64,000 nt of DNA from NCBI RefSeq assembly GCF_011758655.1, contig NZ_JAAMPA010000001.1, forward strand, positions 372,001 to 436,000, in the 5' to 3' direction. Origin of the DNA: Modestobacter marinus (GTDB lineage: Bacteria > Actinomycetota > Actinomycetes > Mycobacteriales > Geodermatophilaceae). A model generated the notes under the pieces. That model did not search any database. It had not been told where the DNA came from and worked only from the letters and a program-made list of their open reading frames with translations. A program made the translations under genes and the position numbers. This document shows, in pieces, positions 1 through 64,000 of this stretch. The stretch's first letter is position 1; the number at the start of each line of letters is the position of its first letter.

Positions 1-484
1 CCTGCTCGTACTGCTCCCGCAGCGCCTCCTCGGAGGGCTCGGCGAGCCCGGCGGCGACCGCGGCGCGCTGGCGGACCAGCTGCTGGCGGACGTTCTCGAC
101 CACGTCGGCCTCGTTGGCGCCCTGCTGCTGGGCGACCTGCGCGAAGACCGCCTCCGGGTCGGCGCCGCCGAGCAGCTCGGCGATCCGCTCCCGCACGTCG
201 GCGTCCGACACCTCGACGCCCCAGCGCCGGGCCACCTCGTCGTGCAGCTCCGCGCCGACCTGCAGGCTCAGCACCTGGCGGGTGTAGCCCACCTCGTCGC
301 CGGCGGCGTACGCGGCGATGGCGGGGTCGGCGAGCCGGGTGTCGACCGCGTCGTCCAGCTCGGCGACGGTCACCTGCTCGTCACCGACGTAGGCGGCGAC
401 GTCCGGGGACGTGCGGCACCCCGCCAGGCCACCCACGCCGGCGGCACCCACGAGCAGGACGGCGAGGAGTCTGCGGCTCGGCAC
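1..484 (-). CDS. SurA-like N-terminal domain lipoprotein (C-terminus outside window)
   Basis: The minus-strand frame opens with GTG at 484 and runs off the left edge, leaving about 161 residues. The first 22 residues form a lipoprotein signal peptide ending in a lipobox (LAGC), so the protein should be lipid-anchored outside the membrane. The following region is a helical SurA-N/PPIC-type chaperone domain: acidic, rich in Glu, Arg and Leu, with repeated Q-L-V-R-Q heptad-like stretches. A SurA-like lipoprotein beside mfd is a common actinobacterial arrangement. The family would help fold exported proteins, but the catalytic PPIase domain, if present, lies outside the window. The start is chosen because the lipobox follows at the right distance; no strong ribosome binding site is evident. 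Confidence 0.8.
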   Translation of the reverse strand, partial: MPSRRLLAVLLVGAAGVGGLAGCRTSPDVAAYVGDEQVTVAELDDAVDTRLADPAIAAYAAGDEVGYTRQVLSLQVGAELHDEVARRWGVEVSDADVRERIAELLGGADPEAVFAQVAQQQGANEADVVENVRQQLVRQRAAVAAGLAEPSEEALREQYEQ

Positions 485-541
485 GGCGCGAGCGTGCCAC
501 ACCCGGTGTGACCGGCGTCGCACCCTGCACCGTCCAGCGTC

Positions 542-621
542 GATCAGGTCACCTGATCCAACACTGTCCTCCCGCACCAACGCTGGTGCGGGAGGACAGT
601 CAGTGATCAGGTGACCTGATC
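542..621. repeat. 80-bp inverted repeat (family A), likely terminator after mfd
   Basis: A 17-bp perfect hairpin (563-579 with 584-600, loop ACGC) is framed by two mutually reverse-complementary 17-mers (542-558 and 605-621), each itself nearly palindromic (GATCAGGT-C-ACCTGATC). It starts 19 bp beyond the mfd stop, so it is a plausible terminator for mfd. A related copy lies at 55,258-55,320 after another gene end. Confidence 0.8.
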
Positions 622-639
622 ACTGCTGGGCGCGAGAGG

Positions 640-3600
640 TCAGGAGGCGACGGCGACGGGCTGCTCCAGGACCGAGGACAGCAGCGCGTGCAGCTTCTCC
701 AGCAGGGCGACGTCCCGCAGCGGCGTGCGCCGGTCCGGGCCGACCGGCACCTTGATCGACACGGTGCGCACCGCGTCCTTGTAGGTGGCCCCCTCGGCCA
801 GCCGGGACAGCTTCATCACCTGCGACTCGCGGAGCTCCACCGGACCGACCCGGACGTTGCGGCCCTGCATCGACACCTCCGTGACCCCGAGCCGGCGCAT
901 GGCCGCGCGGAACCGGGCCACGGCCAGCAGGTTGAGCACCGGGGCGGGTGCGGCGCCGTAGCGGTCGGTGAGCTCGTCGAGCACGGCCTGGGCCTGGTCG
1001 TCGTCCTGGACGCTGGCGACCTTGCGGTAGGCCTCCATCCGCAGCCGCTCGCCGGGCACGTAGTCGTGCGGCAGGTGCGCGTCGACCGGCAGGTCGACCC
1101 GGACCTCGGCCGGCTCCACGGCCGGGGACTCCCCGGTCGCCTGGGCCCGGTAGTCGCTGACCGCCTCGCCGACCAGCCGCACGTACAGGTCGAAGCCGAC
1201 GCCGGCGATGTGCCCGGACTGCTCGCCGCCGAGCAGGTTGCCCGAGCCGCGGATCTCCAGGTCCTTCATCGCCACCGCCATGCCGGCCCCGAGGTCGGTG
1301 TTGTGCGCGATGGTGGTCAGCCGGTCGACCGAGGTCTCGGTCAGCGGCCGCGAGGGGTCGTAGGTGAAGTAGGCGTAGGCCCGCTCCCGGCCACGGCCGA
1401 CCCGGCCGCGGATCTGGTGCAGCTGGGAGAGGCCGAAGGTGTCGGCCCGGTCGACGATCAGGGTGTTGGCGTTGGGGATGTCCAGGCCCGACTCCACGAT
1501 CGTGGTGGCGACGAGGACGTCGTACTCCTTCTCCCAGAAGCCGACCATGATCTTCTCGAGCTCGTGCTCCTTCATCTGGCCGTGGCCGACCGCCACCCGG
1601 GCCTCGGGCACCAGGTTGCGGATCTTCGCCGCCGCCTTGTCGATCGACTGCACCCGGTTGTGGATGACGAACACCTGGCCGTCGCGGAGCAGCTCCCGGC
1701 GGATCGCCGCGGCCATCTGCTTGTCCTCCCACGCACCGACGTAGGTCAGCACCGGGTGCCGCTCCTCCGGCGGGGTGAGGATCGTCGACATCTCCCGGAT
1801 GCCGGTGAGGCTCATCTCCAGGGTGCGCGGGATCGGGGTGGCCGACATCGACAGCACGTCGACCGCCGTCCGGACGCTCTTCAGGTACTCCTTGTGCTCG
1901 ACACCGAAGCGCTGCTCCTCGTCGACGATGACCAGCCCCAGGTCCTTGAACCGGGTGGTCGGCTGCAGCAGCCGATGGGTGCCGACCAGGACGTCGATCT
2001 CCCCGTCGGCCAGCTTGCGCAGCACCTCGTCGGACTCGGCCTTCGACTGGAACCGGGACAGCACCGCCACCGTCACCGGGAACTGCGCGAACCGCTCGGA
2101 GAAGGTCTTGAAGTGCTGGTTGGCCAGCAGCGTCGTCGGCACCAGGACGCCGACCTGCTTGCCGTCCTGCACGGCCTTGAACGCCGCCCGCACCGCGATC
2201 TCGGTCTTCCCGTAGCCGACGTCGCCGCAGATGATCCGGTCCATCGGCACCGGCTGGGACATGTCCGCCTTGACCTCGTCGATCGCGGCCAGCTGGTCGG
2301 GGGTCTCGGTGAACGGGAAGGCGTCCTCCAGCTCGCGCTGCCAGACGGTGTCCGGCCCGAAGGCGTGGCCCTTGGACGCCATCCGGGCCGAGTACAGCCG
2401 GATGAGCTCCGCGGCGATCTGCTTGACCGCCTTGCGGGCCTGGTTCTTCGTCTTCTGCCAGTCGGCACCGCCGAGCTTGGACAGCGCGGGCGCCTCGCCG
2501 CCGACGTAGCGGGTCAGCTGGTCCAGGGAGTCGGTGGGCACGAACAGCCGGTCCGGCGGCTGGTTCCGCTTGCCCGGCGCGTACTCGACGATCAGGTAGT
2601 CGCGCTGCCCGCCGTGCACGGTGCGGCTGACCATCTCCACGTACCGGCCGACGCCGTGCTGCTCGTGCACCACCAGGTCACCGGGCTGCAGCTGGACCAG
2701 GTCGACGGCGTTGCGCCGGCGGGCCGGCATCTTGGTGGCGTCCTTCATCGAGGTGCCGCGCTGGCCGGTGAGGTCGCCCTCGGTGACCAGCGCCAGGCCC
2801 ACGGCCGGGAAGGTGAAGCCGGCCTCCAGGTTGCCCTGGGTGATCAGCGTCGGCCCCGCGGTGGGCGCGGCCTCGATGCCGGGCACCAGCCGGGCGCCCA
2901 GGTCGGCCTCGGTGAGCTGGTCGGCCGCGCGCTGGGCGGGGCCGGGGCCGGCGAAGGTCAGCGCGACCCGCCAGCCGTCGCGGCCCCAGCTGCGCAGCTG
3001 GTCGAAGGCGCGCGCCTGGTCGCCGTGGAAGCGCTCGACCCCGGTGGCGTCCAGGGTGACGTGCTGCTCGTCGTCGTCCGGGGAGAGGGTGAAGGTGCCG
3101 GTCGTCCACCAGGGCAGACCCCGGGCCCGGGCGGCGTCCTGGACGTCGGCGAGGTCGCGGAAGGAGGAGGCGCCGAGGTCGATCGGTGCCTGGCCGGCCT
3201 CGGCCGCGGTCTGCCAGGAGGCGGCGAGGAACTCCTCGGCCGTGCGCACCAGGTCGGCGGACCGGCTGCGCACCCGCTCGGGGTCGCAGACCAGCACGTG
3301 CGTGCCCGGTGCCACCAGGTCGGTGAGCAGCTGCATCTGGGAACCACCGATGAGCGCCGGGATCAGCGACTCCATGCCCTCCACGGCGATGCCCTCGGCG
3401 AGCTTGCCGGTGACCTCCGCGAGCTCCGGGTGGTCGACCCCCAGCTGGACGGCGCGGGCCCGGACGTCGGCGGTGAGCAGCAGCTCGCGGCACGGCGGGG
3501 CCCACAGCCGGTCGGGCCGCTCGTCCAGCGAGCGCTGGTCGGCGGCGGAGAAGTAGCGCAGCTCGTCGACCTCGTCGCCCCAGAACTCCACCCGCACCGG

Positions 3601-4185
3601 GTGCTGCTCGGTGGGCGGGAAGACGTCGAGCAGGCCGCCGCGGACGGCGAACTCCCCGCGCTTCTCGACCAGCTCGACCCGGGTGTAGGCGGCGTCGGAG
3701 AGCGCCTGGGCCACCGTGTCCAGCTCGGCGGTCTGGCCCGGCGCCAGCTCCACGGGCACCAGGTCGCCCAGCCCGGGGGCGAGCGGCTGCAGGACGCTGC
3801 GCACCGGGGCGACCAGCACGTCGACCCTGCCGTTGTCCCCGGGGTGGGTCAGGTCGCGCAGCACGGCCAGCCGGCGGCCGACGGTGTCGGCGCGGGGGCT
3901 GAGCCGCTCGTGCGGCAGCGTCTCCCAGGCGGGGAAGACCTCCACCCGCCGGTCCGGGACGAAGCAGCGCAGCACCGCGGCGAGCGCGTCGGCGTCCCGC
4001 TCCCCCGCCGTCACGACCAGCACCGGCACGTCCGCACCGGGGGCCGGTGCGGCCAGCGCCGCCGCCACCAGCGGCTGGACCGGCGGCGGTGCGGTGACGG
4101 ACAGGTCGGCCGCGCCCGCCTTCGCCACCACGGAGGCAACGCCGGCGTCGGACAGGACGACGTCGAGCACGCCGCGCAAGCTCAC
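640..4185 (-). CDS. mfd: Transcription-repair coupling factor Mfd
   Basis: About 1,181 residues, the usual Mfd length. Mfd displaces RNA polymerase stalled at lesions and recruits UvrA. The N-terminal part is the UvrB-homology module, the middle holds the RNAP-interacting domain (VVHEQHGVGRYVEM), and the C-terminal part is a RecG-like SF2 translocase. Walker A is GDVGYGKTEIAVRA, Walker B is VIVDEEQRFG, motif III is SMSATPIPRT and motif VI is QIRGRVGRGR. A longer frame starts at GTG 4212. GTG 4185 is preferred because GGAG lies 8 nt before it and the protein then begins VSLRGVLDVVL like its homologues. The next gene upstream on the same strand starts a separate locus, so mfd is probably transcribed on its own or by read-through. 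Confidence 0.97.
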   Translation of the reverse strand: MSLRGVLDVVLSDAGVASVVAKAGAADLSVTAPPPVQPLVAAALAAPAPGADVPVLVVTAGERDADALAAVLRCFVPDRRVEVFPAWETLPHERLSPRADTVGRRLAVLRDLTHPGDNGRVDVLVAPVRSVLQPLAPGLGDLVPVELAPGQTAELDTVAQALSDAAYTRVELVEKRGEFAVRGGLLDVFPPTEQHPVRVEFWGDEVDELRYFSAADQRSLDERPDRLWAPPCRELLLTADVRARAVQLGVDHPELAEVTGKLAEGIAVEGMESLIPALIGGSQMQLLTDLVAPGTHVLVCDPERVRSRSADLVRTAEEFLAASWQTAAEAGQAPIDLGASSFRDLADVQDAARARGLPWWTTGTFTLSPDDDEQHVTLDATGVERFHGDQARAFDQLRSWGRDGWRVALTFAGPGPAQRAADQLTEADLGARLVPGIEAAPTAGPTLITQGNLEAGFTFPAVGLALVTEGDLTGQRGTSMKDATKMPARRRNAVDLVQLQPGDLVVHEQHGVGRYVEMVSRTVHGGQRDYLIVEYAPGKRNQPPDRLFVPTDSLDQLTRYVGGEAPALSKLGGADWQKTKNQARKAVKQIAAELIRLYSARMASKGHAFGPDTVWQRELEDAFPFTETPDQLAAIDEVKADMSQPVPMDRIICGDVGYGKTEIAVRAAFKAVQDGKQVGVLVPTTLLANQHFKTFSERFAQFPVTVAVLSRFQSKAESDEVLRKLADGEIDVLVGTHRLLQPTTRFKDLGLVIVDEEQRFGVEHKEYLKSVRTAVDVLSMSATPIPRTLEMSLTGIREMSTILTPPEERHPVLTYVGAWEDKQMAAAIRRELLRDGQVFVIHNRVQSIDKAAAKIRNLVPEARVAVGHGQMKEHELEKIMVGFWEKEYDVLVATTIVESGLDIPNANTLIVDRADTFGLSQLHQIRGRVGRGRERAYAYFTYDPSRPLTETSVDRLTTIAHNTDLGAGMAVAMKDLEIRGSGNLLGGEQSGHIAGVGFDLYVRLVGEAVSDYRAQATGESPAVEPAEVRVDLPVDAHLPHDYVPGERLRMEAYRKVASVQDDDQAQAVLDELTDRYGAAPAPVLNLLAVARFRAAMRRLGVTEVSMQGRNVRVGPVELRESQVMKLSRLAEGATYKDAVRTVSIKVPVGPDRRTPLRDVALLEKLHALLSSVLEQPVAVAS

Positions 4186-4300
4186 GGAGGTCACTCCAGT
4201 TCCTGGGCCCACTCCGTGTCCGCGGGAGAGCAGAGCGCGCCGGGTGCGCGCGGGGGCCGTCGACCAGGTTAGTCCCGGTGGCGGAGGCCTGCGGGGTCGC

Positions 4301-4759
4301 TCAGGAGGTCAGGGCGCGGGCTCCGCGGCCCACCGGCTCCTGGGCGTCGATGGTGGCCAGCGCCCTGCGCAGGATCGTGCTGGAGGTGTGCACCGTGTAC
4401 GGGAAGTACTGCACCCGGACGCCGACCGCGGCGAAGTCGCGCTCGAGCTTCGCGCCCTTGGCGGTGCCCCGCCAGTCGTCGCCCTTGAACAGGACGTCGA
4501 ACCGCACCTCGCGCCAGGTGTCGATCTTCTCCGGCACGACCTCGGCGTGCACGTCGTCGACGAAGCGCAGGGCGCGGACGATCTCCATCCGCTCGGCCAG
4601 CGGGATCACCGGCAGCCGCCCCTTGGCCTGCAGCAGCATCTCGTCGGACACGACGCCGACGACGAGCCGGTCGCAGTGCTCCGCGGCGTGCTTGAGGACG
4701 TTGAGGTGGCCGATGTGGAACAGGTCGTACGCGCCGGGCGCGTAGCCGGTCACGGTCAT
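4301..4759 (-). CDS. Cytidylyltransferase-like (TagD/RfaE-type) nucleotidyltransferase
   Basis: About 152 residues with the nucleotidyltransferase superfamily signature near the N-terminus (GAYDLFHIGHLNVL, carrying the HxGH nucleotide-binding motif) and a C-terminal HTSSTILR resembling the RTxGISTT motif. Family members transfer CMP or AMP to glycerol-3-phosphate or sugar phosphates. In this polysaccharide locus the likely role is to make a CDP-activated alcohol or sugar, perhaps for the CDP-alcohol phosphotransferase at 23.4 kb; that pairing is an inference. The start is the internal ATG at 4759 because AGAGGAG sits four bases before it; a longer frame to 4789 lacks this. The exact substrate cannot be read from sequence. 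Confidence 0.85.
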   Translation of the reverse strand: MTVTGYAPGAYDLFHIGHLNVLKHAAEHCDRLVVGVVSDEMLLQAKGRLPVIPLAERMEIVRALRFVDDVHAEVVPEKIDTWREVRFDVLFKGDDWRGTAKGAKLERDFAAVGVRVQYFPYTVHTSSTILRRALATIDAQEPVGRGARALTS

Positions 4760-4870
4760 GTCACTCCTCTGCCGGGCGGTCTGCTGCACCGACGACGCTA
4801 GGTGCCCGGGTGACGGAGCGTGAGCATTGAACGGAACTGCACCCGATGAGGCGACGCATTCCGGGCCTGC

Positions 4871-4901
4871 ACCACCCGTTCGGGGTCACCCTGGGTGACC
4901 C
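4871..4901. promoter_or_regulatory. Palindrome and CCCGTTCGGG motif in leader of 4301-4759 gene
   Basis: Two elements sit in the 156-bp gap upstream of the cytidylyltransferase gene: ACCACCCGTTCGGGG (4871-4885) and a 19-nt palindrome with GGGTCACCC/GGGTGACCC arms around 4892. The CCCGTTCGGG core recurs upstream of the secreted protein gene (22,486-22,500). An operator is possible, or a small terminator for the gene ending at 4916. Confidence 0.35.
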
Positions 4902-4915
4902 AGCGGACGTCCGGG

Positions 4916-6361
4916 TCAGGCGCGGGGCGCGAGCGCCGGGACCCGCTCGCGCACCAGCCGCTTGATCCGCCGGACGGCGGAGTCCCGAGCGCCTCGCAGA
5001 CCGGTGAACTCGTTGAACGGCAGGTCCAGCAGCTCCGGCCAGGCCCGGGAGAGGACGTCGTCGCCCAGCCGCTCGGACCACCGGTGCTCCAGCGGCAGCG
5101 CCAGCATCGCCTCGAACAGCGTCCGGCCGGCGAACGGCGAGAGCTCGAACCGCGAGGTGCGGTTGCCGTAGTGGCCCGGACCCGCCCAGCAGGACAGCCG
5201 TTGTTCGACGTAGGCCAGCTCGAGCACGGTCGGGTACGGCAGGTCCGGCAGTTCGGCGAGCCAGCGGCCGGCGTGCTCCAGGTAGACCGGGAGGGCCGGC
5301 AGCCGGAGCCGCCGCAGCAACGTCTCCGGGGACACCGGGCCGTCGTCCGGGTCGCCCGGCCGGTACGTGTGCGCCCGGCCCACCTCACCGGCGGTGCCGG
5401 GGAGCAGCACCCGGGCAGGGTCCAGCTGGCGCAGCGTCTCGTGCGCCTGCCACAGCTCCCCGCCGACCGCGTGGCCGGTCACCGTGAGCCACTCGTCCAG
5501 CTCCTCCGGCCGGGTCGTGCGGACCGGGAGGAGGTCGTGCGCCAGCCCGTACCGGTCGGCCAGCCGGGTCGCCAGGTGTGTGTCCACGGTGGGCGGTCCG
5601 GGCTGGGCGAGGGTGAAGAAGACCGCCTCCGGCAGGACCTCCCGGGCGCAGCCCAGCAGCAGCCGGGAGTCCCGGCCGCCGGTCAGCGAGAGGGTGAGCG
5701 GGTGCACGGCGGCGACCGCGGCGATCGTGCGGCGCACCCCCTCGTGCACCACGGCGGCCACCTCGTCCCCGTCGGCGGTCCCCGGCACGGGCGGCAGCCA
5801 GTGCCGGGCGGTGCGCCAGGTGCGCAGGTCCAGCGAATGGTCGGCCTGCAGCCGGCGCGTCCCCACCGTGAGCGTGAGCCCGAAGGGCAGCCAGGTGCCG
5901 CGGTCCGGGAACCCGGTGACCTCGGCCAGCTCCGTGTCGAGCTCACCACCGATGAGGGCCGGGACGGAGGCGACGGTCCGCCGGTCCGCCGAGTGCACGG
6001 CGGCCAGCGAGCCGTAGGCGTCCAGGACGACGGTCGGTTCGTCGTCGGGCAGGAGCACGAGCAGGAAACGTCCGGCCAGCCGCCGGTGGAGCGCGTCCAC
6101 GGCGGGCCAGTCCAGTCGTGTCCGTTCGCCGGTGTCCAGCACGACCGGCCCGCCGGTCAGGACGCCGTCGAGCACCGGGTGCCCCAGGCACCAGCCGAGC
6201 GGGGCACCGGCACGGTCGAGCACGTCGACGACGGGCAGGCCGTGGGTGCCCAGCGTCCACCCGGAGCTGCTGCGGCGCACCCAGCCGGCCGGCACCCGGT
6301 CGCCGTCCTCGCTGAGCACGAACTGCCCGACGTGCGCGCTGCGCTCCACCGGCTCGGTCAC
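4916..6361 (-). CDS. Asparagine-synthase-like protein of the polysaccharide locus
   Basis: 481 residues. A PP-loop appears near residues 219-231 (LSLTGGRDSRLLL), the ATP-pyrophosphatase motif of asparagine synthase and lasso-peptide cyclase families, with SGGxDS altered to TGGRDS. The N-terminal ~200 residues resemble the body of an AsnB amidotransferase domain (LAGRFLLVLLPDDEPTVVL, SVPALIGG), but no nucleophilic Cys follows the initiator, so glutamine hydrolysis seems unlikely. Such proteins recur in exopolysaccharide clusters and probably activate a carboxylate for amide or ester formation on the glycan; this is an inference. GTG 6361 overlaps the upstream phosphatase stop by 4 nt (GTGA), so it is the third gene of the kinase-phosphatase operon. 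Confidence 0.8.
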   Translation of the reverse strand: MTEPVERSAHVGQFVLSEDGDRVPAGWVRRSSSGWTLGTHGLPVVDVLDRAGAPLGWCLGHPVLDGVLTGGPVVLDTGERTRLDWPAVDALHRRLAGRFLLVLLPDDEPTVVLDAYGSLAAVHSADRRTVASVPALIGGELDTELAEVTGFPDRGTWLPFGLTLTVGTRRLQADHSLDLRTWRTARHWLPPVPGTADGDEVAAVVHEGVRRTIAAVAAVHPLTLSLTGGRDSRLLLGCAREVLPEAVFFTLAQPGPPTVDTHLATRLADRYGLAHDLLPVRTTRPEELDEWLTVTGHAVGGELWQAHETLRQLDPARVLLPGTAGEVGRAHTYRPGDPDDGPVSPETLLRRLRLPALPVYLEHAGRWLAELPDLPYPTVLELAYVEQRLSCWAGPGHYGNRTSRFELSPFAGRTLFEAMLALPLEHRWSERLGDDVLSRAWPELLDLPFNEFTGLRGARDSAVRRIKRLVRERVPALAPRA

Positions 6362-6969
6362 GCCCGGACCGCGCCGTCCGCGGCGCGCGTGCGGGGTGCA
6401 CCGGCGGCGGCTGCCACCGTCGCCACGGCCTCCCGGATCCGCCGCACCGCGCGTGCGTGGTCCTCCGGCGACCGGCCGTAGGGGTCCTCGACGTCGTCGT
6501 CCGGGCCGGGCACCCGCCGGCTGCGCAGCCGGGGGGCGGCCGCGGTCAGCGTCGCCAGCCGCTCGGCCGGTCCGGCGCCCGCGACGTGCCCCTCGTCGAC
6601 GGCGAGCCCGGCCAGGGCCGCGAACTCGCGGAGGCTGAAGGTGCGGCGGAGCGCCAGCGGCGCCTGCTGCACCAGCTCCGACCGGTGGACCCGGGTCATG
6701 GTGAGGACGAGGTCGGCCTCAGACACGCCTTCGGGAGTGACCTGCCGGGCCCGGAAATCGGGCAGCGGGTCGCCGAGCGCCGCGGCCGCCCCGGCGTCCA
6801 GCCCGGCGCCGGTCAGCGCGGACAGCCCGGCGCTGGCCACCGTCACGTCGGCCACCGGGCCGAGCTGCTCGCGCAGCAGCGCCTCGGCGACCGGTGAGCG
6901 GCACACGTTGCCCGTGCACACCACGAGGACGCCGAAGGGGGTCCCCGACCGGGCGGCAGGCGCGGTCAC
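6358..6969 (-). CDS. Low-molecular-weight protein tyrosine phosphatase
   Basis: 203 residues. The P-loop CTGNVCRS gives the C(X)5R(S) active site at residues 18-25, and the general-acid loop is EDPYGRS near residue 165, both canonical for LMW-PTP. It should dephosphorylate the adjacent BY-kinase and perhaps other surface-polysaccharide enzymes, as Wzb/Wzc pairs do. It starts with GTG at 6969 overlapping the kinase stop by 4 nt and ends overlapping the asparagine-synthase-like gene by 4 nt, so translation is coupled. At 203 residues it is longer than the ~150-residue family core; the extra length lies in a linker before the DPYG loop. Confidence 0.92.
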   Translation of the reverse strand: MTAPAARSGTPFGVLVVCTGNVCRSPVAEALLREQLGPVADVTVASAGLSALTGAGLDAGAAAALGDPLPDFRARQVTPEGVSEADLVLTMTRVHRSELVQQAPLALRRTFSLREFAALAGLAVDEGHVAGAGPAERLATLTAAAPRLRSRRVPGPDDDVEDPYGRSPEDHARAVRRIREAVATVAAAAGAPRTRAADGAVRA

Positions 6970-8414
6970 GGCCGGCCGCGTAGCCCGGCGCTGCCGGCGG
7001 TCGGGGCAGCCAGGACCGGTGCCGGGACCCGGGTCGGGGCGCTGCCGGCGACACCGTGGCGGGGCCGGTAGTCGTAGGCCTGCTCCTTGCGTTCGACCTG
7101 GTTCAGGACCACGCCGAGCACGGTGGCCCGGACCGTCTCCAGCACCTGGAGGCTCTCGGTCACCTGGGCCCGGCGGGCCCGCACGGCGTTGACGACCAGG
7201 ACGACGCCGTCGGCGACGCGGGAGAGCACGGCGCCGTCGGCGACCGGGAGCAGCGGTGCGCTGTCGAGGACCACGTGGTCGTAGGTGCCGCGCAGCTGGT
7301 CCAGCACCGCGGCCATCGCCGGGGACCCGAGCAGCTCCGTGGGGTTCGGCGGCAGCGGTCCGGCCGCCAGCACCTGGAGCCCCGAGGACCCCCAGTCCTG
7401 GGCCACGTCGGCCACCGCGGCGTGGCCCAGCAGCACGGAGGTCAACCCGACGGAGCCCTCGATGCCCAGGACGCCGTCCAGCGACGGCCGCCGGAGGTCG
7501 GCGTCCACCAGCAGCACCCGGGCACCCGTCTCGGCCAGCGCTGCGGCGAGGTTGGCCGAGACGGTGGACTTGCCCTCGGCCGCCACCGCGGAGGTGACCA
7601 GCAGCACCCGACCGCCGGCCCCGTCGGTCCGCACCCCGGGCAGGGACAGGAACTGCAGGTTGGTGCGCAGCTGCCGGAAGGACTCCGCCTGCGGGGCGTG
7701 CGGGTCCGCCTCGACGACCACGGGGCGCTCCGTCCCCTTCGTGCGGACGGCGCCGATCGTGCCGATGAGCGGCCGGTCGGTGAGGGCGGCCAGCGTCCCG
7801 GTGTCCCGTACCCGGGTGTCCAGTGCCGCGCGGAGCAGCAGCAGGGCGCAGCCCAGCACGAGCCCCGCGACGAGCCCGGCGAGCGCGTACAGGGTCGTGT
7901 TCGGCGCCGCCGGTCGCACCGGCACCTCGGCCGGGGCGACGGTGGTCGCCTGCACGGTCGGCTCCCCGTCGGCGTCCTCCGGCGCGAGTTCCTCGACGGT
8001 GCGGGACAGCGTGTCCACCACGGCGTCGGCGATGCGGGCGCTGCGGACGGCGGAGGTGTCGGTCACCGCGACCTCCACGATCACGGTGTCCACCGGCGCG
8101 GAGGCCTGCACCCGACCGGCCAGCGCCGACACGCCCATCGGCAGTCCCAGCTCGTCGATGACCGGCTGGAGCACGGCCGGGGTGGTGGCCAGCTCGGCGT
8201 AGGAGGTCACCTGGTTCTGCGTGAACGTCGAGCCCTGCACCAGGTCGGAGGCGGTGTCGCCGTACTGGAGGGAGAAGTAGACGCTGGCCGTGGACCGGTA
8301 GGTCGGCGCGGTGGTCAGGGCCCAGGCCAGCCCGGCCAGCAGACCGACGAGCGCCGCCGCGGTCGCCCACCGCCACCGGCGCCGCAGCACCGCCATCAGC
8401 TCACCGAGTTCCAT
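6966..8414 (-). CDS. Wzz-type chain-length regulator fused to BY-kinase
   Basis: 482 residues. Wzz domain: TM1 at about residues 17-36, an extracytoplasmic region, and TM2 near 172-195. A CpsD/CapB-type tyrosine kinase follows: Walker A-like SAVAAEGKSTVSANLA near 270-285, Walker A' VLLVDADLRRPS, and Walker B HVVLDSAPLL. The tail has only two tyrosines (QAYDYRPRH), a short autophosphorylation cluster compared with Wzc. It controls polysaccharide chain length together with the phosphatase encoded directly downstream. The ATG at 8414 is preceded by GGGGAG. It diverges from the fusion gene at 8,667 across a 252-bp intergenic region that should hold both promoters. Confidence 0.93.
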   Translation of the reverse strand: MELGELMAVLRRRWRWATAAALVGLLAGLAWALTTAPTYRSTASVYFSLQYGDTASDLVQGSTFTQNQVTSYAELATTPAVLQPVIDELGLPMGVSALAGRVQASAPVDTVIVEVAVTDTSAVRSARIADAVVDTLSRTVEELAPEDADGEPTVQATTVAPAEVPVRPAAPNTTLYALAGLVAGLVLGCALLLLRAALDTRVRDTGTLAALTDRPLIGTIGAVRTKGTERPVVVEADPHAPQAESFRQLRTNLQFLSLPGVRTDGAGGRVLLVTSAVAAEGKSTVSANLAAALAETGARVLLVDADLRRPSLDGVLGIEGSVGLTSVLLGHAAVADVAQDWGSSGLQVLAAGPLPPNPTELLGSPAMAAVLDQLRGTYDHVVLDSAPLLPVADGAVLSRVADGVVLVVNAVRARRAQVTESLQVLETVRATVLGVVLNQVERKEQAYDYRPRHGVAGSAPTRVPAPVLAAPTAGSAGLRGRP

Positions 8415-8666
8415 GCTCTCCCCACCTGACCGAGCCGCCTCGTCGTGCGGTCCGACACCGTCGGCCGGACCCGGCGACGGAGCGAGACGGACCGTCGAGG
8501 CCTGTCACTCCGAGCAGTCTCGGCCATCCGGGCGGCCGACCCCGGGCGACGACGGCCCCTCCCACCCCATCGGGTCACCGCCGGCCCGGAACTCGCCGCC
8601 GGACGACCCCAGCGGCCCACCGACCGGTGAAGATCGAGGTCAACCGGTCGGTCAGGAGGTCCCGCA

Positions 8667-11054
8667 GTGCAGCCCAGCGAACTCGTCGCGGCGCTGGCCC
8701 GACGCTGGGCCGTCCTCATCGTCATGGCCCTCGTCGGCGGCGTCGCCGGCCTGCTGGTGTCCGCCGCCGCCCCGACGACCTACCGCGCGAGCACCTCGCT
8801 GTTCGCCGGGATGTCCCAGGTGTCCGCGGCCTCCGGCCTGGGCAACAGCTCGCTGGTGGCGCGGGAGCTGCTGCCCTCGCTGGCTGCGGCGGGCCGCACG
8901 GCCGCCGTGCTGCAACCGGTCGTCGACGAGTTGGGGCTCGCCGGTGGCCCGACCGGACTGGCCGCCGACGTCGAGGTCACGGTCGGCGAGGACGTCGCCG
9001 TGCTGACCGTCGCGGCCACCGCCCCGACCCCCCGGCAGGCCGCCGCCGTGGCCGGCGGCGTGGTCGAGCAGCTGCGGGCGCTCGCCGACGGGCAGTACAC
9101 CGACGCCGGTGGCCGGCCGTCCCTGCAGCTGGTGACCATCACACCGGTCGTCGAGCCGCGGACGCCGTCGGGCCTGCCCTCCTCCCGGGCGGCCCTGGCC
9201 GGTGGGTTGCTGGCCATGGCCGCCGCCGCCCTGGTCATCGGGCTGCGCGAGGCCTGGGACCCCCGCGTCCGGACCGCCGGCGACCTCGCCGGGCTGACCG
9301 CCGTCCCCGTGCTGGCCGAGGTGGATCGCGCCGCCGTCCGGCTGCCCTGGACACCCCCGGCCGGTCCGGACCTCCGCGCGGCGAGCACCGAGCGGCTGGG
9401 CTGGCTGCTCACCGGCCTCCCCGGGGCAGCGCAGGGCGCACGGATCGGACTGGTCGGCGCACCGGCGGACCTGGCAGGCCCGGACCAGACCGCCCCGCAC
9501 GCGCCCCGGACGGTCCCCGTCGGGCTCGACCGGCTGGCGGCGGACCGTTCCGCGGTGGCCGGCATCGACGGCCTGGTCGCGGTCGTCGACGTCCGCCGCG
9601 CGACCCGCGGCGGGGTGGCCCGACTGCTGGCCGCGGTGGATGCCTCCGGCCGCCCGGTGCTCGGCGCCGTCCTGGACGGGGTGCTGTCACCGGCGGCGGA
9701 CCGGCGGACCCGCTGGCTCGCTGGGCTCTGCGGCGACGCGGCCGGGTCGCGGTACGGGCGGGCCCGTCCGGGCGAGTCGGCCGGCCCCGCGCGGTCGACC
9801 AGGGTGGTCGCCCTCCTCGCCGTCCTCGCCCTGGGCCTGGACCAACGGCTCCCGGTCGAGACCGACACCGGGCTGCTCGCCGCGGCCCTGCTGCTGCCCG
9901 TGTGGATCGCGCCGATCCTCCGCCACCGGGGCACCCGCTGGCTGACCGGCCTGGCCGCCGTGGCCCTCGCCTGTGGGGTGCTCCTGACCCTGGCCAACTC
10001 GGTGGAGCACGACTTCGCTCCGCGGCAGGCGTTGGCCACCAGCCTGTCCGTCCTCGGGGCGCTCGGCGCGATCGGGCTGCTGCTGTGGGCTCGGACGGTG
10101 TGGCCGCTGGGCGTCGTCGGGGTCACCTACGGGGTCGGCGCCCTGGTCAGCGGGGTGCTGGACGTCCCCGGCTCGGACAACGCCTACAAGTTCGAGCTGT
10201 CCTTCCCGGTGACCATCATCGTGCTGTCGCTGCTGGTCGGCCGGGTCCGCCCCCTGCTCTCGGTGCTGGCGCTCGGGGTGCTGGGACTGTTCAACATCGT
10301 CAACGACGCCCGCAGCGCCTTCGGCTTCTGCGTGATCGCGGCCGGGCTCGTCCTCTGGCAGGCCCGGTCGACCCGGGAGCCCGACCGACCGCGGCCACTG
10401 CGCACCGTGCTGCTGCTGGCGTCGGCCCTGGTGGGCGCCTACGCGGCGATCACCCAACTGCTCGTCTCCGGTGCCCTGGGTGCACAGGTGCAGGCCCGCT
10501 CGATCACCCAGATCGAGCAGACCGGGACCCTGCTGCTCGGTGGCCGGCCGGAGTGGACCGCCACCTGGGCGCTGATGCAGGAGAACCCGTTGGGCTTCGG
10601 GCTCGGCACCGTGCCCGCAGCCGGCGACATCGCCCTGGCCAAGCAGGGCTTCGCCGTCACGCACGTGCCCACCGCCGAGGGCTACATCGAGCACTACATG
10701 TTCGCCGGCCGCTTCGAGCTGCACTCGGTGATCGCCGACCTCTGGTCCAACGCCGGCCCGGCCGGCCTGCTCTGGGGCCTCCTGCTGGGCGGCCTGCTGG
10801 TCACGTCCCTGGTCCGCCAGCTGAGCCGGCGGAGGGCGTCCGCGCTGACCTGCCTGCTCGTGCCCGCGAGCCTCTTCTGGCTGGCCTTCGGCCCGCTTCC
10901 GGCGAACCTCCCCGACATCGCCATGACGCTCGGTCTGGTGCTGCCGCTGCGGGAGGCACTGCCGGGGAGGCGGGTGCCGCCACGGCCGGCCGGTGCCCGA
11001 CCGGTCGACCGCGGCGAGGCCGAGCGGGAGACCGCGGTCAGCGTCCTCCGGTAG
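8667..11054 (+). CDS. Wzz / degenerate BY-kinase / Wzy-like polymerase fusion
   Basis: 795 residues in three parts. Residues 1-195 are a Wzz domain with TM1 near 15-35 and TM2 near 172-193. Residues ~200-370 align in order with the BY-kinase of the neighbouring gene (RIGLVGAPADLAG in place of the Walker A strand, then LVAVVDVRRATRGGVARLL and VLGAVLDGVLS) but have no Walker A, A' or B residues, so they look like a pseudokinase. Residues ~380-770 hold about ten hydrophobic segments with a large loop (NPLGFGLGT, FELHSVIADLWSNAG), resembling O-antigen ligase/polymerase proteins. GTG 8667 has AGGAGGT six bases upstream. The 3' end overlaps the convergent glycosyltransferase by 17 nt. It is the only polymerase candidate in the locus. 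Confidence 0.85.
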   Translation: MQPSELVAALARRWAVLIVMALVGGVAGLLVSAAAPTTYRASTSLFAGMSQVSAASGLGNSSLVARELLPSLAAAGRTAAVLQPVVDELGLAGGPTGLAADVEVTVGEDVAVLTVAATAPTPRQAAAVAGGVVEQLRALADGQYTDAGGRPSLQLVTITPVVEPRTPSGLPSSRAALAGGLLAMAAAALVIGLREAWDPRVRTAGDLAGLTAVPVLAEVDRAAVRLPWTPPAGPDLRAASTERLGWLLTGLPGAAQGARIGLVGAPADLAGPDQTAPHAPRTVPVGLDRLAADRSAVAGIDGLVAVVDVRRATRGGVARLLAAVDASGRPVLGAVLDGVLSPAADRRTRWLAGLCGDAAGSRYGRARPGESAGPARSTRVVALLAVLALGLDQRLPVETDTGLLAAALLLPVWIAPILRHRGTRWLTGLAAVALACGVLLTLANSVEHDFAPRQALATSLSVLGALGAIGLLLWARTVWPLGVVGVTYGVGALVSGVLDVPGSDNAYKFELSFPVTIIVLSLLVGRVRPLLSVLALGVLGLFNIVNDARSAFGFCVIAAGLVLWQARSTREPDRPRPLRTVLLLASALVGAYAAITQLLVSGALGAQVQARSITQIEQTGTLLLGGRPEWTATWALMQENPLGFGLGTVPAAGDIALAKQGFAVTHVPTAEGYIEHYMFAGRFELHSVIADLWSNAGPAGLLWGLLLGGLLVTSLVRQLSRRRASALTCLLVPASLFWLAFGPLPANLPDIAMTLGLVLPLREALPGRRVPPRPAGARPVDRGEAERETAVSVLR

Positions 11055-12156
11055 CGGCGCCGGGCTCACCGGCACCCTGGAACATCCACTCGTCCGCAGC
11101 CAGCCGCCCGTCCCGGTGCGGCAGGTCGGCCAGCACCGAGGCCGCCGGCCGGCGGGCGCGCAGCGACCGGACCAGCCCGGCCGCGACCTCCGCCACCGGC
11201 GCGCCGGCGGGGAGCACCTCGTGGCCGTGCCCGGCCAGCCAGTCGGCGAGCCCGGTCTCCTCGGTGGTGACCACGGTGCACCCGTGGGCCAGCCCCTCGA
11301 CGACCGGCAGCCCCACCTGCTCGCGCCAGGTGGGGGTCCGCTGGGACAGCAGCACGAGGACCGCCGCCCGGCGCTGGTGGCGGTGCACCTCTTCCCGGGG
11401 CGGGGCCACGACCACCTCCACCCCCGGCACGCGGTCGGCCAGCTCACGGCCGGCGGACTCCAGCGGCCCCTGGCCCACCAGCGTCAACCGGGCCGCCGGG
11501 TGCTGCCGGACCACCTCCGGCCAGGCGGCGACCAGTTCACCGAGGCCCTTGCGTGCCGCGAAGGCGCCGACGAAGACGACCTGGTCGGGGTCGCGGATCG
11601 CCGGGACGGCGCAGTCGCACGGGGCCGGGAGGGCCGGGACGACCGCCGTCCGGCAGTCCTGCAGCTCGGGCCCGAGGTCCGCGGCGTAGAGCTCTGCTGC
11701 CGCCGAGGTGCCGAAGGCGAGCCGGTCGACCCGCCGGGCCACGAACCGGGTCATGGCCCGGTCCAGGCGGGCACGCACCCGCCGGCGGAGGTGCGCGTCG
11801 GGCTCGGGTGCGTAGTTGTCCCGGTTCTCGATGGCGTAGGAGACGACCAGCGTCCCGGTGCGGTGCAGCCGGGCGGAGAGGCCCGCCGCGGCCACCGCGA
11901 CGGAGGTCTTCCACAACCCGGGGCGCAGCAACGGCTCGTTCACCTCGACGGCGGCCAGCCGCGACCGCAGGATGGTGACCGCCAGCGAGGGGAGCCTGCC
12001 CCGGACCAGGTCAAGCCCCTCGGTCAGCGCCGGGTCGAAGTCGTAGCGCCAGCGCTGGTGCAGGATCGTCGCGGGGGGCAGCGCGTGCGCCCGCTCCAGG
12101 TGCGCGCTGCGCACCGAGCCGTAGACCCGGGCCCTGCGGTAGCGGGTCTTCCTCAC
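11038..12156 (-). CDS. Glycosyltransferase family 4
   Basis: 372 residues with a GT-B fold. The N-terminal half is an acceptor domain; the C-terminal half carries the nucleotide-sugar binding region (VVFVGAFAARKGLGELV, LTLVGQGPL) and the usual glutamate segment (REQVGLPVVEGLAHGCTVV). It should add a sugar to the lipid-linked repeat; donor and acceptor are unknown. It lies tail to tail with the polymerase fusion (17-nt overlap of coding ends) and head to head with the next glycosyltransferase. GTG 12156 lacks a clear Shine-Dalgarno sequence but has TACCCT nine bases upstream of the start, so the transcript may be leaderless. Confidence 0.88.
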   Translation of the reverse strand: MRKTRYRRARVYGSVRSAHLERAHALPPATILHQRWRYDFDPALTEGLDLVRGRLPSLAVTILRSRLAAVEVNEPLLRPGLWKTSVAVAAAGLSARLHRTGTLVVSYAIENRDNYAPEPDAHLRRRVRARLDRAMTRFVARRVDRLAFGTSAAAELYAADLGPELQDCRTAVVPALPAPCDCAVPAIRDPDQVVFVGAFAARKGLGELVAAWPEVVRQHPAARLTLVGQGPLESAGRELADRVPGVEVVVAPPREEVHRHQRRAAVLVLLSQRTPTWREQVGLPVVEGLAHGCTVVTTEETGLADWLAGHGHEVLPAGAPVAEVAAGLVRSLRARRPAASVLADLPHRDGRLAADEWMFQGAGEPGAATGGR

Positions 12157-12164
12157 AGCAGGTG

Positions 12165-12170
12165 AGGGTA
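12165..12170 (-). promoter_or_regulatory. -10 box TACCCT, probable leaderless promoter of 11038-12156
   Basis: TACCCT on the minus strand, 8 nt before the GTG at 12156, with no ribosome binding site between. The same hexamer precedes metG, the mannosyltransferase gene and the small gene at 61,990. Confidence 0.5.
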
Positions 12171-12251
12171 TCGGTACGCTGCAGCACCGGCCGGGCGCCG
12201 GCCGGCCGAGGTGGCTGCCTCCGGTCCCCCCACCGCAGAGGAGTCGACCGG

Positions 12252-13295
12252 GTGAGCCGACGGCTGACCGTGCTGCAGTCCTTCCCCGAGCCCCGCGCGA
12301 CGACCAACCCCTACGTCGTGACGCTCCGGCGGAGCCTCGACGCGCGGCCCGACCTCGAGGTGCTGACCTTCAGCTGGTCCCGGGCGCTGCGGGCCCGCTA
12401 CGACGTGCTGCACGTGCACTGGCCGGAGAACCTGCTCAAGGGGGGCACCCGAGGGCGCGCGCTGGCCCGGCGACTGCTGTTCGTGGCGCTGCTGGCCCGG
12501 CTCACGCTGCGGTCGACCCCGGTCGTGGCGACCGTGCACAACCTCCGGCCGCAGGAGGGCCTCCCCCGCTCCCAGCGGTTCCTGCTCGGGCTGCTCGGCC
12601 GGCGCGTCGCCGTCCGGGTGCTGCTCAACGAACAGACCCTGGTGCCCCCGGGGACGGCGGCCGTGACCGTCCTGCACGGGCACTACCGCGAGTGGTTCGC
12701 CGACCACCCCCGCCCGCCCCGAGAGCCCGGCCGGGTCGCCTACGTCGGGCTCATCCGGCCGTACAAGGACGTCGGTCGGCTGATCCGGGTGTTCGGCACC
12801 ACCGCGGACGCCGCCCCCTCGGCCCGGCTGCAGGTGGCCGGGCAGCCGCTGACCCCGGAGCTGGCCGACGAGCTGCACGCGGCGGCTGCCGCCGACCCCC
12901 GGGTGGAGCTGACGCTGGAGTTCCTGCCCGACGACCGGCTGGTCGACGCGGTCGGCCGCGCGACGCTCGTGGCCCTCCCCTACCGCGAGATGCACAACTC
13001 CGGTGCCGCGCTCATGGCGCTGTCCCTCGACCGGCCCGTCCTGGTCCCCCGTAACCCGGTCACCGACCTGCTCGCCGCGGAGGTGGGCGAGGAGTGGGTG
13101 CACCGCTATGACGGCGAGCTCAGCGGTGCCGTGCTGCTTCAGGCGCTGCAGCAGGCCGCGGACCACGAGCCGGGGTTGCGCCCGGACCTCGGACGGCGCG
13201 AGTGGGACCAGGCCGGCCGCGACCACGAGGACGCCTACCGGTGGGCCGTCCGGCTGCGGGGTCGGCGGCGGGACGCGGACCCCGAGCCGCACTGA
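12252..13295 (+). CDS. Glycosyltransferase, GT4-like
   Basis: About 347 residues. Rossmann-like N-terminal half with a YDVLHVHWPENLLKG segment and VATVHNLRPQEG, typical of GT4-type enzymes that act on diverse sugars; C-terminal half with RVAYVGLIRPYKDV and a YREMHNSGAALMALS donor-binding stretch. A longer frame opens at 12162, but GTG 12252 is preferred because GAGGAG lies eight bases upstream and VSRRLTVLQSFPEP begins at the first strand of the fold. It diverges from the GT4 at 11,038-12,156 and converges on the GT2 at 13,317, with a hairpin between the stops. Sugar specificity is not readable. Confidence 0.85.
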   Translation: MSRRLTVLQSFPEPRATTNPYVVTLRRSLDARPDLEVLTFSWSRALRARYDVLHVHWPENLLKGGTRGRALARRLLFVALLARLTLRSTPVVATVHNLRPQEGLPRSQRFLLGLLGRRVAVRVLLNEQTLVPPGTAAVTVLHGHYREWFADHPRPPREPGRVAYVGLIRPYKDVGRLIRVFGTTADAAPSARLQVAGQPLTPELADELHAAAAADPRVELTLEFLPDDRLVDAVGRATLVALPYREMHNSGAALMALSLDRPVLVPRNPVTDLLAAEVGEEWVHRYDGELSGAVLLQALQQAADHEPGLRPDLGRREWDQAGRDHEDAYRWAVRLRGRRRDADPEPH

Positions 13296-13319
13296 CCCGC
13301 GTACCACCGGTGCGGGTCA
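13293..13319. terminator. Bidirectional hairpin between convergent glycosyltransferases
   Basis: TGACCCGC (13293-13300) pairs with GCGGGTCA (13312-13319); each arm contains a stop codon of one of the two convergent genes. No U tract, as is common in actinobacteria. Confidence 0.55.
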
Positions 13320-14267
13320 GCCGGCGTGGGACGTCGCGGCGGGCACCCGGCGGTACTCCTGGTAGACGACGCCGAGGGTCCCCGCCAGCAGGCCCGCGCC
13401 GCGGCAGGCGGTCCGCAGACCCCGGGCGCGGTGCACCCGGGAGCGCAGCGCGGCGCCGACCAGCCACCGCGCCAGCCCCCCGGCCAGTCGCGGGCACCCC
13501 CGACGTGCGGCCTGGAGCCGGGCCGCCCACCGCGCCCCGGGTGTGGCCGCGAGCGCCAGGTCGACCCGGCTTGCCGAGTTCCCGGACCGGAACGCCCGCC
13601 GCAGCACCCAGTCCCGGGTCATCCGCGCGGCGGGTACCGCATCCGTCACCACGGCCTCGTCGCACCAGGTCATCGGCCCCACCTCGGCCAGCTGGCGGGT
13701 GAACAACGTGTCGCTGCCGCCGCTCAGCCCGAAGGTGACGTCGAAGCGGGTGCCGGCGGCGCGCACCGCGGCCACGTCCAGCAGCAGGTTGTTGGTGGCG
13801 GCGACGTCGATCGGGGTGTCGGTGGCGAGCCGCCGGCGCCGGAAGAACGCCCCGTCGGCGACCCACGGGTCCAGTGGACCGGCGAAGTCGGAGACGACCG
13901 CCCCGGCCACGGCGACGGCGCCGGTGCGCCGGTGCGCGGCCACCAGGTGCCCGAGCCAGCCGGGGTGCGGGCGTTCGTCGTCGTCGATGAACACGAGCAG
14001 GTCGCCGGTCACCTCGTCGAGCACCCGGTTGCGCGCGGCGGCGATGCCCGGGGCCGGCTCCACCACGTGCCGCGTGCGACCGCCGCCGACCCGCTCGACC
14101 ACCGGGCCACCGCTGCCGTCGGGGTCGTTGTCCACGACGAGCACGTCGACGGCGAGCCCGTCGCGCTCGACCTCGGTCGCCTGCTCGAGCAGCAGGGGCA
14201 GCAGGGCCGCCAGGTCGTCGGGACGCCGGAAGGTCAGCACCCCGATGGTCACGGTCCGTGCGGTCAC
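13317..14267 (-). CDS. Glycosyltransferase family 2
   Basis: 316 residues. GT-A fold signatures: TIGVLTFRRPDDL at the start, VLVVDNDPDGS for the nucleotide-binding strand, and LVFIDDDERPHPGW carrying the metal-binding acidic cluster near residues 95-100; GLSGGSDTLFTRQL follows. The C-terminal ~70 residues are basic with a short hydrophobic stretch, suggesting membrane association. It starts at GTG 14267, overlapping the upstream GT2-GT4 stop by 4 nt, with AGGAGAGG upstream. It is the last gene of the wzx - GT2/GT4 - GT2 operon. Probable role: one of the sugar additions to the repeat unit. Confidence 0.9.
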   Translation of the reverse strand: MTARTVTIGVLTFRRPDDLAALLPLLLEQATEVERDGLAVDVLVVDNDPDGSGGPVVERVGGGRTRHVVEPAPGIAAARNRVLDEVTGDLLVFIDDDERPHPGWLGHLVAAHRRTGAVAVAGAVVSDFAGPLDPWVADGAFFRRRRLATDTPIDVAATNNLLLDVAAVRAAGTRFDVTFGLSGGSDTLFTRQLAEVGPMTWCDEAVVTDAVPAARMTRDWVLRRAFRSGNSASRVDLALAATPGARWAARLQAARRGCPRLAGGLARWLVGAALRSRVHRARGLRTACRGAGLLAGTLGVVYQEYRRVPAATSHAG

Positions 14268-16408
14268 GGCTGGTCCTCTCCTGCGCCGGTGACCAGCTGG
14301 GCCACCCGGGCGCGGTACCGGTCCGGTGCGTGCCGCAGCCGGGCCTCCTCGGCGTCGGTCAGGGCATCGGCGGTCACGTCCGGCCACCGGGCGACGACCC
14401 GCTCGACGGCGTCGGCCCACGCCACCACGTCCTCCGGCGGGACCGCCTGGGCCGAGGCGCGCCCCGCGACGGCCTCCTGCAGACCACCGCAGGCGCTGAC
14501 CACGACCGGCCGGGCGGCCAGCACCGCCTCCACCGCCGTGTTGCCGAACGGCTCGGCCAGGACCGAGGGCACCAGGACCACGTCCGCACGGGCGAGCGCG
14601 TCCCAGACGTCGGGCACGAAGCCGGTCAGCTCGACCCGGTCGGTCAGCCGGGCGCCCGCCACCTGGTCGCGCAGCTGCTGCTCGAACCACTCGTAGCCGG
14701 GGAAGACCGCGCCCAGCAGCTGCAGCCGGGCGTCCACCCCCCGCGACACGAGCTCCGCCAGGACGGCGACGGCCACCTGCGGGCCCTTGCGGGGGGAGAG
14801 CCGCCCCACGAAGGCCAGCTGCACGGGCCCGCTCAGCCGGGACCGGGCGGGCTCGGTGCTGGGCGGGCCGCCCACGCCGTTGTCGACCAGCACCGCTCGC
14901 GCCCCGGTGCGCGGCAGCACGGCCGCGAGCACCGAGCGGCTGTACTCGCTGTTCACCAGGACCGTGCGCGCGGCCAGCGCGGGCAGGGCCAGCGCCAGGC
15001 GCACCGGGGCGGGAGCACGGTCCTCGGCCTCGTGCACGTGCAGCACCACCGGACGGCCGGCGACCCGGGCCAGCAACGGCCACAGCGGGAGGGTCTGGGT
15101 GTTCACGTAGACCGGACCCGAGCCGGTCCGCCGGAGCAGCCGCCAGGCCGGCCGTATCCCGGTCAGCAGGTCACCGGCCAGCCGCAGCGCGCCGCGGGGG
15201 GTCAGCGCGCTCTTGCGCAGCACCGGGGTCGGGCAGGTCTCGACCCGGGCCCCGCGTCCGCGCAGTTCCGCGGCGAGCGGGCCGTCGCCGGGGAGGGCCA
15301 CCACGACCGGGGCGCCGGCCTCGACCAGGCCGGTCACGGACTCCAGCAGCATGCGGTCGGAACCGTAGAGCTCGGCGCCCGGGTGCACCACCAGCACGGC
15401 CGTCGGCGTTCCGGTGCCGGTCCGGCCGGCACGGCGGGTGAGCAGCGCCCGGGCCGCGACGGCCAGGCCCTCCACCGAGCCGTGGACGGCGGCGAGCAGC
15501 AGGCCCGGCTGGTGCAGCAGCTGGCGGCGCCCGCCCCGCAGCAGGATCTCCCGGCTCACCGCGGGGGTGGCCCAGACCCACCGGAGCAGCTGGCGGCGTC
15601 CCAGGTTGCGGGCGGCGAACAGCAGCCGGTTGCGGCAGTTGTAGCGGTAGTAGAGGGCCGACTTCGCCCGCCCGCGCCGGGGGCCCTGGGTGCCGCCGGC
15701 GTCGTGCACCGCGACCAGGTCCGAACGGACCGTGAGCGTCCCGCCCGCGGCGAGGCAGCGGTGGCTGAACTCGACGTCCTCCCAGTACAGGAAGAAGTCC
15801 TCGGCCAGCCCACCGGCCCGGCGGAGCAGGTCGTCGTGCACCACGAGGCAGGCGCCGGTGAGCCACTCCTCGACCGGCCCGCCCGGCCGTGACCGGGGGC
15901 CGGCCGGGCGGCGTCCGCGGAGCCGGCCGGTGTCGGTGTAGAGCTGCGCGCCGTCGAAGAAGACGGCGCCCTCTGGGGTGACGATGCGCGGGCTGAGCAG
16001 GGCCAGCGGCTCCCGCAGGCTGTGCCGCCGCAGCTCCTCGACCACCGCGGGGGCGATGCTGGCATCGGGGTTGAGGAGAAGGAACGTGACGCAGCCGGCC
16101 TGCCGGGCAGCGTCGATGCCGGCGTTGACCGCTGCGCCGAAGCCCCGGTTGTCCGGCAGCGCGACGAGGTCCCAGCCCCGCGCGGCCGTGAGCGTCTCGA
16201 CGGCCTGCCGCTCCGCCGTGGAGGAGAAGTTGTCCACCACGACGACCCGGACCGACGGACCGGTCGGGTCGGCCCCCGCGAGGTTGGCCTCGATGAGGCG
16301 GGAGGACCCGTAGTTGACGACGACGAGGCCGAGCACGCCCGTCGCCTCGCCGGCCCGCTCGGCGGGGCCGGGCACGGGGCGCGTGCCCGACCGGAGCGTG
16401 CTGCTCAC
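14264..16408 (-). CDS. Bifunctional GT2-GT4 glycosyltransferase fusion
   Basis: 714 residues in one uninterrupted frame. Residues ~20-320 are a GT2 of the rhamnosyltransferase type: LVVVNYGSSRLIEANL, VVVVDNFSS, LLLNPDASIAP and DFFLYWEDVEFSHRC. Residues ~335-714 are a GT4 GT-B domain: VLVVHPGAELYGSDRMLLES, LAFVGRLSPRKGPQVA, and VLAEPFGNTAVEAVLAARPV with the E-x7-E region. Two transferases on one chain could add successive sugars without release. The start GTG 16408 has AGGAG upstream and overlaps the wzx stop by 4 nt. No internal stop or obvious second start site suggests a split gene. Confidence 0.88.
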   Translation of the reverse strand: MSSTLRSGTRPVPGPAERAGEATGVLGLVVVNYGSSRLIEANLAGADPTGPSVRVVVVDNFSSTAERQAVETLTAARGWDLVALPDNRGFGAAVNAGIDAARQAGCVTFLLLNPDASIAPAVVEELRRHSLREPLALLSPRIVTPEGAVFFDGAQLYTDTGRLRGRRPAGPRSRPGGPVEEWLTGACLVVHDDLLRRAGGLAEDFFLYWEDVEFSHRCLAAGGTLTVRSDLVAVHDAGGTQGPRRGRAKSALYYRYNCRNRLLFAARNLGRRQLLRWVWATPAVSREILLRGGRRQLLHQPGLLLAAVHGSVEGLAVAARALLTRRAGRTGTGTPTAVLVVHPGAELYGSDRMLLESVTGLVEAGAPVVVALPGDGPLAAELRGRGARVETCPTPVLRKSALTPRGALRLAGDLLTGIRPAWRLLRRTGSGPVYVNTQTLPLWPLLARVAGRPVVLHVHEAEDRAPAPVRLALALPALAARTVLVNSEYSRSVLAAVLPRTGARAVLVDNGVGGPPSTEPARSRLSGPVQLAFVGRLSPRKGPQVAVAVLAELVSRGVDARLQLLGAVFPGYEWFEQQLRDQVAGARLTDRVELTGFVPDVWDALARADVVLVPSVLAEPFGNTAVEAVLAARPVVVSACGGLQEAVAGRASAQAVPPEDVVAWADAVERVVARWPDVTADALTDAEEARLRHAPDRYRARVAQLVTGAGEDQP

Positions 16409-17841
16409 CTGGTGTCTCCTCCTGTTGCGCCGTCCACGGCGACCTCCTGCGGTGCCGGCTGAGCGGCCGCCGCGGCACGCAGCCTGCGGCGCACGTACCA
16501 GGCGCTGGCCAGCACCTGGGAGCAGAGGACGCCGACGATCGAGCCGATCACCGGCCCGGCTGCCCCCAGCGGCCCGGCGAGGAACCACGACAGCGCGACG
16601 TTGAGCGGCAGCGCGCAGACGATGCCCATCGCCTGGAACCGGAGCCCGCGGGCGTCGGTCATGAACATGCCGAGCGGGTACTTCACCGCCTGCAGCACCA
16701 TCAGCACCGCGAAGCTGACGAGCAACAGCGGGCCGAGCGTGATCCTGCCCCCGGAGGCCAGCTCGGTCAGCAGCGGCGCCGCCAGCGCGACCGCGAGGCC
16801 CATCGCCGCCGCCACGGCCCCGAACACCGCGGCCATCGGGAACGGCGAGCGGTCCCGTCCCCGGGCCCGGGCCCGGGCGAAGACGGGCCAGAGCGTGACC
16901 CCGGCGGCGCTGACCACCGCCCAGATGGGGGTGAACATCTGCGACGCCAGGTTGTACTCGGCCAGCACCTCGGTGCTCGACCGGTGGCTGAGCACGATCC
17001 GGTCGGTCTGCATCGCGATCGGCAGGGCGATCATCTGCACCAGCATCGGCCAGGCGACGTCCAGCACCTGCCCTCCCCGCTCGGTGCGCAGGTGGCGGAC
17101 CCGGCGGAGCACGTCCCGCGCGGCGGGGCGCAGTGCCCGGGCGGCGAGGAGGGTGCACACCCCGGCCAGCAGGAGCGTCGTGGCGTACGGGACGACGGGG
17201 ACCGCCGACCCGGCGGGCAGGTCAACCCAGAGCAGGACGGCGAGGACGGCGAGGACCAGCGGCGTCTGGAGACCCAGCACGGCGATGGAGACGTGGTTGC
17301 GGCCCAGCCCGGAGAGCACCCGCTGGCCGATCCCCAGGGGCATGGCCAGGGCGATCAGGGCCAGGCACGCACCCGCCGCGAGCGACCCCGATCCGGGCAT
17401 CAGGCCCTTCCCCAGCAGCGCCGGCCACAGGCCCAGGGAGGTGATCGCGGCGGCGAACAGCAGGAGCACCACCGCGGAGCCGACGAGCACCCGCACGGCG
17501 GTGACCAGCACCCGGCGGACGTGCTCGTCGCTGCGCGGGGAGTCCGACGCCCCGACGGCGTTCATGACCGCGGCCGACATGCCGAGGTCCGCGAAGGGCA
17601 GCAGGGCGCCGATCCCGACGAGCAGCCCGTACTGGGCGAAGGCGGCCTCGCCGTACTCCTCGATGATCAGCCGGGTCACGACGATGCCGAGCAGCGCGGA
17701 CACCGGCAGCACCAGCAGCCGGACCCCGCCGCTGCGGGCCATGGCGGTCCAGACGCTGCGCCGGTCACCGGAGTCGGCCGGGCGGGGGTCGGGACCGGCC
17801 TCGACCGTCGGTCCGGGAGGCGGCTCGACCGTCCTGGTCAC
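16405..17841 (-). CDS. Wzx-like polysaccharide flippase (MATE/MOP superfamily)
   Basis: 478 residues with about 12-14 hydrophobic segments and short basic loops, the pattern of the polysaccharide transporter branch of the MOP superfamily. The N-terminal ~40 residues are cytoplasmic and Pro-rich; the first helix is VRLLVLPVSALLGIVVTRLI, followed by EEYGEAAFAQYGLLVGIG. It should flip the undecaprenyl-linked repeat across the membrane. The longest frame goes to 17934; GTG 17841 is chosen because GGGGGAGG lies just upstream. First gene of a three-gene operon with 4-nt overlaps. Confidence 0.87.
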   Translation of the reverse strand: MTRTVEPPPGPTVEAGPDPRPADSGDRRSVWTAMARSGGVRLLVLPVSALLGIVVTRLIIEEYGEAAFAQYGLLVGIGALLPFADLGMSAAVMNAVGASDSPRSDEHVRRVLVTAVRVLVGSAVVLLLFAAAITSLGLWPALLGKGLMPGSGSLAAGACLALIALAMPLGIGQRVLSGLGRNHVSIAVLGLQTPLVLAVLAVLLWVDLPAGSAVPVVPYATTLLLAGVCTLLAARALRPAARDVLRRVRHLRTERGGQVLDVAWPMLVQMIALPIAMQTDRIVLSHRSSTEVLAEYNLASQMFTPIWAVVSAAGVTLWPVFARARARGRDRSPFPMAAVFGAVAAAMGLAVALAAPLLTELASGGRITLGPLLLVSFAVLMVLQAVKYPLGMFMTDARGLRFQAMGIVCALPLNVALSWFLAGPLGAAGPVIGSIVGVLCSQVLASAWYVRRRLRAAAAAQPAPQEVAVDGATGGDTR

Positions 17842-17999
17842 GCCGGCCTCCCCCCTCGTCCGTGGTCGTCGCCCGCGCCATCGTGCGCCGGGGCCCTGAC
17901 GAGGCTGCCAGGCCGGAGCCGCCGCAGGGGCCAAGCGGCCGAGACCCTCACCCGAAGTGGTGCGCGCCGGGGACCGGGTCGACGGACCCGGCGGTCGGT

Positions 18000-20900
18000 T
18001 CAGACGGCCGGCTGGGTGCCGGCAGCGCCGGCCCAGTAGTCGGTCACCGAGACCGTCGTCGGGACCGCGGTCGCCGACCCCGACAGGTACGTCGCCAGCC
18101 CGACCGCACCGGTGGCCTGCAGCTCCGCGGTGTCATCGGTGGCCGAGACCTGCCAGTCCGCCGGCTCCGCCGAACCCTCCAGCCAGGCCTTCCCCTGCAG
18201 CGTCGTCGTCCCGGCACCGGAGACGTCCACCCGGACCTGCAGCACCGTCCCCGGCACATAGGTCACCCCCGGCAGCACCCCCGACCGCAGGGTCCGCTCC
18301 GCGCCACCGACCACCCGGGACACCCCCAGGCTCACCCGACCATCGGCCAGGAACTTCACCACGCCCCGGTAGAACGTCGACCCGTTGCGCCGGGTCGTCA
18401 GGTACACGTACGTCCCCGCACCCGTCGGCGCCGCGTCCAGCCGGATGCCCGCCTGCACCGCCACGTCCTGCACCTGCACCGCGTTCAGGTACGCCGCCGC
18501 CGACCCACCGGCCCGCGCCATCGTCAACTGCGCCACACCACCGGACACCGACGTCGTCCCACCCGCCGGCGTCCACGCCCCACCGGTCTCGGCCTGGCCC
18601 AGCCCCGCAGCCACCGACCGCTCGAAGGAGTCCACCGCCAACGCCGGCGCCACCGGCTCCTCCGGGACCTCAGGGGTCTCGGGCTCCTGCGGGGCCTCGG
18701 GCTCCTGCGGGGTCTCCGGCTCCTGCGGGGTCTCCGGCTCCTGCGGGGTCTCCGGCTCCTGCGGGGCCTCGGGCTCCTGCGGGGCCTCGGGCTCCTGCGG
18801 GGCCTCGGGCTGCTGCGGGGTGGCCGGGGTGGCCGGCCGGGTACCGGCGACGCCGGCCCAGTAGTCGGTCACCGACACCGTCGTCGGGACCGCGGTCGCC
18901 GACCCCGACAGGTACGTCGCCAGCCCGACCGCACCGGTGGCCTGCAGCTCCGCAGTGTCATCGGTGGCCGAGACCTGCCAGTCCGCCGGCTCCGCCGAAC
19001 CCTCAAGCCAGGCCTTCCCCTGCAGCGTCGTCGTCCCGGCACCGGAGACGTCCACCCGGACCTGCAGCACCGTCCCCGGCACATAGGTCACCCCCGGCAG
19101 CACCCCCGACCGCAGGGTCCGCTCCGCGCCACCGACCACCCGGGACACCCCCAGGCTCACCCGACCATCGGCCAGGAACTTCACCACGCCCCGGTAGAAC
19201 GTCGACCCGTTGCGCCGGGTCGTCAGGTACACGTACGTCCCCGCACCCGTCGGCGCCGCGTCCAGCCGGATCCCCGCCTGCACCGCCACGTCCTGCACCT
19301 GCACCGCGTTCAGGTACGCCGCCGCCGACCCACCGGCCCGCGCCATCGTCAACTGCGCCACACCACCGGACACCGACGTCGTCCCACCCGCCGGCGTCCA
19401 CGCCCCACCGGTCTCGGCCTGGCCCAGCCCCGCAGCCACCGACCGCTCGAAGGAGTCCACCGCCAACGCCGGCACCACCGGGCCCTCCGGGACCTCCACC
19501 GGCGCGATCACCGTCACCGGCTGCTGCACCGATGCGGTCGCACCGTCCTCGTCGGTCACGGTCAGCGTCACCGGGTACGTCCCCGCCTCTGCATAGCCGT
19601 GCGAGACGGTGGCCCCGCTCCCGGTCGAGCCGTCGCCGAACTCCCACGCCCAGTCGACGACCGAGCCGTCGGTGTCGGCCGAGGCCGACCCGTCGAAGGA
19701 GGCGACCAGGTCCGCGACCGACGAGGCGAACGCCGCCTGCGGTGCCGTGTTGACCGGCGGTGCGGTCACGGTCACCGAGCTGCTCTGCTGCGCGGTGGCA
19801 CCGTCGTCGTCGGTCACCGTCAGGGTGACCGGGTACGTGCCGGCCTCGGCGTAGGTGTGCGAGACGGTGGTCCCGGTGGCCGTCGCACCGTCACCGAGGG
19901 TCCAGGACCAGGAGAGGACCTGCCCGTCGCGGTCGCTCGAGCCGCTGGCGTCCAGCGTCGCCGACAGGCCGTCCACCGCACTGGTGAAGGCCGCCGTCGG
20001 CGCGACGTTGGGGGCCACACCGGTCGTGCCCACGGTGTGGTGGCGCGCCACCACGTCGGCGGGGAGCGCCGTCGGGTAGACGGCGACCTCGTCGATCGAC
20101 CCGTTGAAGTACGGGGCGCCGCTCCAGGACCGGTCCCCGCCGATCCGCCAGTAGCCGCGGTAGGCCTGCGCCTTGGTCACCGCAGCGCGTGACCCGACGA
20201 GCCGGCCGTCGACGTACAGCGCCATGCCGTTCGGCCCCAGCGACGCGGCGACGTGGTGCCAGCGCCCGTCGTTGTACCGGGTCGAGCTGCGGACCACCTG
20301 CGACGAGCCCGGGTAGACGCCGAAGGACACCCGGCCGGTCCCGTCCATGTACACGTGGCGGTCGTAGCTGCCGCTCAGCCCCGTGTTCGCACTGCCGAAC
20401 CCGACGATCTTGCCGCCGGACCAGCTGGTGGTCTGGAACCAGGCCTCCACGGTGAAGGTCTGCGGGCCGTCGATCGCGGTGCGCGTGGCAGCCAGACCCT
20501 GCGTGCCGTCGAACTCGAACGCGGTGTCGGTGTCGCCGGCGAGCGCACCGGACCGGCCGGCGGTGACGCCGGCGCCCACGGTCAGGTCCTGGCCGCCCGC
20601 GTGGTCGTACGCGGTGGTCGACCCGGGCGCCTCCCCGAGCGGCCAGTGGTCCTGGGCCCCGTCGGCGGCGACGGTCTCCGCGTACGGCCGGGCCGGTGCG
20701 GCCGGCCCCCCGGCCGTCTCGACGGTGGTCCAGTCGGACGTCGACCGGTTGCCCATCGGGTCGGTCACCGTGACCCGGTACCGGTGCGAGCCGGCCGGGA
20801 GACCGCGGTCGATGAAGGTGAGCACCGGCGCGTTCCAGAACCGGGACGCCCGGGTGACCGTGTGCACCGGCGTCGTCGTGTCGCCGTCCCGGTAGACCCG

Positions 20901-22367
20901 GTAGGTCAGGTTCTCGTTGTCCCGGTCGCTGCTCGCCGTCCAGCTGACCCGGGCCACGCCTGCGTCCAGCGGGGTCACGGTTGGGGTGAGCTGGGCGTTG
21001 TACGACGGCCCGATGGCGTTCGGTGCGATCGAGGGGACGGCGAAGCGGACGAGGCCCTGCTGGGCGACGCCGTTCACGGTCGGGAACTCACCGCCGTAGA
21101 CGACGTACTGGTCGTTGCCGGCGACGCTCCACGGCCCCTGGGCCTGACCGGTGTAGGTGCCGGCGTCGATGGTGGGGAACCAGTTGAGCAGGCTGGGCGC
21201 CGGCTGGCCGACGAAGTTGCCGGTCTCGGTGCCGACCGTGCCGGTGGCCGCCTTGCTGAAGGCGATGCCGCGGTAGAAGCTCCACGGGTCGGTCTGCGGC
21301 CAGCCGCCGATGTTGCTGCAGACGTGCGGGTGGCCGGCGACGTAGGCGACGGTCCCGGAGGCCCAGACGGAGTAGCTGTCGCCGTGGCAGTCCTCGATCC
21401 AACGCACCGCGCCCGTCTCGGGGTCGGCCGCGGCGACGCCCTCGAGGTTGCCCTTGCCGAAGGTGTAGCCGGAGGCGTAGACGGTGTCGTCGTCGACCGA
21501 GAGGCTCAGCACCGCGGCGGTGGAACCGGTGTTGTTCACCACGCGGCCGACGGCGAAGGGGACGGCCTGGCCGGAGGCCGCGTCGATGGCGCCGATCCCC
21601 TGGGCCACCTGGCCGCCGGAGGCGACCGGTCCCCCGAGGGTGGTGAAGGACCCGCCGGCGACGACCTTGCTGCCGTTGGGCGTCAGCGCCAGCGCCGTCA
21701 CCTGGGAATCGGCGACCGGCGCCCACGGGAGCAGGGCACCGTTGCTGCGGGAGACCGCGGCGAGCCGGGTGCGGGCCTCCTGCCCCACGGCCTTGAAGAT
21801 GCCCCCCGCGTAGACGGTGGTGTCGCTGACCGCGATCGCCTTCACCTGGGAGTCGAAGGCCGGCTTGAAGGTCGGGTCCAGGGCACCGGTGGCGGTGTCG
21901 TAGGCGGCGATCCGGTAGCGCGCCTGGCCGTCGGCGCGGGTGAAGCTGCCGCCCACGTAGAGCCGCGAACCGTCCGGGGACGCGGCGAGCGCCTTGACCT
22001 GCCCGTTGAGGTCGGGCGCGAAGCCGGTGAGGAGCTCGCCGGTGCGGATGTCGTAGGCCAGCAGGTTGTTGCGGGTGGTCTCGTTCGTGCCGGCCGGCGC
22101 CCCCGCGGGGCGGGCCTTGGTGAACTCCCCGCCGACGTAGACGGTGTTGCCGACCACGAGCTGCTGCCAGACGACGCCGTTGATCTGCACGGTGGGCAGG
22201 GCGTCGGCGGTCACGGTGACCGGCGTCGCCGGGTCCGCCGGGTCGGCCGGCGAGGAGTCCGCGCGAGCCGTCCCGGTGGCCAGGCCGCCGAGCGTGCCGG
22301 CGAACAGCAGCATGGCGAGCAGCCCGGCCAGCAACGCCTTGGGCGCCGCCGTGACACGTGCAGACAT
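18000..22367 (-). CDS. Large secreted propeller / LamG / PKD surface protein
   Basis: 1,455 residues. Sec signal peptide at 1-36 ending ARADS. Residues ~60-445 are repeats of the form VYVGGEFT, LYVGGSFTRADG, VYAGGIFKAVG, a beta-propeller of the delta-60/kelch-like type. A fibronectin-like stretch covers ~446-555. A LamG/concanavalin-like domain (FTVEAWFQTTSWSGGKIVGF, GRWHHVAASLGPNG) covers ~560-775. Two PKD domains (WSWTLGDGATATG, WAWEFGDGSTGSG) cover ~785-955. Two almost identical ~215-residue modules (957-1172, 1232-1447) are joined by a PE(A/T)PQE hinge. No LPXTG motif or C-terminal helix is seen, so it is probably released or held by binding glycan. ATG 22367 is preferred over the frame opening at 22442. 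Role: likely carbohydrate binding at the cell surface, inferred from domains and from the surrounding polysaccharide locus. Confidence 0.85.
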   Translation of the reverse strand: MSARVTAAPKALLAGLLAMLLFAGTLGGLATGTARADSSPADPADPATPVTVTADALPTVQINGVVWQQLVVGNTVYVGGEFTKARPAGAPAGTNETTRNNLLAYDIRTGELLTGFAPDLNGQVKALAASPDGSRLYVGGSFTRADGQARYRIAAYDTATGALDPTFKPAFDSQVKAIAVSDTTVYAGGIFKAVGQEARTRLAAVSRSNGALLPWAPVADSQVTALALTPNGSKVVAGGSFTTLGGPVASGGQVAQGIGAIDAASGQAVPFAVGRVVNNTGSTAAVLSLSVDDDTVYASGYTFGKGNLEGVAAADPETGAVRWIEDCHGDSYSVWASGTVAYVAGHPHVCSNIGGWPQTDPWSFYRGIAFSKAATGTVGTETGNFVGQPAPSLLNWFPTIDAGTYTGQAQGPWSVAGNDQYVVYGGEFPTVNGVAQQGLVRFAVPSIAPNAIGPSYNAQLTPTVTPLDAGVARVSWTASSDRDNENLTYRVYRDGDTTTPVHTVTRASRFWNAPVLTFIDRGLPAGSHRYRVTVTDPMGNRSTSDWTTVETAGGPAAPARPYAETVAADGAQDHWPLGEAPGSTTAYDHAGGQDLTVGAGVTAGRSGALAGDTDTAFEFDGTQGLAATRTAIDGPQTFTVEAWFQTTSWSGGKIVGFGSANTGLSGSYDRHVYMDGTGRVSFGVYPGSSQVVRSSTRYNDGRWHHVAASLGPNGMALYVDGRLVGSRAAVTKAQAYRGYWRIGGDRSWSGAPYFNGSIDEVAVYPTALPADVVARHHTVGTTGVAPNVAPTAAFTSAVDGLSATLDASGSSDRDGQVLSWSWTLGDGATATGTTVSHTYAEAGTYPVTLTVTDDDGATAQQSSSVTVTAPPVNTAPQAAFASSVADLVASFDGSASADTDGSVVDWAWEFGDGSTGSGATVSHGYAEAGTYPVTLTVTDEDGATASVQQPVTVIAPVEVPEGPVVPALAVDSFERSVAAGLGQAETGGAWTPAGGTTSVSGGVAQLTMARAGGSAAAYLNAVQVQDVAVQAGIRLDAAPTGAGTYVYLTTRRNGSTFYRGVVKFLADGRVSLGVSRVVGGAERTLRSGVLPGVTYVPGTVLQVRVDVSGAGTTTLQGKAWLEGSAEPADWQVSATDDTAELQATGAVGLATYLSGSATAVPTTVSVTDYWAGVAGTRPATPATPQQPEAPQEPEAPQEPEAPQEPETPQEPETPQEPETPQEPEAPQEPETPEVPEEPVAPALAVDSFERSVAAGLGQAETGGAWTPAGGTTSVSGGVAQLTMARAGGSAAAYLNAVQVQDVAVQAGIRLDAAPTGAGTYVYLTTRRNGSTFYRGVVKFLADGRVSLGVSRVVGGAERTLRSGVLPGVTYVPGTVLQVRVDVSGAGTTTLQGKAWLEGSAEPADWQVSATDDTAELQATGAVGLATYLSGSATAVPTTVSVTDYWAGAAGTQPAV
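18026..18671. repeat. Direct repeat copy 1 (646 bp) in secreted protein gene
   Basis: Matches 18851-19496 at a constant offset of 825 bp, with only a handful of substitutions seen by eye (for example G/C at 18051 and G/A near 18129). Encodes the C-terminal module of the secreted protein. Confidence 0.93.
18676..18816. repeat. 18-bp tandem repeat encoding PE(A/T)PQE hinge
   Basis: About seven to eight units of an 18-bp sequence (core GGCTCCTGCGGGGCCTC on the plus strand), variants differing at one or two bases, encoding PEAPQE/PETPQE hexapeptides between the duplicated modules. A rigid acidic-proline linker is expected; copy number may vary between strains. Confidence 0.93.
18851..19496. repeat. 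Direct repeat copy 2 (646 bp) in secreted protein gene
   Basis: Second copy of the 18026-18671 repeat, encoding the first of the two ~215-residue modules after the second PKD domain. The near identity at synonymous sites points to recent duplication or ongoing gene conversion. Confidence 0.93.
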
Positions 22368-22579
22368 TCGTTTCCCCACTCGGTCGAAGAGGTCACCCTG
22401 AGCCAACAGCCAGGGCGACTCCCGGACACTAAGCGTGAGCACCGACCCGGCCCCATCCCCCGTTCCGGTGACCGTACGTAGGGATCACCCCCCGTTCGGG
22501 AACTCCTGCAACTCTGCGTGCCCTTGTGGTTGCACTGGGTATGACACAGCATGAGAACCGAGTTCGGTCCCGGACGCAT
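22368..22579. promoter_or_regulatory. Leader/promoter region of the secreted protein gene
   Basis: The 322-bp gap 22,368-22,689 has no gene. This part should hold the promoter of the minus-strand secreted protein gene. It contains two related motifs, ATCCCCCGTTCCGGTGACC near 22,455-22,473 and CACCCCCCGTTCGGG at 22,486-22,500. The second shares its CCCGTTCGGG core with 4,871-4,885. No confident -35/-10 pair was assigned. Confidence 0.4.
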
Positions 22580-22614
22580 GAGTGGCCCTCCCGACGGTGT
22601 CGGGAGGGCCACTC
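22580..22614 (-). terminator. 16-bp hairpin terminator
   Basis: GAGTGGCCCTCCCGAC (22580-22595) and its exact complement (22599-22614) with a GGT loop. It lies 76 bp beyond the stop of the 22,690-23,397 gene, in place to end the three-gene operon coming from 25,474. Confidence 0.85.
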
Positions 22615-22689
22615 GTGTGCTCGCTGCCGGCCGCGGCCGCTCAGCGCGAGAGGACGGTCAGCGCGGGTGGTGTCGGCGCGGGGTCGCGG

Positions 22690-23397
22690 TCAGCGCACAG
22701 CGCCGGAGAACACGGCGCGCGGGGCGTCGGCGCGCAGACCCACCTGGACGGTGACGTCGTCCTGTGCCGCGGCGGGCACGCTGAACACGTAGACGCCCTC
22801 GACGCTGCCGCCCGCAGGTGCGTTCCCGGAGAGGGGCGCCTGGGACGGGTCGCCGAGCGGTGTCGCCGGTACCCGGTCCGGGCCGGAGAAGACGTTGACC
22901 GAGACCCCGTCGACAGAGGTCAGCTCCCCCGTCGTGTTGTCGATGCGGACCGTGACCCGCACCGCCGGACCGGCGACGTCCCCGGGGCCGGTCGCCTGCC
23001 CGTCGATCGACTCGATCCGGACCACCGAGGCGGTCACCCCCGCCACGTCCACCGTGACGTCGAAGGCGACCGGCGTCAGCTCCTCCGGGAGGGTGTCCGC
23101 GACGACCGGTGCGGCGTCCGGCGACGTGCTGGTGGCCGGGGCCGGCACCGGGTCACCGGGGTCCGTCCCCTCGGCGGGCTGTGCCGTTGCCGATGCCGTC
23201 CCGGACGCCGAGGGCGACGCAGTGACCGTCGACGCCCCGCCGGCCGCGGTCGTCCCGTCGTCGTCCCCGCCCCCACCGACCACGGACCCCAGGACGACGA
23301 GGAGGGCCACCACCGCGACCACGGCCACCGCCAGCACGACCCCGCGTCGCCGGCGCCACCCCTGCGGTGCCCCGTCCTGCCCTGCCGCTGCGCTCAT
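22690..23397 (-). CDS. Membrane-anchored extracytoplasmic protein, unknown function
   Basis: 235 residues. A short basic N-terminus (QGWRRRRG) precedes one transmembrane helix at ~23-45 (GVVLAVAVVAVVALLVVLGS), then a Ser/Thr/Pro/Ala-rich linker (~55-105) and a beta-rich domain (VAFDVTVDVAGVTASVVRIE, VRVTVRIDNTTGELTSVDG) resembling DUF4352-type immunoglobulin-like domains of Gram-positive surface proteins. The function is not recognised. ATG 23397 overlaps the upstream phosphotransferase stop by 4 nt (ATGA), so it is the third gene of a coupled operon and probably acts with the polysaccharide machinery outside the membrane. Confidence 0.8.
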   Translation of the reverse strand: MSAAAGQDGAPQGWRRRRGVVLAVAVVAVVALLVVLGSVVGGGGDDDGTTAAGGASTVTASPSASGTASATAQPAEGTDPGDPVPAPATSTSPDAAPVVADTLPEELTPVAFDVTVDVAGVTASVVRIESIDGQATGPGDVAGPAVRVTVRIDNTTGELTSVDGVSVNVFSGPDRVPATPLGDPSQAPLSGNAPAGGSVEGVYVFSVPAAAQDDVTVQVGLRADAPRAVFSGAVR

Positions 23398-24155
23398 CGC
23401 CCCAGCCTCTCCATCTCGCCGAACCACTTGACGCACGCCAGGGCCAGGTAGCCGGCCGTGGCGAGGAACAGCAGGCCGTAGGCCCACAGGAAGACCAGCG
23501 GCGCACCCAGCAGCAGGAACACCAGGCACAGCAACCCGTAGTCGGTCGGCGCCACCAGCAGCGACCGCAGCACGCTGGGCCGCTCGCCGGCGGTGTGCGC
23601 CGCGCGGGTGCGGACGCCGTGCTGGGCACGCAGCGACTCGTTGAGCAGGGTGCCGAAGAACAGCACGACCGAGACGGCGGAGAAGCCCAGCGGCAGCAGC
23701 AGCCACGCCTCGCCCTCGACGAGCCCGGACCGGTACCAGCCGATCAGCAGCGCGAGGTGCAGGCTGGCGATCTTGAGTGCGTCGACCATGTGGTCCAGCC
23801 ACTCGCCGGCCGCGGAGCCACCGCCCCGCAGCCGCGCCAGCTGGCCGTCGGCGGAGTCGAAGGCGTACCCGAGCACCAGCAGCACCGCGACCGCCAGGCC
23901 CATCGGCCAGGACGGCGGCACCAGGGCGAGCACGGCGATGCCGCTGAACGTGCAGACGGCGCTGATCCCGGTGACCGCGTTCGGGGTGAGCCCGGCGTGG
24001 AAGGCCAGGGCCGCGAGCACCCGTCCCAGCTTCCGGTTCACGAACCGGGAGTAGGCCGGGGCGCCCTGGGCACCCTTCTGCGCGCCGGCCAGCCGGCGCA
24101 CGGTGTCGGCGACCGTCCCCTCCGGGCGGGCCACGGAGGCGGGCACCGTCGTCAC
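23394..24155 (-). CDS. CDP-alcohol phosphatidyltransferase family protein
   Basis: 253 residues with the complete family motif D-x2-DG-x2-AR-x8-G-x3-D-x3-D near residues 95-125 (DSADGQLAR then GEWLDHMVD), followed by four to five hydrophobic segments. The enzymes transfer a phospho-alcohol from a CDP-activated donor in the membrane. Located in the polysaccharide locus, it may make a phospholipid anchor or add a phospho-polyol; the cytidylyltransferase at 4.3 kb could supply the donor (inference). GTG 24155 overlaps the upstream glycosyltransferase stop by 4 nt. The long frame extending to 24383 is an artefact of the high-GC upstream gene. Confidence 0.88.
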   Translation of the reverse strand: MTTVPASVARPEGTVADTVRRLAGAQKGAQGAPAYSRFVNRKLGRVLAALAFHAGLTPNAVTGISAVCTFSGIAVLALVPPSWPMGLAVAVLLVLGYAFDSADGQLARLRGGGSAAGEWLDHMVDALKIASLHLALLIGWYRSGLVEGEAWLLLPLGFSAVSVVLFFGTLLNESLRAQHGVRTRAAHTAGERPSVLRSLLVAPTDYGLLCLVFLLLGAPLVFLWAYGLLFLATAGYLALACVKWFGEMERLGR

Positions 24156-25474
24156 GACTGCGCCGTCCGGGCCGGCGGGACGTCGCCCGACGCGGCCACT
24201 GCGGGTCGCGCGGCCGGCCGGTCGGCTGCCCGGCGGGGTCGAGGGGCACCGCCGCCCTGGGGGACGGGGGCGGGCTGGACCAGCGGCCACTCGTTGGTCC
24301 CGATGCCGGCAGCCGGCCCGAGCCGCAGCCGCCGGCCGCTCGGGCGGGTCCGGGGGAAGGCCCGGGCGGCCAGCGCGCGGCACAGCTCCTCGTACCGGGC
24401 CGCCACGTGGTCCCAGTCGTACCGGGCGGCGAGCAGGCGCGCCCGCTTGCCGCGGCGGCGGAGCTTCTCGGGCTCGCGCTCGGCCTCGTGCAGCGCGGAG
24501 GTGACGTCGTCCGGCGTCCGGAAGTAGCGCCCGCTGGACTCCAGCACCTCCCGGTTGAAGGAGACGTCGTAGGCGATCGTCGCCGCGCCGGCGCCCAGCG
24601 CCCGCAGCAGGGAGGGGTTGGTGCCGCCCACGGAGTGCCCGTGCAGGTAGGTCGCGCAGTGCACGTACAGCTGGTCGAGGAGCTCCTGGTCCCAGACCCC
24701 GCCGAGGAAGCGCACCCGGTCGTCGGCGAGCGCGTGGACGCGGCGGGTGTAGTCGTCGGCGTAGGGCGCCGACCCGACGACCACGAGCGGCAGCTCGGCG
24801 TCACTGCGCCGGTAGCCGTCGACGATCACGTCGACGTGGTTCTCCGGCTCGAAGCGGGCGACGACGAGGTGGTAGCCACCCGGCGTCAGGTCCACGGACG
24901 ACAGCCGGTCGGACCCGGCGCCGTCGGTCTTCGGCGCGCCGTAGGCGATCTGCTCGGTCGGGGCCGCGAACTCGTCGCGGTAGTAGTCGGCGATGCCCTT
25001 CGCGTCGGCGATCAGGGCGTCGGACCAGCGGACCGACAGCGCCTCGACGACGCGGTAGTAGCGCTTGCCGATCCCGCCCCACTTGGCGCGCTTCCACTCC
25101 AGGCCGTCGACGTGGGTGGCCACCGGGATGCCGGCCGCCCGCAGCAGCGGCAGCCACGGCGCGTTGGCCGCGTTGAACACGATCGCGGCGTCGACCCGGT
25201 GGGTGAGCAGGTGCGCGACCGACAGGCCGGTGTGGCTCAGCGTCTCCAGCGACCGGCGGCGCAGGGCGGGCAGGTGCACCAGCCGCATCCCCAGGTGGGT
25301 CGCCGGCCGCGGTCCGCCGGTGGTGGTGCGGCAGTAGACGACGACGTCGTGACCGGCGTCGGCCAGGCGCCGGCCCACCTCCTCGACGGCGGTCTCGAAG
25401 CCGCCGTACCGCGCAGGCACGCCCCGCGTCCCGACCAGGGCGATGCGAAGGGCGCCCGACCTCCTCGGTGGCAT
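24152..25474 (-). CDS. DUF1972/GT4 glycosyltransferase (rhamnosyltransferase-like)
   Basis: 440 residues. The start ALVGTRGVPARYGGFETAVE is the diagnostic N-terminal motif of the DUF1972 glycosyltransferases; the family includes enzymes that add rhamnose in polysaccharide synthesis. HVDGLEWKRAKWG and HLVVARFEPENHVD follow, then GHSVGGTNPSLLRALGAGAA as the donor-binding loop with glutamate/asparagine. The last ~60 residues are a Pro/Arg-rich tail with no family match. ATG 25474 has AGAGG close upstream. First gene of an operon with the CDP-alcohol enzyme and the membrane protein. Confidence 0.9.
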   Translation of the reverse strand: MPPRRSGALRIALVGTRGVPARYGGFETAVEEVGRRLADAGHDVVVYCRTTTGGPRPATHLGMRLVHLPALRRRSLETLSHTGLSVAHLLTHRVDAAIVFNAANAPWLPLLRAAGIPVATHVDGLEWKRAKWGGIGKRYYRVVEALSVRWSDALIADAKGIADYYRDEFAAPTEQIAYGAPKTDGAGSDRLSSVDLTPGGYHLVVARFEPENHVDVIVDGYRRSDAELPLVVVGSAPYADDYTRRVHALADDRVRFLGGVWDQELLDQLYVHCATYLHGHSVGGTNPSLLRALGAGAATIAYDVSFNREVLESSGRYFRTPDDVTSALHEAEREPEKLRRRGKRARLLAARYDWDHVAARYEELCRALAARAFPRTRPSGRRLRLGPAAGIGTNEWPLVQPAPVPQGGGAPRPRRAADRPAARPAVAASGDVPPARTAQS

Positions 25475-25682
25475 GGCCTCTGGCTCCGTTCCTCGGAGTC
25501 GGCGCCGGCCTCGGGAGGAGGAACGGCGACCGACCGACGTGCACGTGCTGGACGGGCCGTGCCGGCCGTCCCCACCCCGACCCTCCCCCGGCTGCGGAGC
25601 GGCGTCGCCGTTCGCAGCGGTGCGCTCACCCGGAGGGAGGACGCCGGAGCCCGTTCGTGGCCGCCGGTTGCGTTGCGCGGGC

Positions 25683-27188
25683 TCAGTAGGCGCCGGACGC
25701 CGAGACCACCGCGCGGGCGGTCTTCCAGAGGATCTGCACGTCCAAGGCCAGGGACCAGTTCTCCACGTAGCGGAGGTCCAGCCGGACGGCCTCCTCCCAC
25801 GGCAGGTCGCTGCGACCGGAGATCTGCCAGAGCCCGGTGAGGCCCGGCTTCACCAGCAACCGGCGGCTGACCGAGGTGTCGTAGCGCGCGACCTCGTCGG
25901 GCAGCGGCGGGCGCGGGCCCACCAGCGACATGTCCCCGATGAGCACGTTGACCAGCTGGGGCAGCTCGTCCAGGGAGAGCCGGCGCATCCAGCGCCCGAC
26001 CGGCGTCACGCGCGGGTCCTGCCGCATCTTGAACAGCAGCCCGTCGGCCTCGTTGCCCGCCGCGAGCCCGGCGACCTGCTGGTCGGCGCCCACCACCATG
26101 CTGCGGAACTTCAGCATCGTGAAGTGCTGCCCGCCGAGCCCGACCCGCTGCTGGCGGTAGAGGACCGGCCCGGGGCCGGACAGCCGGACGGCCAGGGCGA
26201 GCGCGAGCAGGACCGGGGCTAGGAGGAGCAGGGCGGCGGAGGCGACCGACCGGTCGAGTGCCCCCTTCACCACCCGGCGCCAGCCCTCGAACCGGGGCTG
26301 CTCGACCGAGAGGAGGGGCAGCCCGTCGAAGGGCCGGATGTGCAGCCGCGGCCCGGCCACCTCGACCAGCCCGGGGGCCACGAGCAGCTCCAGGCCGGAG
26401 CCCTCGAGCTGCCAGGACAGGGTCCGCAGGTACTGGGACGCCGTCTCGCTGGCCGAGGTGACGGCGATCGTGTCGGCCCCGACCCGGCCGGCGAGCCCGA
26501 GGACGTCGTCCAGGCCGGCGACCGGCAGGCCGGCCACCCGGGCCACCCGGGCGCGGTCGTCCGGTGTCACGCAGAGGCCGACGACCTCCAGCCCGGCGTG
26601 CCGGGTGTGGTGCAGCCGGTCGACCAGGTCGAGGGCGGCTCCTCCGCGCCCGACGACGACGACGCGCTTGACGCAGCGCCCGTCCATCCGCCGGCGGTGC
26701 AGCACCCGCCGGGCGGCGTAGCGCCCGACCAGCGTCGCCGCGGTGAGCGCCGGGACGGCGAGCACGACGAGCGCGCGGCTGAGGTCGAGCTCGGCGGCGT
26801 AGCTGACGAAGCCCATCCCGGCGAGCAGCAGCAGACCGGCCCGGCCGACGCGACGGAACTCGTCGCTGCCGACGCCGAACCAGCGCTCCTCGTAGGCGCC
26901 CGTGACCGCGAGCAGCGCCGGCCAGGCGGCGACCAGGCTCAGACCGGCCCAGGCCAGGACGCTGCCCAGCACCGGCCCGTCGTGGGCGAGGAGGACCACG
27001 GCCGCGGCCGACGCCGCGATCAGCGCCTCACCGAGGACCAGCCCGGCGCGGTGCCGCCGGACCCAGCGGGCGGTCCCCCGGGCGGGGGCGACGGCGGCCG
27101 GCAGCCGCAGCACGGTCGGGGTGGACGGGACCGCCGCCGACGGTGCGTGACCGATCAGGTCGGTCGTCTCCGCACGTTCGAGCAGCAT
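25683..27188 (-). CDS. Initiating polyprenyl glycosylphosphotransferase (WbaP type)
   Basis: 501 residues. N-terminal half: four to five transmembrane helices and a CoA-binding-like domain (KRVVVVGRGGAALDLVDRLH). C-terminal ~200 residues: the catalytic domain, with MLKFRSM, DPRVTPVGRWMRRLSLDELPQ, GDMSLVGPRPPLP and KPGLTGLWQISGRSDL. It transfers a sugar-1-phosphate from UDP-sugar to undecaprenyl phosphate, the first step of the repeat unit. ATG 27188 lies after GGGGG; the frame to 27299 lacks homologous sequence. Separated by 208 bp of non-coding DNA from the glycosyltransferase operon. It forms the right end of the polysaccharide locus; pth follows. Confidence 0.94.
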   Translation of the reverse strand: MLLERAETTDLIGHAPSAAVPSTPTVLRLPAAVAPARGTARWVRRHRAGLVLGEALIAASAAAVVLLAHDGPVLGSVLAWAGLSLVAAWPALLAVTGAYEERWFGVGSDEFRRVGRAGLLLLAGMGFVSYAAELDLSRALVVLAVPALTAATLVGRYAARRVLHRRRMDGRCVKRVVVVGRGGAALDLVDRLHHTRHAGLEVVGLCVTPDDRARVARVAGLPVAGLDDVLGLAGRVGADTIAVTSASETASQYLRTLSWQLEGSGLELLVAPGLVEVAGPRLHIRPFDGLPLLSVEQPRFEGWRRVVKGALDRSVASAALLLLAPVLLALALAVRLSGPGPVLYRQQRVGLGGQHFTMLKFRSMVVGADQQVAGLAAGNEADGLLFKMRQDPRVTPVGRWMRRLSLDELPQLVNVLIGDMSLVGPRPPLPDEVARYDTSVSRRLLVKPGLTGLWQISGRSDLPWEEAVRLDLRYVENWSLALDVQILWKTARAVVSASGAY

Positions 27189-27374
27189 GGGGCCCCCAGG
27201 TTCTCCGCAGTGATCACGCACAGTCCGCCGGCGACACGCAGGAGGGGCACGCATCCGGGACGGACCCGGACGAGCCGCTGCACTGGTGACGCTCAGCAAC
27301 CATCACAGGCGGTGACGAGCGGGGGCAACGCAGCCGGCGGTGCTTCACCCGATGGGGACGGGCCTCCGGCCGCT

Positions 27375-27388
27375 ACCACCCGTCCGGG
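27375..27388. promoter_or_regulatory. CCCGT(T/C)CGGG-like motif upstream of glycosylphosphotransferase
   Basis: ACCACCCGTCCGGG differs by one base from the element at 4871-4884. It lies 187 bp before the ATG at 27188, in the 222-bp gap between pth and the initiating transferase; nothing else coding is seen there. Confidence 0.25.
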
Positions 27389-27410
27389 CGACGGTGCGCC
27401 CGGAGGGTGG

Positions 27411-27998
27411 TCAGCTGCGGGGGTGGACGGTGTTCTGCGCCGCCTCCAGGCCGCGCTCGAGCAGCAGCTCGGTGGCGTCGGCGGCCTCGGCGACGAGCAG
27501 CTCGAGGGTCTTGCGCTCGGTCGCCGAGAAGTCCTTGAGGACGTAGTCGGCGGGGTCCTGGCGGCCGGGCGGCCGGCCGATCCCGACCCGGACCCGCAGG
27601 TAGTCGCGGGTGCCGGTGGAGCGGGAGATGGAGCGCAGGCCGTTGTGCCCGCCCTCGCCGCCACCGCGCTTGAGCCGCACCACGTCGAAGTCGAGGTCGA
27701 GCTCGTCGTGGACGACGACCAGGTCGGTGGCGGGCAGGTGGTGGTAGTCGAGCAGCCCGCGGACCGGGCCACCGGACTCGTTCATGTAGCTGGACGGCAC
27801 CGCGAGCACCACCCGCCGGCCCGCGAGGCGGCCCTCACCGGACTGCGACCGGGCGCGGGGGCCCTTGCCCGGTGACAGCCGGACGCCGGCCCGGGCGGCC
27901 AGCTCGGCCAGCACCATCGCACCGACGTTGTGCCGGTTGCCGGCGTAGCCGGGGCCGGGGTTGCCCAGCCCGACGACCAGGAACGGCCCGTCCGACAC
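27411..27998 (-). CDS. pth: Peptidyl-tRNA hydrolase
   Basis: 195 residues from GTG 27998. LVVGLGNPGPGYAGNRHNVG carries the catalytic His and the substrate Asn; SYMNESGGPVRGLL and VVVHDELDLDFDVVRLKRGG are the other signature blocks. It recycles peptidyl-tRNA released from stalled ribosomes. The start is uncertain: neither GTG 27998 nor any ATG nearby has a Shine-Dalgarno sequence, whereas a CTG at 28079 is preceded by GGAGG. Starting at CTG would translate through the strong hairpin at 28,028-28,062, so 27998 is preferred. Co-directional with rplY, prs and glmU, as in other actinobacteria. Confidence 0.93.
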   Translation of the reverse strand: MSDGPFLVVGLGNPGPGYAGNRHNVGAMVLAELAARAGVRLSPGKGPRARSQSGEGRLAGRRVVLAVPSSYMNESGGPVRGLLDYHHLPATDLVVVHDELDLDFDVVRLKRGGGEGGHNGLRSISRSTGTRDYLRVRVGIGRPPGRQDPADYVLKDFSATERKTLELLVAEAADATELLLERGLEAAQNTVHPRS

Positions 27999-28027
27999 CG
28001 GGGCCGGCGGGGCGGGGGCGGGGGACG

Positions 28028-28062
28028 CCGCAGGGGCGCCGGCGGTGCCGGCGCCCCTGCGG
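28028..28062 (-). terminator. 16-bp GC-rich hairpin between rplY and pth
   Basis: CCGCAGGGGCGCCGGC (28028-28043) and its exact complement (28047-28062), loop GGT, 42 bp after the rplY stop. It could end or attenuate read-through from rplY into pth. Confidence 0.7.
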
Positions 28063-28104
28063 GCCGTGCTCTCGGTCAGCGTCGTCCTCCGGTGAGCGTG
28101 GTGC

Positions 28105-28800
28105 TCAGTCGTCGCTGGAGTTCTCGGCGGCGTCCATCGACTCGCCACTGCCCTGGTCCTGCGGCTCCGGGACGACGTCGCCGTCGGTCTCGGACTCGTC
28201 GCGCTCGATGCCGGCCTCGGCCTCGGCCTCCTCCAGCTCGGCCTCGAGCTCGGCGGCGGTCGGCGCACCCAGGAAGCCGATGACCAGCGCCTCCGGGTCG
28301 GTGATCAGCGTCGCGCCGGCCGGCAGCGGCAGGTCGCCGGCGGTGATGCCGTTGCCCGCGGTACGGCCGGTGATGTCGACCTCGATCGACTCCGGCAGGT
28401 TGGTGGCGTCGGCCTCGACGAGGACGCTGTTCAGCTGGTGGTTGCTGATCGTGTCCGGGGCCGGCTCGCCGGTGATGACGACCGGGACGTCGACGGTGGT
28501 CTTCTCGCCGCGGCGGACCAGCAGCAGGTCGACGTGCTCGTGGATGCGGGTGATCGGGTCCCGCTGGACCGCCTTGGTCAGCGCCAGCTGGTCCTTGCCG
28601 TCCAGCTCGATGGTCAGCAGCACGTTGGTGCCGCCGTTGCGCAGGGCCGCGGCGAACTCGCGGGCCGGCAGCGACAGGTGGACGACGTCCTGGCCGTGCC
28701 CGTACAGGACGGCGGGGACACGGCCCTCGCGACGGGTCCGGCGGGCACTGCCCTTGCCGAACTCGGTGCGGGGCTCGGCGGCGAGGCGGAATTCAGCCAC
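28105..28800 (-). CDS. rplY: 50S ribosomal protein L25 / Ctc
   Basis: 231 residues. The N-terminal ~95 residues form the L25 5S-rRNA-binding domain (EFGKGSARRTRREGRVPAVL, then ELDGKDQLALTKAVQRDP); residues ~95-185 are the TL5/Ctc beta domain (VDVPVVITGEPAP, LITDPEALVIGFL). The last ~45 residues are an acidic low-complexity tail usual in actinobacterial L25. It binds 5S rRNA in the 50S subunit; Ctc forms are stress-induced in Bacillus. GTG 28800 has GAGGAG nine bases upstream. The long 5' gap holds a pair of 18-bp direct repeats. Confidence 0.96.
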   Translation of the reverse strand: MAEFRLAAEPRTEFGKGSARRTRREGRVPAVLYGHGQDVVHLSLPAREFAAALRNGGTNVLLTIELDGKDQLALTKAVQRDPITRIHEHVDLLLVRRGEKTTVDVPVVITGEPAPDTISNHQLNSVLVEADATNLPESIEVDITGRTAGNGITAGDLPLPAGATLITDPEALVIGFLGAPTAAELEAELEEAEAEAGIERDESETDGDVVPEPQDQGSGESMDAAENSSDD

Positions 28801-29103
28801 GGTGGTGTGCTCCTCAACAGGTGGATCGGGTCTGTGTGCTCAGCGCACGAGCGCGGCACACCCCTGGAGGGCAGACGCACGTCGATCACGGAGTCGGAGA
28901 ACCGCTCCCTCGCCGGGCAACTCCACGAGCGTACCTGAGCCCCGAGGCCCCCGAGACGGGGACGTGGGACGACTCCCCAACGTCACCAGCGGAGGGCCCC
29001 AACGCCACCAGCGGGGGAACCCCGGACCCGTCGACCCGAAGGGGCGTCTGCGGGACCGGCCGCGGGGCCGGAGGCTCCCGGGCGGGACCGCAGGTGGGTC
29101 CGT
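28801..29103. promoter_or_regulatory. rplY upstream region with 18-bp direct repeats
   Basis: No gene is seen in the 412-bp gap between prs and rplY. It holds two copies of CCCCAACG(T/C)CACCAGCGG at 28975-28992 and 28997-29014 (17 of 18 identical, 22-bp period, two helical turns), about 175 bp before the rplY start. A dimeric regulator site is possible. Confidence 0.4.
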
Positions 29104-29149
29104 CTGCGGCGACGTCACGGGGCCCGGAGGGTCCCTGACGTCGCCGCAG
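29104..29149 (-). terminator. prs terminator hairpin
   Basis: CTGCGGCGACGTCA (29104-29117) pairs exactly with 29136-29149; an inner GGG/CCC extends the stem past one bulged base. It sits 63 bp beyond the prs stop. Confidence 0.8.
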
Positions 29150-29212
29150 GCAACGGCTCAACTCAAGCCGGGCACGCCCCCTGGCCGCGGTGCGGCCCGG
29201 AGGGTCGCCGTC

Positions 29213-30193
29213 CTACGAGGCCCCGCCGAACAAGCTCGTCACCGAGCCGTCCTCGAAGACCTCCTTGATCGCCCGGCCGAGCAGGGGGGCGATCGAGAGC
29301 ACGGTCAGCTTGTCGAAGCGACGCTCGGGCTCGATCGGGAGCGTGTTGGTGATGATGACCTCGCTGACCCGGCTGTTCTTGAGCCGGTCGACCGCGGGGC
29401 CGGAGAGCACCCCGTGGGTGGCGGCGATGATCACGTCGGCGGCGCCCGACTCGAACAGCGTCTCGGCGGCCTTGGAGATCGTGCCGCCGGTGTCGATCAT
29501 GTCGTCGACCAGGATGCAGACCCGGCCCTCGACCTCACCGACGACCCGGTTGGCGACGACCTCGTTGGGCCGGGTGACGTCGCGGGTCTTGTGGATGAAG
29601 GCCAGCGGGGTGCCGCCGAGCTTGTCGCTCCACCGCTCGGAGACCCGGACGCGGCCGGAGTCGGGCGAGACGACGGTGAGGTCGCGGTCGCCCCACTTGC
29701 GCTTGACCTCGTCGATGAGCAGGTCCATGGCGAACAGGTGGTCGACCGGGCCGTCGAAGAAGCCCTGGATCTGCGCGGTGTGCAGGTCGACGGTCATCAG
29801 CCGGTCGGCGCCGGCGGTCTTGAACATGTCGGCGACGAGCCGGGCGGAGATCGGCTCGCGGCCGCGGTGCTTCTTGTCCTGCCGGGCGTAGGGGAAGAAC
29901 GGGGCGACGACGGTGATCCGCTTGGCCGAGGCGCGCTTGAGCGCGTCGACCATGATCAGCTGCTCCATGAGCCAGGTGTTGATCGGCGCGGTGTGGCTCT
30001 GCACCACGAAGGCGTCGCAGCCGCGCACCGACTCCTCGAACCGCACGAACAGCTCACCGTTGGCGAACTCGTAGGACGAGGTGGGGGTGGGGGTGACGCC
30101 GAGGTGCCCGGCGATCTCGGTCGCCAGCTCGGGGTAGGCCCGGCCGGAGAAGAGCATCAGGCTCTTGTTGGTGGTCTGCCTGATCGCGCTCAT
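29213..30193 (-). CDS. prs: Ribose-phosphate pyrophosphokinase
   Basis: 326 residues. Makes PRPP from ribose-5-phosphate and ATP for nucleotide, His, Trp and arabinose-donor synthesis. Signatures: [20 protein letters not shown] (flexible loop), [19 protein letters not shown] and the PRPP-binding loop [22 protein letters not shown] 30193 overlaps the glmU stop by 4 nt, the typical glmU-prs coupling. Ends before a strong hairpin at 29,104-29,149, so glmU-prs looks like one transcription unit. Confidence 0.97.
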
Positions 30194-31728
30194 GATCGCC
30201 CTTGCTGGTCGTCGTCCGTCGCGGCCGGGGGCCGGTCCGCGGACTCGGTGGTCCGTGTGTCGATGGCTGCGGCGGCCGCTGCGTCGCCGGCCGCTGCTGC
30301 TGCCTCTGCGCCGGGCGTGCCCGGACGGCGCCGCGCCACCCAGCCTGCCACATTGCGCTGGCGGGCCCGGGCGACGCCCATCGCCCCGGGCGGGACGTCG
30401 GTGGTGATCACGGAGCCGGCGGCGGTGTAGGCCCCGTCGCCCACGGTGACCGGCGCCACGAGCATGGTGTCCGAGCCGATCCGCACGTGGTCGCCCACCG
30501 TGGTGCGGTGTTTGTCCACGCCGTCGTAGTTGACGAACACCGTCGCGGCGCCGATGTTGCTGCGCTCCCCGATGGTCGCGTCGCCGACGTAGGACAGGTG
30601 CGGCACCTTGGAGCCCTCGCCGACCTGGACGTTCTTCGTCTCGACGTAGGCCCCCACCTTGGCCCCGCGGCCCAGCCGGGTGCCGGGGCGGAGGTAGCTG
30701 AACGGGCCGACGGTCGCGGCCGGGCCGATCTCGGCCAGCTGGACGTGCGACCGGACCACCGACGCCCCCTCCCCCACCTCGGTGTCGACGAGCGTGCTGT
30801 CCGGGCCGACGACCGCGCCGGCAGCGACGGTGGTCGCGCCGAGGAGCTGCGTCCCGGGGTGCAGGACGGTCTCCGCTCCGACCTCGACGGTCACGTCGAC
30901 CCAGGTGGTGAGCGGGTCGACGACGACCACCCCGGCGCGCATCAGGTCGTCGAGCACCCGGTCGTTCATGGTGCGGCGCCGGGCGGCCAGCTCGCGCTGG
31001 TCGTTGCAGCCCAGGGTGTCGTCGGGGTCGGCTGCCCGGTGCCCGCCGACCGGCGCGCCGTCGGCGACCAGCAGGCCCAGGACGTCGGTCAGGTACTGCT
31101 CGCCCTGGTCGTTGGCGGCCCCGACCCGGGTCAGCGCCTCCCGGACGGCGGCGGCGTCGCCGACGTACACCCCGGCGTTGACCTCGCGGATCGCCCGCTG
31201 GGTGTCGTCGGCGTCCCGCTCCTCGACGATGGCCCGCACCGCACCGCCGGCGTCCCGGACGATCCGTCCCAGGCCAGTCGGGTCGGCCACCTCGGCGGTG
31301 AGCACGGTGAGCACGTCGCCGGCCTGCTGGTGCGCCCCGACCAGTGCGGTCAGCGTCTCCTGGCGCAGCAGCGGCGCGTCCCCGTTGAGGATCAGCACCG
31401 CGCCGCGCACCTCCGCGAGCGCGTCCAGGGCGACCGCCGCGGCGTGCCCGGAGCCGAGCTGCTCCTGCTGCACGACCGGGAGCGCCTCGGGGGCGATCTC
31501 GCCGAGGTGGGCGGTCACCGCCTCCCGCCCGGACCCGACGACGACGACGGTCTGGGCGGCCCCCAGCGGGGCGGCCGCCGCCAGCACGTGCCCCAGCAGC
31601 GAGCGGCCGCCGAGCGGGTGCAGCACCTTGGGCAGGCGCGAGCGCATCCTGGTCCCCTGCCCGGCGGCGAGGACGACGACGGCGCCGACGGCGCCGTCCG
31701 GTGCGGGCGTGGTGTCCTGCAGGGTCAC
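30190..31728 (-). CDS. glmU: Bifunctional UDP-GlcNAc pyrophosphorylase / GlcN-1-P acetyltransferase
   Basis: 512 residues. N-terminal uridylyltransferase domain begins [20 protein letters not shown] and has the IVEERDAD block; the C-terminal half is a left-handed beta-helix with hexapeptide repeats ([40 protein letters not shown]). It makes UDP-GlcNAc for peptidoglycan and for surface polysaccharide. The start GTG 31728 has GAGGAG eight bases upstream; the longer frame to 31869 is excluded because it crosses the tRNA-Gln gene. The C-terminal ~45 residues are Ala/Glu-rich and outside the helix. Confidence 0.97.
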
Positions 31729-31780
31729 GGAACGAGCTCCTCGCGATGGCGATGGTCGGGCGGCGCGCGTGGGCGCTGAG

Positions 31781-31856
31781 TGGCTGGGGGACTCGGACTC
31801 GAACCGAGACTGCACGGCTCCAAAGGCCGGCGGGCTGCCGATTACCCCATCCCCCA
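31781..31856 (-). tRNA. tRNA-Gln (anticodon UUG)
   Basis: 76 nt including an encoded CCA. Acceptor TGGGGGA pairs with TCCCCCA, discriminator G; D stem GGGT/GCCC; anticodon loop CTTTGGA gives TTG at 34-36; T arm CTCGG-TTCGAGT-CCGAG. The first anticodon-stem pair (27-43) is a C/T mismatch. It lies directly upstream of glmU. Confidence 0.95.
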
Positions 31857-31985
31857 TCGACGGGCCCACCGGGCAGAACCGCGGCGACCCACCCTGAGCC
31901 TAGGGCCGACGTCGGGCGCGGGCACCCAGGCCCGGTCGGCACCCGCGTCGGACGGGGGCCGGGGACACCCGGGGCCCGAGGTCGT

Positions 31986-32954
31986 TCAGCCCACCAGGCG
32001 GGCGCCGTGGACGGGGCCGTGCACGGCCCGCACGGCCCGGAACACACCCGCGCCGGCGAGCTCGGCGGCCAGCCGGACGGCGCCGTCCTCGTCCTCGGCC
32101 AGCGCGGCCACCGTCGGGCCGGAGCCGCTGACCAGGGCCGCCCGCGCCCCGGCCTCGGTCGCGACCTGCATCGCCCGGGCCAGCTCGGGGCGCAGCCGGA
32201 GCGCCGGCGCCTGGAGGTCGTTGTGCAGCGCGGCCGCCAGCGCCGACGCCGGACCGCTGTGCAGTGCGGCGAGCACCGGCTCGGTGGTGGCCATCAGCTC
32301 GCCGTCGGGCAGCGTCCCGGCCGCCCGCTGGGCGTCCAGCTCGCCGTAGACCGTGGGGGTGGAGAGCCCCTCGCCGGCGATGCCGAGCACCCAGTCCCAG
32401 CGCCGGCGGGCCAGCACCGGGGTCAGCCGCTCGCCCCGCCCGGTGCCCAGCGCCACCCCGCCGAGCAGGCTGAACGGCACGTCACTGCCCAGCTGGGCGG
32501 CGAGGGCGGCCAGGTCACCGCGGGTGGCCCGGGTCCCCCACAGCGCGTCGAGCGCGACCAGCGTGGCCGCGGCGTCGGCGCTGCCGCCGGCCAGCCCGGC
32601 CGCGGCCGGGATCGACTTGTCGACGGTCAGGTGCGCGTCGGCCGCCACCCCGGCGTGCCGGGCGAGCAGCTCGGCGGCCTGCCAGACCAGGTTGCGCTGG
32701 TCGGTGGGCACGCTCGCCGGGCCGGCGCTGCCGTCGGCCCCCTCGCCGCGGACGGTGAGGGAGAGCCCGTCGGCGCGGCGGACGGTGACCGTGTCGAACA
32801 GCGACACGGCGAGGAAGACCGTCTCCAGCTCGTGGAAGCCGTCGGCCCGCAGCGGCCCCACGCCGAGGTGCACGTTGACCTTCGCGGGCGCCCGCGCCGT
32901 GACGGCGCCGTTGCCGGCGAGCCGGCCGGGGCCGCCTGCGGTCGCGTTGCTCAC
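31986..32954 (-). CDS. ispE: 4-diphosphocytidyl-2-C-methyl-D-erythritol kinase
   Basis: 322 residues, GHMP kinase fold. ARAPAKVNVHLGVGPLRADG near residues 20-40 carries the substrate lysine, and IPAAAGLAGGSADAAATLVA is the ATP-binding glycine-rich loop. Fourth step of the MEP isoprenoid pathway, which feeds undecaprenyl phosphate used by the surface-polysaccharide enzymes. GTG 32954 is the first start in frame. It lies 67 bp downstream of rsmA on the same strand, the usual rsmA-ispE order. Confidence 0.96.
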   Translation of the reverse strand: MSNATAGGPGRLAGNGAVTARAPAKVNVHLGVGPLRADGFHELETVFLAVSLFDTVTVRRADGLSLTVRGEGADGSAGPASVPTDQRNLVWQAAELLARHAGVAADAHLTVDKSIPAAAGLAGGSADAAATLVALDALWGTRATRGDLAALAAQLGSDVPFSLLGGVALGTGRGERLTPVLARRRWDWVLGIAGEGLSTPTVYGELDAQRAAGTLPDGELMATTEPVLAALHSGPASALAAALHNDLQAPALRLRPELARAMQVATEAGARAALVSGSGPTVAALAEDEDGAVRLAAELAGAGVFRAVRAVHGPVHGARLVG

Positions 32955-33021
32955 CGGGTCATCCTGCCCGCCGGTCCGCCGTCGTCCACCGGCCCACCCT
33001 GTCGCCCGGCCGTGCCTCGCG

Positions 33022-33876
33022 CTACTGCTCGTTCGCGGTGACCGGCTCGGTGGCCGCGAGCCGGGCGAAGTCGGTGACCGACAGCTGCTCGCCCCGCGTG
33101 GTCGGGTCGATGCCGGCGGCGCGCAGCCGGACCTCCGCGGCGGCCGGGCTGCCGGCCCAGCGGGCCAGCGCCGCGCGCAGGCCCTTGCGGCGGGTGGCGA
33201 AGGCCGCGTCGATGACGGCGAAGGTGGCCGCCCGGTCGCCGGGCGGCGCCGGGCGGCGGGTCAGCGCGACCAGCCCGGAGTCGACGTTGGGCACCGGCCA
33301 GAAGACCGGCCGCGGGACGTTGCCGGCCCGCCGGACGTCGGCGTACCAGGCGGCCTTGACGCTGGGCACCCCGTAGGCGGGTGTGCCGGGCGCGGCGGCG
33401 AGCCGGTCGGCGACCTCGGCTTGCACCAGCACCAGCGAGGTGCGGATGCTGGGCAGCAGCTCCAGCAGGTGCAGCAGCACCGGGACGGCGATGTTGTAGG
33501 GCAGGTTCGCCACCAGGGCCGTGGGCGGGGGCCCGGGCAGCTCCTGCACCCGGAGCGCGTCCGCGGTCACCACGGTGAGCCGCCCGGCCAGCTCCGGGGC
33601 CCGCTCGGCCACGGTCGCCGGCAGCCGGTCGGCCAGCCGGGGGTCGATCTCCACGGCGGTCACGTGCGCGCAGGCGGGCAGCAGGCCCAGGGTCAGCGAC
33701 CCGAGACCCGGTCCCACCTCGCAGACGACGTCGTCGTCCTGCAGGTCGGCGGTCCGGACGATCTTGCGGATCGTGTTGGCGTCGTGCAGGAAGTTCTGCC
33801 CGAGCGTCTTGGTCGGTCGCAGGTCCAGCTGCTGGGCCAGCTCGCGGATCGCGGCCGCGCCGAGCAGGGCCGTCAC
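33022..33876 (-). CDS. rsmA: 16S rRNA dimethyladenosine transferase
   Basis: 284 residues. Dimethylates the two adenines in the 3' hairpin of 16S rRNA (also called KsgA). [17 protein letters not shown] at the start, SAM-binding [16 protein letters not shown], and catalytic motif [17 protein letters not shown] are all intact; the C-terminal helical domain ends in [17 protein letters not shown] 33876 begins the family-homologous sequence; upstream in-frame codons fall in the Pro/Gly-rich spacer behind rpfB. The rpfB-rsmA-ispE order is conserved across actinobacteria. Confidence 0.96.
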
Positions 33877-33970
33877 GCCCGGCCCCGCCGCACGCGGGGC
33901 TCCGGCCCCGTCGCCGGCTCCCGACCCGGGCCCGCGAGGGCCGGGTGGCGACGGGGTCCTCCCACCTGCA

Positions 33971-35071
33971 TCAGCCGAACAGGCGGGGGCCGCAGTGCGG
34001 CCACTGCCCCGCGCCGGAACGCGCGTACAGCATCTGCGCCCGCATGGTCTGCTCCTCGGCCGACGCGGCGGCCGGGTCACCGCTGCCCCCGACGGCGGCC
34101 CAGGTGCCCGTGGAGAACTGGTACATGCCGCGGTACTTGCCGGTGCCGCTCACCGCGGTGGGCCGGCCACCGGACTCACAGGCGGCCAGCGCCGCCCAGT
34201 TCAGCCCGTCCGCGCTGACCACGGCCGCCGGGGCGGCCGGCTTCTCCTTGGTGCCCACGGCCACCTGCTGGTCGACCGCCGGGGTGCTGACCTCGACGCC
34301 GAGCTGCTCCCGCCCGGTCTCGACCCCGTCGGTGACGGTGACCCGCCAGGTGACCGTCTGCGCGCCCTCGACCCCCTTCTGGGTGACCGTGCGCTGACCC
34401 TGGAAGGCCTCCGGGTCCGGCGTCTCGACGGTCGCGTAGTCCAGCGGCCGGACCTCGGTGACGTCGGTGACGACGACCCGGGTGACGCGCAGGACCATCG
34501 CGTCCAGCAGGGGCTGCTGCGGGTAGACCGAGGTGCGGTCGGTGGCCGACAGTGCGATGCCCTGCTCGGCCAGCAGGTCACCGGCGGTGGCCGCGGTGGT
34601 GGTGACCACCCGCTGCTGCCCGTCGGCGACCAGCGTGACGTCCTTGGTGGTGGTGATGGCGAGGTCCATGCCGTCCAGCGGCAGACGCTGGCTGCGGCTG
34701 GCCGACAGCACCAGCTCGTCGGTGCGGTACCCGAGCTCGTCGAGCGCGTCGGCGACGGACAGCGCCGTCGTGTGGACGTCGGTGCGCACCCCGTCGACGG
34801 TCAGGGCCAGCGGGCGGGCGCGGTTGAGCACGATCGTGGCGCCGTCGCCGATGGCGTCGCCGGGGTCGGGGAGGACGACGTCGTGCGACGCGGGCCGCAG
34901 GCCCTCGTCGGCCAGCACCTCAGCGGCCGTGCCGGCGTAGGTGCGCACCTCGCGCGACTGGCCGTCGACGGTCAGGGTCACCGTCTTCTGGGCGGCGAAG
35001 TAGGCGGCGGAACCGCCCACCAGGCCCAGCAGGACCAGGGCGAACAGAATCGACTTCAGCGATCGGTGCAC
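33971..35071 (-). CDS. rpfB: Resuscitation-promoting factor RpfB
   Basis: 366 residues. An N-terminal membrane anchor ([20 protein letters not shown]) is followed by three DUF348 domains (starting [31 protein letters not shown] and [15 protein letters not shown]), a G5 domain (~220-290) and the RPF transglycosylase-like domain at the end ([13 protein letters not shown], with catalytic Glu, then [15 protein letters not shown]). It cleaves peptidoglycan and promotes growth from dormancy. GTG 35071 is chosen because the basic residues HRSLK then precede the helix. The 337-bp upstream gap could carry a leader RNA. Confidence 0.95.
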
Positions 35072-35408
35072 AACACATCCACGGGTCACGGGCCCCGGGC
35101 AGGGGAACGAGGGCGACAGCCGACGGACCCACCCGGAGGGCGGCGTCCATCGCCGTGCGGCCCGACGAGCTCCGGGTCCGGGAACGGTCACCCGGGCAGG
35201 AACGGACGCCCAGGTGTTCCCCACCCCGGCTTGTCGGTCACGGCACGATAACGAACGCCTGGCGGAAGAGAACGGTGCACGAGCAGGGAATCACCATGTC
35301 GACCCAGCACTCCGCAGGCGCGCCGACACCCTGCGTGAGAAACGCGCCGTGAACCGACCGAGCCGGCCGGGTCGGGGCCGTGCGCAAGGCCACACCGGCC
35401 GGACGGCG
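35072..35408. promoter_or_regulatory. rpfB leader region, possible structured RNA
   Basis: No coding sequence is seen in this gap. On the minus strand it contains CCGGGGTGGGGAACACC and then CCCGGGTGACCG about 30 nt later. Some actinobacterial rpf genes are preceded by a c-di-AMP (ydaO/yuaA) riboswitch with GGGGAACC and GGGUGAAUCC blocks; these are only partial matches. AT-rich ACGATAACGAAC at 35,244-35,255 may belong to the promoter. Confidence 0.3.
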
Positions 35409-36251
35409 TCAGGCCAGCGCGGGCGAGCTCTGACGCACCGGGCGCAGCCAGGTCAGCAGGAACCCGGCGACCACCAGTCCGGCGATGATCGCGGAGAACC
35501 CGCCCGCGACCAGGGCCACCGGCAGCAGCCCCGCACCGTCGGAGCTCACCCGGTCGCCGAGGTCGATCGCGGCGCGGAGCAGCAGCGCCCCCAGCGGCAG
35601 CAGGGCCAGCACGCTGGCCGCGGCGACCGACAGGTGCGCGGTCCAGGTGCGCTGCGCCTCGTCGACCGGCACGTCGGCGCCCTCGGCGGGCAGCGGGCGC
35701 AGCAGCACCCGCAGCAGCGCGGTCTCGGCCAGCAGCCACCCGGCCAGCGGCACCGCCGTCGCCGTGGCGACGACCGGCGACGCCAGGTCGTCGACCTGCA
35801 GCAGGGCGGTGAGCACGACCCCCGCGACCGCACCGCGCATGGTCCACAGCAGCCAGAGCGAGATCTGCTCCGACCGCCGGGGGCGGCGCGGCGGGCTGGT
35901 GGTCGCCCAGCGTGGCCGCGGCCGGGTCGCCTCGGCCAGCAGCACCCCGGCCAGCGAGCCGACGGCGAGGGCGGGCACCCAGAGGAAGACCGACGCCTCG
36001 GCGAACACCACCACGGTGCTGACCACCAGCGCCACCCCGAGCAGCAGACCGAGGAGGCGCACCCGGTGGGCGTGCGTGGCCTGGCGGGCCAGTTGCGCGG
36101 TGGCCTCCGGCGTCACCGGGACGAACTCGACACCGGCGGAGGCGACGGCCCGCCGGCCGGCGGCGAGCGACCAGCCCCGGGCCAGCAAGGCGGCCGGGAC
36201 CATCAAGGCGATGAAGAGCACGACGGCGATGAGACGGCCCACCCTGGTCAT
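35409..36251 (-). CDS. Conserved membrane protein, unknown function
   Basis: 280 residues with about seven hydrophobic segments: GRLIAVVLFIALMVPAALLA at the N-terminus, two around residues 65-115, and the rest across 135-265. A polar EATRPRPRWATTSPPRRPRR loop follows the third segment. No catalytic motif is seen and no family is recognised. The ATG at 36251 has GGAAGGACGAC upstream; the frame extending to 36344 lacks any such site. Between tatD and rpfB on the same strand. Confidence 0.75.
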   Translation of the reverse strand: MTRVGRLIAVVLFIALMVPAALLARGWSLAAGRRAVASAGVEFVPVTPEATAQLARQATHAHRVRLLGLLLGVALVVSTVVVFAEASVFLWVPALAVGSLAGVLLAEATRPRPRWATTSPPRRPRRSEQISLWLLWTMRGAVAGVVLTALLQVDDLASPVVATATAVPLAGWLLAETALLRVLLRPLPAEGADVPVDEAQRTWTAHLSVAAASVLALLPLGALLLRAAIDLGDRVSSDGAGLLPVALVAGGFSAIIAGLVVAGFLLTWLRPVRQSSPALA

Positions 36252-36357
36252 TGTCGTCCTTCCGGACGACACCGCCACCATGTGCCGTCCCCGGGTTCGC
36301 GGAGCACCGCCTGGGGCCCTGGCCGCCGACGTCGGGGCGATCACCCGGAGAGGGTGA

Positions 36358-37227
36358 TCACCCCCAGGAGCCGAAGACCCGTTCCGCCGTGCCGGTCAGC
36401 GCCGCGCAGAGCTGGTCCAGGGGCACCCCGGTGACCTCGGCCAGCGCCCGCACCGTGTGCGGTACCAGCCGGGCGGAGTTGGGGCGCCCGCGCAGCGGGG
36501 CGGGGGTCAGGAACGGGGCGTCGGTCTCGACCAGCAGCTGGTCCAGCGGGGTGAGCGCCGCCGCCTCGCGCAGGGCGCCGGCGCTGGAGAAGGTGACCGT
36601 GCCGGCGAAGGACAGCACGTGGCCGCGCTCGAGGCAGGCCCGGGCGAACCCCGCGTCGCCGGAGAAGCAGTGGAAGACGGTGTGCTCGGGAGCACCCTCG
36701 TCGTCCAGCACCCGGAGCACCTCGTCGTGGGCGTCGCGGTCGTGGATGACCAGGGCGATCCCGTGGCGCTTGGCGATGTCGATGTGCGCCCGGAAGGACG
36801 CCTCCTGGGCGGCCCAGCCCTCCGGGCCGGTGCGGTAGCGGTCCAGCCCGGTCTCCCCCACCGCCCGGACCCGGGGCAACGCGGCGAGCCGGTCGATCTC
36901 GGCCAGCGCCGCCTCGGTCGCCGCACCGGCGCCGGCCTCGTTCGGGTGCAGCGCCACCGCCGCCAGCACGTTCGGGTGCCGCGCGGCCAGCTCGGCCGAC
37001 CAGCGCGAGGACGCCACGTCCACGCCGACCTGCACCAGCCGCGGGACGCCGACGGCCACGGCGGCCGCGATCGCCTCGTCGACCTCGGCGTCGGTGGGCT
37101 CGCGGTCCTCGCCGCCCACGGCGATGTCGAAGTGCGTGTGGCTGTCGACCGCCGGGGACGGCAGCGGCTCCGGGGACGGCGGCGGCTCACCCCGCCGGTT
37201 CGCCCGCGAGGACGCCGACCGGCTCAC
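36358..37227 (-). CDS. tatD: TatD-family metal-dependent DNase
   Basis: 289 residues, TIM-barrel hydrolase. Metal ligands in VDSHTHFDIA near residue 29, the conserved Glu in VGETGLDRYR, HD in LVIHDRDAHDEVL, VFHCFSGD and the final Asp in LVETDAPFLTP. Family members have 3'-5' exonuclease activity in DNA repair and quality control. The first ~25 residues are a Pro/Ser/Arg-rich extension. GTG 37227. It follows metG, from which it is separated by a perfect 28-bp palindrome, so it may have its own promoter. Confidence 0.93.
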   Translation of the reverse strand: MSRSASSRANRRGEPPPSPEPLPSPAVDSHTHFDIAVGGEDREPTDAEVDEAIAAAVAVGVPRLVQVGVDVASSRWSAELAARHPNVLAAVALHPNEAGAGAATEAALAEIDRLAALPRVRAVGETGLDRYRTGPEGWAAQEASFRAHIDIAKRHGIALVIHDRDAHDEVLRVLDDEGAPEHTVFHCFSGDAGFARACLERGHVLSFAGTVTFSSAGALREAAALTPLDQLLVETDAPFLTPAPLRGRPNSARLVPHTVRALAEVTGVPLDQLCAALTGTAERVFGSWG

Positions 37228-37238
37228 CCGGTCACCCG

Positions 37239-37266
37239 GAGGGCAGAAATGGCCATTTCTGCCCTC
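37239..37266 (-). terminator. 28-bp perfect palindrome after metG
   Basis: GAGGGCAGAAAT (37239-37250), GGCC, ATTTCTGCCCTC (37255-37266). The whole element is self-complementary, has an AT-rich centre unusual for this genome, and lies 33 bp beyond the metG stop and 11 bp before the tatD start. Confidence 0.75.
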
Positions 37267-37299
37267 ACGGCAGGTCGGCCGTCTCGGCTGTGTCGCGGG

Positions 37300-39120
37300 T
37301 CATGCTCCGCCGTCCGTGCCGCTGGTGCCCTTCTCCTCCAGCCGCGCGAGCTCCTCCTCCACGATCGAGGGGTCGAGCTTGGTGAACACCGGCTTCGGCG
37401 GGGCGAGCGGGGTGCCCGGCGGCGGCAGCGGCGTCGAGGCCCAGACGGCCTGCGCCTGGTCGTAGGCCCCGGTGATGATCGGGTACGGGGAGCCGTCGTC
37501 CAGGTCCTCGGTCTCGACCACCTGCGGGGCGGCCGACCACACGCCGGTGCCACCCAGCAGCTCGTGCACCTGCTGCGCGGAGTGCGGCAGGAACGGCGTC
37601 AGCAGGGCGTTGCAGTCCTTGATCGCCTGCAGCGCGGTGTGCAGCACGGTGTCCCGGCGGTCCGGGTCCTCCTTGAGCTTCCACGGCGCCTGGTCCGACA
37701 GGTACTTGTTCGCCTCGCCGACGACCCGCATCGCCTCGGTCGCCGCCGCCTTCTGCCGGTTGCGCGAGAGCAGGTCACCGACGGCGTCGAAGGCCCCGGA
37801 CGTGGTGGCCAGCAGCGCCCGGTCGGCGTCGGTCAGCTCCCCCGGGGTCGGGACGGCGCCGACGTTCTTCGCGGCCATCGACACCGAGCGGTTGACCAGG
37901 TTGCCCCAGCCGGCGACCAGCTCGTCGTTGTTGCGGCGCAGGAACTCCGCCCAGGTGAAGTCGGTGTCCTGGTTCTCCGGGCCGGCCACGGCGATGAAGT
38001 AGCGCAGCGCGTCGGCGTCGTAGCGGGACAGGAAGTCGCGGACGTAGATCACCACGTTGCGCGAGGAGGAGAACTTCCGCCCCTCCATGGTCAGGAACTC
38101 GCTCGACACCACCTCGGTCGGCAGGTTGAGCCGGCCGTAGGAGCCCGGCGTCCCGCCCTTGTCGCCCTCGCCGTTGTAGCCGAGCAGCTGGGCCGGCCAG
38201 ATCTCGGAGTGGAAGACGATGTTGTCCTTGCCCATGAAGTAGTAGGCGTCCGAGTCCGGCGCCTGCCACCACTGCCGCCAGGCCTCCGGGTCACCGGAGC
38301 GGCGGGCCCACTCGATCGACGCCGACAGGTAGCCCACGACGGCGTCGAACCAGACGTAGATGCGCTTGTCCGGCCGGTCCCGCCAGCCGTCCAGCGGCAC
38401 CGGCACGCCCCAGTCGATGTCCCGGGTGTAGCTGCGCGGCTTGAGGTCCTCCAGCAGGTTGACGCTGAAGTTCAGGACGTTGGGCCGCCAGCTCCCCCGG
38501 GTGCCCAGCCAGTCGCCCAGCGCCCGGGTGAACGCCGGCAGGTCCAGGAAGTAGTGCTCCTCCTCGACGAACTTCGGCGTCTCGCCGTTGATCCGGCTGA
38601 CCGGGTTGACCAGGTCGATCGGGTCCAGCTGGTTGCCGCAGTTGTCGCACTGGTCGCCGCGCGCGCCGTCGTAGCCGCAGATCGGGCAGGTGCCCTCGAT
38701 GTAGCGGTCGGGCAGCGTGCGGCCGGTCGACGGGCTGATCGCGCCCAGGGTGGTCTGCGGGAAGACGTAGCCGTTCTTGAGCAGCCCCAGGAAGATCTCC
38801 TGGCTCACCGCGCGGTGGTTGGCCGTCGTCGTCCGGGTGAAGAGGTCGTAGCTGAGCCCGAGGCTGGCCAGGTCGTCGACGATGACCCGGTTGTTGCGGT
38901 CGGCGATCTGCCGGGGCGTGATGCCCTCGGCGTCCGCGGCGACCGTGATCGGCGTCCCGTGCTCGTCGGTGCCGCTCACCATCAGCACCTGGTCGCCGGA
39001 CATCCGGTGGAACCGGCTGAAGACGTCGGAGGGGACGCCGAACCCGGAGACGTGCCCGATGTGCCGCGGGCCGTTGGCGTAGGGCCACGCGACGGCGGTG
39101 AGGATGTGCCGATCTGTCAC
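37300..39120 (-). CDS. metG: Methionyl-tRNA synthetase
   Basis: 606 residues. Class I synthetase: HIGH motif in [12 protein letters not shown] near the start, KFSSS (variant KMSKS) in [14 protein letters not shown], and the connective peptide zinc knuckle [18 protein letters not shown] intact. A Pro-rich C-terminal tail of about 45 residues follows the anticodon-binding domain. GTG 39120 is preceded by TACCCT six bases upstream and no Shine-Dalgarno sequence, so the mRNA may be leaderless; the frame extending to 39576 belongs to the neighbouring membrane gene region. Confidence 0.97.
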
Positions 39121-39126
39121 GGCCTG

Positions 39127-39132
39127 AGGGTA
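39127..39132 (-). promoter_or_regulatory. -10 box TACCCT, probable leaderless promoter of metG
   Basis: TACCCT on the minus strand, 6 nt from the GTG at 39120, with no ribosome binding site. Confidence 0.55.
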
Positions 39133-39166
39133 GTGACCGGCGTCCACCGCCTCGACCGGCGCGTCC

Positions 39167-39820
39167 TCAGGGGGCGTCGGTGACCGCGACGGTGCTCGGT
39201 GCGGGGAGGTCGGCGGCGGGGACGCCCACCACGGCGACGGCGGCCAGCGCCAGCCCGATGCCGGCCAGGGTGACGCCGCGGAGCACGCGGTGCTCGACCA
39301 CGGGAGCGCGGCGGGTCGGGCGGGGCCGCCCACCGGCCGCCACCCAGGCGAGCGCGGACGGCGCGGTGGCCAGCAGCAGCTTCCCGGTGGGGACGGCGAG
39401 GCCCAGCAGTGCGAGAGCGGGCAGCGGCGCGCCGTCGAGCGGGCCGACCGCCACCAGCAGGACGCCGTCGGCGCCGACCAGCCCGACCGCGCAGAACACG
39501 ACCAGCAGGGCGATCTCCCCGCAGGCGACGGCGACCAGCAGCATCCGGCCGGCCCCGTCGACGAGGCCGGCCCCACCGCCGGCGCACGCCACGACCCAGC
39601 CGGCGAGCAGCAGCAGCGTTCCGGCGACCAGCCAGCCGGAGGGGCGCACCCCGGAGCCGAAGACGCCCTCCAGGCTGGTCAGCCCGAAGGCGAGCAGGCC
39701 GAGGGCCTCCAGCACGGAGAGCCCACCGGCGGCGGCCACCGTCGCCGGCAGCCGCACCGGACGCACCGTCGCCGGGACGACGGGGGTGGCGCGGGGGGCG
39801 TCGAGGACGGCGCTGGGCAC
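39167..39820 (-). CDS. Small integral membrane protein, unknown function
   Basis: 217 residues, five hydrophobic stretches ([68 protein letters not shown] to LLGLAVPTG, and [20 protein letters not shown]-like near 185-205). No motif of a known transporter or enzyme. GTG 39820 has GGAG about nine bases upstream. It is divergent from corA across 151 bp that contain a long hairpin. Function is not assigned. Confidence 0.65.
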
Positions 39821-39889
39821 GGGGGGGTCTCCTGACCGCGGGAACGGGTGTCCCGGTTCAGGTCGGGCGTTCCGGCGGCCGGCCGCAGG

Positions 39890-39933
39890 CCTCCCGGACG
39901 GGTCTCACCCGCGGGGGTGAGACCGGCGGGAGG
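39890..39933. promoter_or_regulatory. Long imperfect hairpin in corA divergent region
   Basis: CCTCCCG (39890-39896) pairs with CGGGAGG (39927-39933) and GGTCTCACCC (39901-39910) with GGGTGAGACC (39915-39924), around GCGG. It starts 82 bp before the corA GTG and could be an operator or 5' leader structure for corA. Confidence 0.4.
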
Positions 39934-39971
39934 CGGGGATGCTGTACCCCGACAGAACCGAGGGAGGACCG

Positions 39972-41072
39972 GTGACCGACACCGAGAGCACGACCAGCAA
40001 GCGCCCACCCGCGGCCCTCCCGCAGACCCTGCGTCCCGCCCCCGCCGGTGCACCGCGCGAGGTGCGGCCACCGCGGGACGGCGGCGACCCGGTGGTCGAC
40101 TGCGCCGTCTACGTGCGGGGCGAGCGGCTGGACGTCACGCCGTCCGAGGCGCTGGAGGTGGCCCGCGAGCGGGGCGGCTTCGTCTGGCTGGGTCTCTACG
40201 AGCCCTCCGAGGCGGAGCTGACCGCGATCGGCGAGCACTACGGCCTGCACCCGCTCGCCGTGGAGGACGCCGTCTACGCCCACCAGCGGCCCAAGCTGGA
40301 GCGCTACGACGACGCGATGTTCATGGTGCTCAAGACGGCCAGCTACGTCGAGCACGACCAGCTGACCGCCACCAGCGAGGTGCTGATCACCGGCGAGATC
40401 ATGGTCTTCGTCGGCCGCGACCACGTGATCTCGGTCCGGCACGGCACGCACGGTGAGCTGGGCGAGCTGCGCACCCAGCTGGAGCAGCAGCCGGACCTGC
40501 TCTGCAACGGGCCCTCCGCCGTCCTCTACGCGATCGCCGACCACGTCGTCGACGACTTCCTCGACGTCGCCAACGCGGTGGAGGAGGACGTCGAGGAGGT
40601 CGAGACCTCGGTGTTCAGCCCGAGCCGCACCGACGACAGCGGCCGCATCTACCAGCTCAAGCGGGAGCTGATGCAGCTGCGCCGCGCGGTGCTGCCGCTG
40701 GAGCTGCCGCTGGCCACGCTGGTCGACCGGCCGAACGAGCTGGTGCCCGAGGCGATGCGGTCCTACTTCCGGGACGTCCAGGACCACGCGCTGCGGGTGC
40801 GCGACCAGGTGACCGGCCTGGACGAGCTGCTGACCTCGATCCTGCAGGCCTCGCTGGCGCGCACCTCGCTGGCCGACAACGAGGACATGCGGAAGATCTC
40901 CGCGTGGGCCGGCATCATCGCGCTGCCCACCGCCATCGCCGGCATCTACGGGATGAACTTCGTGTACATGCCCGAGCTGGACGAGCGCTGGGGCTATCCC
41001 GCCGCGCTGCTGGTGATGCTGCTCTCCTGCCTGGCCCTGCACCGCGGCTTCAAGCGCACCGGCTGGCTCTGA
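39972..41072 (+). CDS. corA: CorA-like magnesium/cobalt channel
   Basis: 366 residues. The long soluble N-terminal domain ends in the stalk helix (~residues 230-300), then TM1 (WAGIIALPTAIAGIYGMNF) with the diagnostic GMN at its end, the loop YMPELDERW, and TM2 (YPAALLVMLLSCLALHRGF). The E-L-D loop matches CorA. It imports divalent cations, mainly Mg2+. GTG 39972 has GGGAGG four bases upstream. Inverted-repeat element 41,091-41,147 follows 18 bp after the stop. Confidence 0.93.
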   Translation: MTDTESTTSKRPPAALPQTLRPAPAGAPREVRPPRDGGDPVVDCAVYVRGERLDVTPSEALEVARERGGFVWLGLYEPSEAELTAIGEHYGLHPLAVEDAVYAHQRPKLERYDDAMFMVLKTASYVEHDQLTATSEVLITGEIMVFVGRDHVISVRHGTHGELGELRTQLEQQPDLLCNGPSAVLYAIADHVVDDFLDVANAVEEDVEEVETSVFSPSRTDDSGRIYQLKRELMQLRRAVLPLELPLATLVDRPNELVPEAMRSYFRDVQDHALRVRDQVTGLDELLTSILQASLARTSLADNEDMRKISAWAGIIALPTAIAGIYGMNFVYMPELDERWGYPAALLVMLLSCLALHRGFKRTGWL

Positions 41073-41090
41073 CCCACCCGGCGTCCCGCG

Positions 41091-41147
41091 CCGTTGGTCA
41101 CTGGTCGCTGTCTCCACCTCGGCGGGACAGCGACCAGTGACCAACGG
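41091..41147. repeat. Inverted repeat, family B (left copy)
   Basis: CCGTTGGTCACTGGTCGCTGTC (22 nt, 41091-41112) and its exact reverse complement (41126-41147) with a 13-nt spacer, 18 bp after corA. Likely terminator; the same core sequence reappears at 42,065-42,129. Confidence 0.85.
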
Positions 41148-41197
41148 AGGCGGTCGCCTGTGGATGCGGGATCGGTGGTGACGGCTCGTCGGGCACG

Positions 41198-42082
41198 GTG
41201 CCGTGTGTGCCTGCTGCCGCCGTCCCCGCCGAGTTGCGCGCCATGGCCTTCCTCGGTTCCGACGCCGTCCAGCGTGGCCTGCTCACCACGGGGCAGTTGC
41301 GCAGCCAGGTCTGGCGGCGGATCTGGCCGGACGTGTACGTCCACCGGGACGTGCCGTGGTCGCACGGCCTCCGAGTCCGGGGCGCAGCGCTGCGCTGGCC
41401 GGACGCCGTGGTCACCGGGCGCAGCGCGGCCGTCGTCTGGGGCGTCGACCTGGCGGGGCCGGACGACGACGTCGAGCTCACGCTGCCGGCGCCGGCGAAC
41501 CGGGTCCGGGTGGCCGGTCTCCGCTTCCGGCGGGCCGACGTCGACGCCAAGCGCGTGCTGCGGCACGACCGGCTGTGGGTCGCCAGTCCGGAGCAGACCG
41601 CGGTGCAGCTCGCCGGCGCCCTCCCGCTCGACGACGGCGTCGTGGCGGTGGACCGGCTGGTGGTGGCGGGCGGAGCCGACCTGGCTGAGGTGCGCTGGCT
41701 CGCCGGTGCCGCCATGGGCCCCGGGAGCAGACGGGCCCGGCACGCCTGCGCCCTGGCCGACGGGCTGGCCGAGTCGCCGCAGGAGACCCGGGTGCGGTTG
41801 CTCATCGGTCGCAGCCAGCTCCCCGCGCCGGTGGCCCAGCACCGGGTCGTGGACGGCGGCCGGTTCGTCGCCCGCGTCGACTTCGGCTGGCCGGCCCAGC
41901 GGGTGGCGCTGGAGTACGACGGGCTCTGGCACGCGGAGCCCGGTCAGTTCGCCCGCGACCGCGAACGCCTCAACCGGCTGCGCGAGGCCGGCTGGCAGGT
42001 GGTGTTCGTGACCGCAGCGGACCTGCACGCCCCCGAACGCCTCATCGCCCGGATCGCCGCCGCCCTCGCCGTTGGTCGCTGA
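41198..42082 (+). CDS. VSR/DUF559-fold protein of the actinobacterial AbiEi-like group
   Basis: 294 residues. The N-terminal part has LTTGQLRSQVWRRIWPDVYV, typical of the winged-helix start of AbiEi/DUF559-type proteins. The C-terminal part is a VSR-like endonuclease-type fold: VDFGWPAQRVALEYDGLWH with the EYDG acidic pair, then RDRERLNRLREAGWQVVFVT. The function is not established; such genes are scattered in actinobacterial genomes, often in variable positions. The start is uncertain (several GTG codons from 41198; ATG 41243 also possible). Flanked on both sides by related inverted repeats, the right one overlapping its stop codon. Confidence 0.75.
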   Translation: MPCVPAAAVPAELRAMAFLGSDAVQRGLLTTGQLRSQVWRRIWPDVYVHRDVPWSHGLRVRGAALRWPDAVVTGRSAAVVWGVDLAGPDDDVELTLPAPANRVRVAGLRFRRADVDAKRVLRHDRLWVASPEQTAVQLAGALPLDDGVVAVDRLVVAGGADLAEVRWLAGAAMGPGSRRARHACALADGLAESPQETRVRLLIGRSQLPAPVAQHRVVDGGRFVARVDFGWPAQRVALEYDGLWHAEPGQFARDRERLNRLREAGWQVVFVTAADLHAPERLIARIAAALAVGR

Positions 42083-42129
42083 GCGTCGTCCCGTTCGCCG
42101 GAGGACGACAGCCAGTGACCAATGGCGAG
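42065..42129. repeat. Inverted repeat, family B (right copy)
   Basis: 27-nt arms (42065-42091 and 42103-42129), 22 of 27 complementary, sharing GTTGGTC, ACTGG and CGTC blocks with the left copy. It contains the stop codon of the upstream gene and lies five bases from the rsmI stop, so it can serve as a two-way terminator. Confidence 0.75.
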
Positions 42130-42133
42130 GGGG

Positions 42134-42973
42134 TCAGGGGCGTTTGGCGGCCAGGACGGCGTCGTAGACGTCGCGTCTCGGCAGGCCGGTGCGGGCCATC
42201 ACGGTGCGGATCGCCTCCTTGCGGTCGGCGCCGGCGGCCTCCTCCGCTGCGACCTCGGCGGCCAGCTCGGCCGGGGTCAGGCTGGCCGGGCCGGCCACGG
42301 CGCCGGCGACCACCAGGGTGATCTCGCCGCGCACCCCCTCGGCGGCCCACTCGGCCAGCGAGGCCAGCGAGCCGCGGCGGACCTCCTCGTGGGTCTTGGT
42401 CAGCTCCCGGCAGACCGCGGCGGGCCGGTCGGCACCGAGGGCACCGGCCGCGTCGGTCAGGGCGTCGGCCAGCCGGTGCGGCGACTCGTAGAACACCATC
42501 GTCCGCGGCTCGGCGGCGAGCGCCGCCAGCGCCGACCGGCGCTCCCCGCCCTTGCGCGGGAGGAACCCCTCGAAGGTGAAGCGGTCGCAGGGCAGCCCGG
42601 AGACGGCCAGCGCGGTCACGACGGCCGACGGCCCGGGCACCGAGGTCACCTCGATCCCCGCCTCGATCGCCGCCCGCACCAGCGTGTAGCCGGGGTCGGA
42701 GACCGACGGCATGCCCGCGTCGGTGATCAGCAGCACGGTGCGGCCCTCGGTCATCGCCGCGACCAACCCGGGCAGCCGGGACCGCTCCACGGTCTCGTGG
42801 AAGGTGACCACCTTGCCGGTGAGGGTCACCTCCAGGTCCTTGGCCAGCCGGTGCAGCCGCCGGGTGTCCTCCACCGCCAGGACGTCGGCGTCGGCCATCG
42901 CCTGCCGCAGCCGCGGGCCGACGTCGCCGGGCTGTCCCAGCGGTGCGCCACCCAGCACGAGTCGTCCGGTCAT
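42134..42973 (-). CDS. rsmI: 16S rRNA (cytidine-1402 2'-O)-methyltransferase
   Basis: 279 residues of the tetrapyrrole-methylase (SAM-dependent) fold. LVLGGAPLGQPGDVGPRLRQ at the N-terminus, VEDTRRLHRLAKDL, LLITDAGMPSVSDPGYTLVR (the SAM pocket) and SVPGPSAVVTALAVSGLP are the RsmI signature blocks. The usual start GTPIGN is here GGAPLGQ, a conservative change. ATG 42973. It diverges from the mannosyltransferase gene with only 54 bp between starts. The order rsmI-pmt is conserved in actinobacteria. Confidence 0.95.
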   Translation of the reverse strand: MTGRLVLGGAPLGQPGDVGPRLRQAMADADVLAVEDTRRLHRLAKDLEVTLTGKVVTFHETVERSRLPGLVAAMTEGRTVLLITDAGMPSVSDPGYTLVRAAIEAGIEVTSVPGPSAVVTALAVSGLPCDRFTFEGFLPRKGGERRSALAALAAEPRTMVFYESPHRLADALTDAAGALGADRPAAVCRELTKTHEEVRRGSLASLAEWAAEGVRGEITLVVAGAVAGPASLTPAELAAEVAAEEAAGADRKEAIRTVMARTGLPRRDVYDAVLAAKRP

Positions 42974-43014
42974 GGCATCGAGCCTGTCACGGCGGCTGAC
43001 CCAGCTCGGCCACA

Positions 43015-43020
43015 TACCCT
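43015..43020 (+). promoter_or_regulatory. -10 box TACCCT, probable leaderless promoter of the mannosyltransferase gene
   Basis: TACCCT, 7 nt before ATG 43028, no ribosome binding site between. Same hexamer and spacing as the metG and 61,990 genes. Confidence 0.55.
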
Positions 43021-43027
43021 GGCCGGC

Positions 43028-44551
43028 ATGGCGGTGCTGGTCCCGGAACGCACGGAGTCGGCCGCCGAGGACCCCACTCCCCGCCGCTCCCCACCGCTCC
43101 CCCGGCCCCGCCGGCAGGGCACCCCGACGCTGCCGACCGACCGGGTGCTGGCTGCGGTGCTCACCGCCGTGCTCGGGCTGGTGACCCTGGTGGCCCGGCT
43201 GTGGGACATCGGCTACCCCACCGAGCTCGTGTTCGACGAGGCGTACTACCCGCCCGAGGGCGCCGAGCTGCTGGAGCTCGGCTACGAGTACAACCGCGGC
43301 TACACGTTCATCGTCCACCCGCCGCTGGGCAAGTGGCTCATCGCGGCGGGCGAGCAGGTGTTCGGGTACGGGCCGCTGGGCTGGCGGGTGCCGAGTGCGG
43401 TGGCCGGGACGGTGGCGGTCGTCGTCCTGACCCGGCTGGCGCGCCGGCTGACCGGCTCGACGCTGCTCGGCCTGCTCGCCGGCCTGCTCCTGGCGGTGGA
43501 CGGCTTCTCCTTCACCCTCGGCCGGATCGGCCTGCTCGACGTCTTCCTGCAGGTCTTCGTGGTCAGCGCGGTGGCCTGCCTGGTGGTCGACCGCGACCGC
43601 GTGCGGCAACGGGTCCGGGACGGCGCCGACCGGGTGACCGCGGCCGGCTTCCGGCTCGGCCCGCGGGGCTGGCGGATCGCCGCCGGGGTGCTGTTCGGCT
43701 GCGCTTGTGCGGTCAAGTGGAGCGGGGTCTGGTTCCTGGCCTTCTTCGCGGTCCTCTCGCTGTTCTGGGACCGGGCGGCCTGGCGCGAGGCGGGGGTCCC
43801 CCGGCCCACCTGGACGGCGCTGCACCGGGGCCTGCCCGGGGCGACCTGGGCGCTCGCCGTCGTCCCGGTGCTGACCTACCTGGCCTCCTTCACCGGCTGG
43901 TTCCGCGGCGAGAACGCCCAGGGCCGGCACTGGGCCGCCGAGAACCCGGACACCTCGTTCGGCTTCGTGCCGGACGCGCTGCGCTCGCTGTGGCACATGC
44001 ACGGCGAGTGGCTGGACTTCCACAGCGGCCTGTCGAGCCCGCACCCGTGGGAGTCCAGTCCGTGGTCGTGGCTGGTCGACGGCCGGCCGATCCTGCTGTG
44101 GAACCCGCAGGGGCTCACCGACGCGGCGGGCGACCAGGTCGTCCGGTACATGCTCATGCTGGGCACGCCGACGCTGTGGTTCCTCTTCACCCCGGCGCTG
44201 CTGTGGCTGGGCTGGCGGGTCCTGGTCCGGCACGACCAGGCGGCCGTGGTCGCCCTCACCGCCATCGCCGCCGGCTGGGGCACCTGGTTCCTCAACCTCG
44301 ACCGGACGATGTTCATCTTCTACATGGCCCCCGCCCTGCCGTTCTTCGTGCTGGCGGTGGTGCTCGTGCTGCAGGACGTGCTGGGCCCGCCGAACGCGTC
44401 CCCGCTGCGCCGCCAGGTGGGGCTGGGCGTCGTCTGCCTGTACGTGGCGGCGGTGGTGGTGACGTTCGCCTTCTTCCACCCGGTGCTCACCGGGCAGCCG
44501 CTGTCGCAGGCGGAGTGGCTGCAGCGGATGTGGTTCCCCTCCTGGTTCTGA
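43028..44551 (+). CDS. pmt: Dolichyl/polyprenyl-phosphate-mannose protein O-mannosyltransferase
   Basis: 507 residues, GT39 family. About eleven membrane helices; the first extracytoplasmic loop holds VFDEAYYPPEGAELLELGY with the catalytic D-E pair, followed by HPPLGKWLIAAGEQVFGYGP. Later loops carry HSGLSSPHPWESSPWSW. It moves mannose from polyprenyl-P-Man to Ser/Thr of exported proteins in concert with Sec. Candidate substrates include the Ser/Thr-rich surface proteins here, for example the 22,690-23,397 product (inference). ATG 43028; the long upstream frame antisense to rsmI is not coding. Confidence 0.94.
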   Translation: MAVLVPERTESAAEDPTPRRSPPLPRPRRQGTPTLPTDRVLAAVLTAVLGLVTLVARLWDIGYPTELVFDEAYYPPEGAELLELGYEYNRGYTFIVHPPLGKWLIAAGEQVFGYGPLGWRVPSAVAGTVAVVVLTRLARRLTGSTLLGLLAGLLLAVDGFSFTLGRIGLLDVFLQVFVVSAVACLVVDRDRVRQRVRDGADRVTAAGFRLGPRGWRIAAGVLFGCACAVKWSGVWFLAFFAVLSLFWDRAAWREAGVPRPTWTALHRGLPGATWALAVVPVLTYLASFTGWFRGENAQGRHWAAENPDTSFGFVPDALRSLWHMHGEWLDFHSGLSSPHPWESSPWSWLVDGRPILLWNPQGLTDAAGDQVVRYMLMLGTPTLWFLFTPALLWLGWRVLVRHDQAAVVALTAIAAGWGTWFLNLDRTMFIFYMAPALPFFVLAVVLVLQDVLGPPNASPLRRQVGLGVVCLYVAAVVVTFAFFHPVLTGQPLSQAEWLQRMWFPSWF

Positions 44552-44576
44552 GCGCGGGTGTCAGCACGACCGGTCC

Positions 44577-47393
44577 TCAGCGGCGGAGCTCGGTCAACCG
44601 GCCGGTGGCCGCGTCCCAGGTGATCGAGCCGCCCTGGAAGTCCGAACGCCGTCCGCCCGGGATCGTGTACTCGTCGCTCGTGGGATAGCCGAGGTAGGAG
44701 CGTTCCCAGCCGAGGGCGGCCCACCGGGCCCGGATGGAGCCCTCCACCTGCTGCGCACCGGTGCCCGGCGTCCAGTAGATCGACCCGCCCTCGAAGTGGT
44801 TGAACCGACCGACGCCGTCCGGGGTGCTGGTCTCGTCCGTGAGCGGGAAGCCCAGGCGGCCTCCCTCCCAGCCGAAGCGGGCCCACGCGTCGTAGATGCC
44901 GCCGTACACGCTGCGGGCACCGACGCCGGGCAGCCAGTAGATGCCGCCCTCCTGGAAGTCGTTGTAGCGGCCACGCCCGTTGGGCGTGCTCTGCTCGGAG
45001 CTGCGCGGGTAGCCGTGGACGCTGCGCTCCCTCCCCATCGCGGACCAGAGCTCACGGATCGACCACCGACCTGGTGGGCGCCGGTGCTCGGCGTCCAGTA
45101 GACCGAGGAGCCGAAGGCGAAGTCGTTGTAGCGGCCCACGCCGTCGGGGGTGGCGGTCTCGTCGGTCAGCGGTTCGCCGTGCCTCAGCTCGCCGCCCAGG
45201 TCCAGGTAGGTGACGCCGATCGAGCCGTGCACCTCGTGGGCCCCGGCCCGCGGCGACCAGTACATCCGGCCGCCGCTGTACACGTGGTAGCGGAGGTCGG
45301 CGTCCCCGACCTCCGCGGCGACAGGAGCCCCCAGCACTGCCCGGACCCCCGGGTCGGTGGCGTACCGGCGGTCGATCGGAGTGAGGTAGTCGACACCGAG
45401 GACCAGGTCCCGGTCGGGCATGGTCAAGGTCCGCGCCCGGGCTGTCCCGTCGGACCACCGCTCGAACGTGGCCACGCCGTCGGTCGCGACCGACGGGGCG
45501 ATCAGCGAGACCGTCGCCCCTGCGGTGATCGGGACGCTGGCGCGGGCGACACCGTTCACGGTTATCGCGCTGGGGGTGCTGGCCTCGACCGTCAGGGTCC
45601 GGAGCCGGGGCTCGGCCACGAACGTCCGCTGGACGCGCACGCCCGAGGAGTCCCGTGCGCTGGCGACGACCTCCAGCTGGGTCTGGTCGCCGTGGTCGTC
45701 GAACGGCCGGGAGAACGAGGCGCCGGTGAAGGACTCACCGGGGTGGTCGTGGCAGTACCCCCCGCTGCAGTGCACGAGCTGCACGCTCCAGGTGACGGGC
45801 AGGGCGCCGTCCTCCCGGTCGGTGGCGGTCGCACTCGCGGCGACGGTCTCCCCCACGGCGAAGCGCCGGTCCGCCGGGGGGCTGGTGAGCGTGAGGACAG
45901 GGGAGCCGTTGAACGGCACGACCTGCAGCGTGGTCGTCCCGGTGGCACCGAGGACGTCGGTGACGGTGAGCCGGGCGGTGTAGCTGCCCCCTCCCGGCGG
46001 ATAGGTGTGGACCACCCTCGGCCCCGTGGCCCGGGTGCCGTCCCCGAAGTCCCATTCGTGGGTCAGCGACTCGTCGTCCAGGTCGCTGGAGGCCGTGCCG
46101 TCGAAGGTCACCGTCCCCGTGGCCGGGTCGGTGGTGAGCGTCGCGGAGGCCATGGGGGCTCGGTTCCCGGGCACGTAGACGAGCCGCTTCAGCACGCTGC
46201 CGCCGATGTCGGCGTACACCACGTCCCCGTTGGACCGCAGCGGCGAACTTGACCGGCAGGCCGTTCCCGACGCCGAAGCCCTCGGCCTCCGGAGCGCGGA
46301 CCAGCCGCCCCTGGGCGTCGTAGCGCAGGGTGTAGACCCGCTGGGACGAGTAGTCACCGAAGAAGTAGGCCCCGCGGTACTCCTCGGGGTAGCTCGCGCC
46401 TGAGTAGACGATGCCGCCGGTGACGCTCGTACCGGCCGGGCCGTGCGCGTAGGTGTACAGCGGCGAGGACTGGGTCACCCCCTGGCACGCGACCAGGTCG
46501 GCGTACCCGGGTGTCGGGAACTCCCCCTCCCAGCACGGCCAGCCGTAGCTCGCCCCCGGGCGGATGAGGTTGACCTCCTCCCAAGTGTTCCAGCCGACGT
46601 CGCCGAGGACCGGCGCCCCACTGGCCGGGTCCAGGCTCATCCGGAAGGGACTGCGGAACCCGCTGGCGTAGACCCGGCTCCGCCACGAGGAGGGGGCGGC
46701 GGGGTCGTAGTAGGGGTTGCTCGACACCCCCCGGCCGTCCGGCAGGACGTGCAGCACCTTGCCGCGGCCGTCGTCGAGGTCCAGAGCGCCGAGGGCCCGC
46801 TCGTCGACGTACCGGAAGTCGGCTGCATCACCGATGCTGACCCACAGCGTGCCGTCGGGATCCGGGACGAGCGCCGTCATGGTGTGCACGTCGGACCAGC
46901 TCTCGAGGTCCCAGATGACCCGCTCGTCCGCCAGCCCGGTCGGCTCTGGAGCGCCGGTGACCGCCCACGAGCTCAACCGCATCGTCCACCGGCCGTCGAC
47001 CGACAGTGTGCGGGCGGTGAAGATCCGCCGACTGGTCGCGTAGTCGGCGGGCACCGCCAGCCCGGTCAGCCCCAGGTCCTGCACGGTGACGACAGGGAGC
47101 TGGGCCAGCGTGCGCGCCTCGCCGGCGGCCGACACCCAGGCCACCCGGCCGTCCTTGCCCGTGGTGAACCAGCTGCCGTCGGGCGCGAACGCGAAGTCGG
47201 TCAGCGCCCCGTCCTGACCGCTCGGCAGGTCGCGGACGGTGAACCCCGCCGGCAGCGCGGCCGCCTGCGCCCGCCCGGGCACTCCCACCAGGGTCCCGGC
47301 CACGAGCAGCGCGAGCACCAGCAGCGCGCGCCCGGCTATCCCGATCCCCCGGGCCGACCACCTGGACCCCGCGCTGTCACGCTCCGCTGTCAC
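44577..47393 (-). pseudogene. Secreted sugar dehydrogenase / PKD / LGFP-repeat gene with two frameshifts
   Basis: A single ~938-residue protein is spread over three frames. Frame 1 (from GTG 47393): signal peptide ending GRAQAAALP, then a glucose/sorbosone dehydrogenase propeller (AAALPAGFTVRDLPSG, LWVSIGDAADFRYVDE, WEEVNLIRPGASYGWPCWEG, GGIVYSGASYPEEYRGAYFF). It shifts at about 46,229-46,246, after LPVKFA. Frame 2 holds a PKD domain (THEWDFGDGTRATG) and the first LGFP repeats (GEPLTDETATPDGVGRYNDF). It shifts at 45,059-45,072 after GAHQVGG. Frame 3 carries three more LGFP repeats to the stop. LGFP repeats bind cell-wall polymers. The breaks may be real or sequencing errors; each downstream frame continues with intact family sequence, which favours recent events or errors. 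Confidence 0.8.
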
Positions 47394-47530
47394 CCGGAAC
47401 AGGTAACAGGCAGGTCCGACGGATCCGGGAGGTCAGAGGCGTGCGGGTCCGACCCACCGGGCGGTGATCACTCAGCGCGCCGTTCGGGTCACGGACAGGC
47501 CATCGCGGGCGAGCAGGTCACCGGAAACGC

Positions 47531-47562
47531 GTCAGGCCGGGCCCTGGTGGGCCCGGCCTGAC
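47531..47562 (-). terminator. tRNA-Ala terminator hairpin
   Basis: GTCAGGCCGGGCCC (47531-47544) and exact complement (47549-47562), loop TGGT, five bases beyond the 3' end of the tRNA gene. Confidence 0.85.
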
Positions 47563-47567
47563 CGGGG

Positions 47568-47641
47568 TGGAGCTGAGGGGAATTGAACCCCTGACCCCCT
47601 CGATGCGAACGAGGTGCGCTACCGGACTGCGCCACAGCCCC
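47568..47641 (-). tRNA. tRNA-Ala (anticodon CGC)
   Basis: 74 nt without encoded CCA. Acceptor GGGGCTG pairs with CAGCTCC (one G-T pair), discriminator A. Anticodon stem CCTCG/CGAGG with loop TTCGCAT, giving CGC at positions 34-36; T arm AGGGG-TTCAATT-CCCCT. It reads GCG, a common codon at this GC content. Confidence 0.96.
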
Positions 47642-47667
47642 TCGGACGGAGAGCTTACCGCCCGGTT

Positions 47668-47699
47668 CCTCCGGCGCTGCACGGGGGCAGCGCCGGAGG
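47668..47699 (-). terminator. glpR terminator hairpin
   Basis: CCTCCGGCGCTGC (47668-47680) and exact complement (47687-47699), six-base loop, 5 bp after the stop of the 47,705-48,439 gene. Confidence 0.8.
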
Positions 47700-47704
47700 G
47701 TCCG

Positions 47705-48439
47705 TCAGCCGTTGACGACGCGCTTCGGGGCGTAGACGTCGATGTCGGCGAAGCCGATGTCCTCGTCGTCCAGGCCGACGACGGCGCTGTGCTGCCAGTC
47801 GACCGGGGCCGCGGTGCGCGCCGCGACGACCCGTCCGGGGCGCAGCGGGTGCACCGGGGCCAGCGGCAGGCTGGGGTGCACCTGACCGGCCTCGCCCGCC
47901 ACCGTGGCCGGCGCGGAGGCCGGGCCGGCAGCCGCCGGGCGGGGCTGCACCGGACGGGCCTGCGGCTGAGCCGGGCGGGCGTGCGGTGCCCGCATCGGCG
48001 GACGGTGGGCGGCCCGGGCCGCGCGACGGGCGGCGGTCCGCCGCTCCCGCTTGGCCGCGGCCGCGGTCACCATGAGGTAGCCGACGACGGCGAGGTCCAG
48101 CAGCACCTGCGGCGCCCACAGCCACGACCGGTAGGCCACCGCACCGACCAGCGCGAGCACGGCCAGGGCGACGAGGCCGGCCAGCGTGCGACGGCGCCGG
48201 GCGTGCACGTCGACCTGCAGCTCACCGCTGCTGCGCAGCTGGGCCCGGTCGATGCTCACCCGCTCGGTCTCGGCGTGGACCACCGGGTCCACGGGCCGGC
48301 GCCGCTGCAGGGTCCGTCCTGAGTTGGCTGCACCGTTCCCCGTGTGCGTGTCGCCCCGGGTGACCACCATCGGCACCAGGACCACGAACCACAGCACGAC
48401 GAGAGCGGCCAGCAGTACGCCCGATCCCATCTCGAACAC
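47705..48439 (-). CDS. glpR: GlpR-like membrane protein (divisome receptor of Glp)
   Basis: 244 residues. N-terminal helix (SGVLLAALVVLWFVVLVPMV), a basic cytoplasmic loop (~30-80) and two more helices around 85-130, then a Pro/Ala/Arg-rich linker and the conserved C-terminal block ADIDVYAPKRVVN. The architecture and position two genes after the moeA-like glp match Rv0996 and the C. glutamicum receptor GlpR, which recruits Glp and FtsZ to the septum. Assignment rests on context and architecture. GTG 48439; MFEMGSG has an internal ATG at 48430 as an alternative. A 13-bp hairpin follows the stop. Confidence 0.75.
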   Translation of the reverse strand: MFEMGSGVLLAALVVLWFVVLVPMVVTRGDTHTGNGAANSGRTLQRRRPVDPVVHAETERVSIDRAQLRSSGELQVDVHARRRRTLAGLVALAVLALVGAVAYRSWLWAPQVLLDLAVVGYLMVTAAAAKRERRTAARRAARAAHRPPMRAPHARPAQPQARPVQPRPAAAGPASAPATVAGEAGQVHPSLPLAPVHPLRPGRVVAARTAAPVDWQHSAVVGLDDEDIGFADIDVYAPKRVVNG

Positions 48440-48609
48440 CCCGATCCATCCCTGGCCCAGCGGAACGACCCCATCCCTGGGGCCACACGAGTCACATCCG
48501 TCACTCGGGAGTCAAGGTAAGGGCGCGGACTGCCGATACCCGGGACATCTCCCGGTGTGTCGGCGCGCGTCGTCGGCGCACCGGCGTGTCGCCGTCGGCA
48601 CCGCGCGGG

Positions 48610-49227
48610 TCAGCGGGGTGCGCGGTCCCGCCAGCGGGCGAGCACCCCGCCCGGGAGCTCCCCGGCCAGCAGCGCGTAGCCGAGGTGGTCCCGCCAGGCA
48701 CCGTCGATGTCCAGGTACTCGCGGAAGAGCCCCTCCTGCCGGAACCCCAGCCGTTCGACCAGCCGCCGGCTGGGGCCGTTCTCCGGCCGGATGTCGGCCT
48801 GCAGGCGGTGCAGCCCGACCGGGCCGAAGACGTGGTCGCAGACCAGCGCCACCGCCAGCGAGGCCGCCCCCCGCCCGGCCACGGACTGGTCGACCCAGTA
48901 GCCCAGGCTGCCGGAGCGCAGCGCCCCCCGGACGACGTTGTCGACGGTCACCTGACCGGCCAGCCGCCCCTCGTACCGCAGGGCGAAGGGCAGGGACGCC
49001 CCGACCCGGGCGCGCCGGGACGCCGCCCGGCGCATCGCCCGGTAGGCCGCCGGGGTGTGCCGCGCGGACCAGCTGAGCCCGGTGGAGGGCTCCCAGGGCA
49101 GCAGCCACGCCTCGTTCGCGGTGCGCAGCCGGGCCCACTCGCGGGCGTCGTCGCGGCGCAGCGGGTGCAGCTCGACCGGGCCCCACGACAGCCGCGCCGG
49201 CCAGCCCGGGTGCAGGGCCGGGTCCAG
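48610..49227 (-). CDS. rimJ: RimJ/RimL-family GNAT N-acetyltransferase
   Basis: About 205 residues. GNAT fold: ALRYEGRLAGQVTVDNVV (beta-2/3), GYWVDQSVAGRGAASLAV carrying the acetyl-CoA loop (Q/R-x-x-G-x-A variant), and IRPENGPSRRLVERLGFRQE then LFREYLDIDGAWRDH. RimJ relatives acetylate N-terminal residues of ribosomal and other proteins. The conserved N-terminus GWPARLSWGPVELHPLRRDD lies upstream of the first ATG (49035), so the true start is probably an unusual CTG at 49227, just behind the glp stop at 49,229. No ATG, GTG or TTG precedes it in frame. Between glp and glpR, as in mycobacteria. Confidence 0.85.
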   Translation of the reverse strand: MDPALHPGWPARLSWGPVELHPLRRDDAREWARLRTANEAWLLPWEPSTGLSWSARHTPAAYRAMRRAASRRARVGASLPFALRYEGRLAGQVTVDNVVRGALRSGSLGYWVDQSVAGRGAASLAVALVCDHVFGPVGLHRLQADIRPENGPSRRLVERLGFRQEGLFREYLDIDGAWRDHLGYALLAGELPGGVLARWRDRAPR

Positions 49228-49228
49228 C

Positions 49229-50716
49229 TCAGCCCCCGAGCAGCATGGGCATGACGGTGACGAGTCCGCCGGCGGACACCTCGGTGACGTCCTCGTCCAC
49301 CACGATCAGGCAGTTGGCGCGGGCCATCCGGGCGAGCATCGCCTGGTCGCCGTCCCCGATCGGCTCGACGACGTAGCCGCCGTCGGGGTGCCGCATGACC
49401 TGGCCGTGCAGGTACTGCCGGTACCCCAGCGGCGAGAGCAGCTGCTGGGCGGAGACGGCCTGCACGGTGCGCCGGAACAGCTGGCGCTTGCCGAGCATCA
49501 GCCGGATCGCCGGGCGGACGAACACCTCGAAGGCGACCAGCGCGGCGACCGGCTCACCGGGCACGCAGATCACCGGGACGGCGTCGGGCCCGAGCTTGCC
49601 GAAGGCGTGCACGGGCCCGGGGTGCATGGCCACCTGGGTGAAGGTGAGCCCGCCCAGCTCGTCCAGCGCCTCCTGGAGCAGGTCGTGGCCGCCGTTGGCG
49701 AAGGTGCCGGCGACCAGGACGACGTCGCTGCGGAGCATCTGCCCCTCCAGCAGCTCGACCATCCGCCGCCGGTCGTTGGGCATGATCCCCGCCCGGTAGG
49801 CCTCGGCGCCGGCGTCCCGCGCGGCGGCGGCCAGCGCGTAGCTGTTCACGTCCACCTGCTGACCGGGGCCGGCCACCGCACCGACGTCGACGAGCTCGTT
49901 GCCGGCGCACAGCACCGTGATCCGCGGACGCGGCCGCACGGCCACCCGCTCGCGCCCGACGGCGGCCAGCAGGCTGATCTGGGCCGGGCCGATGGGGGTG
50001 CCGACCTCCACGGCGACGTCGCCGGTCGCGACGTCGTCCCCGACCCGGCGGACGTAGCTGCCCGGCGCCAGCGCGGCGAAGACCTGCACCCGGGCGGCGC
50101 CCTGGTCGGTCCAGGCGGCGGGGACGACGACGTCGGCACCGGCGGGCAGCATCGCGCCGACGGCGACCTTCTGCGCGAGGCCGGCGGTGATCGAGGCCGG
50201 CTCGCCGTCACCGGCGGCGGTCTCACCGACGACGGCGAGGTCGACGGGCTGCTCGACGGTCGCCGTGGCGATGTCGGCCGCGCGGACGGCGTACCCGTCG
50301 AGCCCGGCCTGGTCGAAGGCGGGCAGCGAGCGCTGGCTGGTGACCAGCTCGGCGCAGAGCAGCCCCTGGGCGTCGAGCACCGCGAGCTCGATCGGGTCGG
50401 GCTGCGGGACGGCGCCGAGGATCTCGTCCAGGTGGTGCTCGACGGGCCGCAGCCGGACCCCGGACACGTCGACCGAGCCGGTGTCGGCGAGCGGGTCCGG
50501 GGCCCGGTCGCCGGTGGCGATGGCCGGCGAGGGGACCCGGTCGGAGGAGAACACCGACCGGTCGACCTGCACGGTGTCGTGGGTGACCACCGGCGCCGGC
50601 CCGGAGACCTGCCGGTTGTCCCGTGGTGACGGGACCAGCCCGCCGCTCGTCAGGTCCAGCTGGGTCGTGTCCCGGCCTCCGCCGGAGATCCACCCGCGTG
50701 TGCTGTCGTCGCTCAT
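49229..50716 (-). CDS. glp: Gephyrin-like MoeA paralogue (Glp), probably divisomal
   Basis: 495 residues. MoeA fold recognisable by AFDQAGLDGYAVRAADI, VAVGAMLPAGADVVVPA and VPVICVPGEPVAALVAFEVF. Molybdotransferase residues are altered: the GGVSxGxxD loop is GTFANGGHD, and GDEL is GNEL. A ~85-residue disordered N-terminal extension precedes the core. In C. glutamicum this paralogue is Glp, an FtsZ-binding protein acting with the membrane receptor GlpR. Neighbours galU, rimJ and the GlpR-like gene match that context. ATG 50716 (MSDDST) is preferred over GTG 50725. A residual molybdenum-cofactor role cannot be excluded. Confidence 0.85.
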   Translation of the reverse strand: MSDDSTRGWISGGGRDTTQLDLTSGGLVPSPRDNRQVSGPAPVVTHDTVQVDRSVFSSDRVPSPAIATGDRAPDPLADTGSVDVSGVRLRPVEHHLDEILGAVPQPDPIELAVLDAQGLLCAELVTSQRSLPAFDQAGLDGYAVRAADIATATVEQPVDLAVVGETAAGDGEPASITAGLAQKVAVGAMLPAGADVVVPAAWTDQGAARVQVFAALAPGSYVRRVGDDVATGDVAVEVGTPIGPAQISLLAAVGRERVAVRPRPRITVLCAGNELVDVGAVAGPGQQVDVNSYALAAAARDAGAEAYRAGIMPNDRRRMVELLEGQMLRSDVVLVAGTFANGGHDLLQEALDELGGLTFTQVAMHPGPVHAFGKLGPDAVPVICVPGEPVAALVAFEVFVRPAIRLMLGKRQLFRRTVQAVSAQQLLSPLGYRQYLHGQVMRHPDGGYVVEPIGDGDQAMLARMARANCLIVVDEDVTEVSAGGLVTVMPMLLGG

Positions 50717-50826
50717 CCCCACCACCGTCGTCCTGCCGTCGTCGGGCCAGGTCCGGTGACCGAGGTGCCGGTCACGGTCGCCGATCGACGGACGTGCGGT
50801 CCGATGGTGCCCTCTGGAGGGGCGCC

Positions 50827-51771
50827 TCAGGCCGGCGACGCGCCCTCGGCGGGCAGGTCGGCGACGAAGTCACGCAGCCACGGGCCGAAGGTGGGGCCGA
50901 GGTCCTCGCGCTCGACGGCCAGCTGGACGACGGCCTTGAGGTAGTCCAGCTTGTCGCCGGTGTCGTACCGGCGGCCGGAGAAGACGACGCCGTGCACCGG
51001 CATGCCGTCCTCGACCAGCTTGAGCAGCGCGTCGGTCAGCTGGATCTCCCCGCCGCGGCCGGGCGGGGTGTCCCGGATCGCCGGGAAGACCTCCGGGGGC
51101 AGCACGTAGCGGCCGATGATCGCCAGCGTGCTGGGCGCCTCGTCGGACGGGGGCTTCTCGACCATGCCGGTGACCCGGAAGACCTCGTCGCCGGCGGCGT
51201 CCCCGGAGACCCCGGCCTCCTCGACGGCGACGGCGCCGTACTTGGAGATGTTGTCCGCGCCCACGTCCAGCAGCGCGACCACCGCGCCGCCGTGCTCGGC
51301 CTGCACGGCGAGCATCTGCTCGAGCAGGTGGTCGCGGGCGTCGATGATGTCGTCGCCGAGGAGCACCGCGAACGGCTCGTCCCCGACGAACGCGGCGGCC
51401 TGCAGGACGGCGTGGCCGAGGCCCTTCGCCTCGCCCTGGCGCACGAAGAAGACCTGCGCGACGTCGGTGGACTCGTGCACCGCGTCGAGCCGGCTCTGGT
51501 CGCCCTTGGCCTCCAGGGCGGTCTCCAGCTCCGGCGTCCGGTCGAAGAAGTCCTCGATGCTGCCCTTGTTGCGCCCGGTCACCATGAGCACCTCGCCGAC
51601 GCCGGCCCGGGCGGCCTCCTCGACGATGTACTGCAGGGCCGGCCGGTCGACGACCGGCAGCAGCTCCTTGGGGACGGCCTTGGTGGCGGGGAGGAAGCGG
51701 GTGCCCATCCCGGCGACCGGGATGACGGCCTTCGTGGCCGGGCGCGGGCTCGGGGCGGACGGACTCGACAT
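50827..51771 (-). CDS. galU: UTP-glucose-1-phosphate uridylyltransferase
   Basis: 314 residues. PVAGMGTRFLPATKAVPKEL is the nucleotide-binding loop with catalytic Lys; DRPALQYIVEEAARAGV, GQGEAKGLGHAVLQAA-like RQGEAKGLGHAVL, and GRYVLPPEVFPAIRDTPPG complete the GalU signature. It supplies UDP-glucose for the surface polysaccharide locus and for cell-wall glycans. The ATG at 51771 lies 27 bp from the divergent 5-FCL start, with a shared TAACTA/TAGTTA box between. Followed by glp after 110 bp. Confidence 0.96.
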   Translation of the reverse strand: MSSPSAPSPRPATKAVIPVAGMGTRFLPATKAVPKELLPVVDRPALQYIVEEAARAGVGEVLMVTGRNKGSIEDFFDRTPELETALEAKGDQSRLDAVHESTDVAQVFFVRQGEAKGLGHAVLQAAAFVGDEPFAVLLGDDIIDARDHLLEQMLAVQAEHGGAVVALLDVGADNISKYGAVAVEEAGVSGDAAGDEVFRVTGMVEKPPSDEAPSTLAIIGRYVLPPEVFPAIRDTPPGRGGEIQLTDALLKLVEDGMPVHGVVFSGRRYDTGDKLDYLKAVVQLAVEREDLGPTFGPWLRDFVADLPAEGASPA

Positions 51772-51782
51772 GCCGGGCAGCC

Positions 51783-51788
51783 TAACTA
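51783..51788. promoter_or_regulatory. Shared TAACTA/TAGTTA box of galU and 5-FCL genes
   Basis: The only AT-rich stretch in the 27-bp divergent gap. It reads TAACTA toward the 5-FCL ATG (10 nt between) and TAGTTA toward galU (11 nt between). Neither gene has a Shine-Dalgarno sequence, consistent with overlapping leaderless promoters. TANNNT is matched only in part (last base A). Confidence 0.45.
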
Positions 51789-51798
51789 GCCTGCCGCC

Positions 51799-52374
51799 AT
51801 GCCGGACTCCCCCGAGGTGGTGAACGCGAAGGCAACGCTGCGCGCGACGCTGCTGGTCGGGCGTGCGGTCCGCTCCCCCGCGGCCCGTGCCGCGGCGGCC
51901 ACGGCGCTGGCCGCCGCGCTCGCCGAACGGCTGGCGGACGCCGCCGTGGTCGCCGGGTACGTGCCCACCGCCGAGGAGCCCGGGGCCGGCCGCTTGCCCG
52001 GCGCGCTGCCCGGCCGGCTGCTGCTGCCGGTCGTGCCGGCGCGCGGGCGGGAGCTGTCCTGGGCCGAGCACGACGGCCGGCTGGTCCCCGGCCGCTTCGG
52101 GCTGCGGGAGCCGGCCGGCCCCCGCCTGCCGCCCGGTGCCCTGGCCGCGGCCGACGTGGTCGTCGTCCCGGCGCTGGCGGTGGCCGCCGACGGCACCCGG
52201 CTGGGCCGCGGTGGCGGGTACTACGACCGCGCGCTGGCGCACGCCCGGGCCGGCGCCACGCTGGTGGCGGTGGTGTTCGACGAGGAGCTCGTGGACCGGC
52301 TGCCGGCCGGGCCGCACGACCGCCGGGTGACCGCCGTCGTCACCCCGTCTGCCGGCTGGCGGCAGCTCGACTGA
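51799..52374 (+). CDS. 5-formyltetrahydrofolate cyclo-ligase
   Basis: 191 residues. AKATLRATLLVGRAV at the N-terminus and the diagnostic RLGRGGGYYDRALAHA near residue 140 bind ATP and folate, with VPALAVAADGTRLG before it. It converts 5-formyl-THF to methenyl-THF. The gene stands divergent from galU, the arrangement of Rv0992c/galU in M. tuberculosis. No Shine-Dalgarno sequence precedes ATG 51799. Confidence 0.93.
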   Translation: MPDSPEVVNAKATLRATLLVGRAVRSPAARAAAATALAAALAERLADAAVVAGYVPTAEEPGAGRLPGALPGRLLLPVVPARGRELSWAEHDGRLVPGRFGLREPAGPRLPPGALAAADVVVVPALAVAADGTRLGRGGGYYDRALAHARAGATLVAVVFDEELVDRLPAGPHDRRVTAVVTPSAGWRQLD

Positions 52375-52442
52375 CGCGCCCGGCGGGCCGATGAGAGGGT
52401 GACAGACGTCTCCGTCGTCTCGTTGGAAGGACCAACCCCCTC

Positions 52443-53681
52443 GTGAGTGGCCCCCTGGACGGCGTCCTCGTCGTCGACCTGACCCGCGCCCTGGCCGGAC
52501 CGCATGCCGGGATGATGCTCGGCGACCTCGGCGCCCGGGTGATCAAGGTGGAGAGCCCGGGCAGCGGCGACGACAGCCGCGGCTGGGGGCCGCCGTTCGT
52601 CGAGCCCGAGGGCGCGGGCCGGGAGTCGACGTACTTCTTCTCCGCCAACCGCAACAAGGAGTCGATCACCCTCGACCTCAAGGACGACGCGGACAAGGAG
52701 GTGCTGACCGAGCTGGTGCGCCGCGCCGACGTGCTGCTGGAGAACTTCCGGCCCGGCACCCTGGCCCGCCTCGGCTTCGGCACCGACGTGCTCGCCGAGC
52801 TCAACCCGCGGCTGGTGCAGCTGTCGATCAGCGGGTTCGGGCACGACGGGCCAGAAGGGCAGCGGGCCGGCTACGACCAGATCGCCCAGGGCGAGGCCGG
52901 GCTGATGTCGCTCACCGGCTCCGGCCCGGAGGACCCGCAGAAGGTCGGCGTCCCGATCGGTGACCTGCTGGCCGGCATGTACGGCGCCTACGGCGTGCTC
53001 GCGGCGCTGTACGAGCGCGAGCGCACCGGGGTCGGCCAGGTGGTGCGCACCTCGCTGCTGGCCGCCGTCGTCGGCGTGCACGCCTTCCAGGGGACGGCGT
53101 ACACCGTGGCCGGCCAGGTCAACCGCGGCCAGGGCAACCACCACCCCTCGATCGCCCCCTACGGCCTGTTCCGCTGTGCGGGCGGGAGCGTGCAGCTGTC
53201 CTGCGGCAGCGAGGGGCTGTGGCGCCGGCTGTGCACCGAGTTCGGCTTCGATCCCGACGCCGAGGGCCTGGCCACCAACGGCGAGCGGGTCGGCAACCGG
53301 CAGCGGGTGATCGAGCTGCTGGAGACCGCCTTCGCCGAGATCCCGGCCGAGGAGCTGCTGGCCCGGCTGGCCGCGGCGGGCGTGCCGGCCGGCAAGGTGC
53401 GCACCCTGGACGAGGTCTACGCCTGGGAGCAGACGCTGTCCCAGGGGCTGGCGATCTCCGTCGACCACCCGACCGCCGGGCCGCTCACCCTGCCCGGCCC
53501 GCCGCTGCGCTTCTTCGCCCCCGGCACCGGCGGCGAGACCGAGACGACCCGTCGCGACCACACCCCGCCGCCGGTGCTCGGCGCCGACGGCGACGCCATC
53601 CGGACCTGGCTGCGCGGCGCCGAGGGCGTGCCGCAGCCGGCGGGCGAGGGCGCCGACGTCGAGGACGGGCACGCCACGTGA
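52443..53681 (+). CDS. CaiB/BaiF family III CoA-transferase
   Basis: 412 residues. LDGVLVVDLTRALAGPHAGM at the start, KVESPGSGDDSRGWGPPF, and VPIGDLLAGMYGAYGVLAAL with the catalytic Asp near residue 174 are standard for the family, and LENFRPGTLARLGFG is the usual CoA-site block. The reaction moves CoA between carboxylic acids; the substrate is not known. The GTG stop overlap (GTGA at 53,678-53,681) couples it to the carboxyltransferase, suggesting an acyl-CoA pathway. GTG 52443 follows GGAAGGACC. Confidence 0.92.
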   Translation: MSGPLDGVLVVDLTRALAGPHAGMMLGDLGARVIKVESPGSGDDSRGWGPPFVEPEGAGRESTYFFSANRNKESITLDLKDDADKEVLTELVRRADVLLENFRPGTLARLGFGTDVLAELNPRLVQLSISGFGHDGPEGQRAGYDQIAQGEAGLMSLTGSGPEDPQKVGVPIGDLLAGMYGAYGVLAALYERERTGVGQVVRTSLLAAVVGVHAFQGTAYTVAGQVNRGQGNHHPSIAPYGLFRCAGGSVQLSCGSEGLWRRLCTEFGFDPDAEGLATNGERVGNRQRVIELLETAFAEIPAEELLARLAAAGVPAGKVRTLDEVYAWEQTLSQGLAISVDHPTAGPLTLPGPPLRFFAPGTGGETETTRRDHTPPPVLGADGDAIRTWLRGAEGVPQPAGEGADVEDGHAT

Positions 53682-55231
53682 CCACCTCGGCCACCACACC
53701 CCGGCCGGCCGGCCGGGGCGCCCGGCTCGACGCCCGGGCACTGCGGGACATCGTGCTCGACCCGGGGTCCTGGCGGTCCTGGGACTCCCCCGCACCGCCG
53801 CGCGAGGTCGACGACGCGTACGCCGCGGAGCTGGCCCGGGCGGCGGAGAAGAGCGGTCAGGACGAGGCCGTCGTCACCGGCGAGGGCACGCTGCGCGGCC
53901 GGCGGGTCGCCGTCGTCGCCGGCGAGTTCGGCTTCCTCGCCGGGTCGATCGGCGTCGCCACCGCGGAGCGGCTGATGGCCGCGGTGGAGCGGGCCACCGA
54001 CGAGGGGCTGCCGCTGCTGGCCGCGCCGGTCTCCGGCGGGACCCGGATGCAGGAGGGCACCGTCGCCTTCCTACAGATGATCGGCATCACCGCGGCGATC
54101 GCCCGGCACAAGGAGGCCGGGCTGCCCTACCTGGTCTACCTGCGCGGCCCGACGTTCGGCGGGGTGCTGGCCTCGTGGGGCTCGCTGGGCCACGTCACGA
54201 TCGCCGAGCCGGGCGCGGCCATCGGCTTCCTCGGCCCCCGGGTCTACGAGGCGCTGTACGGGGAGCCGTTCCCGCCGGGAGTGCAGACCTCGGAGAACAT
54301 GGCCTCGCGCGGGCTGATCGACGGCGTCGTCCCGGTCGACGAGCTGGCCGACGTCGCCGACCGGGCGCTGCGGGTGCTCGCCGCCCGGGCGACCTGGCAC
54401 CGCAGCGCCGCGGTCGAGGGGCCGGTCGAGGGCGACGGCACGGACGCCGACGACCCGGAGGACGGCCGCAGCGCCTGGGACGTGGTCACCGCGTCCCGCC
54501 GCAAGGAACGCCCGGGGGCACGCCAGCTGCTGCGGACGGCGGCGACCGACGTCGTCACCCTCAACGGCACCGGGGCCGGCGAGTCCGACCCCGGGCTGCT
54601 GCTCGCGCTGGCCCGCTTCGGCGGTGCTCCCTGCGTCGTGCTGGGTCAGGACCGACGTGGGCAGTCGCTGTCGGCGCCGCTGGGGCCCGGTGCGCTGCGC
54701 GAGGCAAGGCGCGGCATGCGGCTGGCCGCGGAGCTTCGGCTGCCGCTGCTCACCCTGATCGACACCCCGGGCGCGGCGCTGTCGGTCGCCGCCGAGGAGG
54801 GCGGGCTCGCCGGGGAGATCGCCCGCTGCCTGCAGGACATGGTGATGCTGCAGGCGCCGACCCTCGCCGTGCTGCTCGGCCAGGGCACCGGCGGCGGCGC
54901 GCTGGCCCTCGTGCCGGCCGACCGGGTGCTGGCCGCGGCCAACGGCTGGCTGGGGCCCCTGCCCCCGGAGGGCGCCTCGGCGATCGTGCACCGCACCGTC
55001 GACCGGGCCGACGAGCTCGCCGCCTCGCAGGGCGTGCGCGCCACCGACCTGTGGCGGGCCGGGATCGTCGACCGGGTGGTGCCCGAGCGGCCCGACGCCG
55101 CGGACGAGCCGGTGGAGTTCTGCCAGCGGCTGGGCCGGGTGCTCGCCCAGGAGCTGGCCGGGCTGCTCGGCCGGGACGACGTCGAGCGGGTCCGCGCCCG
55201 CACCCGGCGCTGGCGGCACCTGGGCCGCTGA
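53678..55231 (+). CDS. Fused carboxyltransferase (AccD-AccA type) of an acyl-CoA carboxylase
   Basis: 517 residues. N-terminal half resembles the beta carboxyltransferase (VAVVAGEFGFLAGSIGVATAERL, PLLAAPVSGGTRMQEGTVAFLQMI, GHVTIAEPGAAIGFLGPRVYE); the C-terminal half resembles the alpha subunit (LTLIDTPGAALSVAAEEGGLAGEIAR, LLGQGTGGGALALVPADRVL). The N-terminal zinc ribbon of bacterial AccD is absent. No biotin carboxylase or carrier protein lies nearby, so partners must be encoded elsewhere. It forms a two-gene operon with the CoA-transferase. The element 55,258-55,320 follows the stop. Confidence 0.88.
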   Translation: MTTSATTPRPAGRGARLDARALRDIVLDPGSWRSWDSPAPPREVDDAYAAELARAAEKSGQDEAVVTGEGTLRGRRVAVVAGEFGFLAGSIGVATAERLMAAVERATDEGLPLLAAPVSGGTRMQEGTVAFLQMIGITAAIARHKEAGLPYLVYLRGPTFGGVLASWGSLGHVTIAEPGAAIGFLGPRVYEALYGEPFPPGVQTSENMASRGLIDGVVPVDELADVADRALRVLAARATWHRSAAVEGPVEGDGTDADDPEDGRSAWDVVTASRRKERPGARQLLRTAATDVVTLNGTGAGESDPGLLLALARFGGAPCVVLGQDRRGQSLSAPLGPGALREARRGMRLAAELRLPLLTLIDTPGAALSVAAEEGGLAGEIARCLQDMVMLQAPTLAVLLGQGTGGGALALVPADRVLAAANGWLGPLPPEGASAIVHRTVDRADELAASQGVRATDLWRAGIVDRVVPERPDAADEPVEFCQRLGRVLAQELAGLLGRDDVERVRARTRRWRHLGR

Positions 55232-55257
55232 CCCGCCGGCCGCACCGGTTTCGCAGC

Positions 55258-55320
55258 GGTGATCAGGTCACCTGATCACCGACTGTCCCCCCGCACCAGC
55301 GTTGGTGCGGGGGGACAGTC
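55258..55320. repeat. Inverted repeat, family A (second copy)
   Basis: 18-bp perfect hairpin (55281-55298 with 55303-55320, loop GCGT) preceded by the palindrome GGTGATCAGGTCACCTGATC (55258-55277). Sequence matches the copy at 542-621 with T/C changes in the stem. It lies 26 bp after the carboxyltransferase stop. The right flanking palindrome of copy 1 is replaced here by a tandem array. Confidence 0.85.
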
Positions 55321-55433
55321 GTGGGTGCGGGGGGACGTCGTCGGTGCGGCAGGTCGCCGTCGGTGCGGAGGACGCCGTCGGTGCGGGACGACGCCGTCGG
55401 TGCGGGAGGACGTCGTCGGTGCGGGAGGACGTC
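55321..55433. repeat. Degenerate ~19-bp tandem array (about six units)
   Basis: Units share the core GTCGGTGCGGGAGGACG, with small indels between copies. The core equals the right arm of the adjacent hairpin (GGTGCGGGGGGAC) and of the copy at 584-600 (GGTGCGGGAGGAC), so the array looks like an expansion of the repeat arm. It ends 20 bp before the ATPase start. Confidence 0.75.
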
Positions 55434-55452
55434 GTCGTACCCGCCCGCCAGG

Positions 55453-56184
55453 ATGTCCGGCGTGGACAGCCGCCCGATCCGCCGCTTCCGTCCCGATCCC
55501 GGCCGAGCTGCCCCGACGGACGCCGAGCGCGCACGGTGGCCGGTGAGCGTGCCCGCCGTCGCCCAGCTGCTCGACACCGGCCTGGAGCTGCCGCACGGCG
55601 CCCTGGTGCTGGTCGGTGAGAACGGGTCGGGCAAGTCGACGGTGATGGAGCTGCTCGCCGTCACGCTGGGCCTCAACCCGGAGGGCGGCACGGTGAACAC
55701 CCGGTTCAGCACCCGGCCCAGCGAGCCGGAGTCGCTCGGGCTGGTCGTCGAGCGCAGCCCGGGGGCCTCCCGGTGGGGCTGCTTCCTGCGCGACGAGACG
55801 CTGCACACCCTCTACAGCCACCTGGAGCAGATCAGCAGCCCCGACCCGAGCTACCACGAGCTCTCGCACGGGGAGGCGTTCCTCGAGGTGCTCACCCGGC
55901 GGGCCGGGGGCGGGGGCGGCACCTACCTGCTCGACGAGCCCGACGCGGCGCTCTCCTTCGGCGGCAGCCTGGCGCTGGTCACGGTGCTGCTGGACCTGGT
56001 GGCGTCCGGCGCGCAGGTCGTCGTCGCCACCCACTCCCCCGTCGTCGCCGCGCTGCCCGGGGCCCGGCTGGTGGAGGTCGGCGACTGGGGCATGCGGCCC
56101 ACGCGGTGGGAGGAGCTGGAGCTCACCGTCAACTGGCGGCAGTTCCTCACCGACCCGGCCGCCTACCTCCGCCACCTGCGCTGA
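55453..56184 (+). CDS. AAA-type ATPase (ABC-like fold, standalone)
   Basis: 243 residues. Walker A VLVGENGSGKSTVMELLAVT near residues 46-60, a Q/S-loop region, the signature-like ELSHGEAFLEVLTRR and Walker B TYLLDEPDAALSFGGS, then the H-loop VVVATHSPVVAA. This is the arrangement of small SMC/ABC-type AAA ATPases that act without a membrane partner. The role is unknown. ATG 55453 comes after a 113-bp tandem array and lacks a strong ribosome binding site (CCAGG). Not linked to a nuclease or toxin gene. Confidence 0.85.
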   Translation: MSGVDSRPIRRFRPDPGRAAPTDAERARWPVSVPAVAQLLDTGLELPHGALVLVGENGSGKSTVMELLAVTLGLNPEGGTVNTRFSTRPSEPESLGLVVERSPGASRWGCFLRDETLHTLYSHLEQISSPDPSYHELSHGEAFLEVLTRRAGGGGGTYLLDEPDAALSFGGSLALVTVLLDLVASGAQVVVATHSPVVAALPGARLVEVGDWGMRPTRWEELELTVNWRQFLTDPAAYLRHLR

Positions 56185-56299
56185 ACCCGGCGGGCGACGG
56201 CGGGGTTGCCGACCTCCGCAGCGGGCACGGTCGTCCAGGAGCCGGTCAGACCCTCCGGCTCCCCGCCTCGGCCGCCGGCCGGGCTCACGAGGAGACCCC

Positions 56300-56884
56300 A
56301 TGTCGAACGACCAGCACACCGTCCTGCGCTCCATGCACGACCTCGGCCTGGCCGCCTGGTTCGGCGGCAACCTGATGGGCGCCGTCGGCCTGAACAAGGC
56401 CGCGGCCGCCGCCCGCGACCGGACCGAACGGACCCGCCTCTCCTCGATCGGCTGGGGGGCCTGGTCGCCGGTGCAGGGGGCCGCGATCGCGGCCCACCTG
56501 ATCGGCTCGGTCGGCATGCTGCGCGCCGACCGCGGGCGGGTCGGGACGGGGCCGGGTGCGATGGCGAACACCGTGGTCAAGAGCGTGCTGACCGTCGCCG
56601 CGATCGGGACGTCGGTCGCCAGCGGCGCGCTCGGCGCGAAGATCGGTGCCGAGTCACCGGTGCCCAGCAGGACGGCGACCACCCCAGCGGCCGACACCCC
56701 GTCGGACGTCGCCGGCGCGCAGAAGGCCCAGAAGCCGCTGCAGTGGGTCAACCCCGCGCTGACCGGCGTCCTCGTCGTGCTGGCCGCCCAGCAGGGCGAG
56801 CAGCAGCGGACGAGCTCCACCGTGCGCGGTGCCCTCGGCGCGGGCCTGGCCAGCGTGAAGGCGGCGGTCCTCCGCGCTTCCTGA
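56300..56884 (+). CDS. Conserved actinobacterial membrane protein, unknown function
   Basis: 194 residues beginning MSNDQHTVLRSMHDLGLAAW, a start found in many uncharacterised actinobacterial proteins. Predicted helices around residues 16-33, 50-70 and 95-120 are weakly hydrophobic and Gly/Ala-rich; the C-terminus (~145-195) is amphipathic. ATG 56300 has GAGGAGACCCCC upstream. Convergent with the LLM gene across a 20-bp palindrome. No function can be assigned. Confidence 0.75.
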   Translation: MSNDQHTVLRSMHDLGLAAWFGGNLMGAVGLNKAAAAARDRTERTRLSSIGWGAWSPVQGAAIAAHLIGSVGMLRADRGRVGTGPGAMANTVVKSVLTVAAIGTSVASGALGAKIGAESPVPSRTATTPAADTPSDVAGAQKAQKPLQWVNPALTGVLVVLAAQQGEQQRTSSTVRGALGAGLASVKAAVLRAS

Positions 56885-56921
56885 GACGGGGGCCTGGGGC
56901 AGACGCCCGGGCGGCGCGGTC

Positions 56922-56941
56922 GAGGCGCCGGCCGGCGCCTC
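56922..56941. terminator. 20-bp palindrome between convergent genes
   Basis: GAGGCGCCGG followed directly by CCGGCGCCTC, overlapping the stop codon of the LLM gene and 37 bp after the membrane protein gene. Can form a hairpin for both directions. Confidence 0.6.
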
Positions 56942-57968
56942 AGGCCGCGGTGGCCTGGTCGGCGGGGGTGAGACCCCAGGCCGCGGCGAGCAGCTCCAGG
57001 CTGCGCACCCGCTCGGCCACCCCGTGGGTGGAGGCGGTGACCATCAGCTCGTCGGCGCCAGTGTCGGCCGCCAGCCGGCGCAGCTCGGCCACCGCACGCT
57101 CCGGGCCACCGACGATCGCGTTGCTCGGCATGCCCTCGGCGGCGGCACGCTCGGGGTCGGTCGCCGCCTCCGCGAGGCTGGGCACCGGGCGCAGCCGGTT
57201 GGTGCGGATGGACAGCCGCATCAGCTGACCGGGCAGCGCCAGCCGGCGGGCCTCCTCGTCGTCGTCGGCCACCAGCGTGTTCGCGGTGACGACGGCGTAG
57301 GGCTGCGGCAGCGCCGCCGAGGGCCGGAAGGACTCCCGGTACAGCTCCAGCGCCGTCACGGTGTGCGGGCTGCCGAAGTGGTGGGCGAAGGTGAACGGCA
57401 GCCCGAGCTGCCCGGCCAGCTGCGCGGAGTAGCTGCTGGAGCCCAGCAGCACGACCCGGGGCGCGGAGACGGCGGCCGGGGTGGCGGTGAACCGCTCGGC
57501 CAGCCCGCCCTCGACCCGCTGGTCACCGAAGAGCCCGAGCAGGTCGAGGAGGTCCTGCGGGAACTGCTCGGCCGACAGGAGCTTCGGGTCGCGGCGCAGC
57601 GCCAGCGCGGTGTGCTGGTCGGTGCCCGGCGCCCGGCCGATGCCCAGGTCGATCCGCCCGGGGTGCAGCGCCTCGAGCAGGGCGAACTGCTCGGCCACCA
57701 CCAGCGGCGCGTGGTTGGGCAGCATCACCCCGCCGGAGCCGACGACGATCCGCTCGGTCGTCGCGGCCAGGTGGGCGATGAGCACCGGGGGGTTCGTGCT
57801 GGCGACGGCCGGCATGTTGTGGTGCTCGGCGACCCACAGCCGCCGGTAGCCGAGCCGATCGGCGGCCTGCGCGACCGCGACGGTGTGCGCCAGGGCGTCG
57901 GCGGTGGTCTGCCCGGACCCGACGGTGGCCAGCTCGAGCACGGACAGGGGCAGCGGGGTCTCGGACAT
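56940..57968 (-). CDS. LLM-class flavin-dependent oxidoreductase
   Basis: 342 residues, luciferase-like TIM barrel. LPLSVLELATVGSGQTTADAL, YRRLWVAEHHNMPAVASTNP and HPGRIDLGIGRAPGTDQHTA (with IGRAPG) are typical of the MsnO8-like group, and VLLGSSSYSAQLAGQLGLPF follows. The substrate is unknown. ATG 57968 (MSETPL) is preferred over the frame opening at 57983. It sits 43 bp downstream of the MarR gene, so it may be controlled by it. Confidence 0.92.
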   Translation of the reverse strand: MSETPLPLSVLELATVGSGQTTADALAHTVAVAQAADRLGYRRLWVAEHHNMPAVASTNPPVLIAHLAATTERIVVGSGGVMLPNHAPLVVAEQFALLEALHPGRIDLGIGRAPGTDQHTALALRRDPKLLSAEQFPQDLLDLLGLFGDQRVEGGLAERFTATPAAVSAPRVVLLGSSSYSAQLAGQLGLPFTFAHHFGSPHTVTALELYRESFRPSAALPQPYAVVTANTLVADDDEEARRLALPGQLMRLSIRTNRLRPVPSLAEAATDPERAAAEGMPSNAIVGGPERAVAELRRLAADTGADELMVTASTHGVAERVRSLELLAAAWGLTPADQATAA

Positions 57969-58011
57969 CACCGCGGGCAACACCGCCCCGGCGCACGGGC
58001 TTCCCGCCCGG

Positions 58012-58497
58012 TCAGCAGCCGGGCTCGGGCACCCGCAGGGTCGCCTCGGGGTCCAGCCGGTCGAGGACGGCGGTCAGCGCGTCCCCCAGCGCCTGCGTCT
58101 GGGCGGGGTCCAGTGCCGCGAACAGCCCCTCCCGGACGGCGGCCACGTGCCCCGGGGCGACCCGCTCCACGACGTCCCGGCCGGCGTCGGTCAGCACGGC
58201 GACGTTCCCGCGCCGGTCCTCGGCGGCCTTCTCCCGGCGCACCCACCCGCGTTCCTCCAGCCGGGCGACGGTGTGGGACAGCCGGCTCTGCGACTGGTTG
58301 GCGGTCCGGGCGAGGTCGCTCATCCGCCGGCTGCCGCCCGGGGCCTCGGAGAGCATCGCCAGGACCACGTAGGCCGCGTGGGTGAGGCCGGCGTCCCGCT
58401 GGAGCTGGGCGTCGAGCGTGCGCGGCAGCAGCTCGGCGACGGCCAGCCAGGCCCGCCACGTGCGCTGTTGCTGCTCGTCGAGCCACGGGGAGGACAC
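58012..58497 (-). CDS. MarR-family transcriptional regulator
   Basis: 161 residues. Winged helix-turn-helix core: LTHAAYVVLAMLSEAPGG, MSDLARTANQSQSRLSHTVA as recognition helix, LEERGWVRREKAAEDRRGN as the wing with the conserved DxR, and a C-terminal dimerisation helix (FAALDPAQTQALGDALTAVL). Usually represses a neighbouring gene in response to phenolic or oxidative ligands; the LLM oxidoreductase follows on the same strand. GTG 58497 has TAGCGT eight bases upstream, so the transcript may be leaderless. Confidence 0.92.
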   Translation of the reverse strand: MSSPWLDEQQQRTWRAWLAVAELLPRTLDAQLQRDAGLTHAAYVVLAMLSEAPGGSRRMSDLARTANQSQSRLSHTVARLEERGWVRREKAAEDRRGNVAVLTDAGRDVVERVAPGHVAAVREGLFAALDPAQTQALGDALTAVLDRLDPEATLRVPEPGC

Positions 58498-58505
58498 GCC
58501 GGCTC

Positions 58506-58511
58506 ACGCTA
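58506..58511 (-). promoter_or_regulatory. -10 box TAGCGT, probable promoter of the MarR gene
   Basis: TAGCGT (TANNNT) on the minus strand, 8 nt before GTG 58497; no ribosome binding site between. Confidence 0.45.
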
Positions 58512-58658
58512 CCGGCCGGACCCCCGCCGTCCGGCCGCCGAGGGAGACGCTCGTCATCCGGCGGGCGGACACCGGCCGACCGGCGTCGTCGACGTGACGA
58601 TGATGATGCCCAGCCCGGTCATCGCCGGCTCGCAGCCGTTGGTGTCCGGAACGCGTTC

Positions 58659-60032
58659 TCAGACGGGTGACCGGGGCGCCGGCACGCGGTGGCCCGGGCC
58701 GGCAGGCTCCCCGGGCCGCGGGGCGCCGTCCGTCGGCCCGCCGGTCGTCGCGATGGTGCGCAGCGCCTCGCCCAGCACCGTGATGTCGGCCGGCGACGTG
58801 GTCGCGTCGCAGCTCACCCGCACCGCGCCGGGGAGCAGGTCGTAGCGGTCGGCGCGGGCGTCCGCGTGGAACCGCCGCACCTCGTCGTCGGACAACCCGA
58901 GCAGCCGGGTCAGGTACGGGTGGGCGCAGAAGCAGCCGTTGCGGACCCCGATGCCGTACCCGTCGGCCAGCCACGTGGCGACCCGGCCGTGCGGCACCCC
59001 GTCGAGGGTGAACGCGGCCACGGGGAGCCGGTCGCCCGAGGTCGGCCCCAGACGGCGCAGGCCGGGGACGGTGGCCAACTCGTCGTCCAGCGCACGGACG
59101 AGCGCGTCCTCCCGGCCTCGCCGGGTCTCGCGGTCGGCTGCGAGTTCCTCCGCGGCGGCGGCGAGGGCCACCGCGCCGACGACGTTGGGGGAACCGGCGT
59201 CGTCCCGGTCGGGGGGATCGGCCCAGAGGACCTCCTCGTAGGAGACCGCCCGCACGGCGCCACCGCCGACGAGGAAGGGCTCACCGTCCGCGAGCAGTCG
59301 GCGCGGCAGGACGAGCGCGCCCGCGCCGAACGGTGCGTGCATCTTGTGGCCGGAGAACGCCAGCACGTCGATCCCGGACGCCGCCAGGGTGACCGGCCGG
59401 TGCGGGACGAGCTGGGCGCCGTCGACCACGACCAGCACGCCGCGCTCCCGGGCCGCTGCCGCGACGGCGGGCAGGTCGGGCGCCCACCCGGTGATGTTGG
59501 ACGCGCCGGTCACCGCGAGCACCCGGGGCCGGGGTGTTTCGTCGAGCGCCGCGACCACGGCGGCGACGTCGAAGACGCCACGCCGGTCGACATCGACCAC
59601 CCGCAGCTGTGCGTGGCGGCGCCACGGCAGCAGGTTGGCGTGGTGCTCGACCGCGGTGGTGACGACGACGTCACCCCGGGTCAGAGCCAGCCGGAAGGCG
59701 ACCACGTTCAGCGCCTCGGTGGTGTTCCTCGGGAACAACGCCACGTGCGTCGCGGGGTCGGCCCCCACGAACCGCAGCACGGTCTCCCGCGCCTCCTCGT
59801 ACCGCGCGCTCGAGTACCGCGACTTGGCCCCGGCCCCCCGGTGGACGCTCGAGTACCACGGCAGGAAGTCCTGCACCGCACGGACGACGGCCGCCGACGC
59901 CGACGTCGTGGCCGCAGCGTCCAGGTCCACGTAGCGGCGGGTCGCACCGCCCACCGGGACCTCGACGTCATCGCCCACCAGACGGCCGAGGGGCCGGGAC
60001 GCCGCGTTCTCCCCGAGTCGGTCGGTGGTCAT
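58659..60032 (-). CDS. Class V aminotransferase / cysteine-desulfurase-like
   Basis: 457 residues. RRYVDLDAAATTSASAAVVR, SSVHRGAGAKSRYSSARYEE and NTTEALNVVAFRLAL belong to the NifS/SufS fold; PLP lysine lies in AFSGHKMHAPFGAGALV, and the flexible loop RNGCFCAHPYLTRLLG supplies a Cys at the place of the SufS catalytic residue. In known desulfurases the Cys loop reads RxGxHCA; here it is RNGCFCAH. Whether it is a desulfurase, selenocysteine lyase or an isopenicillin epimerase-like enzyme cannot be decided. No suf genes are adjacent. ATG 60032. Confidence 0.85.
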   Translation of the reverse strand: MTTDRLGENAASRPLGRLVGDDVEVPVGGATRRYVDLDAAATTSASAAVVRAVQDFLPWYSSVHRGAGAKSRYSSARYEEARETVLRFVGADPATHVALFPRNTTEALNVVAFRLALTRGDVVVTTAVEHHANLLPWRRHAQLRVVDVDRRGVFDVAAVVAALDETPRPRVLAVTGASNITGWAPDLPAVAAAARERGVLVVVDGAQLVPHRPVTLAASGIDVLAFSGHKMHAPFGAGALVLPRRLLADGEPFLVGGGAVRAVSYEEVLWADPPDRDDAGSPNVVGAVALAAAAEELAADRETRRGREDALVRALDDELATVPGLRRLGPTSGDRLPVAAFTLDGVPHGRVATWLADGYGIGVRNGCFCAHPYLTRLLGLSDDEVRRFHADARADRYDLLPGAVRVSCDATTSPADITVLGEALRTIATTGGPTDGAPRPGEPAGPGHRVPAPRSPV

Positions 60033-60306
60033 CGGGCCCTCCTCGTCAGGAGCGGTGTGCCCCGATGCGTCAGAGCGGCGACGACGCCCCCAGATACCTC
60101 CTGCGATCGGATGCGGTCATCTCTCCCGCGCCCGTGCGGGCCGTCCTCCTCATCGCACGCACACGACTCGCCACGCTCCGCGCTCGCGCGCCGCGAACGT
60201 GACCCTCGCCGGCAGACGTGGACGCCGACAGTCCGACGGCGCATCATTGGCAGTCGCCCGGGCCGAGTGCCAGCCCGGCTCGGATCGGACGAGGAGCTCC
60301 AGCACC

Positions 60307-60684
60307 GTGCCCACCTACCAGTACGTCTGCACCAACCCCGAGGTCAAGCACGAGTTCGAGGTCGTGCAGTCGTTCACCGACCCTGCGGTCGCCACCTGCA
60401 CCGAGTGCGAGGCGCCGGTGCGCAAGGTCTACGGCTCGGTCGGCGTGGTCTTCAAGGGATCGGGCTTCTACCGGACCGACAGCCGCAAGGGCGAGGGCGC
60501 CTCGACCAGCTCCGGCTCGGCGAAGGACTCCTCCGGCGGGAGCAAGGACTCCGGCGGCAGCAAGGAGTCCAGCAGCAGCAGCAAGGACTCCGGGAGCAAG
60601 ACCAGCACCACCTCGAGCAGCACGGCGGCCACGTCGTCGAGCAGCTCGTCCTCCAGCGGCAGCGGGGGCAAGGCCGCGAACTGA
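60307..60684 (+). CDS. FmdB-family protein with incomplete zinc ribbon (Ruc-like)
   Basis: 125 residues. PTYQYVCTNPEVKHEFEVVQ begins the FmdB zinc-ribbon domain, ATCTECEAPVRKVYG is its second half, and GVVFKGSGFYRTDSR is the conserved block. The C-terminal ~70 residues are Ser/Lys/Gly-rich and disordered, as in Rv0991c (Ruc), described as a redox-regulated chaperone. Family members have two CxxC pairs; here the first is C8-T-N-P11, so only three Cys remain, perhaps with His15 as a substitute ligand. GTG 60307 follows GAGGAG by ten bases. It sits between the class V aminotransferase and mscL-side genes as in mycobacteria. Confidence 0.88.
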   Translation: MPTYQYVCTNPEVKHEFEVVQSFTDPAVATCTECEAPVRKVYGSVGVVFKGSGFYRTDSRKGEGASTSSGSAKDSSGGSKDSGGSKESSSSSKDSGSKTSTTSSSTAATSSSSSSSSGSGGKAAN

Positions 60685-60782
60685 CCGGCGCACGGACGGC
60701 GGCGGTGCGCTGCCGCCCGTCCACAGCGGGCCCCGCGGTCCACAGCCTCGCGCCGCACCGGGACGGGTACGGCCGCCGCTCC

Positions 60783-60788
60783 TAGCGT
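60783..60788 (+). promoter_or_regulatory. -10 box TAGCGT, probable promoter of the SAF gene
   Basis: TAGCGT (TANNNT), 6 nt before GTG 60795, with no ribosome binding site. Confidence 0.5.
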
Positions 60789-60794
60789 CGCGGT

Positions 60795-61442
60795 GTGCCC
60801 CGTCTCCGCCGTCCGCGCTCCCCCGTGCACCTGCTGCGGCAGGTGGCTGCGGCGGCGCTCGTGTGCCTGGCCCTGGTCCTCGCGCTGCGCCCACCGCCGT
60901 CGGCGGCGGTCGGGCCCGGTGAGTCGACCGTCCCGGTGGTCGTCGCCGCGGCCGACCTCCCGGCCGGCACGGTGCTCACCGCCGGCGACCTCACGGCAGC
61001 CGAACTGCCCACCGGCCTGCTCCCGTCCGGGGTGACCGCCGACGCCGCCGGGTTGACCGGCCAGCTGCTGGCCGCACCCGTGCGCGCCGGCGAACCGGTC
61101 ACCGACGTCCGGCTGGTCGGGCCGGGGCTGTGGTCGGCGATCCCCGACGGGCAGGTCGCGGCCCCCGTGCGGCTGGCCGACCTGGCGGTGGCGACGCTGC
61201 TGCGGGCCGGTGACCGGGTCGACGTCCTCGCCACCGGTGCCCCGGACGCGGCTGCCGCCCCGGCCGTCGAGGTGGTCGCCAGCGGCGCCCTCGTGCTCAC
61301 CGCCCCGGCGCCGGAAAGCTCATCGACGGACAGCCCGGCCGGCGGCGGGCTGCTGGTGCTGGCCGTCTCCCCCGACACCGCGGCGGGGCTGGCCGCTGCC
61401 GCGGCGACCGCGACGCTCACCGTTACCCTCGGCCGACCGTGA
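60795..61442 (+). CDS. SAF-domain protein (CpaB/RcpC-like), membrane-anchored
   Basis: 215 residues. N-terminal helix (LLRQVAAAALVCLALVLAL) then an extracytoplasmic SAF domain: VPVVVAAADLPAGTVLTAGD, followed by LLAAPVRAGEPVTDVRL, as in CpaB/RcpC pilus-assembly proteins and antifreeze-type SAF domains. No pilus genes are near, so this is one of the standalone actinobacterial forms; its role is unknown. GTG 60795 is preceded by TAGCGT. It ends 46 bp before mscL, possibly co-transcribed with it. Confidence 0.85.
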   Translation: MPRLRRPRSPVHLLRQVAAAALVCLALVLALRPPPSAAVGPGESTVPVVVAAADLPAGTVLTAGDLTAAELPTGLLPSGVTADAAGLTGQLLAAPVRAGEPVTDVRLVGPGLWSAIPDGQVAAPVRLADLAVATLLRAGDRVDVLATGAPDAAAAPAVEVVASGALVLTAPAPESSSTDSPAGGGLLVLAVSPDTAAGLAAAAATATLTVTLGRP

Positions 61443-61488
61443 TCGAGGGGCTCCGCAGCGGCGTCCCCGCGACCGAGAGGTGCCGTTC

Positions 61489-61908
61489 GTGCTCAAGGGC
61501 TTCAAGGACTTCCTGCTCCGCGGGAACGTCATCGACCTGGCGGTGGCGGTGGTCATCGGAGCCGCCTTCACGGCCGTGGTCACCTCGTTCACCGAGTCGT
61601 TCCTGCGCCCGCTGATCGGGCTGGTCGGGGGCGGCGGCGTGCAGGGCGGCTCGTTCGAGGTCGACGGTCAGACCTTCGCCTGGGGCGACTTCGTCAACCA
61701 GCTGATCACCTTCGTGCTGACCGCGGCGGTGATCTACTTCGTGGTCGTGCTGCCGATGAAGGCGCTGTTCGAGCGCCGGGAGCGCGGGGAGCAGACCGGG
61801 CCGGTGCTGCCCACGCAGACCGAGCTCCTGGTCGAGATCCGCGACCTCCTGCAGGCCCAGCACGGGCAGCCGCCGGCGTCCGAGCCGGAGGCGCGGCACC
61901 GCGCCTGA
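61489..61908 (+). CDS. mscL: Large-conductance mechanosensitive channel
   Basis: 139 residues. LKGFKDFLLRGNVIDLAVAV with the S1/TM1 gate and VVIGAAFTAVVTSFTESFL, then TM2 (FVNQLITFVLTAAVIYFVVV) and the C-terminal helical bundle (LLVEIRDLLQAQHG) match MscL. It releases osmolytes on hypo-osmotic shock. GTG 61489 has GAGAGG eight bases upstream; an alternative GTG at 61480 is less well placed. The charged FERRERGEQTGP connects the helix. Confidence 0.96.
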   Translation: MLKGFKDFLLRGNVIDLAVAVVIGAAFTAVVTSFTESFLRPLIGLVGGGGVQGGSFEVDGQTFAWGDFVNQLITFVLTAAVIYFVVVLPMKALFERRERGEQTGPVLPTQTELLVEIRDLLQAQHGQPPASEPEARHRA

Positions 61909-61989
61909 ACGCAGAGGTGCGGGGCAGGCACGGCCTCGTCCAGAGGCTCGCCCCGAGCTCGCGAGGGGTGCGGAGGACGAGGTCCTCCT

Positions 61990-62139
61990 TCAGTCGCTGC
62001 CCCAGTGCGGCGGCCGGTCCTCCAGGTAGCGGCGGTCGTCGTCGTCGACGTCGGCCGGCCGCTCACCCCAGCCGACGTCGCTGTCGTCGGGAGCCCGCAC
62101 GGGACGCGGCGAGGCGGGTCCTTCTTCGCGTTCTGACAC
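61990..62139 (-). CDS. Small acidic protein (49 residues), unknown function
   Basis: 49 residues, strongly acidic with a conserved-looking core DDSDVGWGERPADVDDDDRR and C-terminus RYLEDRPPHWGSD. Short proteins with DDDRRYLEDRPPHW ends are recurrent in actinobacterial genomes; no function is known. It was found as the end of a longer open frame. GTG 62139 is supported by TACCCT seven bases upstream, the same leaderless arrangement as metG and the mannosyltransferase gene. The stop lies 82 bp after the mscL stop, convergent with it. Confidence 0.75.
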   Translation of the reverse strand: MSEREEGPASPRPVRAPDDSDVGWGERPADVDDDDRRYLEDRPPHWGSD

Positions 62140-62146
62140 GCCCCCG

Positions 62147-62152
62147 AGGGTA
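62147..62152 (-). promoter_or_regulatory. -10 box TACCCT, probable leaderless promoter of the 61990 gene
   Basis: TACCCT on the minus strand, 7 nt before GTG 62139, no ribosome binding site. Confidence 0.5.
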
Positions 62153-62159
62153 GGCACGG

Positions 62160-62717
62160 TCAGCCGATCGGCTGGCCCAGCCCCTCGAGCACCTCCGCGC
62201 CCGGCAAGCCGGCCAGCACGGCGCCGGAGACGGCGAGCTTGCTCCCCCGGGTGCCCGAGCCGATCACGACGAGCTCGCTGGCGGCCACCGCGGCGTCGAC
62301 CAGCACCGGCCAGGACGCCGGCAGCCCGACCGGCGTGATCCCGCCGTAGGCCATCCCGCTCTCGGCGACCGCGACGTCCTGCGGGGCGAACGAGGCCTTG
62401 CGCGCACCCAGGTGCCGGCGGACCAGGCCGTTCACGTCGGCGCGGGTGGTGGCCAGCACCAGGCAGGCGGCGAGTGTCGTCTCCCCGGACCGCCGGGCGG
62501 CGACCACCACGCAGTTGGCCGAGGCGGCGGCCGGGACCTCGTAGACGTCGTTGAACGCCGCGGTGTCGGCGGCCTCGTCGTCGATCGAGGCCACCCAGGC
62601 CGGCCCGGTCAGCGACGGCAGCGCAGCGGCCACCGGCTCCCCGAGCAGCTCCCGGTGGTCGGCGGCCGGGAGCCAGGTCAACGTGCCGAGCTGCGGGGCG
62701 GAGTCGGGTGCGGCCAT
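62160..62717 (-). CDS. YbaK/EbsC-family aminoacyl-tRNA deacylase
   Basis: 185 residues. Editing-domain fold: ANCVVVAARRSGETTLAACL, VLATTRADVNGLVRRHLGARKASFA, then ESGMAYGGITPVGLP with the GG(I/V)xPxG motif and VVIGSGTRGSKLAVSG. Family members hydrolyse mischarged tRNA (for example Cys-tRNA-Pro). ATG 62717 (MAAPDS) is chosen; the frame extending to 62744 lacks a ribosome binding site. Divergent from the VOC gene. Confidence 0.9.
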   Translation of the reverse strand: MAAPDSAPQLGTLTWLPAADHRELLGEPVAAALPSLTGPAWVASIDDEAADTAAFNDVYEVPAAASANCVVVAARRSGETTLAACLVLATTRADVNGLVRRHLGARKASFAPQDVAVAESGMAYGGITPVGLPASWPVLVDAAVAASELVVIGSGTRGSKLAVSGAVLAGLPGAEVLEGLGQPIG

Positions 62718-62824
62718 GCGCTGATCGTGCGACACGGTGCGCACGGACCACCGCGCGGGGGTGGGCGCTCTCCGGCCGGACGCCTGCTGGTGGGCTCCCG
62801 CGGGGCCGGGAGAGGATGGCCGCC

Positions 62825-63184
62825 ATGATCGGTCAGCTGCACTCCGTGGTCATCGACGCCCCCGACGCGCACGCCCTGGCGACGTTCTACGCCGGCCTGC
62901 TCGGCATGGAGGTGCGAGGCGAGCCGGGCGACGACTGGGTGGTGGTCACCGGCGCCGGGTACCGGATCGCCTTCCAGCAGGCCCCGGACCTCCAGCCGCC
63001 GGACTGGCCGGACCCGGGCCGGCCGCAGCAGTTCCACCTCGACATCCGGGTCGCCGACGTCGACGTCGCGGAGCCGCAGGTCCTGGAGCTGGGCGCCCGG
63101 CGGCTGCCTGGCGGCGGTGGGGACTTCCGGGTCTACGCCGACCCGGTCGGGCACCCGTTCTGCCTGGTCTGGGACGCCGCGTGA
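62825..63184 (+). CDS. VOC-family protein (glyoxalase-like)
   Basis: 119 residues, one pair of beta-alpha-beta-beta-beta modules: IGQLHSVVIDAPDAHALATF, WVVVTGAGYRIAFQQAPD, QFHLDIRVADVDVAEPQVLE and VYADPVGHPFCLVWD. First-module His and last-module E/H ligands are present in part. Substrate unknown. ATG 62825 is preferred to ATG 62816 because GAGAGG lies at the right distance. The stop overlaps the thioesterase start. Confidence 0.9.
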   Translation: MIGQLHSVVIDAPDAHALATFYAGLLGMEVRGEPGDDWVVVTGAGYRIAFQQAPDLQPPDWPDPGRPQQFHLDIRVADVDVAEPQVLELGARRLPGGGGDFRVYADPVGHPFCLVWDAA

Positions 63185-63582
63185 CGCCGGACCTGACGAC
63201 CGCCAGCGCGTTCGTCGCAGCGACCGGATTCGACCTGGCCGAGGTCACCGGCACCCGGGTCACCGGGCACGTCGAGGTGGGGCCGGCGCACCACACGCCC
63301 TGGGGCGTCGTGCACGGCGGCGTCTACTGCACGATCGTGGAGGGCGCGGCCAGCGTGGGGGCGAGCGCCGCGGTCGCCGACCGCGGCCAGTTCGCGGTCG
63401 GGGTGAACAACAGCACCGACTTCCTGCGCCCGATGACGGCCGGCCGGCTCGACGTGCTCGCCGAGCCGGTGCAGCAGGGGAAGACGCTGCAGCTGTGGCT
63501 GGTCACGCTCACCCGCGAGGACGGCAAGGTCGTCGCCCGCGGGCAGGTGCGCCTGCAGAACGTGCCACTGCCCGGGTCCTGA
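63181..63582 (+). CDS. PaaI-type hotdog thioesterase
   Basis: 133 residues. GPAHHTPWGVVHGGVYCTIVE carries the HGG motif and the hotdog helix; ADRGQFAVGVNNSTDFLRPM, TLQLWLVTLTREDGKVVARG and RLQNVPLP complete the fold. It should hydrolyse acyl- or aryl-CoA. The GTG at 63181 overlaps the VOC stop (GTGA), so the two are translationally coupled. Followed by a convergent VOC gene and a long palindrome. Confidence 0.91.
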   Translation: MTPDLTTASAFVAATGFDLAEVTGTRVTGHVEVGPAHHTPWGVVHGGVYCTIVEGAASVGASAAVADRGQFAVGVNNSTDFLRPMTAGRLDVLAEPVQQGKTLQLWLVTLTREDGKVVARGQVRLQNVPLPGS

Positions 63583-63621
63583 CCGCATCGGCCGAGCAGG
63601 CGGTCGCGGCCGGTGGGTGTC

Positions 63622-63653
63622 GTCCTGGCGACATGTCGACGTGTCGCCAGGAC
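63622..63653. terminator. Near-perfect palindrome between convergent genes
   Basis: GTCCTGGCGACA (63622-63633) and its complement (63642-63653) around a TGTCGACG core; the pairing continues outward for about four bases with one mismatch. It lies 39 bp after the thioesterase gene and 128 bp from the end of the VOC gene at 63,782. Confidence 0.75.
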
Positions 63654-63781
63654 CACACGACGGCGGAGCAGGCCGGACGCCGACCGACCCGCATGAGGTG
63701 CCCGCCACCCTGCCGCCACGGGGGACGGCGTGCCGCTGGACCGACCGAGGAGATCGACGCCGCCCTGCGGTGACCCGCAGG

Positions 63782-64000
63782 TCAGTCCTTCATCGCGGCG
63801 ATCTGGATGAGGTTGCCGCACGTGTCGTCGAAGACCGCCGTCGTCACCACGCCCATGTCCGCCGGCGGCTGGGTGAACCGCACGCCCAGCGCCGTCAGCC
63901 GTTCGTGCTCCGCCGCCACGTCGGCGACGGCGAAGGACGTGAACGGGATGCCGTCGGCGACGAGCGCCTGCTTGAACGGTCGCGCCGCCGGGTGCTCGTC
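63782..64000 (-). CDS. VOC-family protein (N-terminus outside window)
   Basis: The last 72 residues are visible and the start lies beyond the right edge. The sequence contains GIPFTSFAVADVAAEHERLT and the final beta block VVTTAVFDDTCGNLIQIAAM, the C-terminal module of glyoxalase/bleomycin-resistance-like proteins, with the usual D-D-x-C-G-N-L-I-Q ending. Substrate unknown. Convergent with the thioesterase gene. Confidence 0.88.
   Translation of the reverse strand, partial: DEHPAARPFKQALVADGIPFTSFAVADVAAEHERLTALGVRFTQPPADMGVVTTAVFDDTCGNLIQIAAMKD

Follow-up and report, generated by a model that had tools for sequence, protein, structure and literature searches.

A gene joining a Wzz domain, a degenerate BY-kinase and a Wzy/WaaL-type polymerase domain in Modestobacter marinus and its relatives

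Results

A single gene encodes three domains

The window (that is, the whole stretch of 64,000 nucleotides analysed here, part of the 5.1-Mb genome of Modestobacter marinus) contains on its forward strand a frame of 795 codons without a stop, in which a Wzz domain, a remnant of a BY-kinase and a polymerase-type domain follow one another:

8654..8659 (+): ribosome-binding site AGGAGG, 7 bases 5' of the GTG start (read from the sequence)
8667..11054 (+): fused gene Wzz (PCP-2) - degenerate BY-kinase - Wzy/WaaL-type polymerase, 795 aa, GTG start (common to 13 genomes)
8667..9260 (+): Wzz domain, residues 1-198 (Pfam Wzz 4.6e-6 for the Wzz part alone; WzzE and Wzc matches; secondary structure)
9261..9686 (+): degenerate BY-kinase, residues 199-340, Walker A, A' and B absent (fold match, profile comparisons, motif scan)
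9792..10946 (+): Wzy polymerase domain, residues 376-760, WaaL-like fold (structure match)

The frame 8667-11054 (+) is a real three-part gene. Open fused frames in 13 distinct genomes rule out a sequencing or frame artefact, and most of the starts chosen for the relatives' fusions have purine-rich stretches before them (judged by eye); the closest named relative at this locus, Modestobacter sp. VKM Ac-2977, shares 52% identity. A preliminary description, drawn from the letters of the window, had proposed the order Wzz, dead BY-kinase and polymerase-like domain as well as a search for the same fusion in related genomes. The search yielded the 13 genomes (window included), and predicted-structure matches back every part of the proposed make-up, with Wzc, the CapAB, Etk and BceF kinases, and WaaL, respectively. 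Pfam scores of the full-length fusion are under the curated cut-offs, which we count against our best explanation, and NCBIfam gave weak matches alone, far under cut-off. When the same 11 genomes are compared (without L042, which is cut at a contig end, and L054), mean identity is 0.41 for the fused Wzz, 0.39 for the dead kinase and 0.55 for the polymerase part. An internal methionine kept at the domain junction, and thus able to release a free Wzy, is absent from the alignment (inspected by eye for Met codons only).

The Wzz domain belongs to a clade of its own

The Wzz domain is predicted, as a single chain, to consist of a helix (residues ∼14–34), an extracytoplasmic part (∼35–171) and a second helix (∼172–197), so that two transmembrane helices flank an α/β extracytoplasmic domain as in the hairpin of Wzz/PCP-2 proteins. 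In a Wzz tree, all fused domains fall into a single clade (100/100) and the Wzz domains of the divergently encoded Wzz-BY-kinases, described below as partners, into another (100/99). This tree was built without five duplicate or cut segments and without L075 (116 aa), the L040 and L050 fusions being added; STD_L076, L066, L068 and OTH_L028 are of odd composition, and OTH_L004 sits on a long branch. With its strong support, this separation rules out a recent duplication of the divergent partner as the source of the fused Wzz. Across the 11 genomes compared, mean identity is 0.41 for fused Wzz and 0.59 for partner Wzz; this greater divergence of the fused domain, together with the separate clade, is unlike what one would expect if both contributed to one ring interface and were equally constrained.

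The middle part is a degenerate BY-kinase

The preliminary description had taken the middle part for a BY-kinase that lost Walker A, A' and B, a view that stood up to several lines of analysis. Structure prediction yields a fold resembling the P-loop BY-kinases of the Wzc/CapB type, of which the PCP linker strand, a helix, the first strand with a collapsed P-loop and the last β-α-β unit are present. Comparison of the middle-segment profile with the partner-kinase profile aligned the last β-α-β unit over 38 columns (E 8.1e-7, score 46.9), whereas 100 column-shuffled profiles scored at most 15.8 (0/100 reaching the real score) and three control comparisons gave 10.9–17.2. The L054 middle segment in the kinase profile starts too late, and aligning the fused kinases jointly with those of the partners misplaces the last strand; the profile alignment was therefore taken as the basis. 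A search of PDB sequences with the fusion profile returned CapA/CapB chimaeras, VpsO and Wzc, all weakly (E 0.003–0.6) and with no single CapA/CapB stretch significant by itself. In the resulting alignment, residues 197-290 correspond to the PCP linker up to Walker A' and residues 294-340 to the last unit, while ∼90 chimaera residues between these stretches are without counterpart and the P-loop is shortened. Judged from this alignment, the fused kinase has lost ∼90 core residues in addition to the motif residues. In the partner, Walker B stands directly before the last unit, and thus falls in the part that the fusion would be missing.

The motif scan agrees: GK[ST] before the Wzy part and a Walker B pattern are each found in 0/13 fusions. 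The EX2RX2R pattern occurs in 2/13 dead kinases and is absent in 11/13, which counts against a mixed ring as discussed below. Likewise, no tyrosine-rich C-terminal tail is present in any of the 13 fusions (0–1 Tyr in the middle region), the polymerase coming next instead. Twelve of the 13 degenerate kinases contain no lysine in the middle region. The remnant is nevertheless still conserved, its mean identity among the 11 genomes being close to that of the fused Wzz and gaps taking up 8% of the cells of its core. With a BY-kinase fold and the catalytic motifs lost, it has the features of a BY pseudokinase of the EcpK type. That the middle part is an unrelated linker is excluded by the structure match, the profile-profile comparison and the PDB-sequence search.

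The C-terminal part resembles WaaL

WaaL (7tpg) is the best solved match of the predicted structure of the C-terminal part. When this part was folded alone, chains of the MFS and ABC types scored well under WaaL, which excludes a transporter and agrees with the polymerase/ligase-like character noted at the outset. WaaL may merely be the nearest template, since no Wzy structure is among the matches listed. Residues R549, R627 and H686 are invariant in 16 aligned sequences; a catalytic role is suggested by their invariance and by the histidine and arginines proposed for WaaL-like enzymes in the available text of PMC12800693. The Pfam family Wzy_C matches the window fusion with 23.1 bits (curated cut-off 31.7) and 6/12 fusions at E <= 0.1, the best at 5.8e-7. 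A PDB profile search with the Wzy part gave a chance hit only. Two plasmid records match the polymerase part alone.

An intact Wzz-BY-kinase and a polysaccharide cluster surround the fusion

The neighbourhood comprises the following genes:

6361..6930 (-): low-molecular-weight protein tyrosine phosphatase (Wzb-like), downstream of the partner (LMWPc 7.5e-21)
6966..8414 (-): partner, an intact Wzz-BY-kinase with Walker A, A', B, EX2RX2R and YDY tail (TIGR01007 4.4e-50; motifs)
8415..8666 (no strand): divergent intergenic region between partner and fusion (read from the sequence)
11041..12156 (-): GT4 glycosyltransferase of the cluster (Glyco_trans_1_4 4.9e-17)
12162..13292 (+): GT4 glycosyltransferase of the cluster, weak match (Glyco_trans_1_4 5.3e-5, below cut-off)
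16408..17934 (-): Wzx-type flippase (Polysacc_synt 1.6e-8)
25686..27299 (-): initiating polyprenyl-phosphate sugar-1-phosphate transferase (Bac_transf 1.1e-66)

An intact, divergently oriented Wzz-BY-kinase adjoins the fusion in all 11 loci with enough flank (L042, cut at a contig end, and L054 stand outside the partner counts), the gaps being roughly 222–274 bp in 11/11 with partner starts approximate. Walker A, A', EX2RX2R and a YxY tail are found in 11/11 partners, as is Walker B (by eye). The complete motif set bears out the proposal that the divergent kinase at 6,966-8,414 is active, activity here being a prediction.

We infer from the content of the cluster that the fusion has polymerase activity on lipid-linked repeat units. 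No second Wzy_C match was found in the cluster, and the only other one of the genome lies ∼554 kb away. That match and one further Wzz gene (G000:C1, 936751-937158 (-) and 938882-939526 (+)) lie 1.7 kb from each other on opposite strands, once more in a divergent arrangement. Adjoining the phosphatase gene is a weak asparagine-synthase-like protein (4916-6361 (-); E 0.026, below cut-off). A protein of 1480 aa (18000-22442 (-)) contains beta-propeller-like, LamG and PKD domains and ends in two near-identical copies of a ∼200-residue domain with EPQEPEAP-type repeats between them (by eye); the unfused cluster of L038 encodes a protein built similarly (by eye).

In the genomes scanned, the fusion occurs mainly in one family

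The 13 genomes with the fusion are the window and members of Modestobacter, Blastococcus and Geodermatophilus, one further relative and one metagenome-assembled genome (MAG); they correspond to the window, ten full loci, one cut MAG locus and L054 (same family). In the contig scan, a single-protein query retrieved nothing, while a four-row alignment query retrieved the fusion loci. Among the 96 genomes of the family scan, the polymerase is present in 12, fused in 11 and stand-alone in one; five of the 11 were read directly and six were equated with known loci by equal frame length, two of these six also sharing identical Wzz segments. The order scan (397 genomes) found the polymerase in 22, namely the same 11 fused plus 11 stand-alone or fragmentary copies, and the class scan (394 genomes) in 14, where besides the window none was seen fused and L074 is cut by a contig end. 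The three genome sets overlap; in the order and class scans up to four candidates were scored per genome, and at least 355 and at least 360 genomes, respectively, are without a match to the Wzy part. Contig ends limit the stand-alone calls: L074 has 22 residues before the match, and L070 and L073 are fragments from one genome. Across these scans of family, order and class, fusions were thus seen in the family only, plus the Frankiales MAG L042. Within the window's genus, 4/18 genomes of the family scan carry the polymerase, from which we conclude that the cluster is patchy. A distant stand-alone version (33% identity) occurs in G070 of the same family (L062, 1459-2757 (+)).

The fusion likely originated from tandem genes

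In the Wzy tree, which was built without L070, L072, L073 and L084, the fused Wzy domains form one clade (100/98); L062, L071 and L082 sit on long branches, a pair of which meet. Among 22 stand-alone loci with flanks of ∼1.5 kb or less, a same-strand Wzz-BY-kinase lies directly upstream of the polymerase in four (L075-L078) and a divergent one is present in two (L066, L068), weak kinase matches beside the stand-alone Wzy at L063 and L080 being left uncounted. Candidate Wzy starts lie 4–34 bases past the kinase stop in 3/4 of the tandem loci. Whether Walker A-A' is scored in the tandem kinases depends on the spacing allowed: it is found in L075 and L078 only, and by a looser pattern in L075-L078. 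In the Wzy tree, no unfused polymerase is placed closer to the fused clade than that of the tandem locus L076 (90/70); in the Wzz tree, L076, the composition of which is odd, groups with L078 on the fused side (88/82). Since the nearest unfused polymerase is encoded directly downstream of a Wzz-BY-kinase and both trees agree, fusion of such a tandem Wzz-BY-kinase/Wzy pair is the likely source, with moderate support (90/70, 88/82).

Six relatives lack the fusion but encode a protein closely related to the partner. In four of them (four scanned) its neighbour is a Wzy_C protein, divergent in three, so that these three have a plain Wzy_C protein in the fusion's place. A stand-alone Wzy_C gene diverges from the gene of the partner-type Wzz-BY-kinase in the fusion-free loci L087 (6278-7642 (-)), L088 (7410-8705 (-)) and L089 (8892-10334 (+)). 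On L085-L090 and L094, nothing matched the Wzy profile of the window's subfamily, and the Wzz profile hit a single frame per locus on L085-L090 and none on L094. As the Wzy_C proteins of L087-L089 are not matched by the window's Wzy profile, one gene place may hold exchangeable polymerases.

Discussion

We lean, if only slightly, towards the view that the fusion is a repeat-unit polymerase tethered into a co-polymerase ring that consists mostly of the active partner, and that it arose once from tandem genes. Within a Wzx/Wzy-type cluster for a surface polysaccharide, it would then polymerise the repeat units and carry a co-polymerase subunit of its own on the same chain. This chain would start in the cytoplasm, cross the membrane with one Wzz hairpin, continue as the cytoplasmic dead kinase and enter the membrane as the WaaL-fold polymerase. 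The order of the segments fits this topology: the hairpin leads back into the cytoplasm, where the kinase remnant is located and from where the polymerase sets out. The hairpin and the dead kinase would probably fill one (or few) places in a ring of intact Wzz-BY-kinases, with the polymerase beneficially tethered at or in the ring lumen and with the active subunits and the phosphatase driving the assembly cycle. A single origin, in which a Wzz-BY-kinase gene was joined to a directly downstream Wzy gene, appears probable, and we propose that the fused kinase decayed because a second Wzz-BY-kinase supplied the activity.

Published work on related systems provides the frame for this model. According to the accessible part of PMC10030265, WzzE and WzyE of an enterobacterial system occur at ∼8:1 with WzyE in the lumen, and the cavity of a Wzc ring has been modelled with moderate confidence round one Wzy (PMC12881504, available sections). 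The BY pseudokinase EcpK has been proposed to act as a PCP scaffold, and its authors argue, in the available text of PMC12004946, that BY pseudokinases are independent of active BY-kinases. This argument disfavours the docking of the pseudokinase on the active kinase that had been suggested in the preliminary description. The fixed one-to-one ratio of chain-length control and polymerisation suggested there holds within the chain and perhaps not within the complex, considering the ∼8:1 ratio of WzzE to WzyE (same part of PMC10030265) and the 11/11 partners.

Alternatively, the fusion might form a ring by itself, with one polymerase per Wzz subunit and thus several per ring, and the partner acting in trans or at another step. 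The chain itself sets a ratio of one polymerase to one Wzz subunit, a scaffold that coordinates several Wzy is one of two models in the available text of PMC12881504, fused and partner Wzz fall into separate clades, and a conserved junction methionine for the release of free Wzy was not seen in the alignment. A fusion-only ring would contain as many polymerases as subunits, however, while the one measured system is at ∼8:1 (PMC10030265, as far as available), the lumen could hardly take eight domains of the size of WaaL, and an intact partner adjoins 11/11 checkable copies. We consider such a ring unlikely; the measured ratio and the active Wzz-kinase beside all checkable fusions render a mixed ring the more likely arrangement.

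It is tempting to speculate further that each active ring contains one fusion as a minority subunit, the dead kinase marking an asymmetric place and the lumen holding exactly one polymerase. We offer this stricter version tentatively, as possible rather than probable. If true, the fusion would represent a genetically fixed answer to the stoichiometry problem of Wzx/Wzy systems.

Distinctly improbable is that Wzz and dead kinase serve only as a tether or as a remnant with a regulatory role, bringing the polymerase to the partner ring from the outside, for example by docking on the active kinase, without a subunit place. Both are more diverged (mean identities of 0.41 and 0.39) than the polymerase (0.55), EX2RX2R is scarce among the dead kinases, and a scaffold function has been proposed for a BY pseudokinase in the available part of PMC12004946. 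Yet a conserved pattern persists in the dead-kinase core at about the rate of Wzz and with few gaps, the Wzz hairpin is retained, and BY pseudokinases are argued in the same partial source to be independent of active BY-kinases. Finally, that the C-terminal part is a transferase of the O-antigen-ligase type, passing finished polymer to an acceptor, appears very improbable: WaaL is the best solved match and the Pfam family is named O-antigen ligase, but the fusion is the only Wzy_C match near the cluster, and four relatives have a stand-alone Wzy_C protein, possibly a ligase as well, beside a close partner relative.

How Wzz-type regulators and Wzy polymerases come together, and at which ratio, is a matter of debate, as is the site of chain growth, within the ring or among several polymerases; both models are named in PMC12881504 (available sections). 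The conserved fusion of these soil actinobacteria constitutes a natural test of the number of polymerases per controller ring: since one polymerase is joined to one regulator subunit, the count of fusion and partner subunits in the native complex would help to choose. The fusion also shows BY pseudokinases in a new setting, retained next to an active kinase, and provides structural studies of Wzy with a pair that is already tethered. No description of a Wzz-dead kinase-Wzy fusion was found in the open-licence literature among the matches listed.

Comparison with known systems emphasizes what is distinct about the architecture. When compared with Wzc (PCP-2a; 7nhr, 7nhs), the kinase of the fusion is shortened and devoid of Walker motifs and tyrosine tail, and the polymerase continues the same chain. 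Like WzzE-WzyE, the fusion unites chain-length regulator and polymerase in one unit; WzzE and WzyE, however, are two proteins at ∼8:1 (accessible part of PMC10030265), whereas the parts of the fusion are covalently joined. With EcpK the fusion shares a BY-kinase fold without catalytic motifs that works with a PCP, as described in the available text of PMC12004946. The single chains of PCP-2 and pseudokinase cited there are described with no polymerase attached, unlike the fusion, and EcpK is said there to be independent of an active kinase, whereas an active Wzz-kinase gene lies beside 11/11 checkable copies of the fusion. The C-terminal part, in turn, is akin to WaaL (7tpg) in its overall fold and in having invariant Arg and His residues such as those suggested for WaaL-like enzymes (PMC12800693, as available), but members of the WaaL/Wzy_C family are stand-alone proteins, whereas the polymerase of the fusion sits behind Wzz and a dead kinase.
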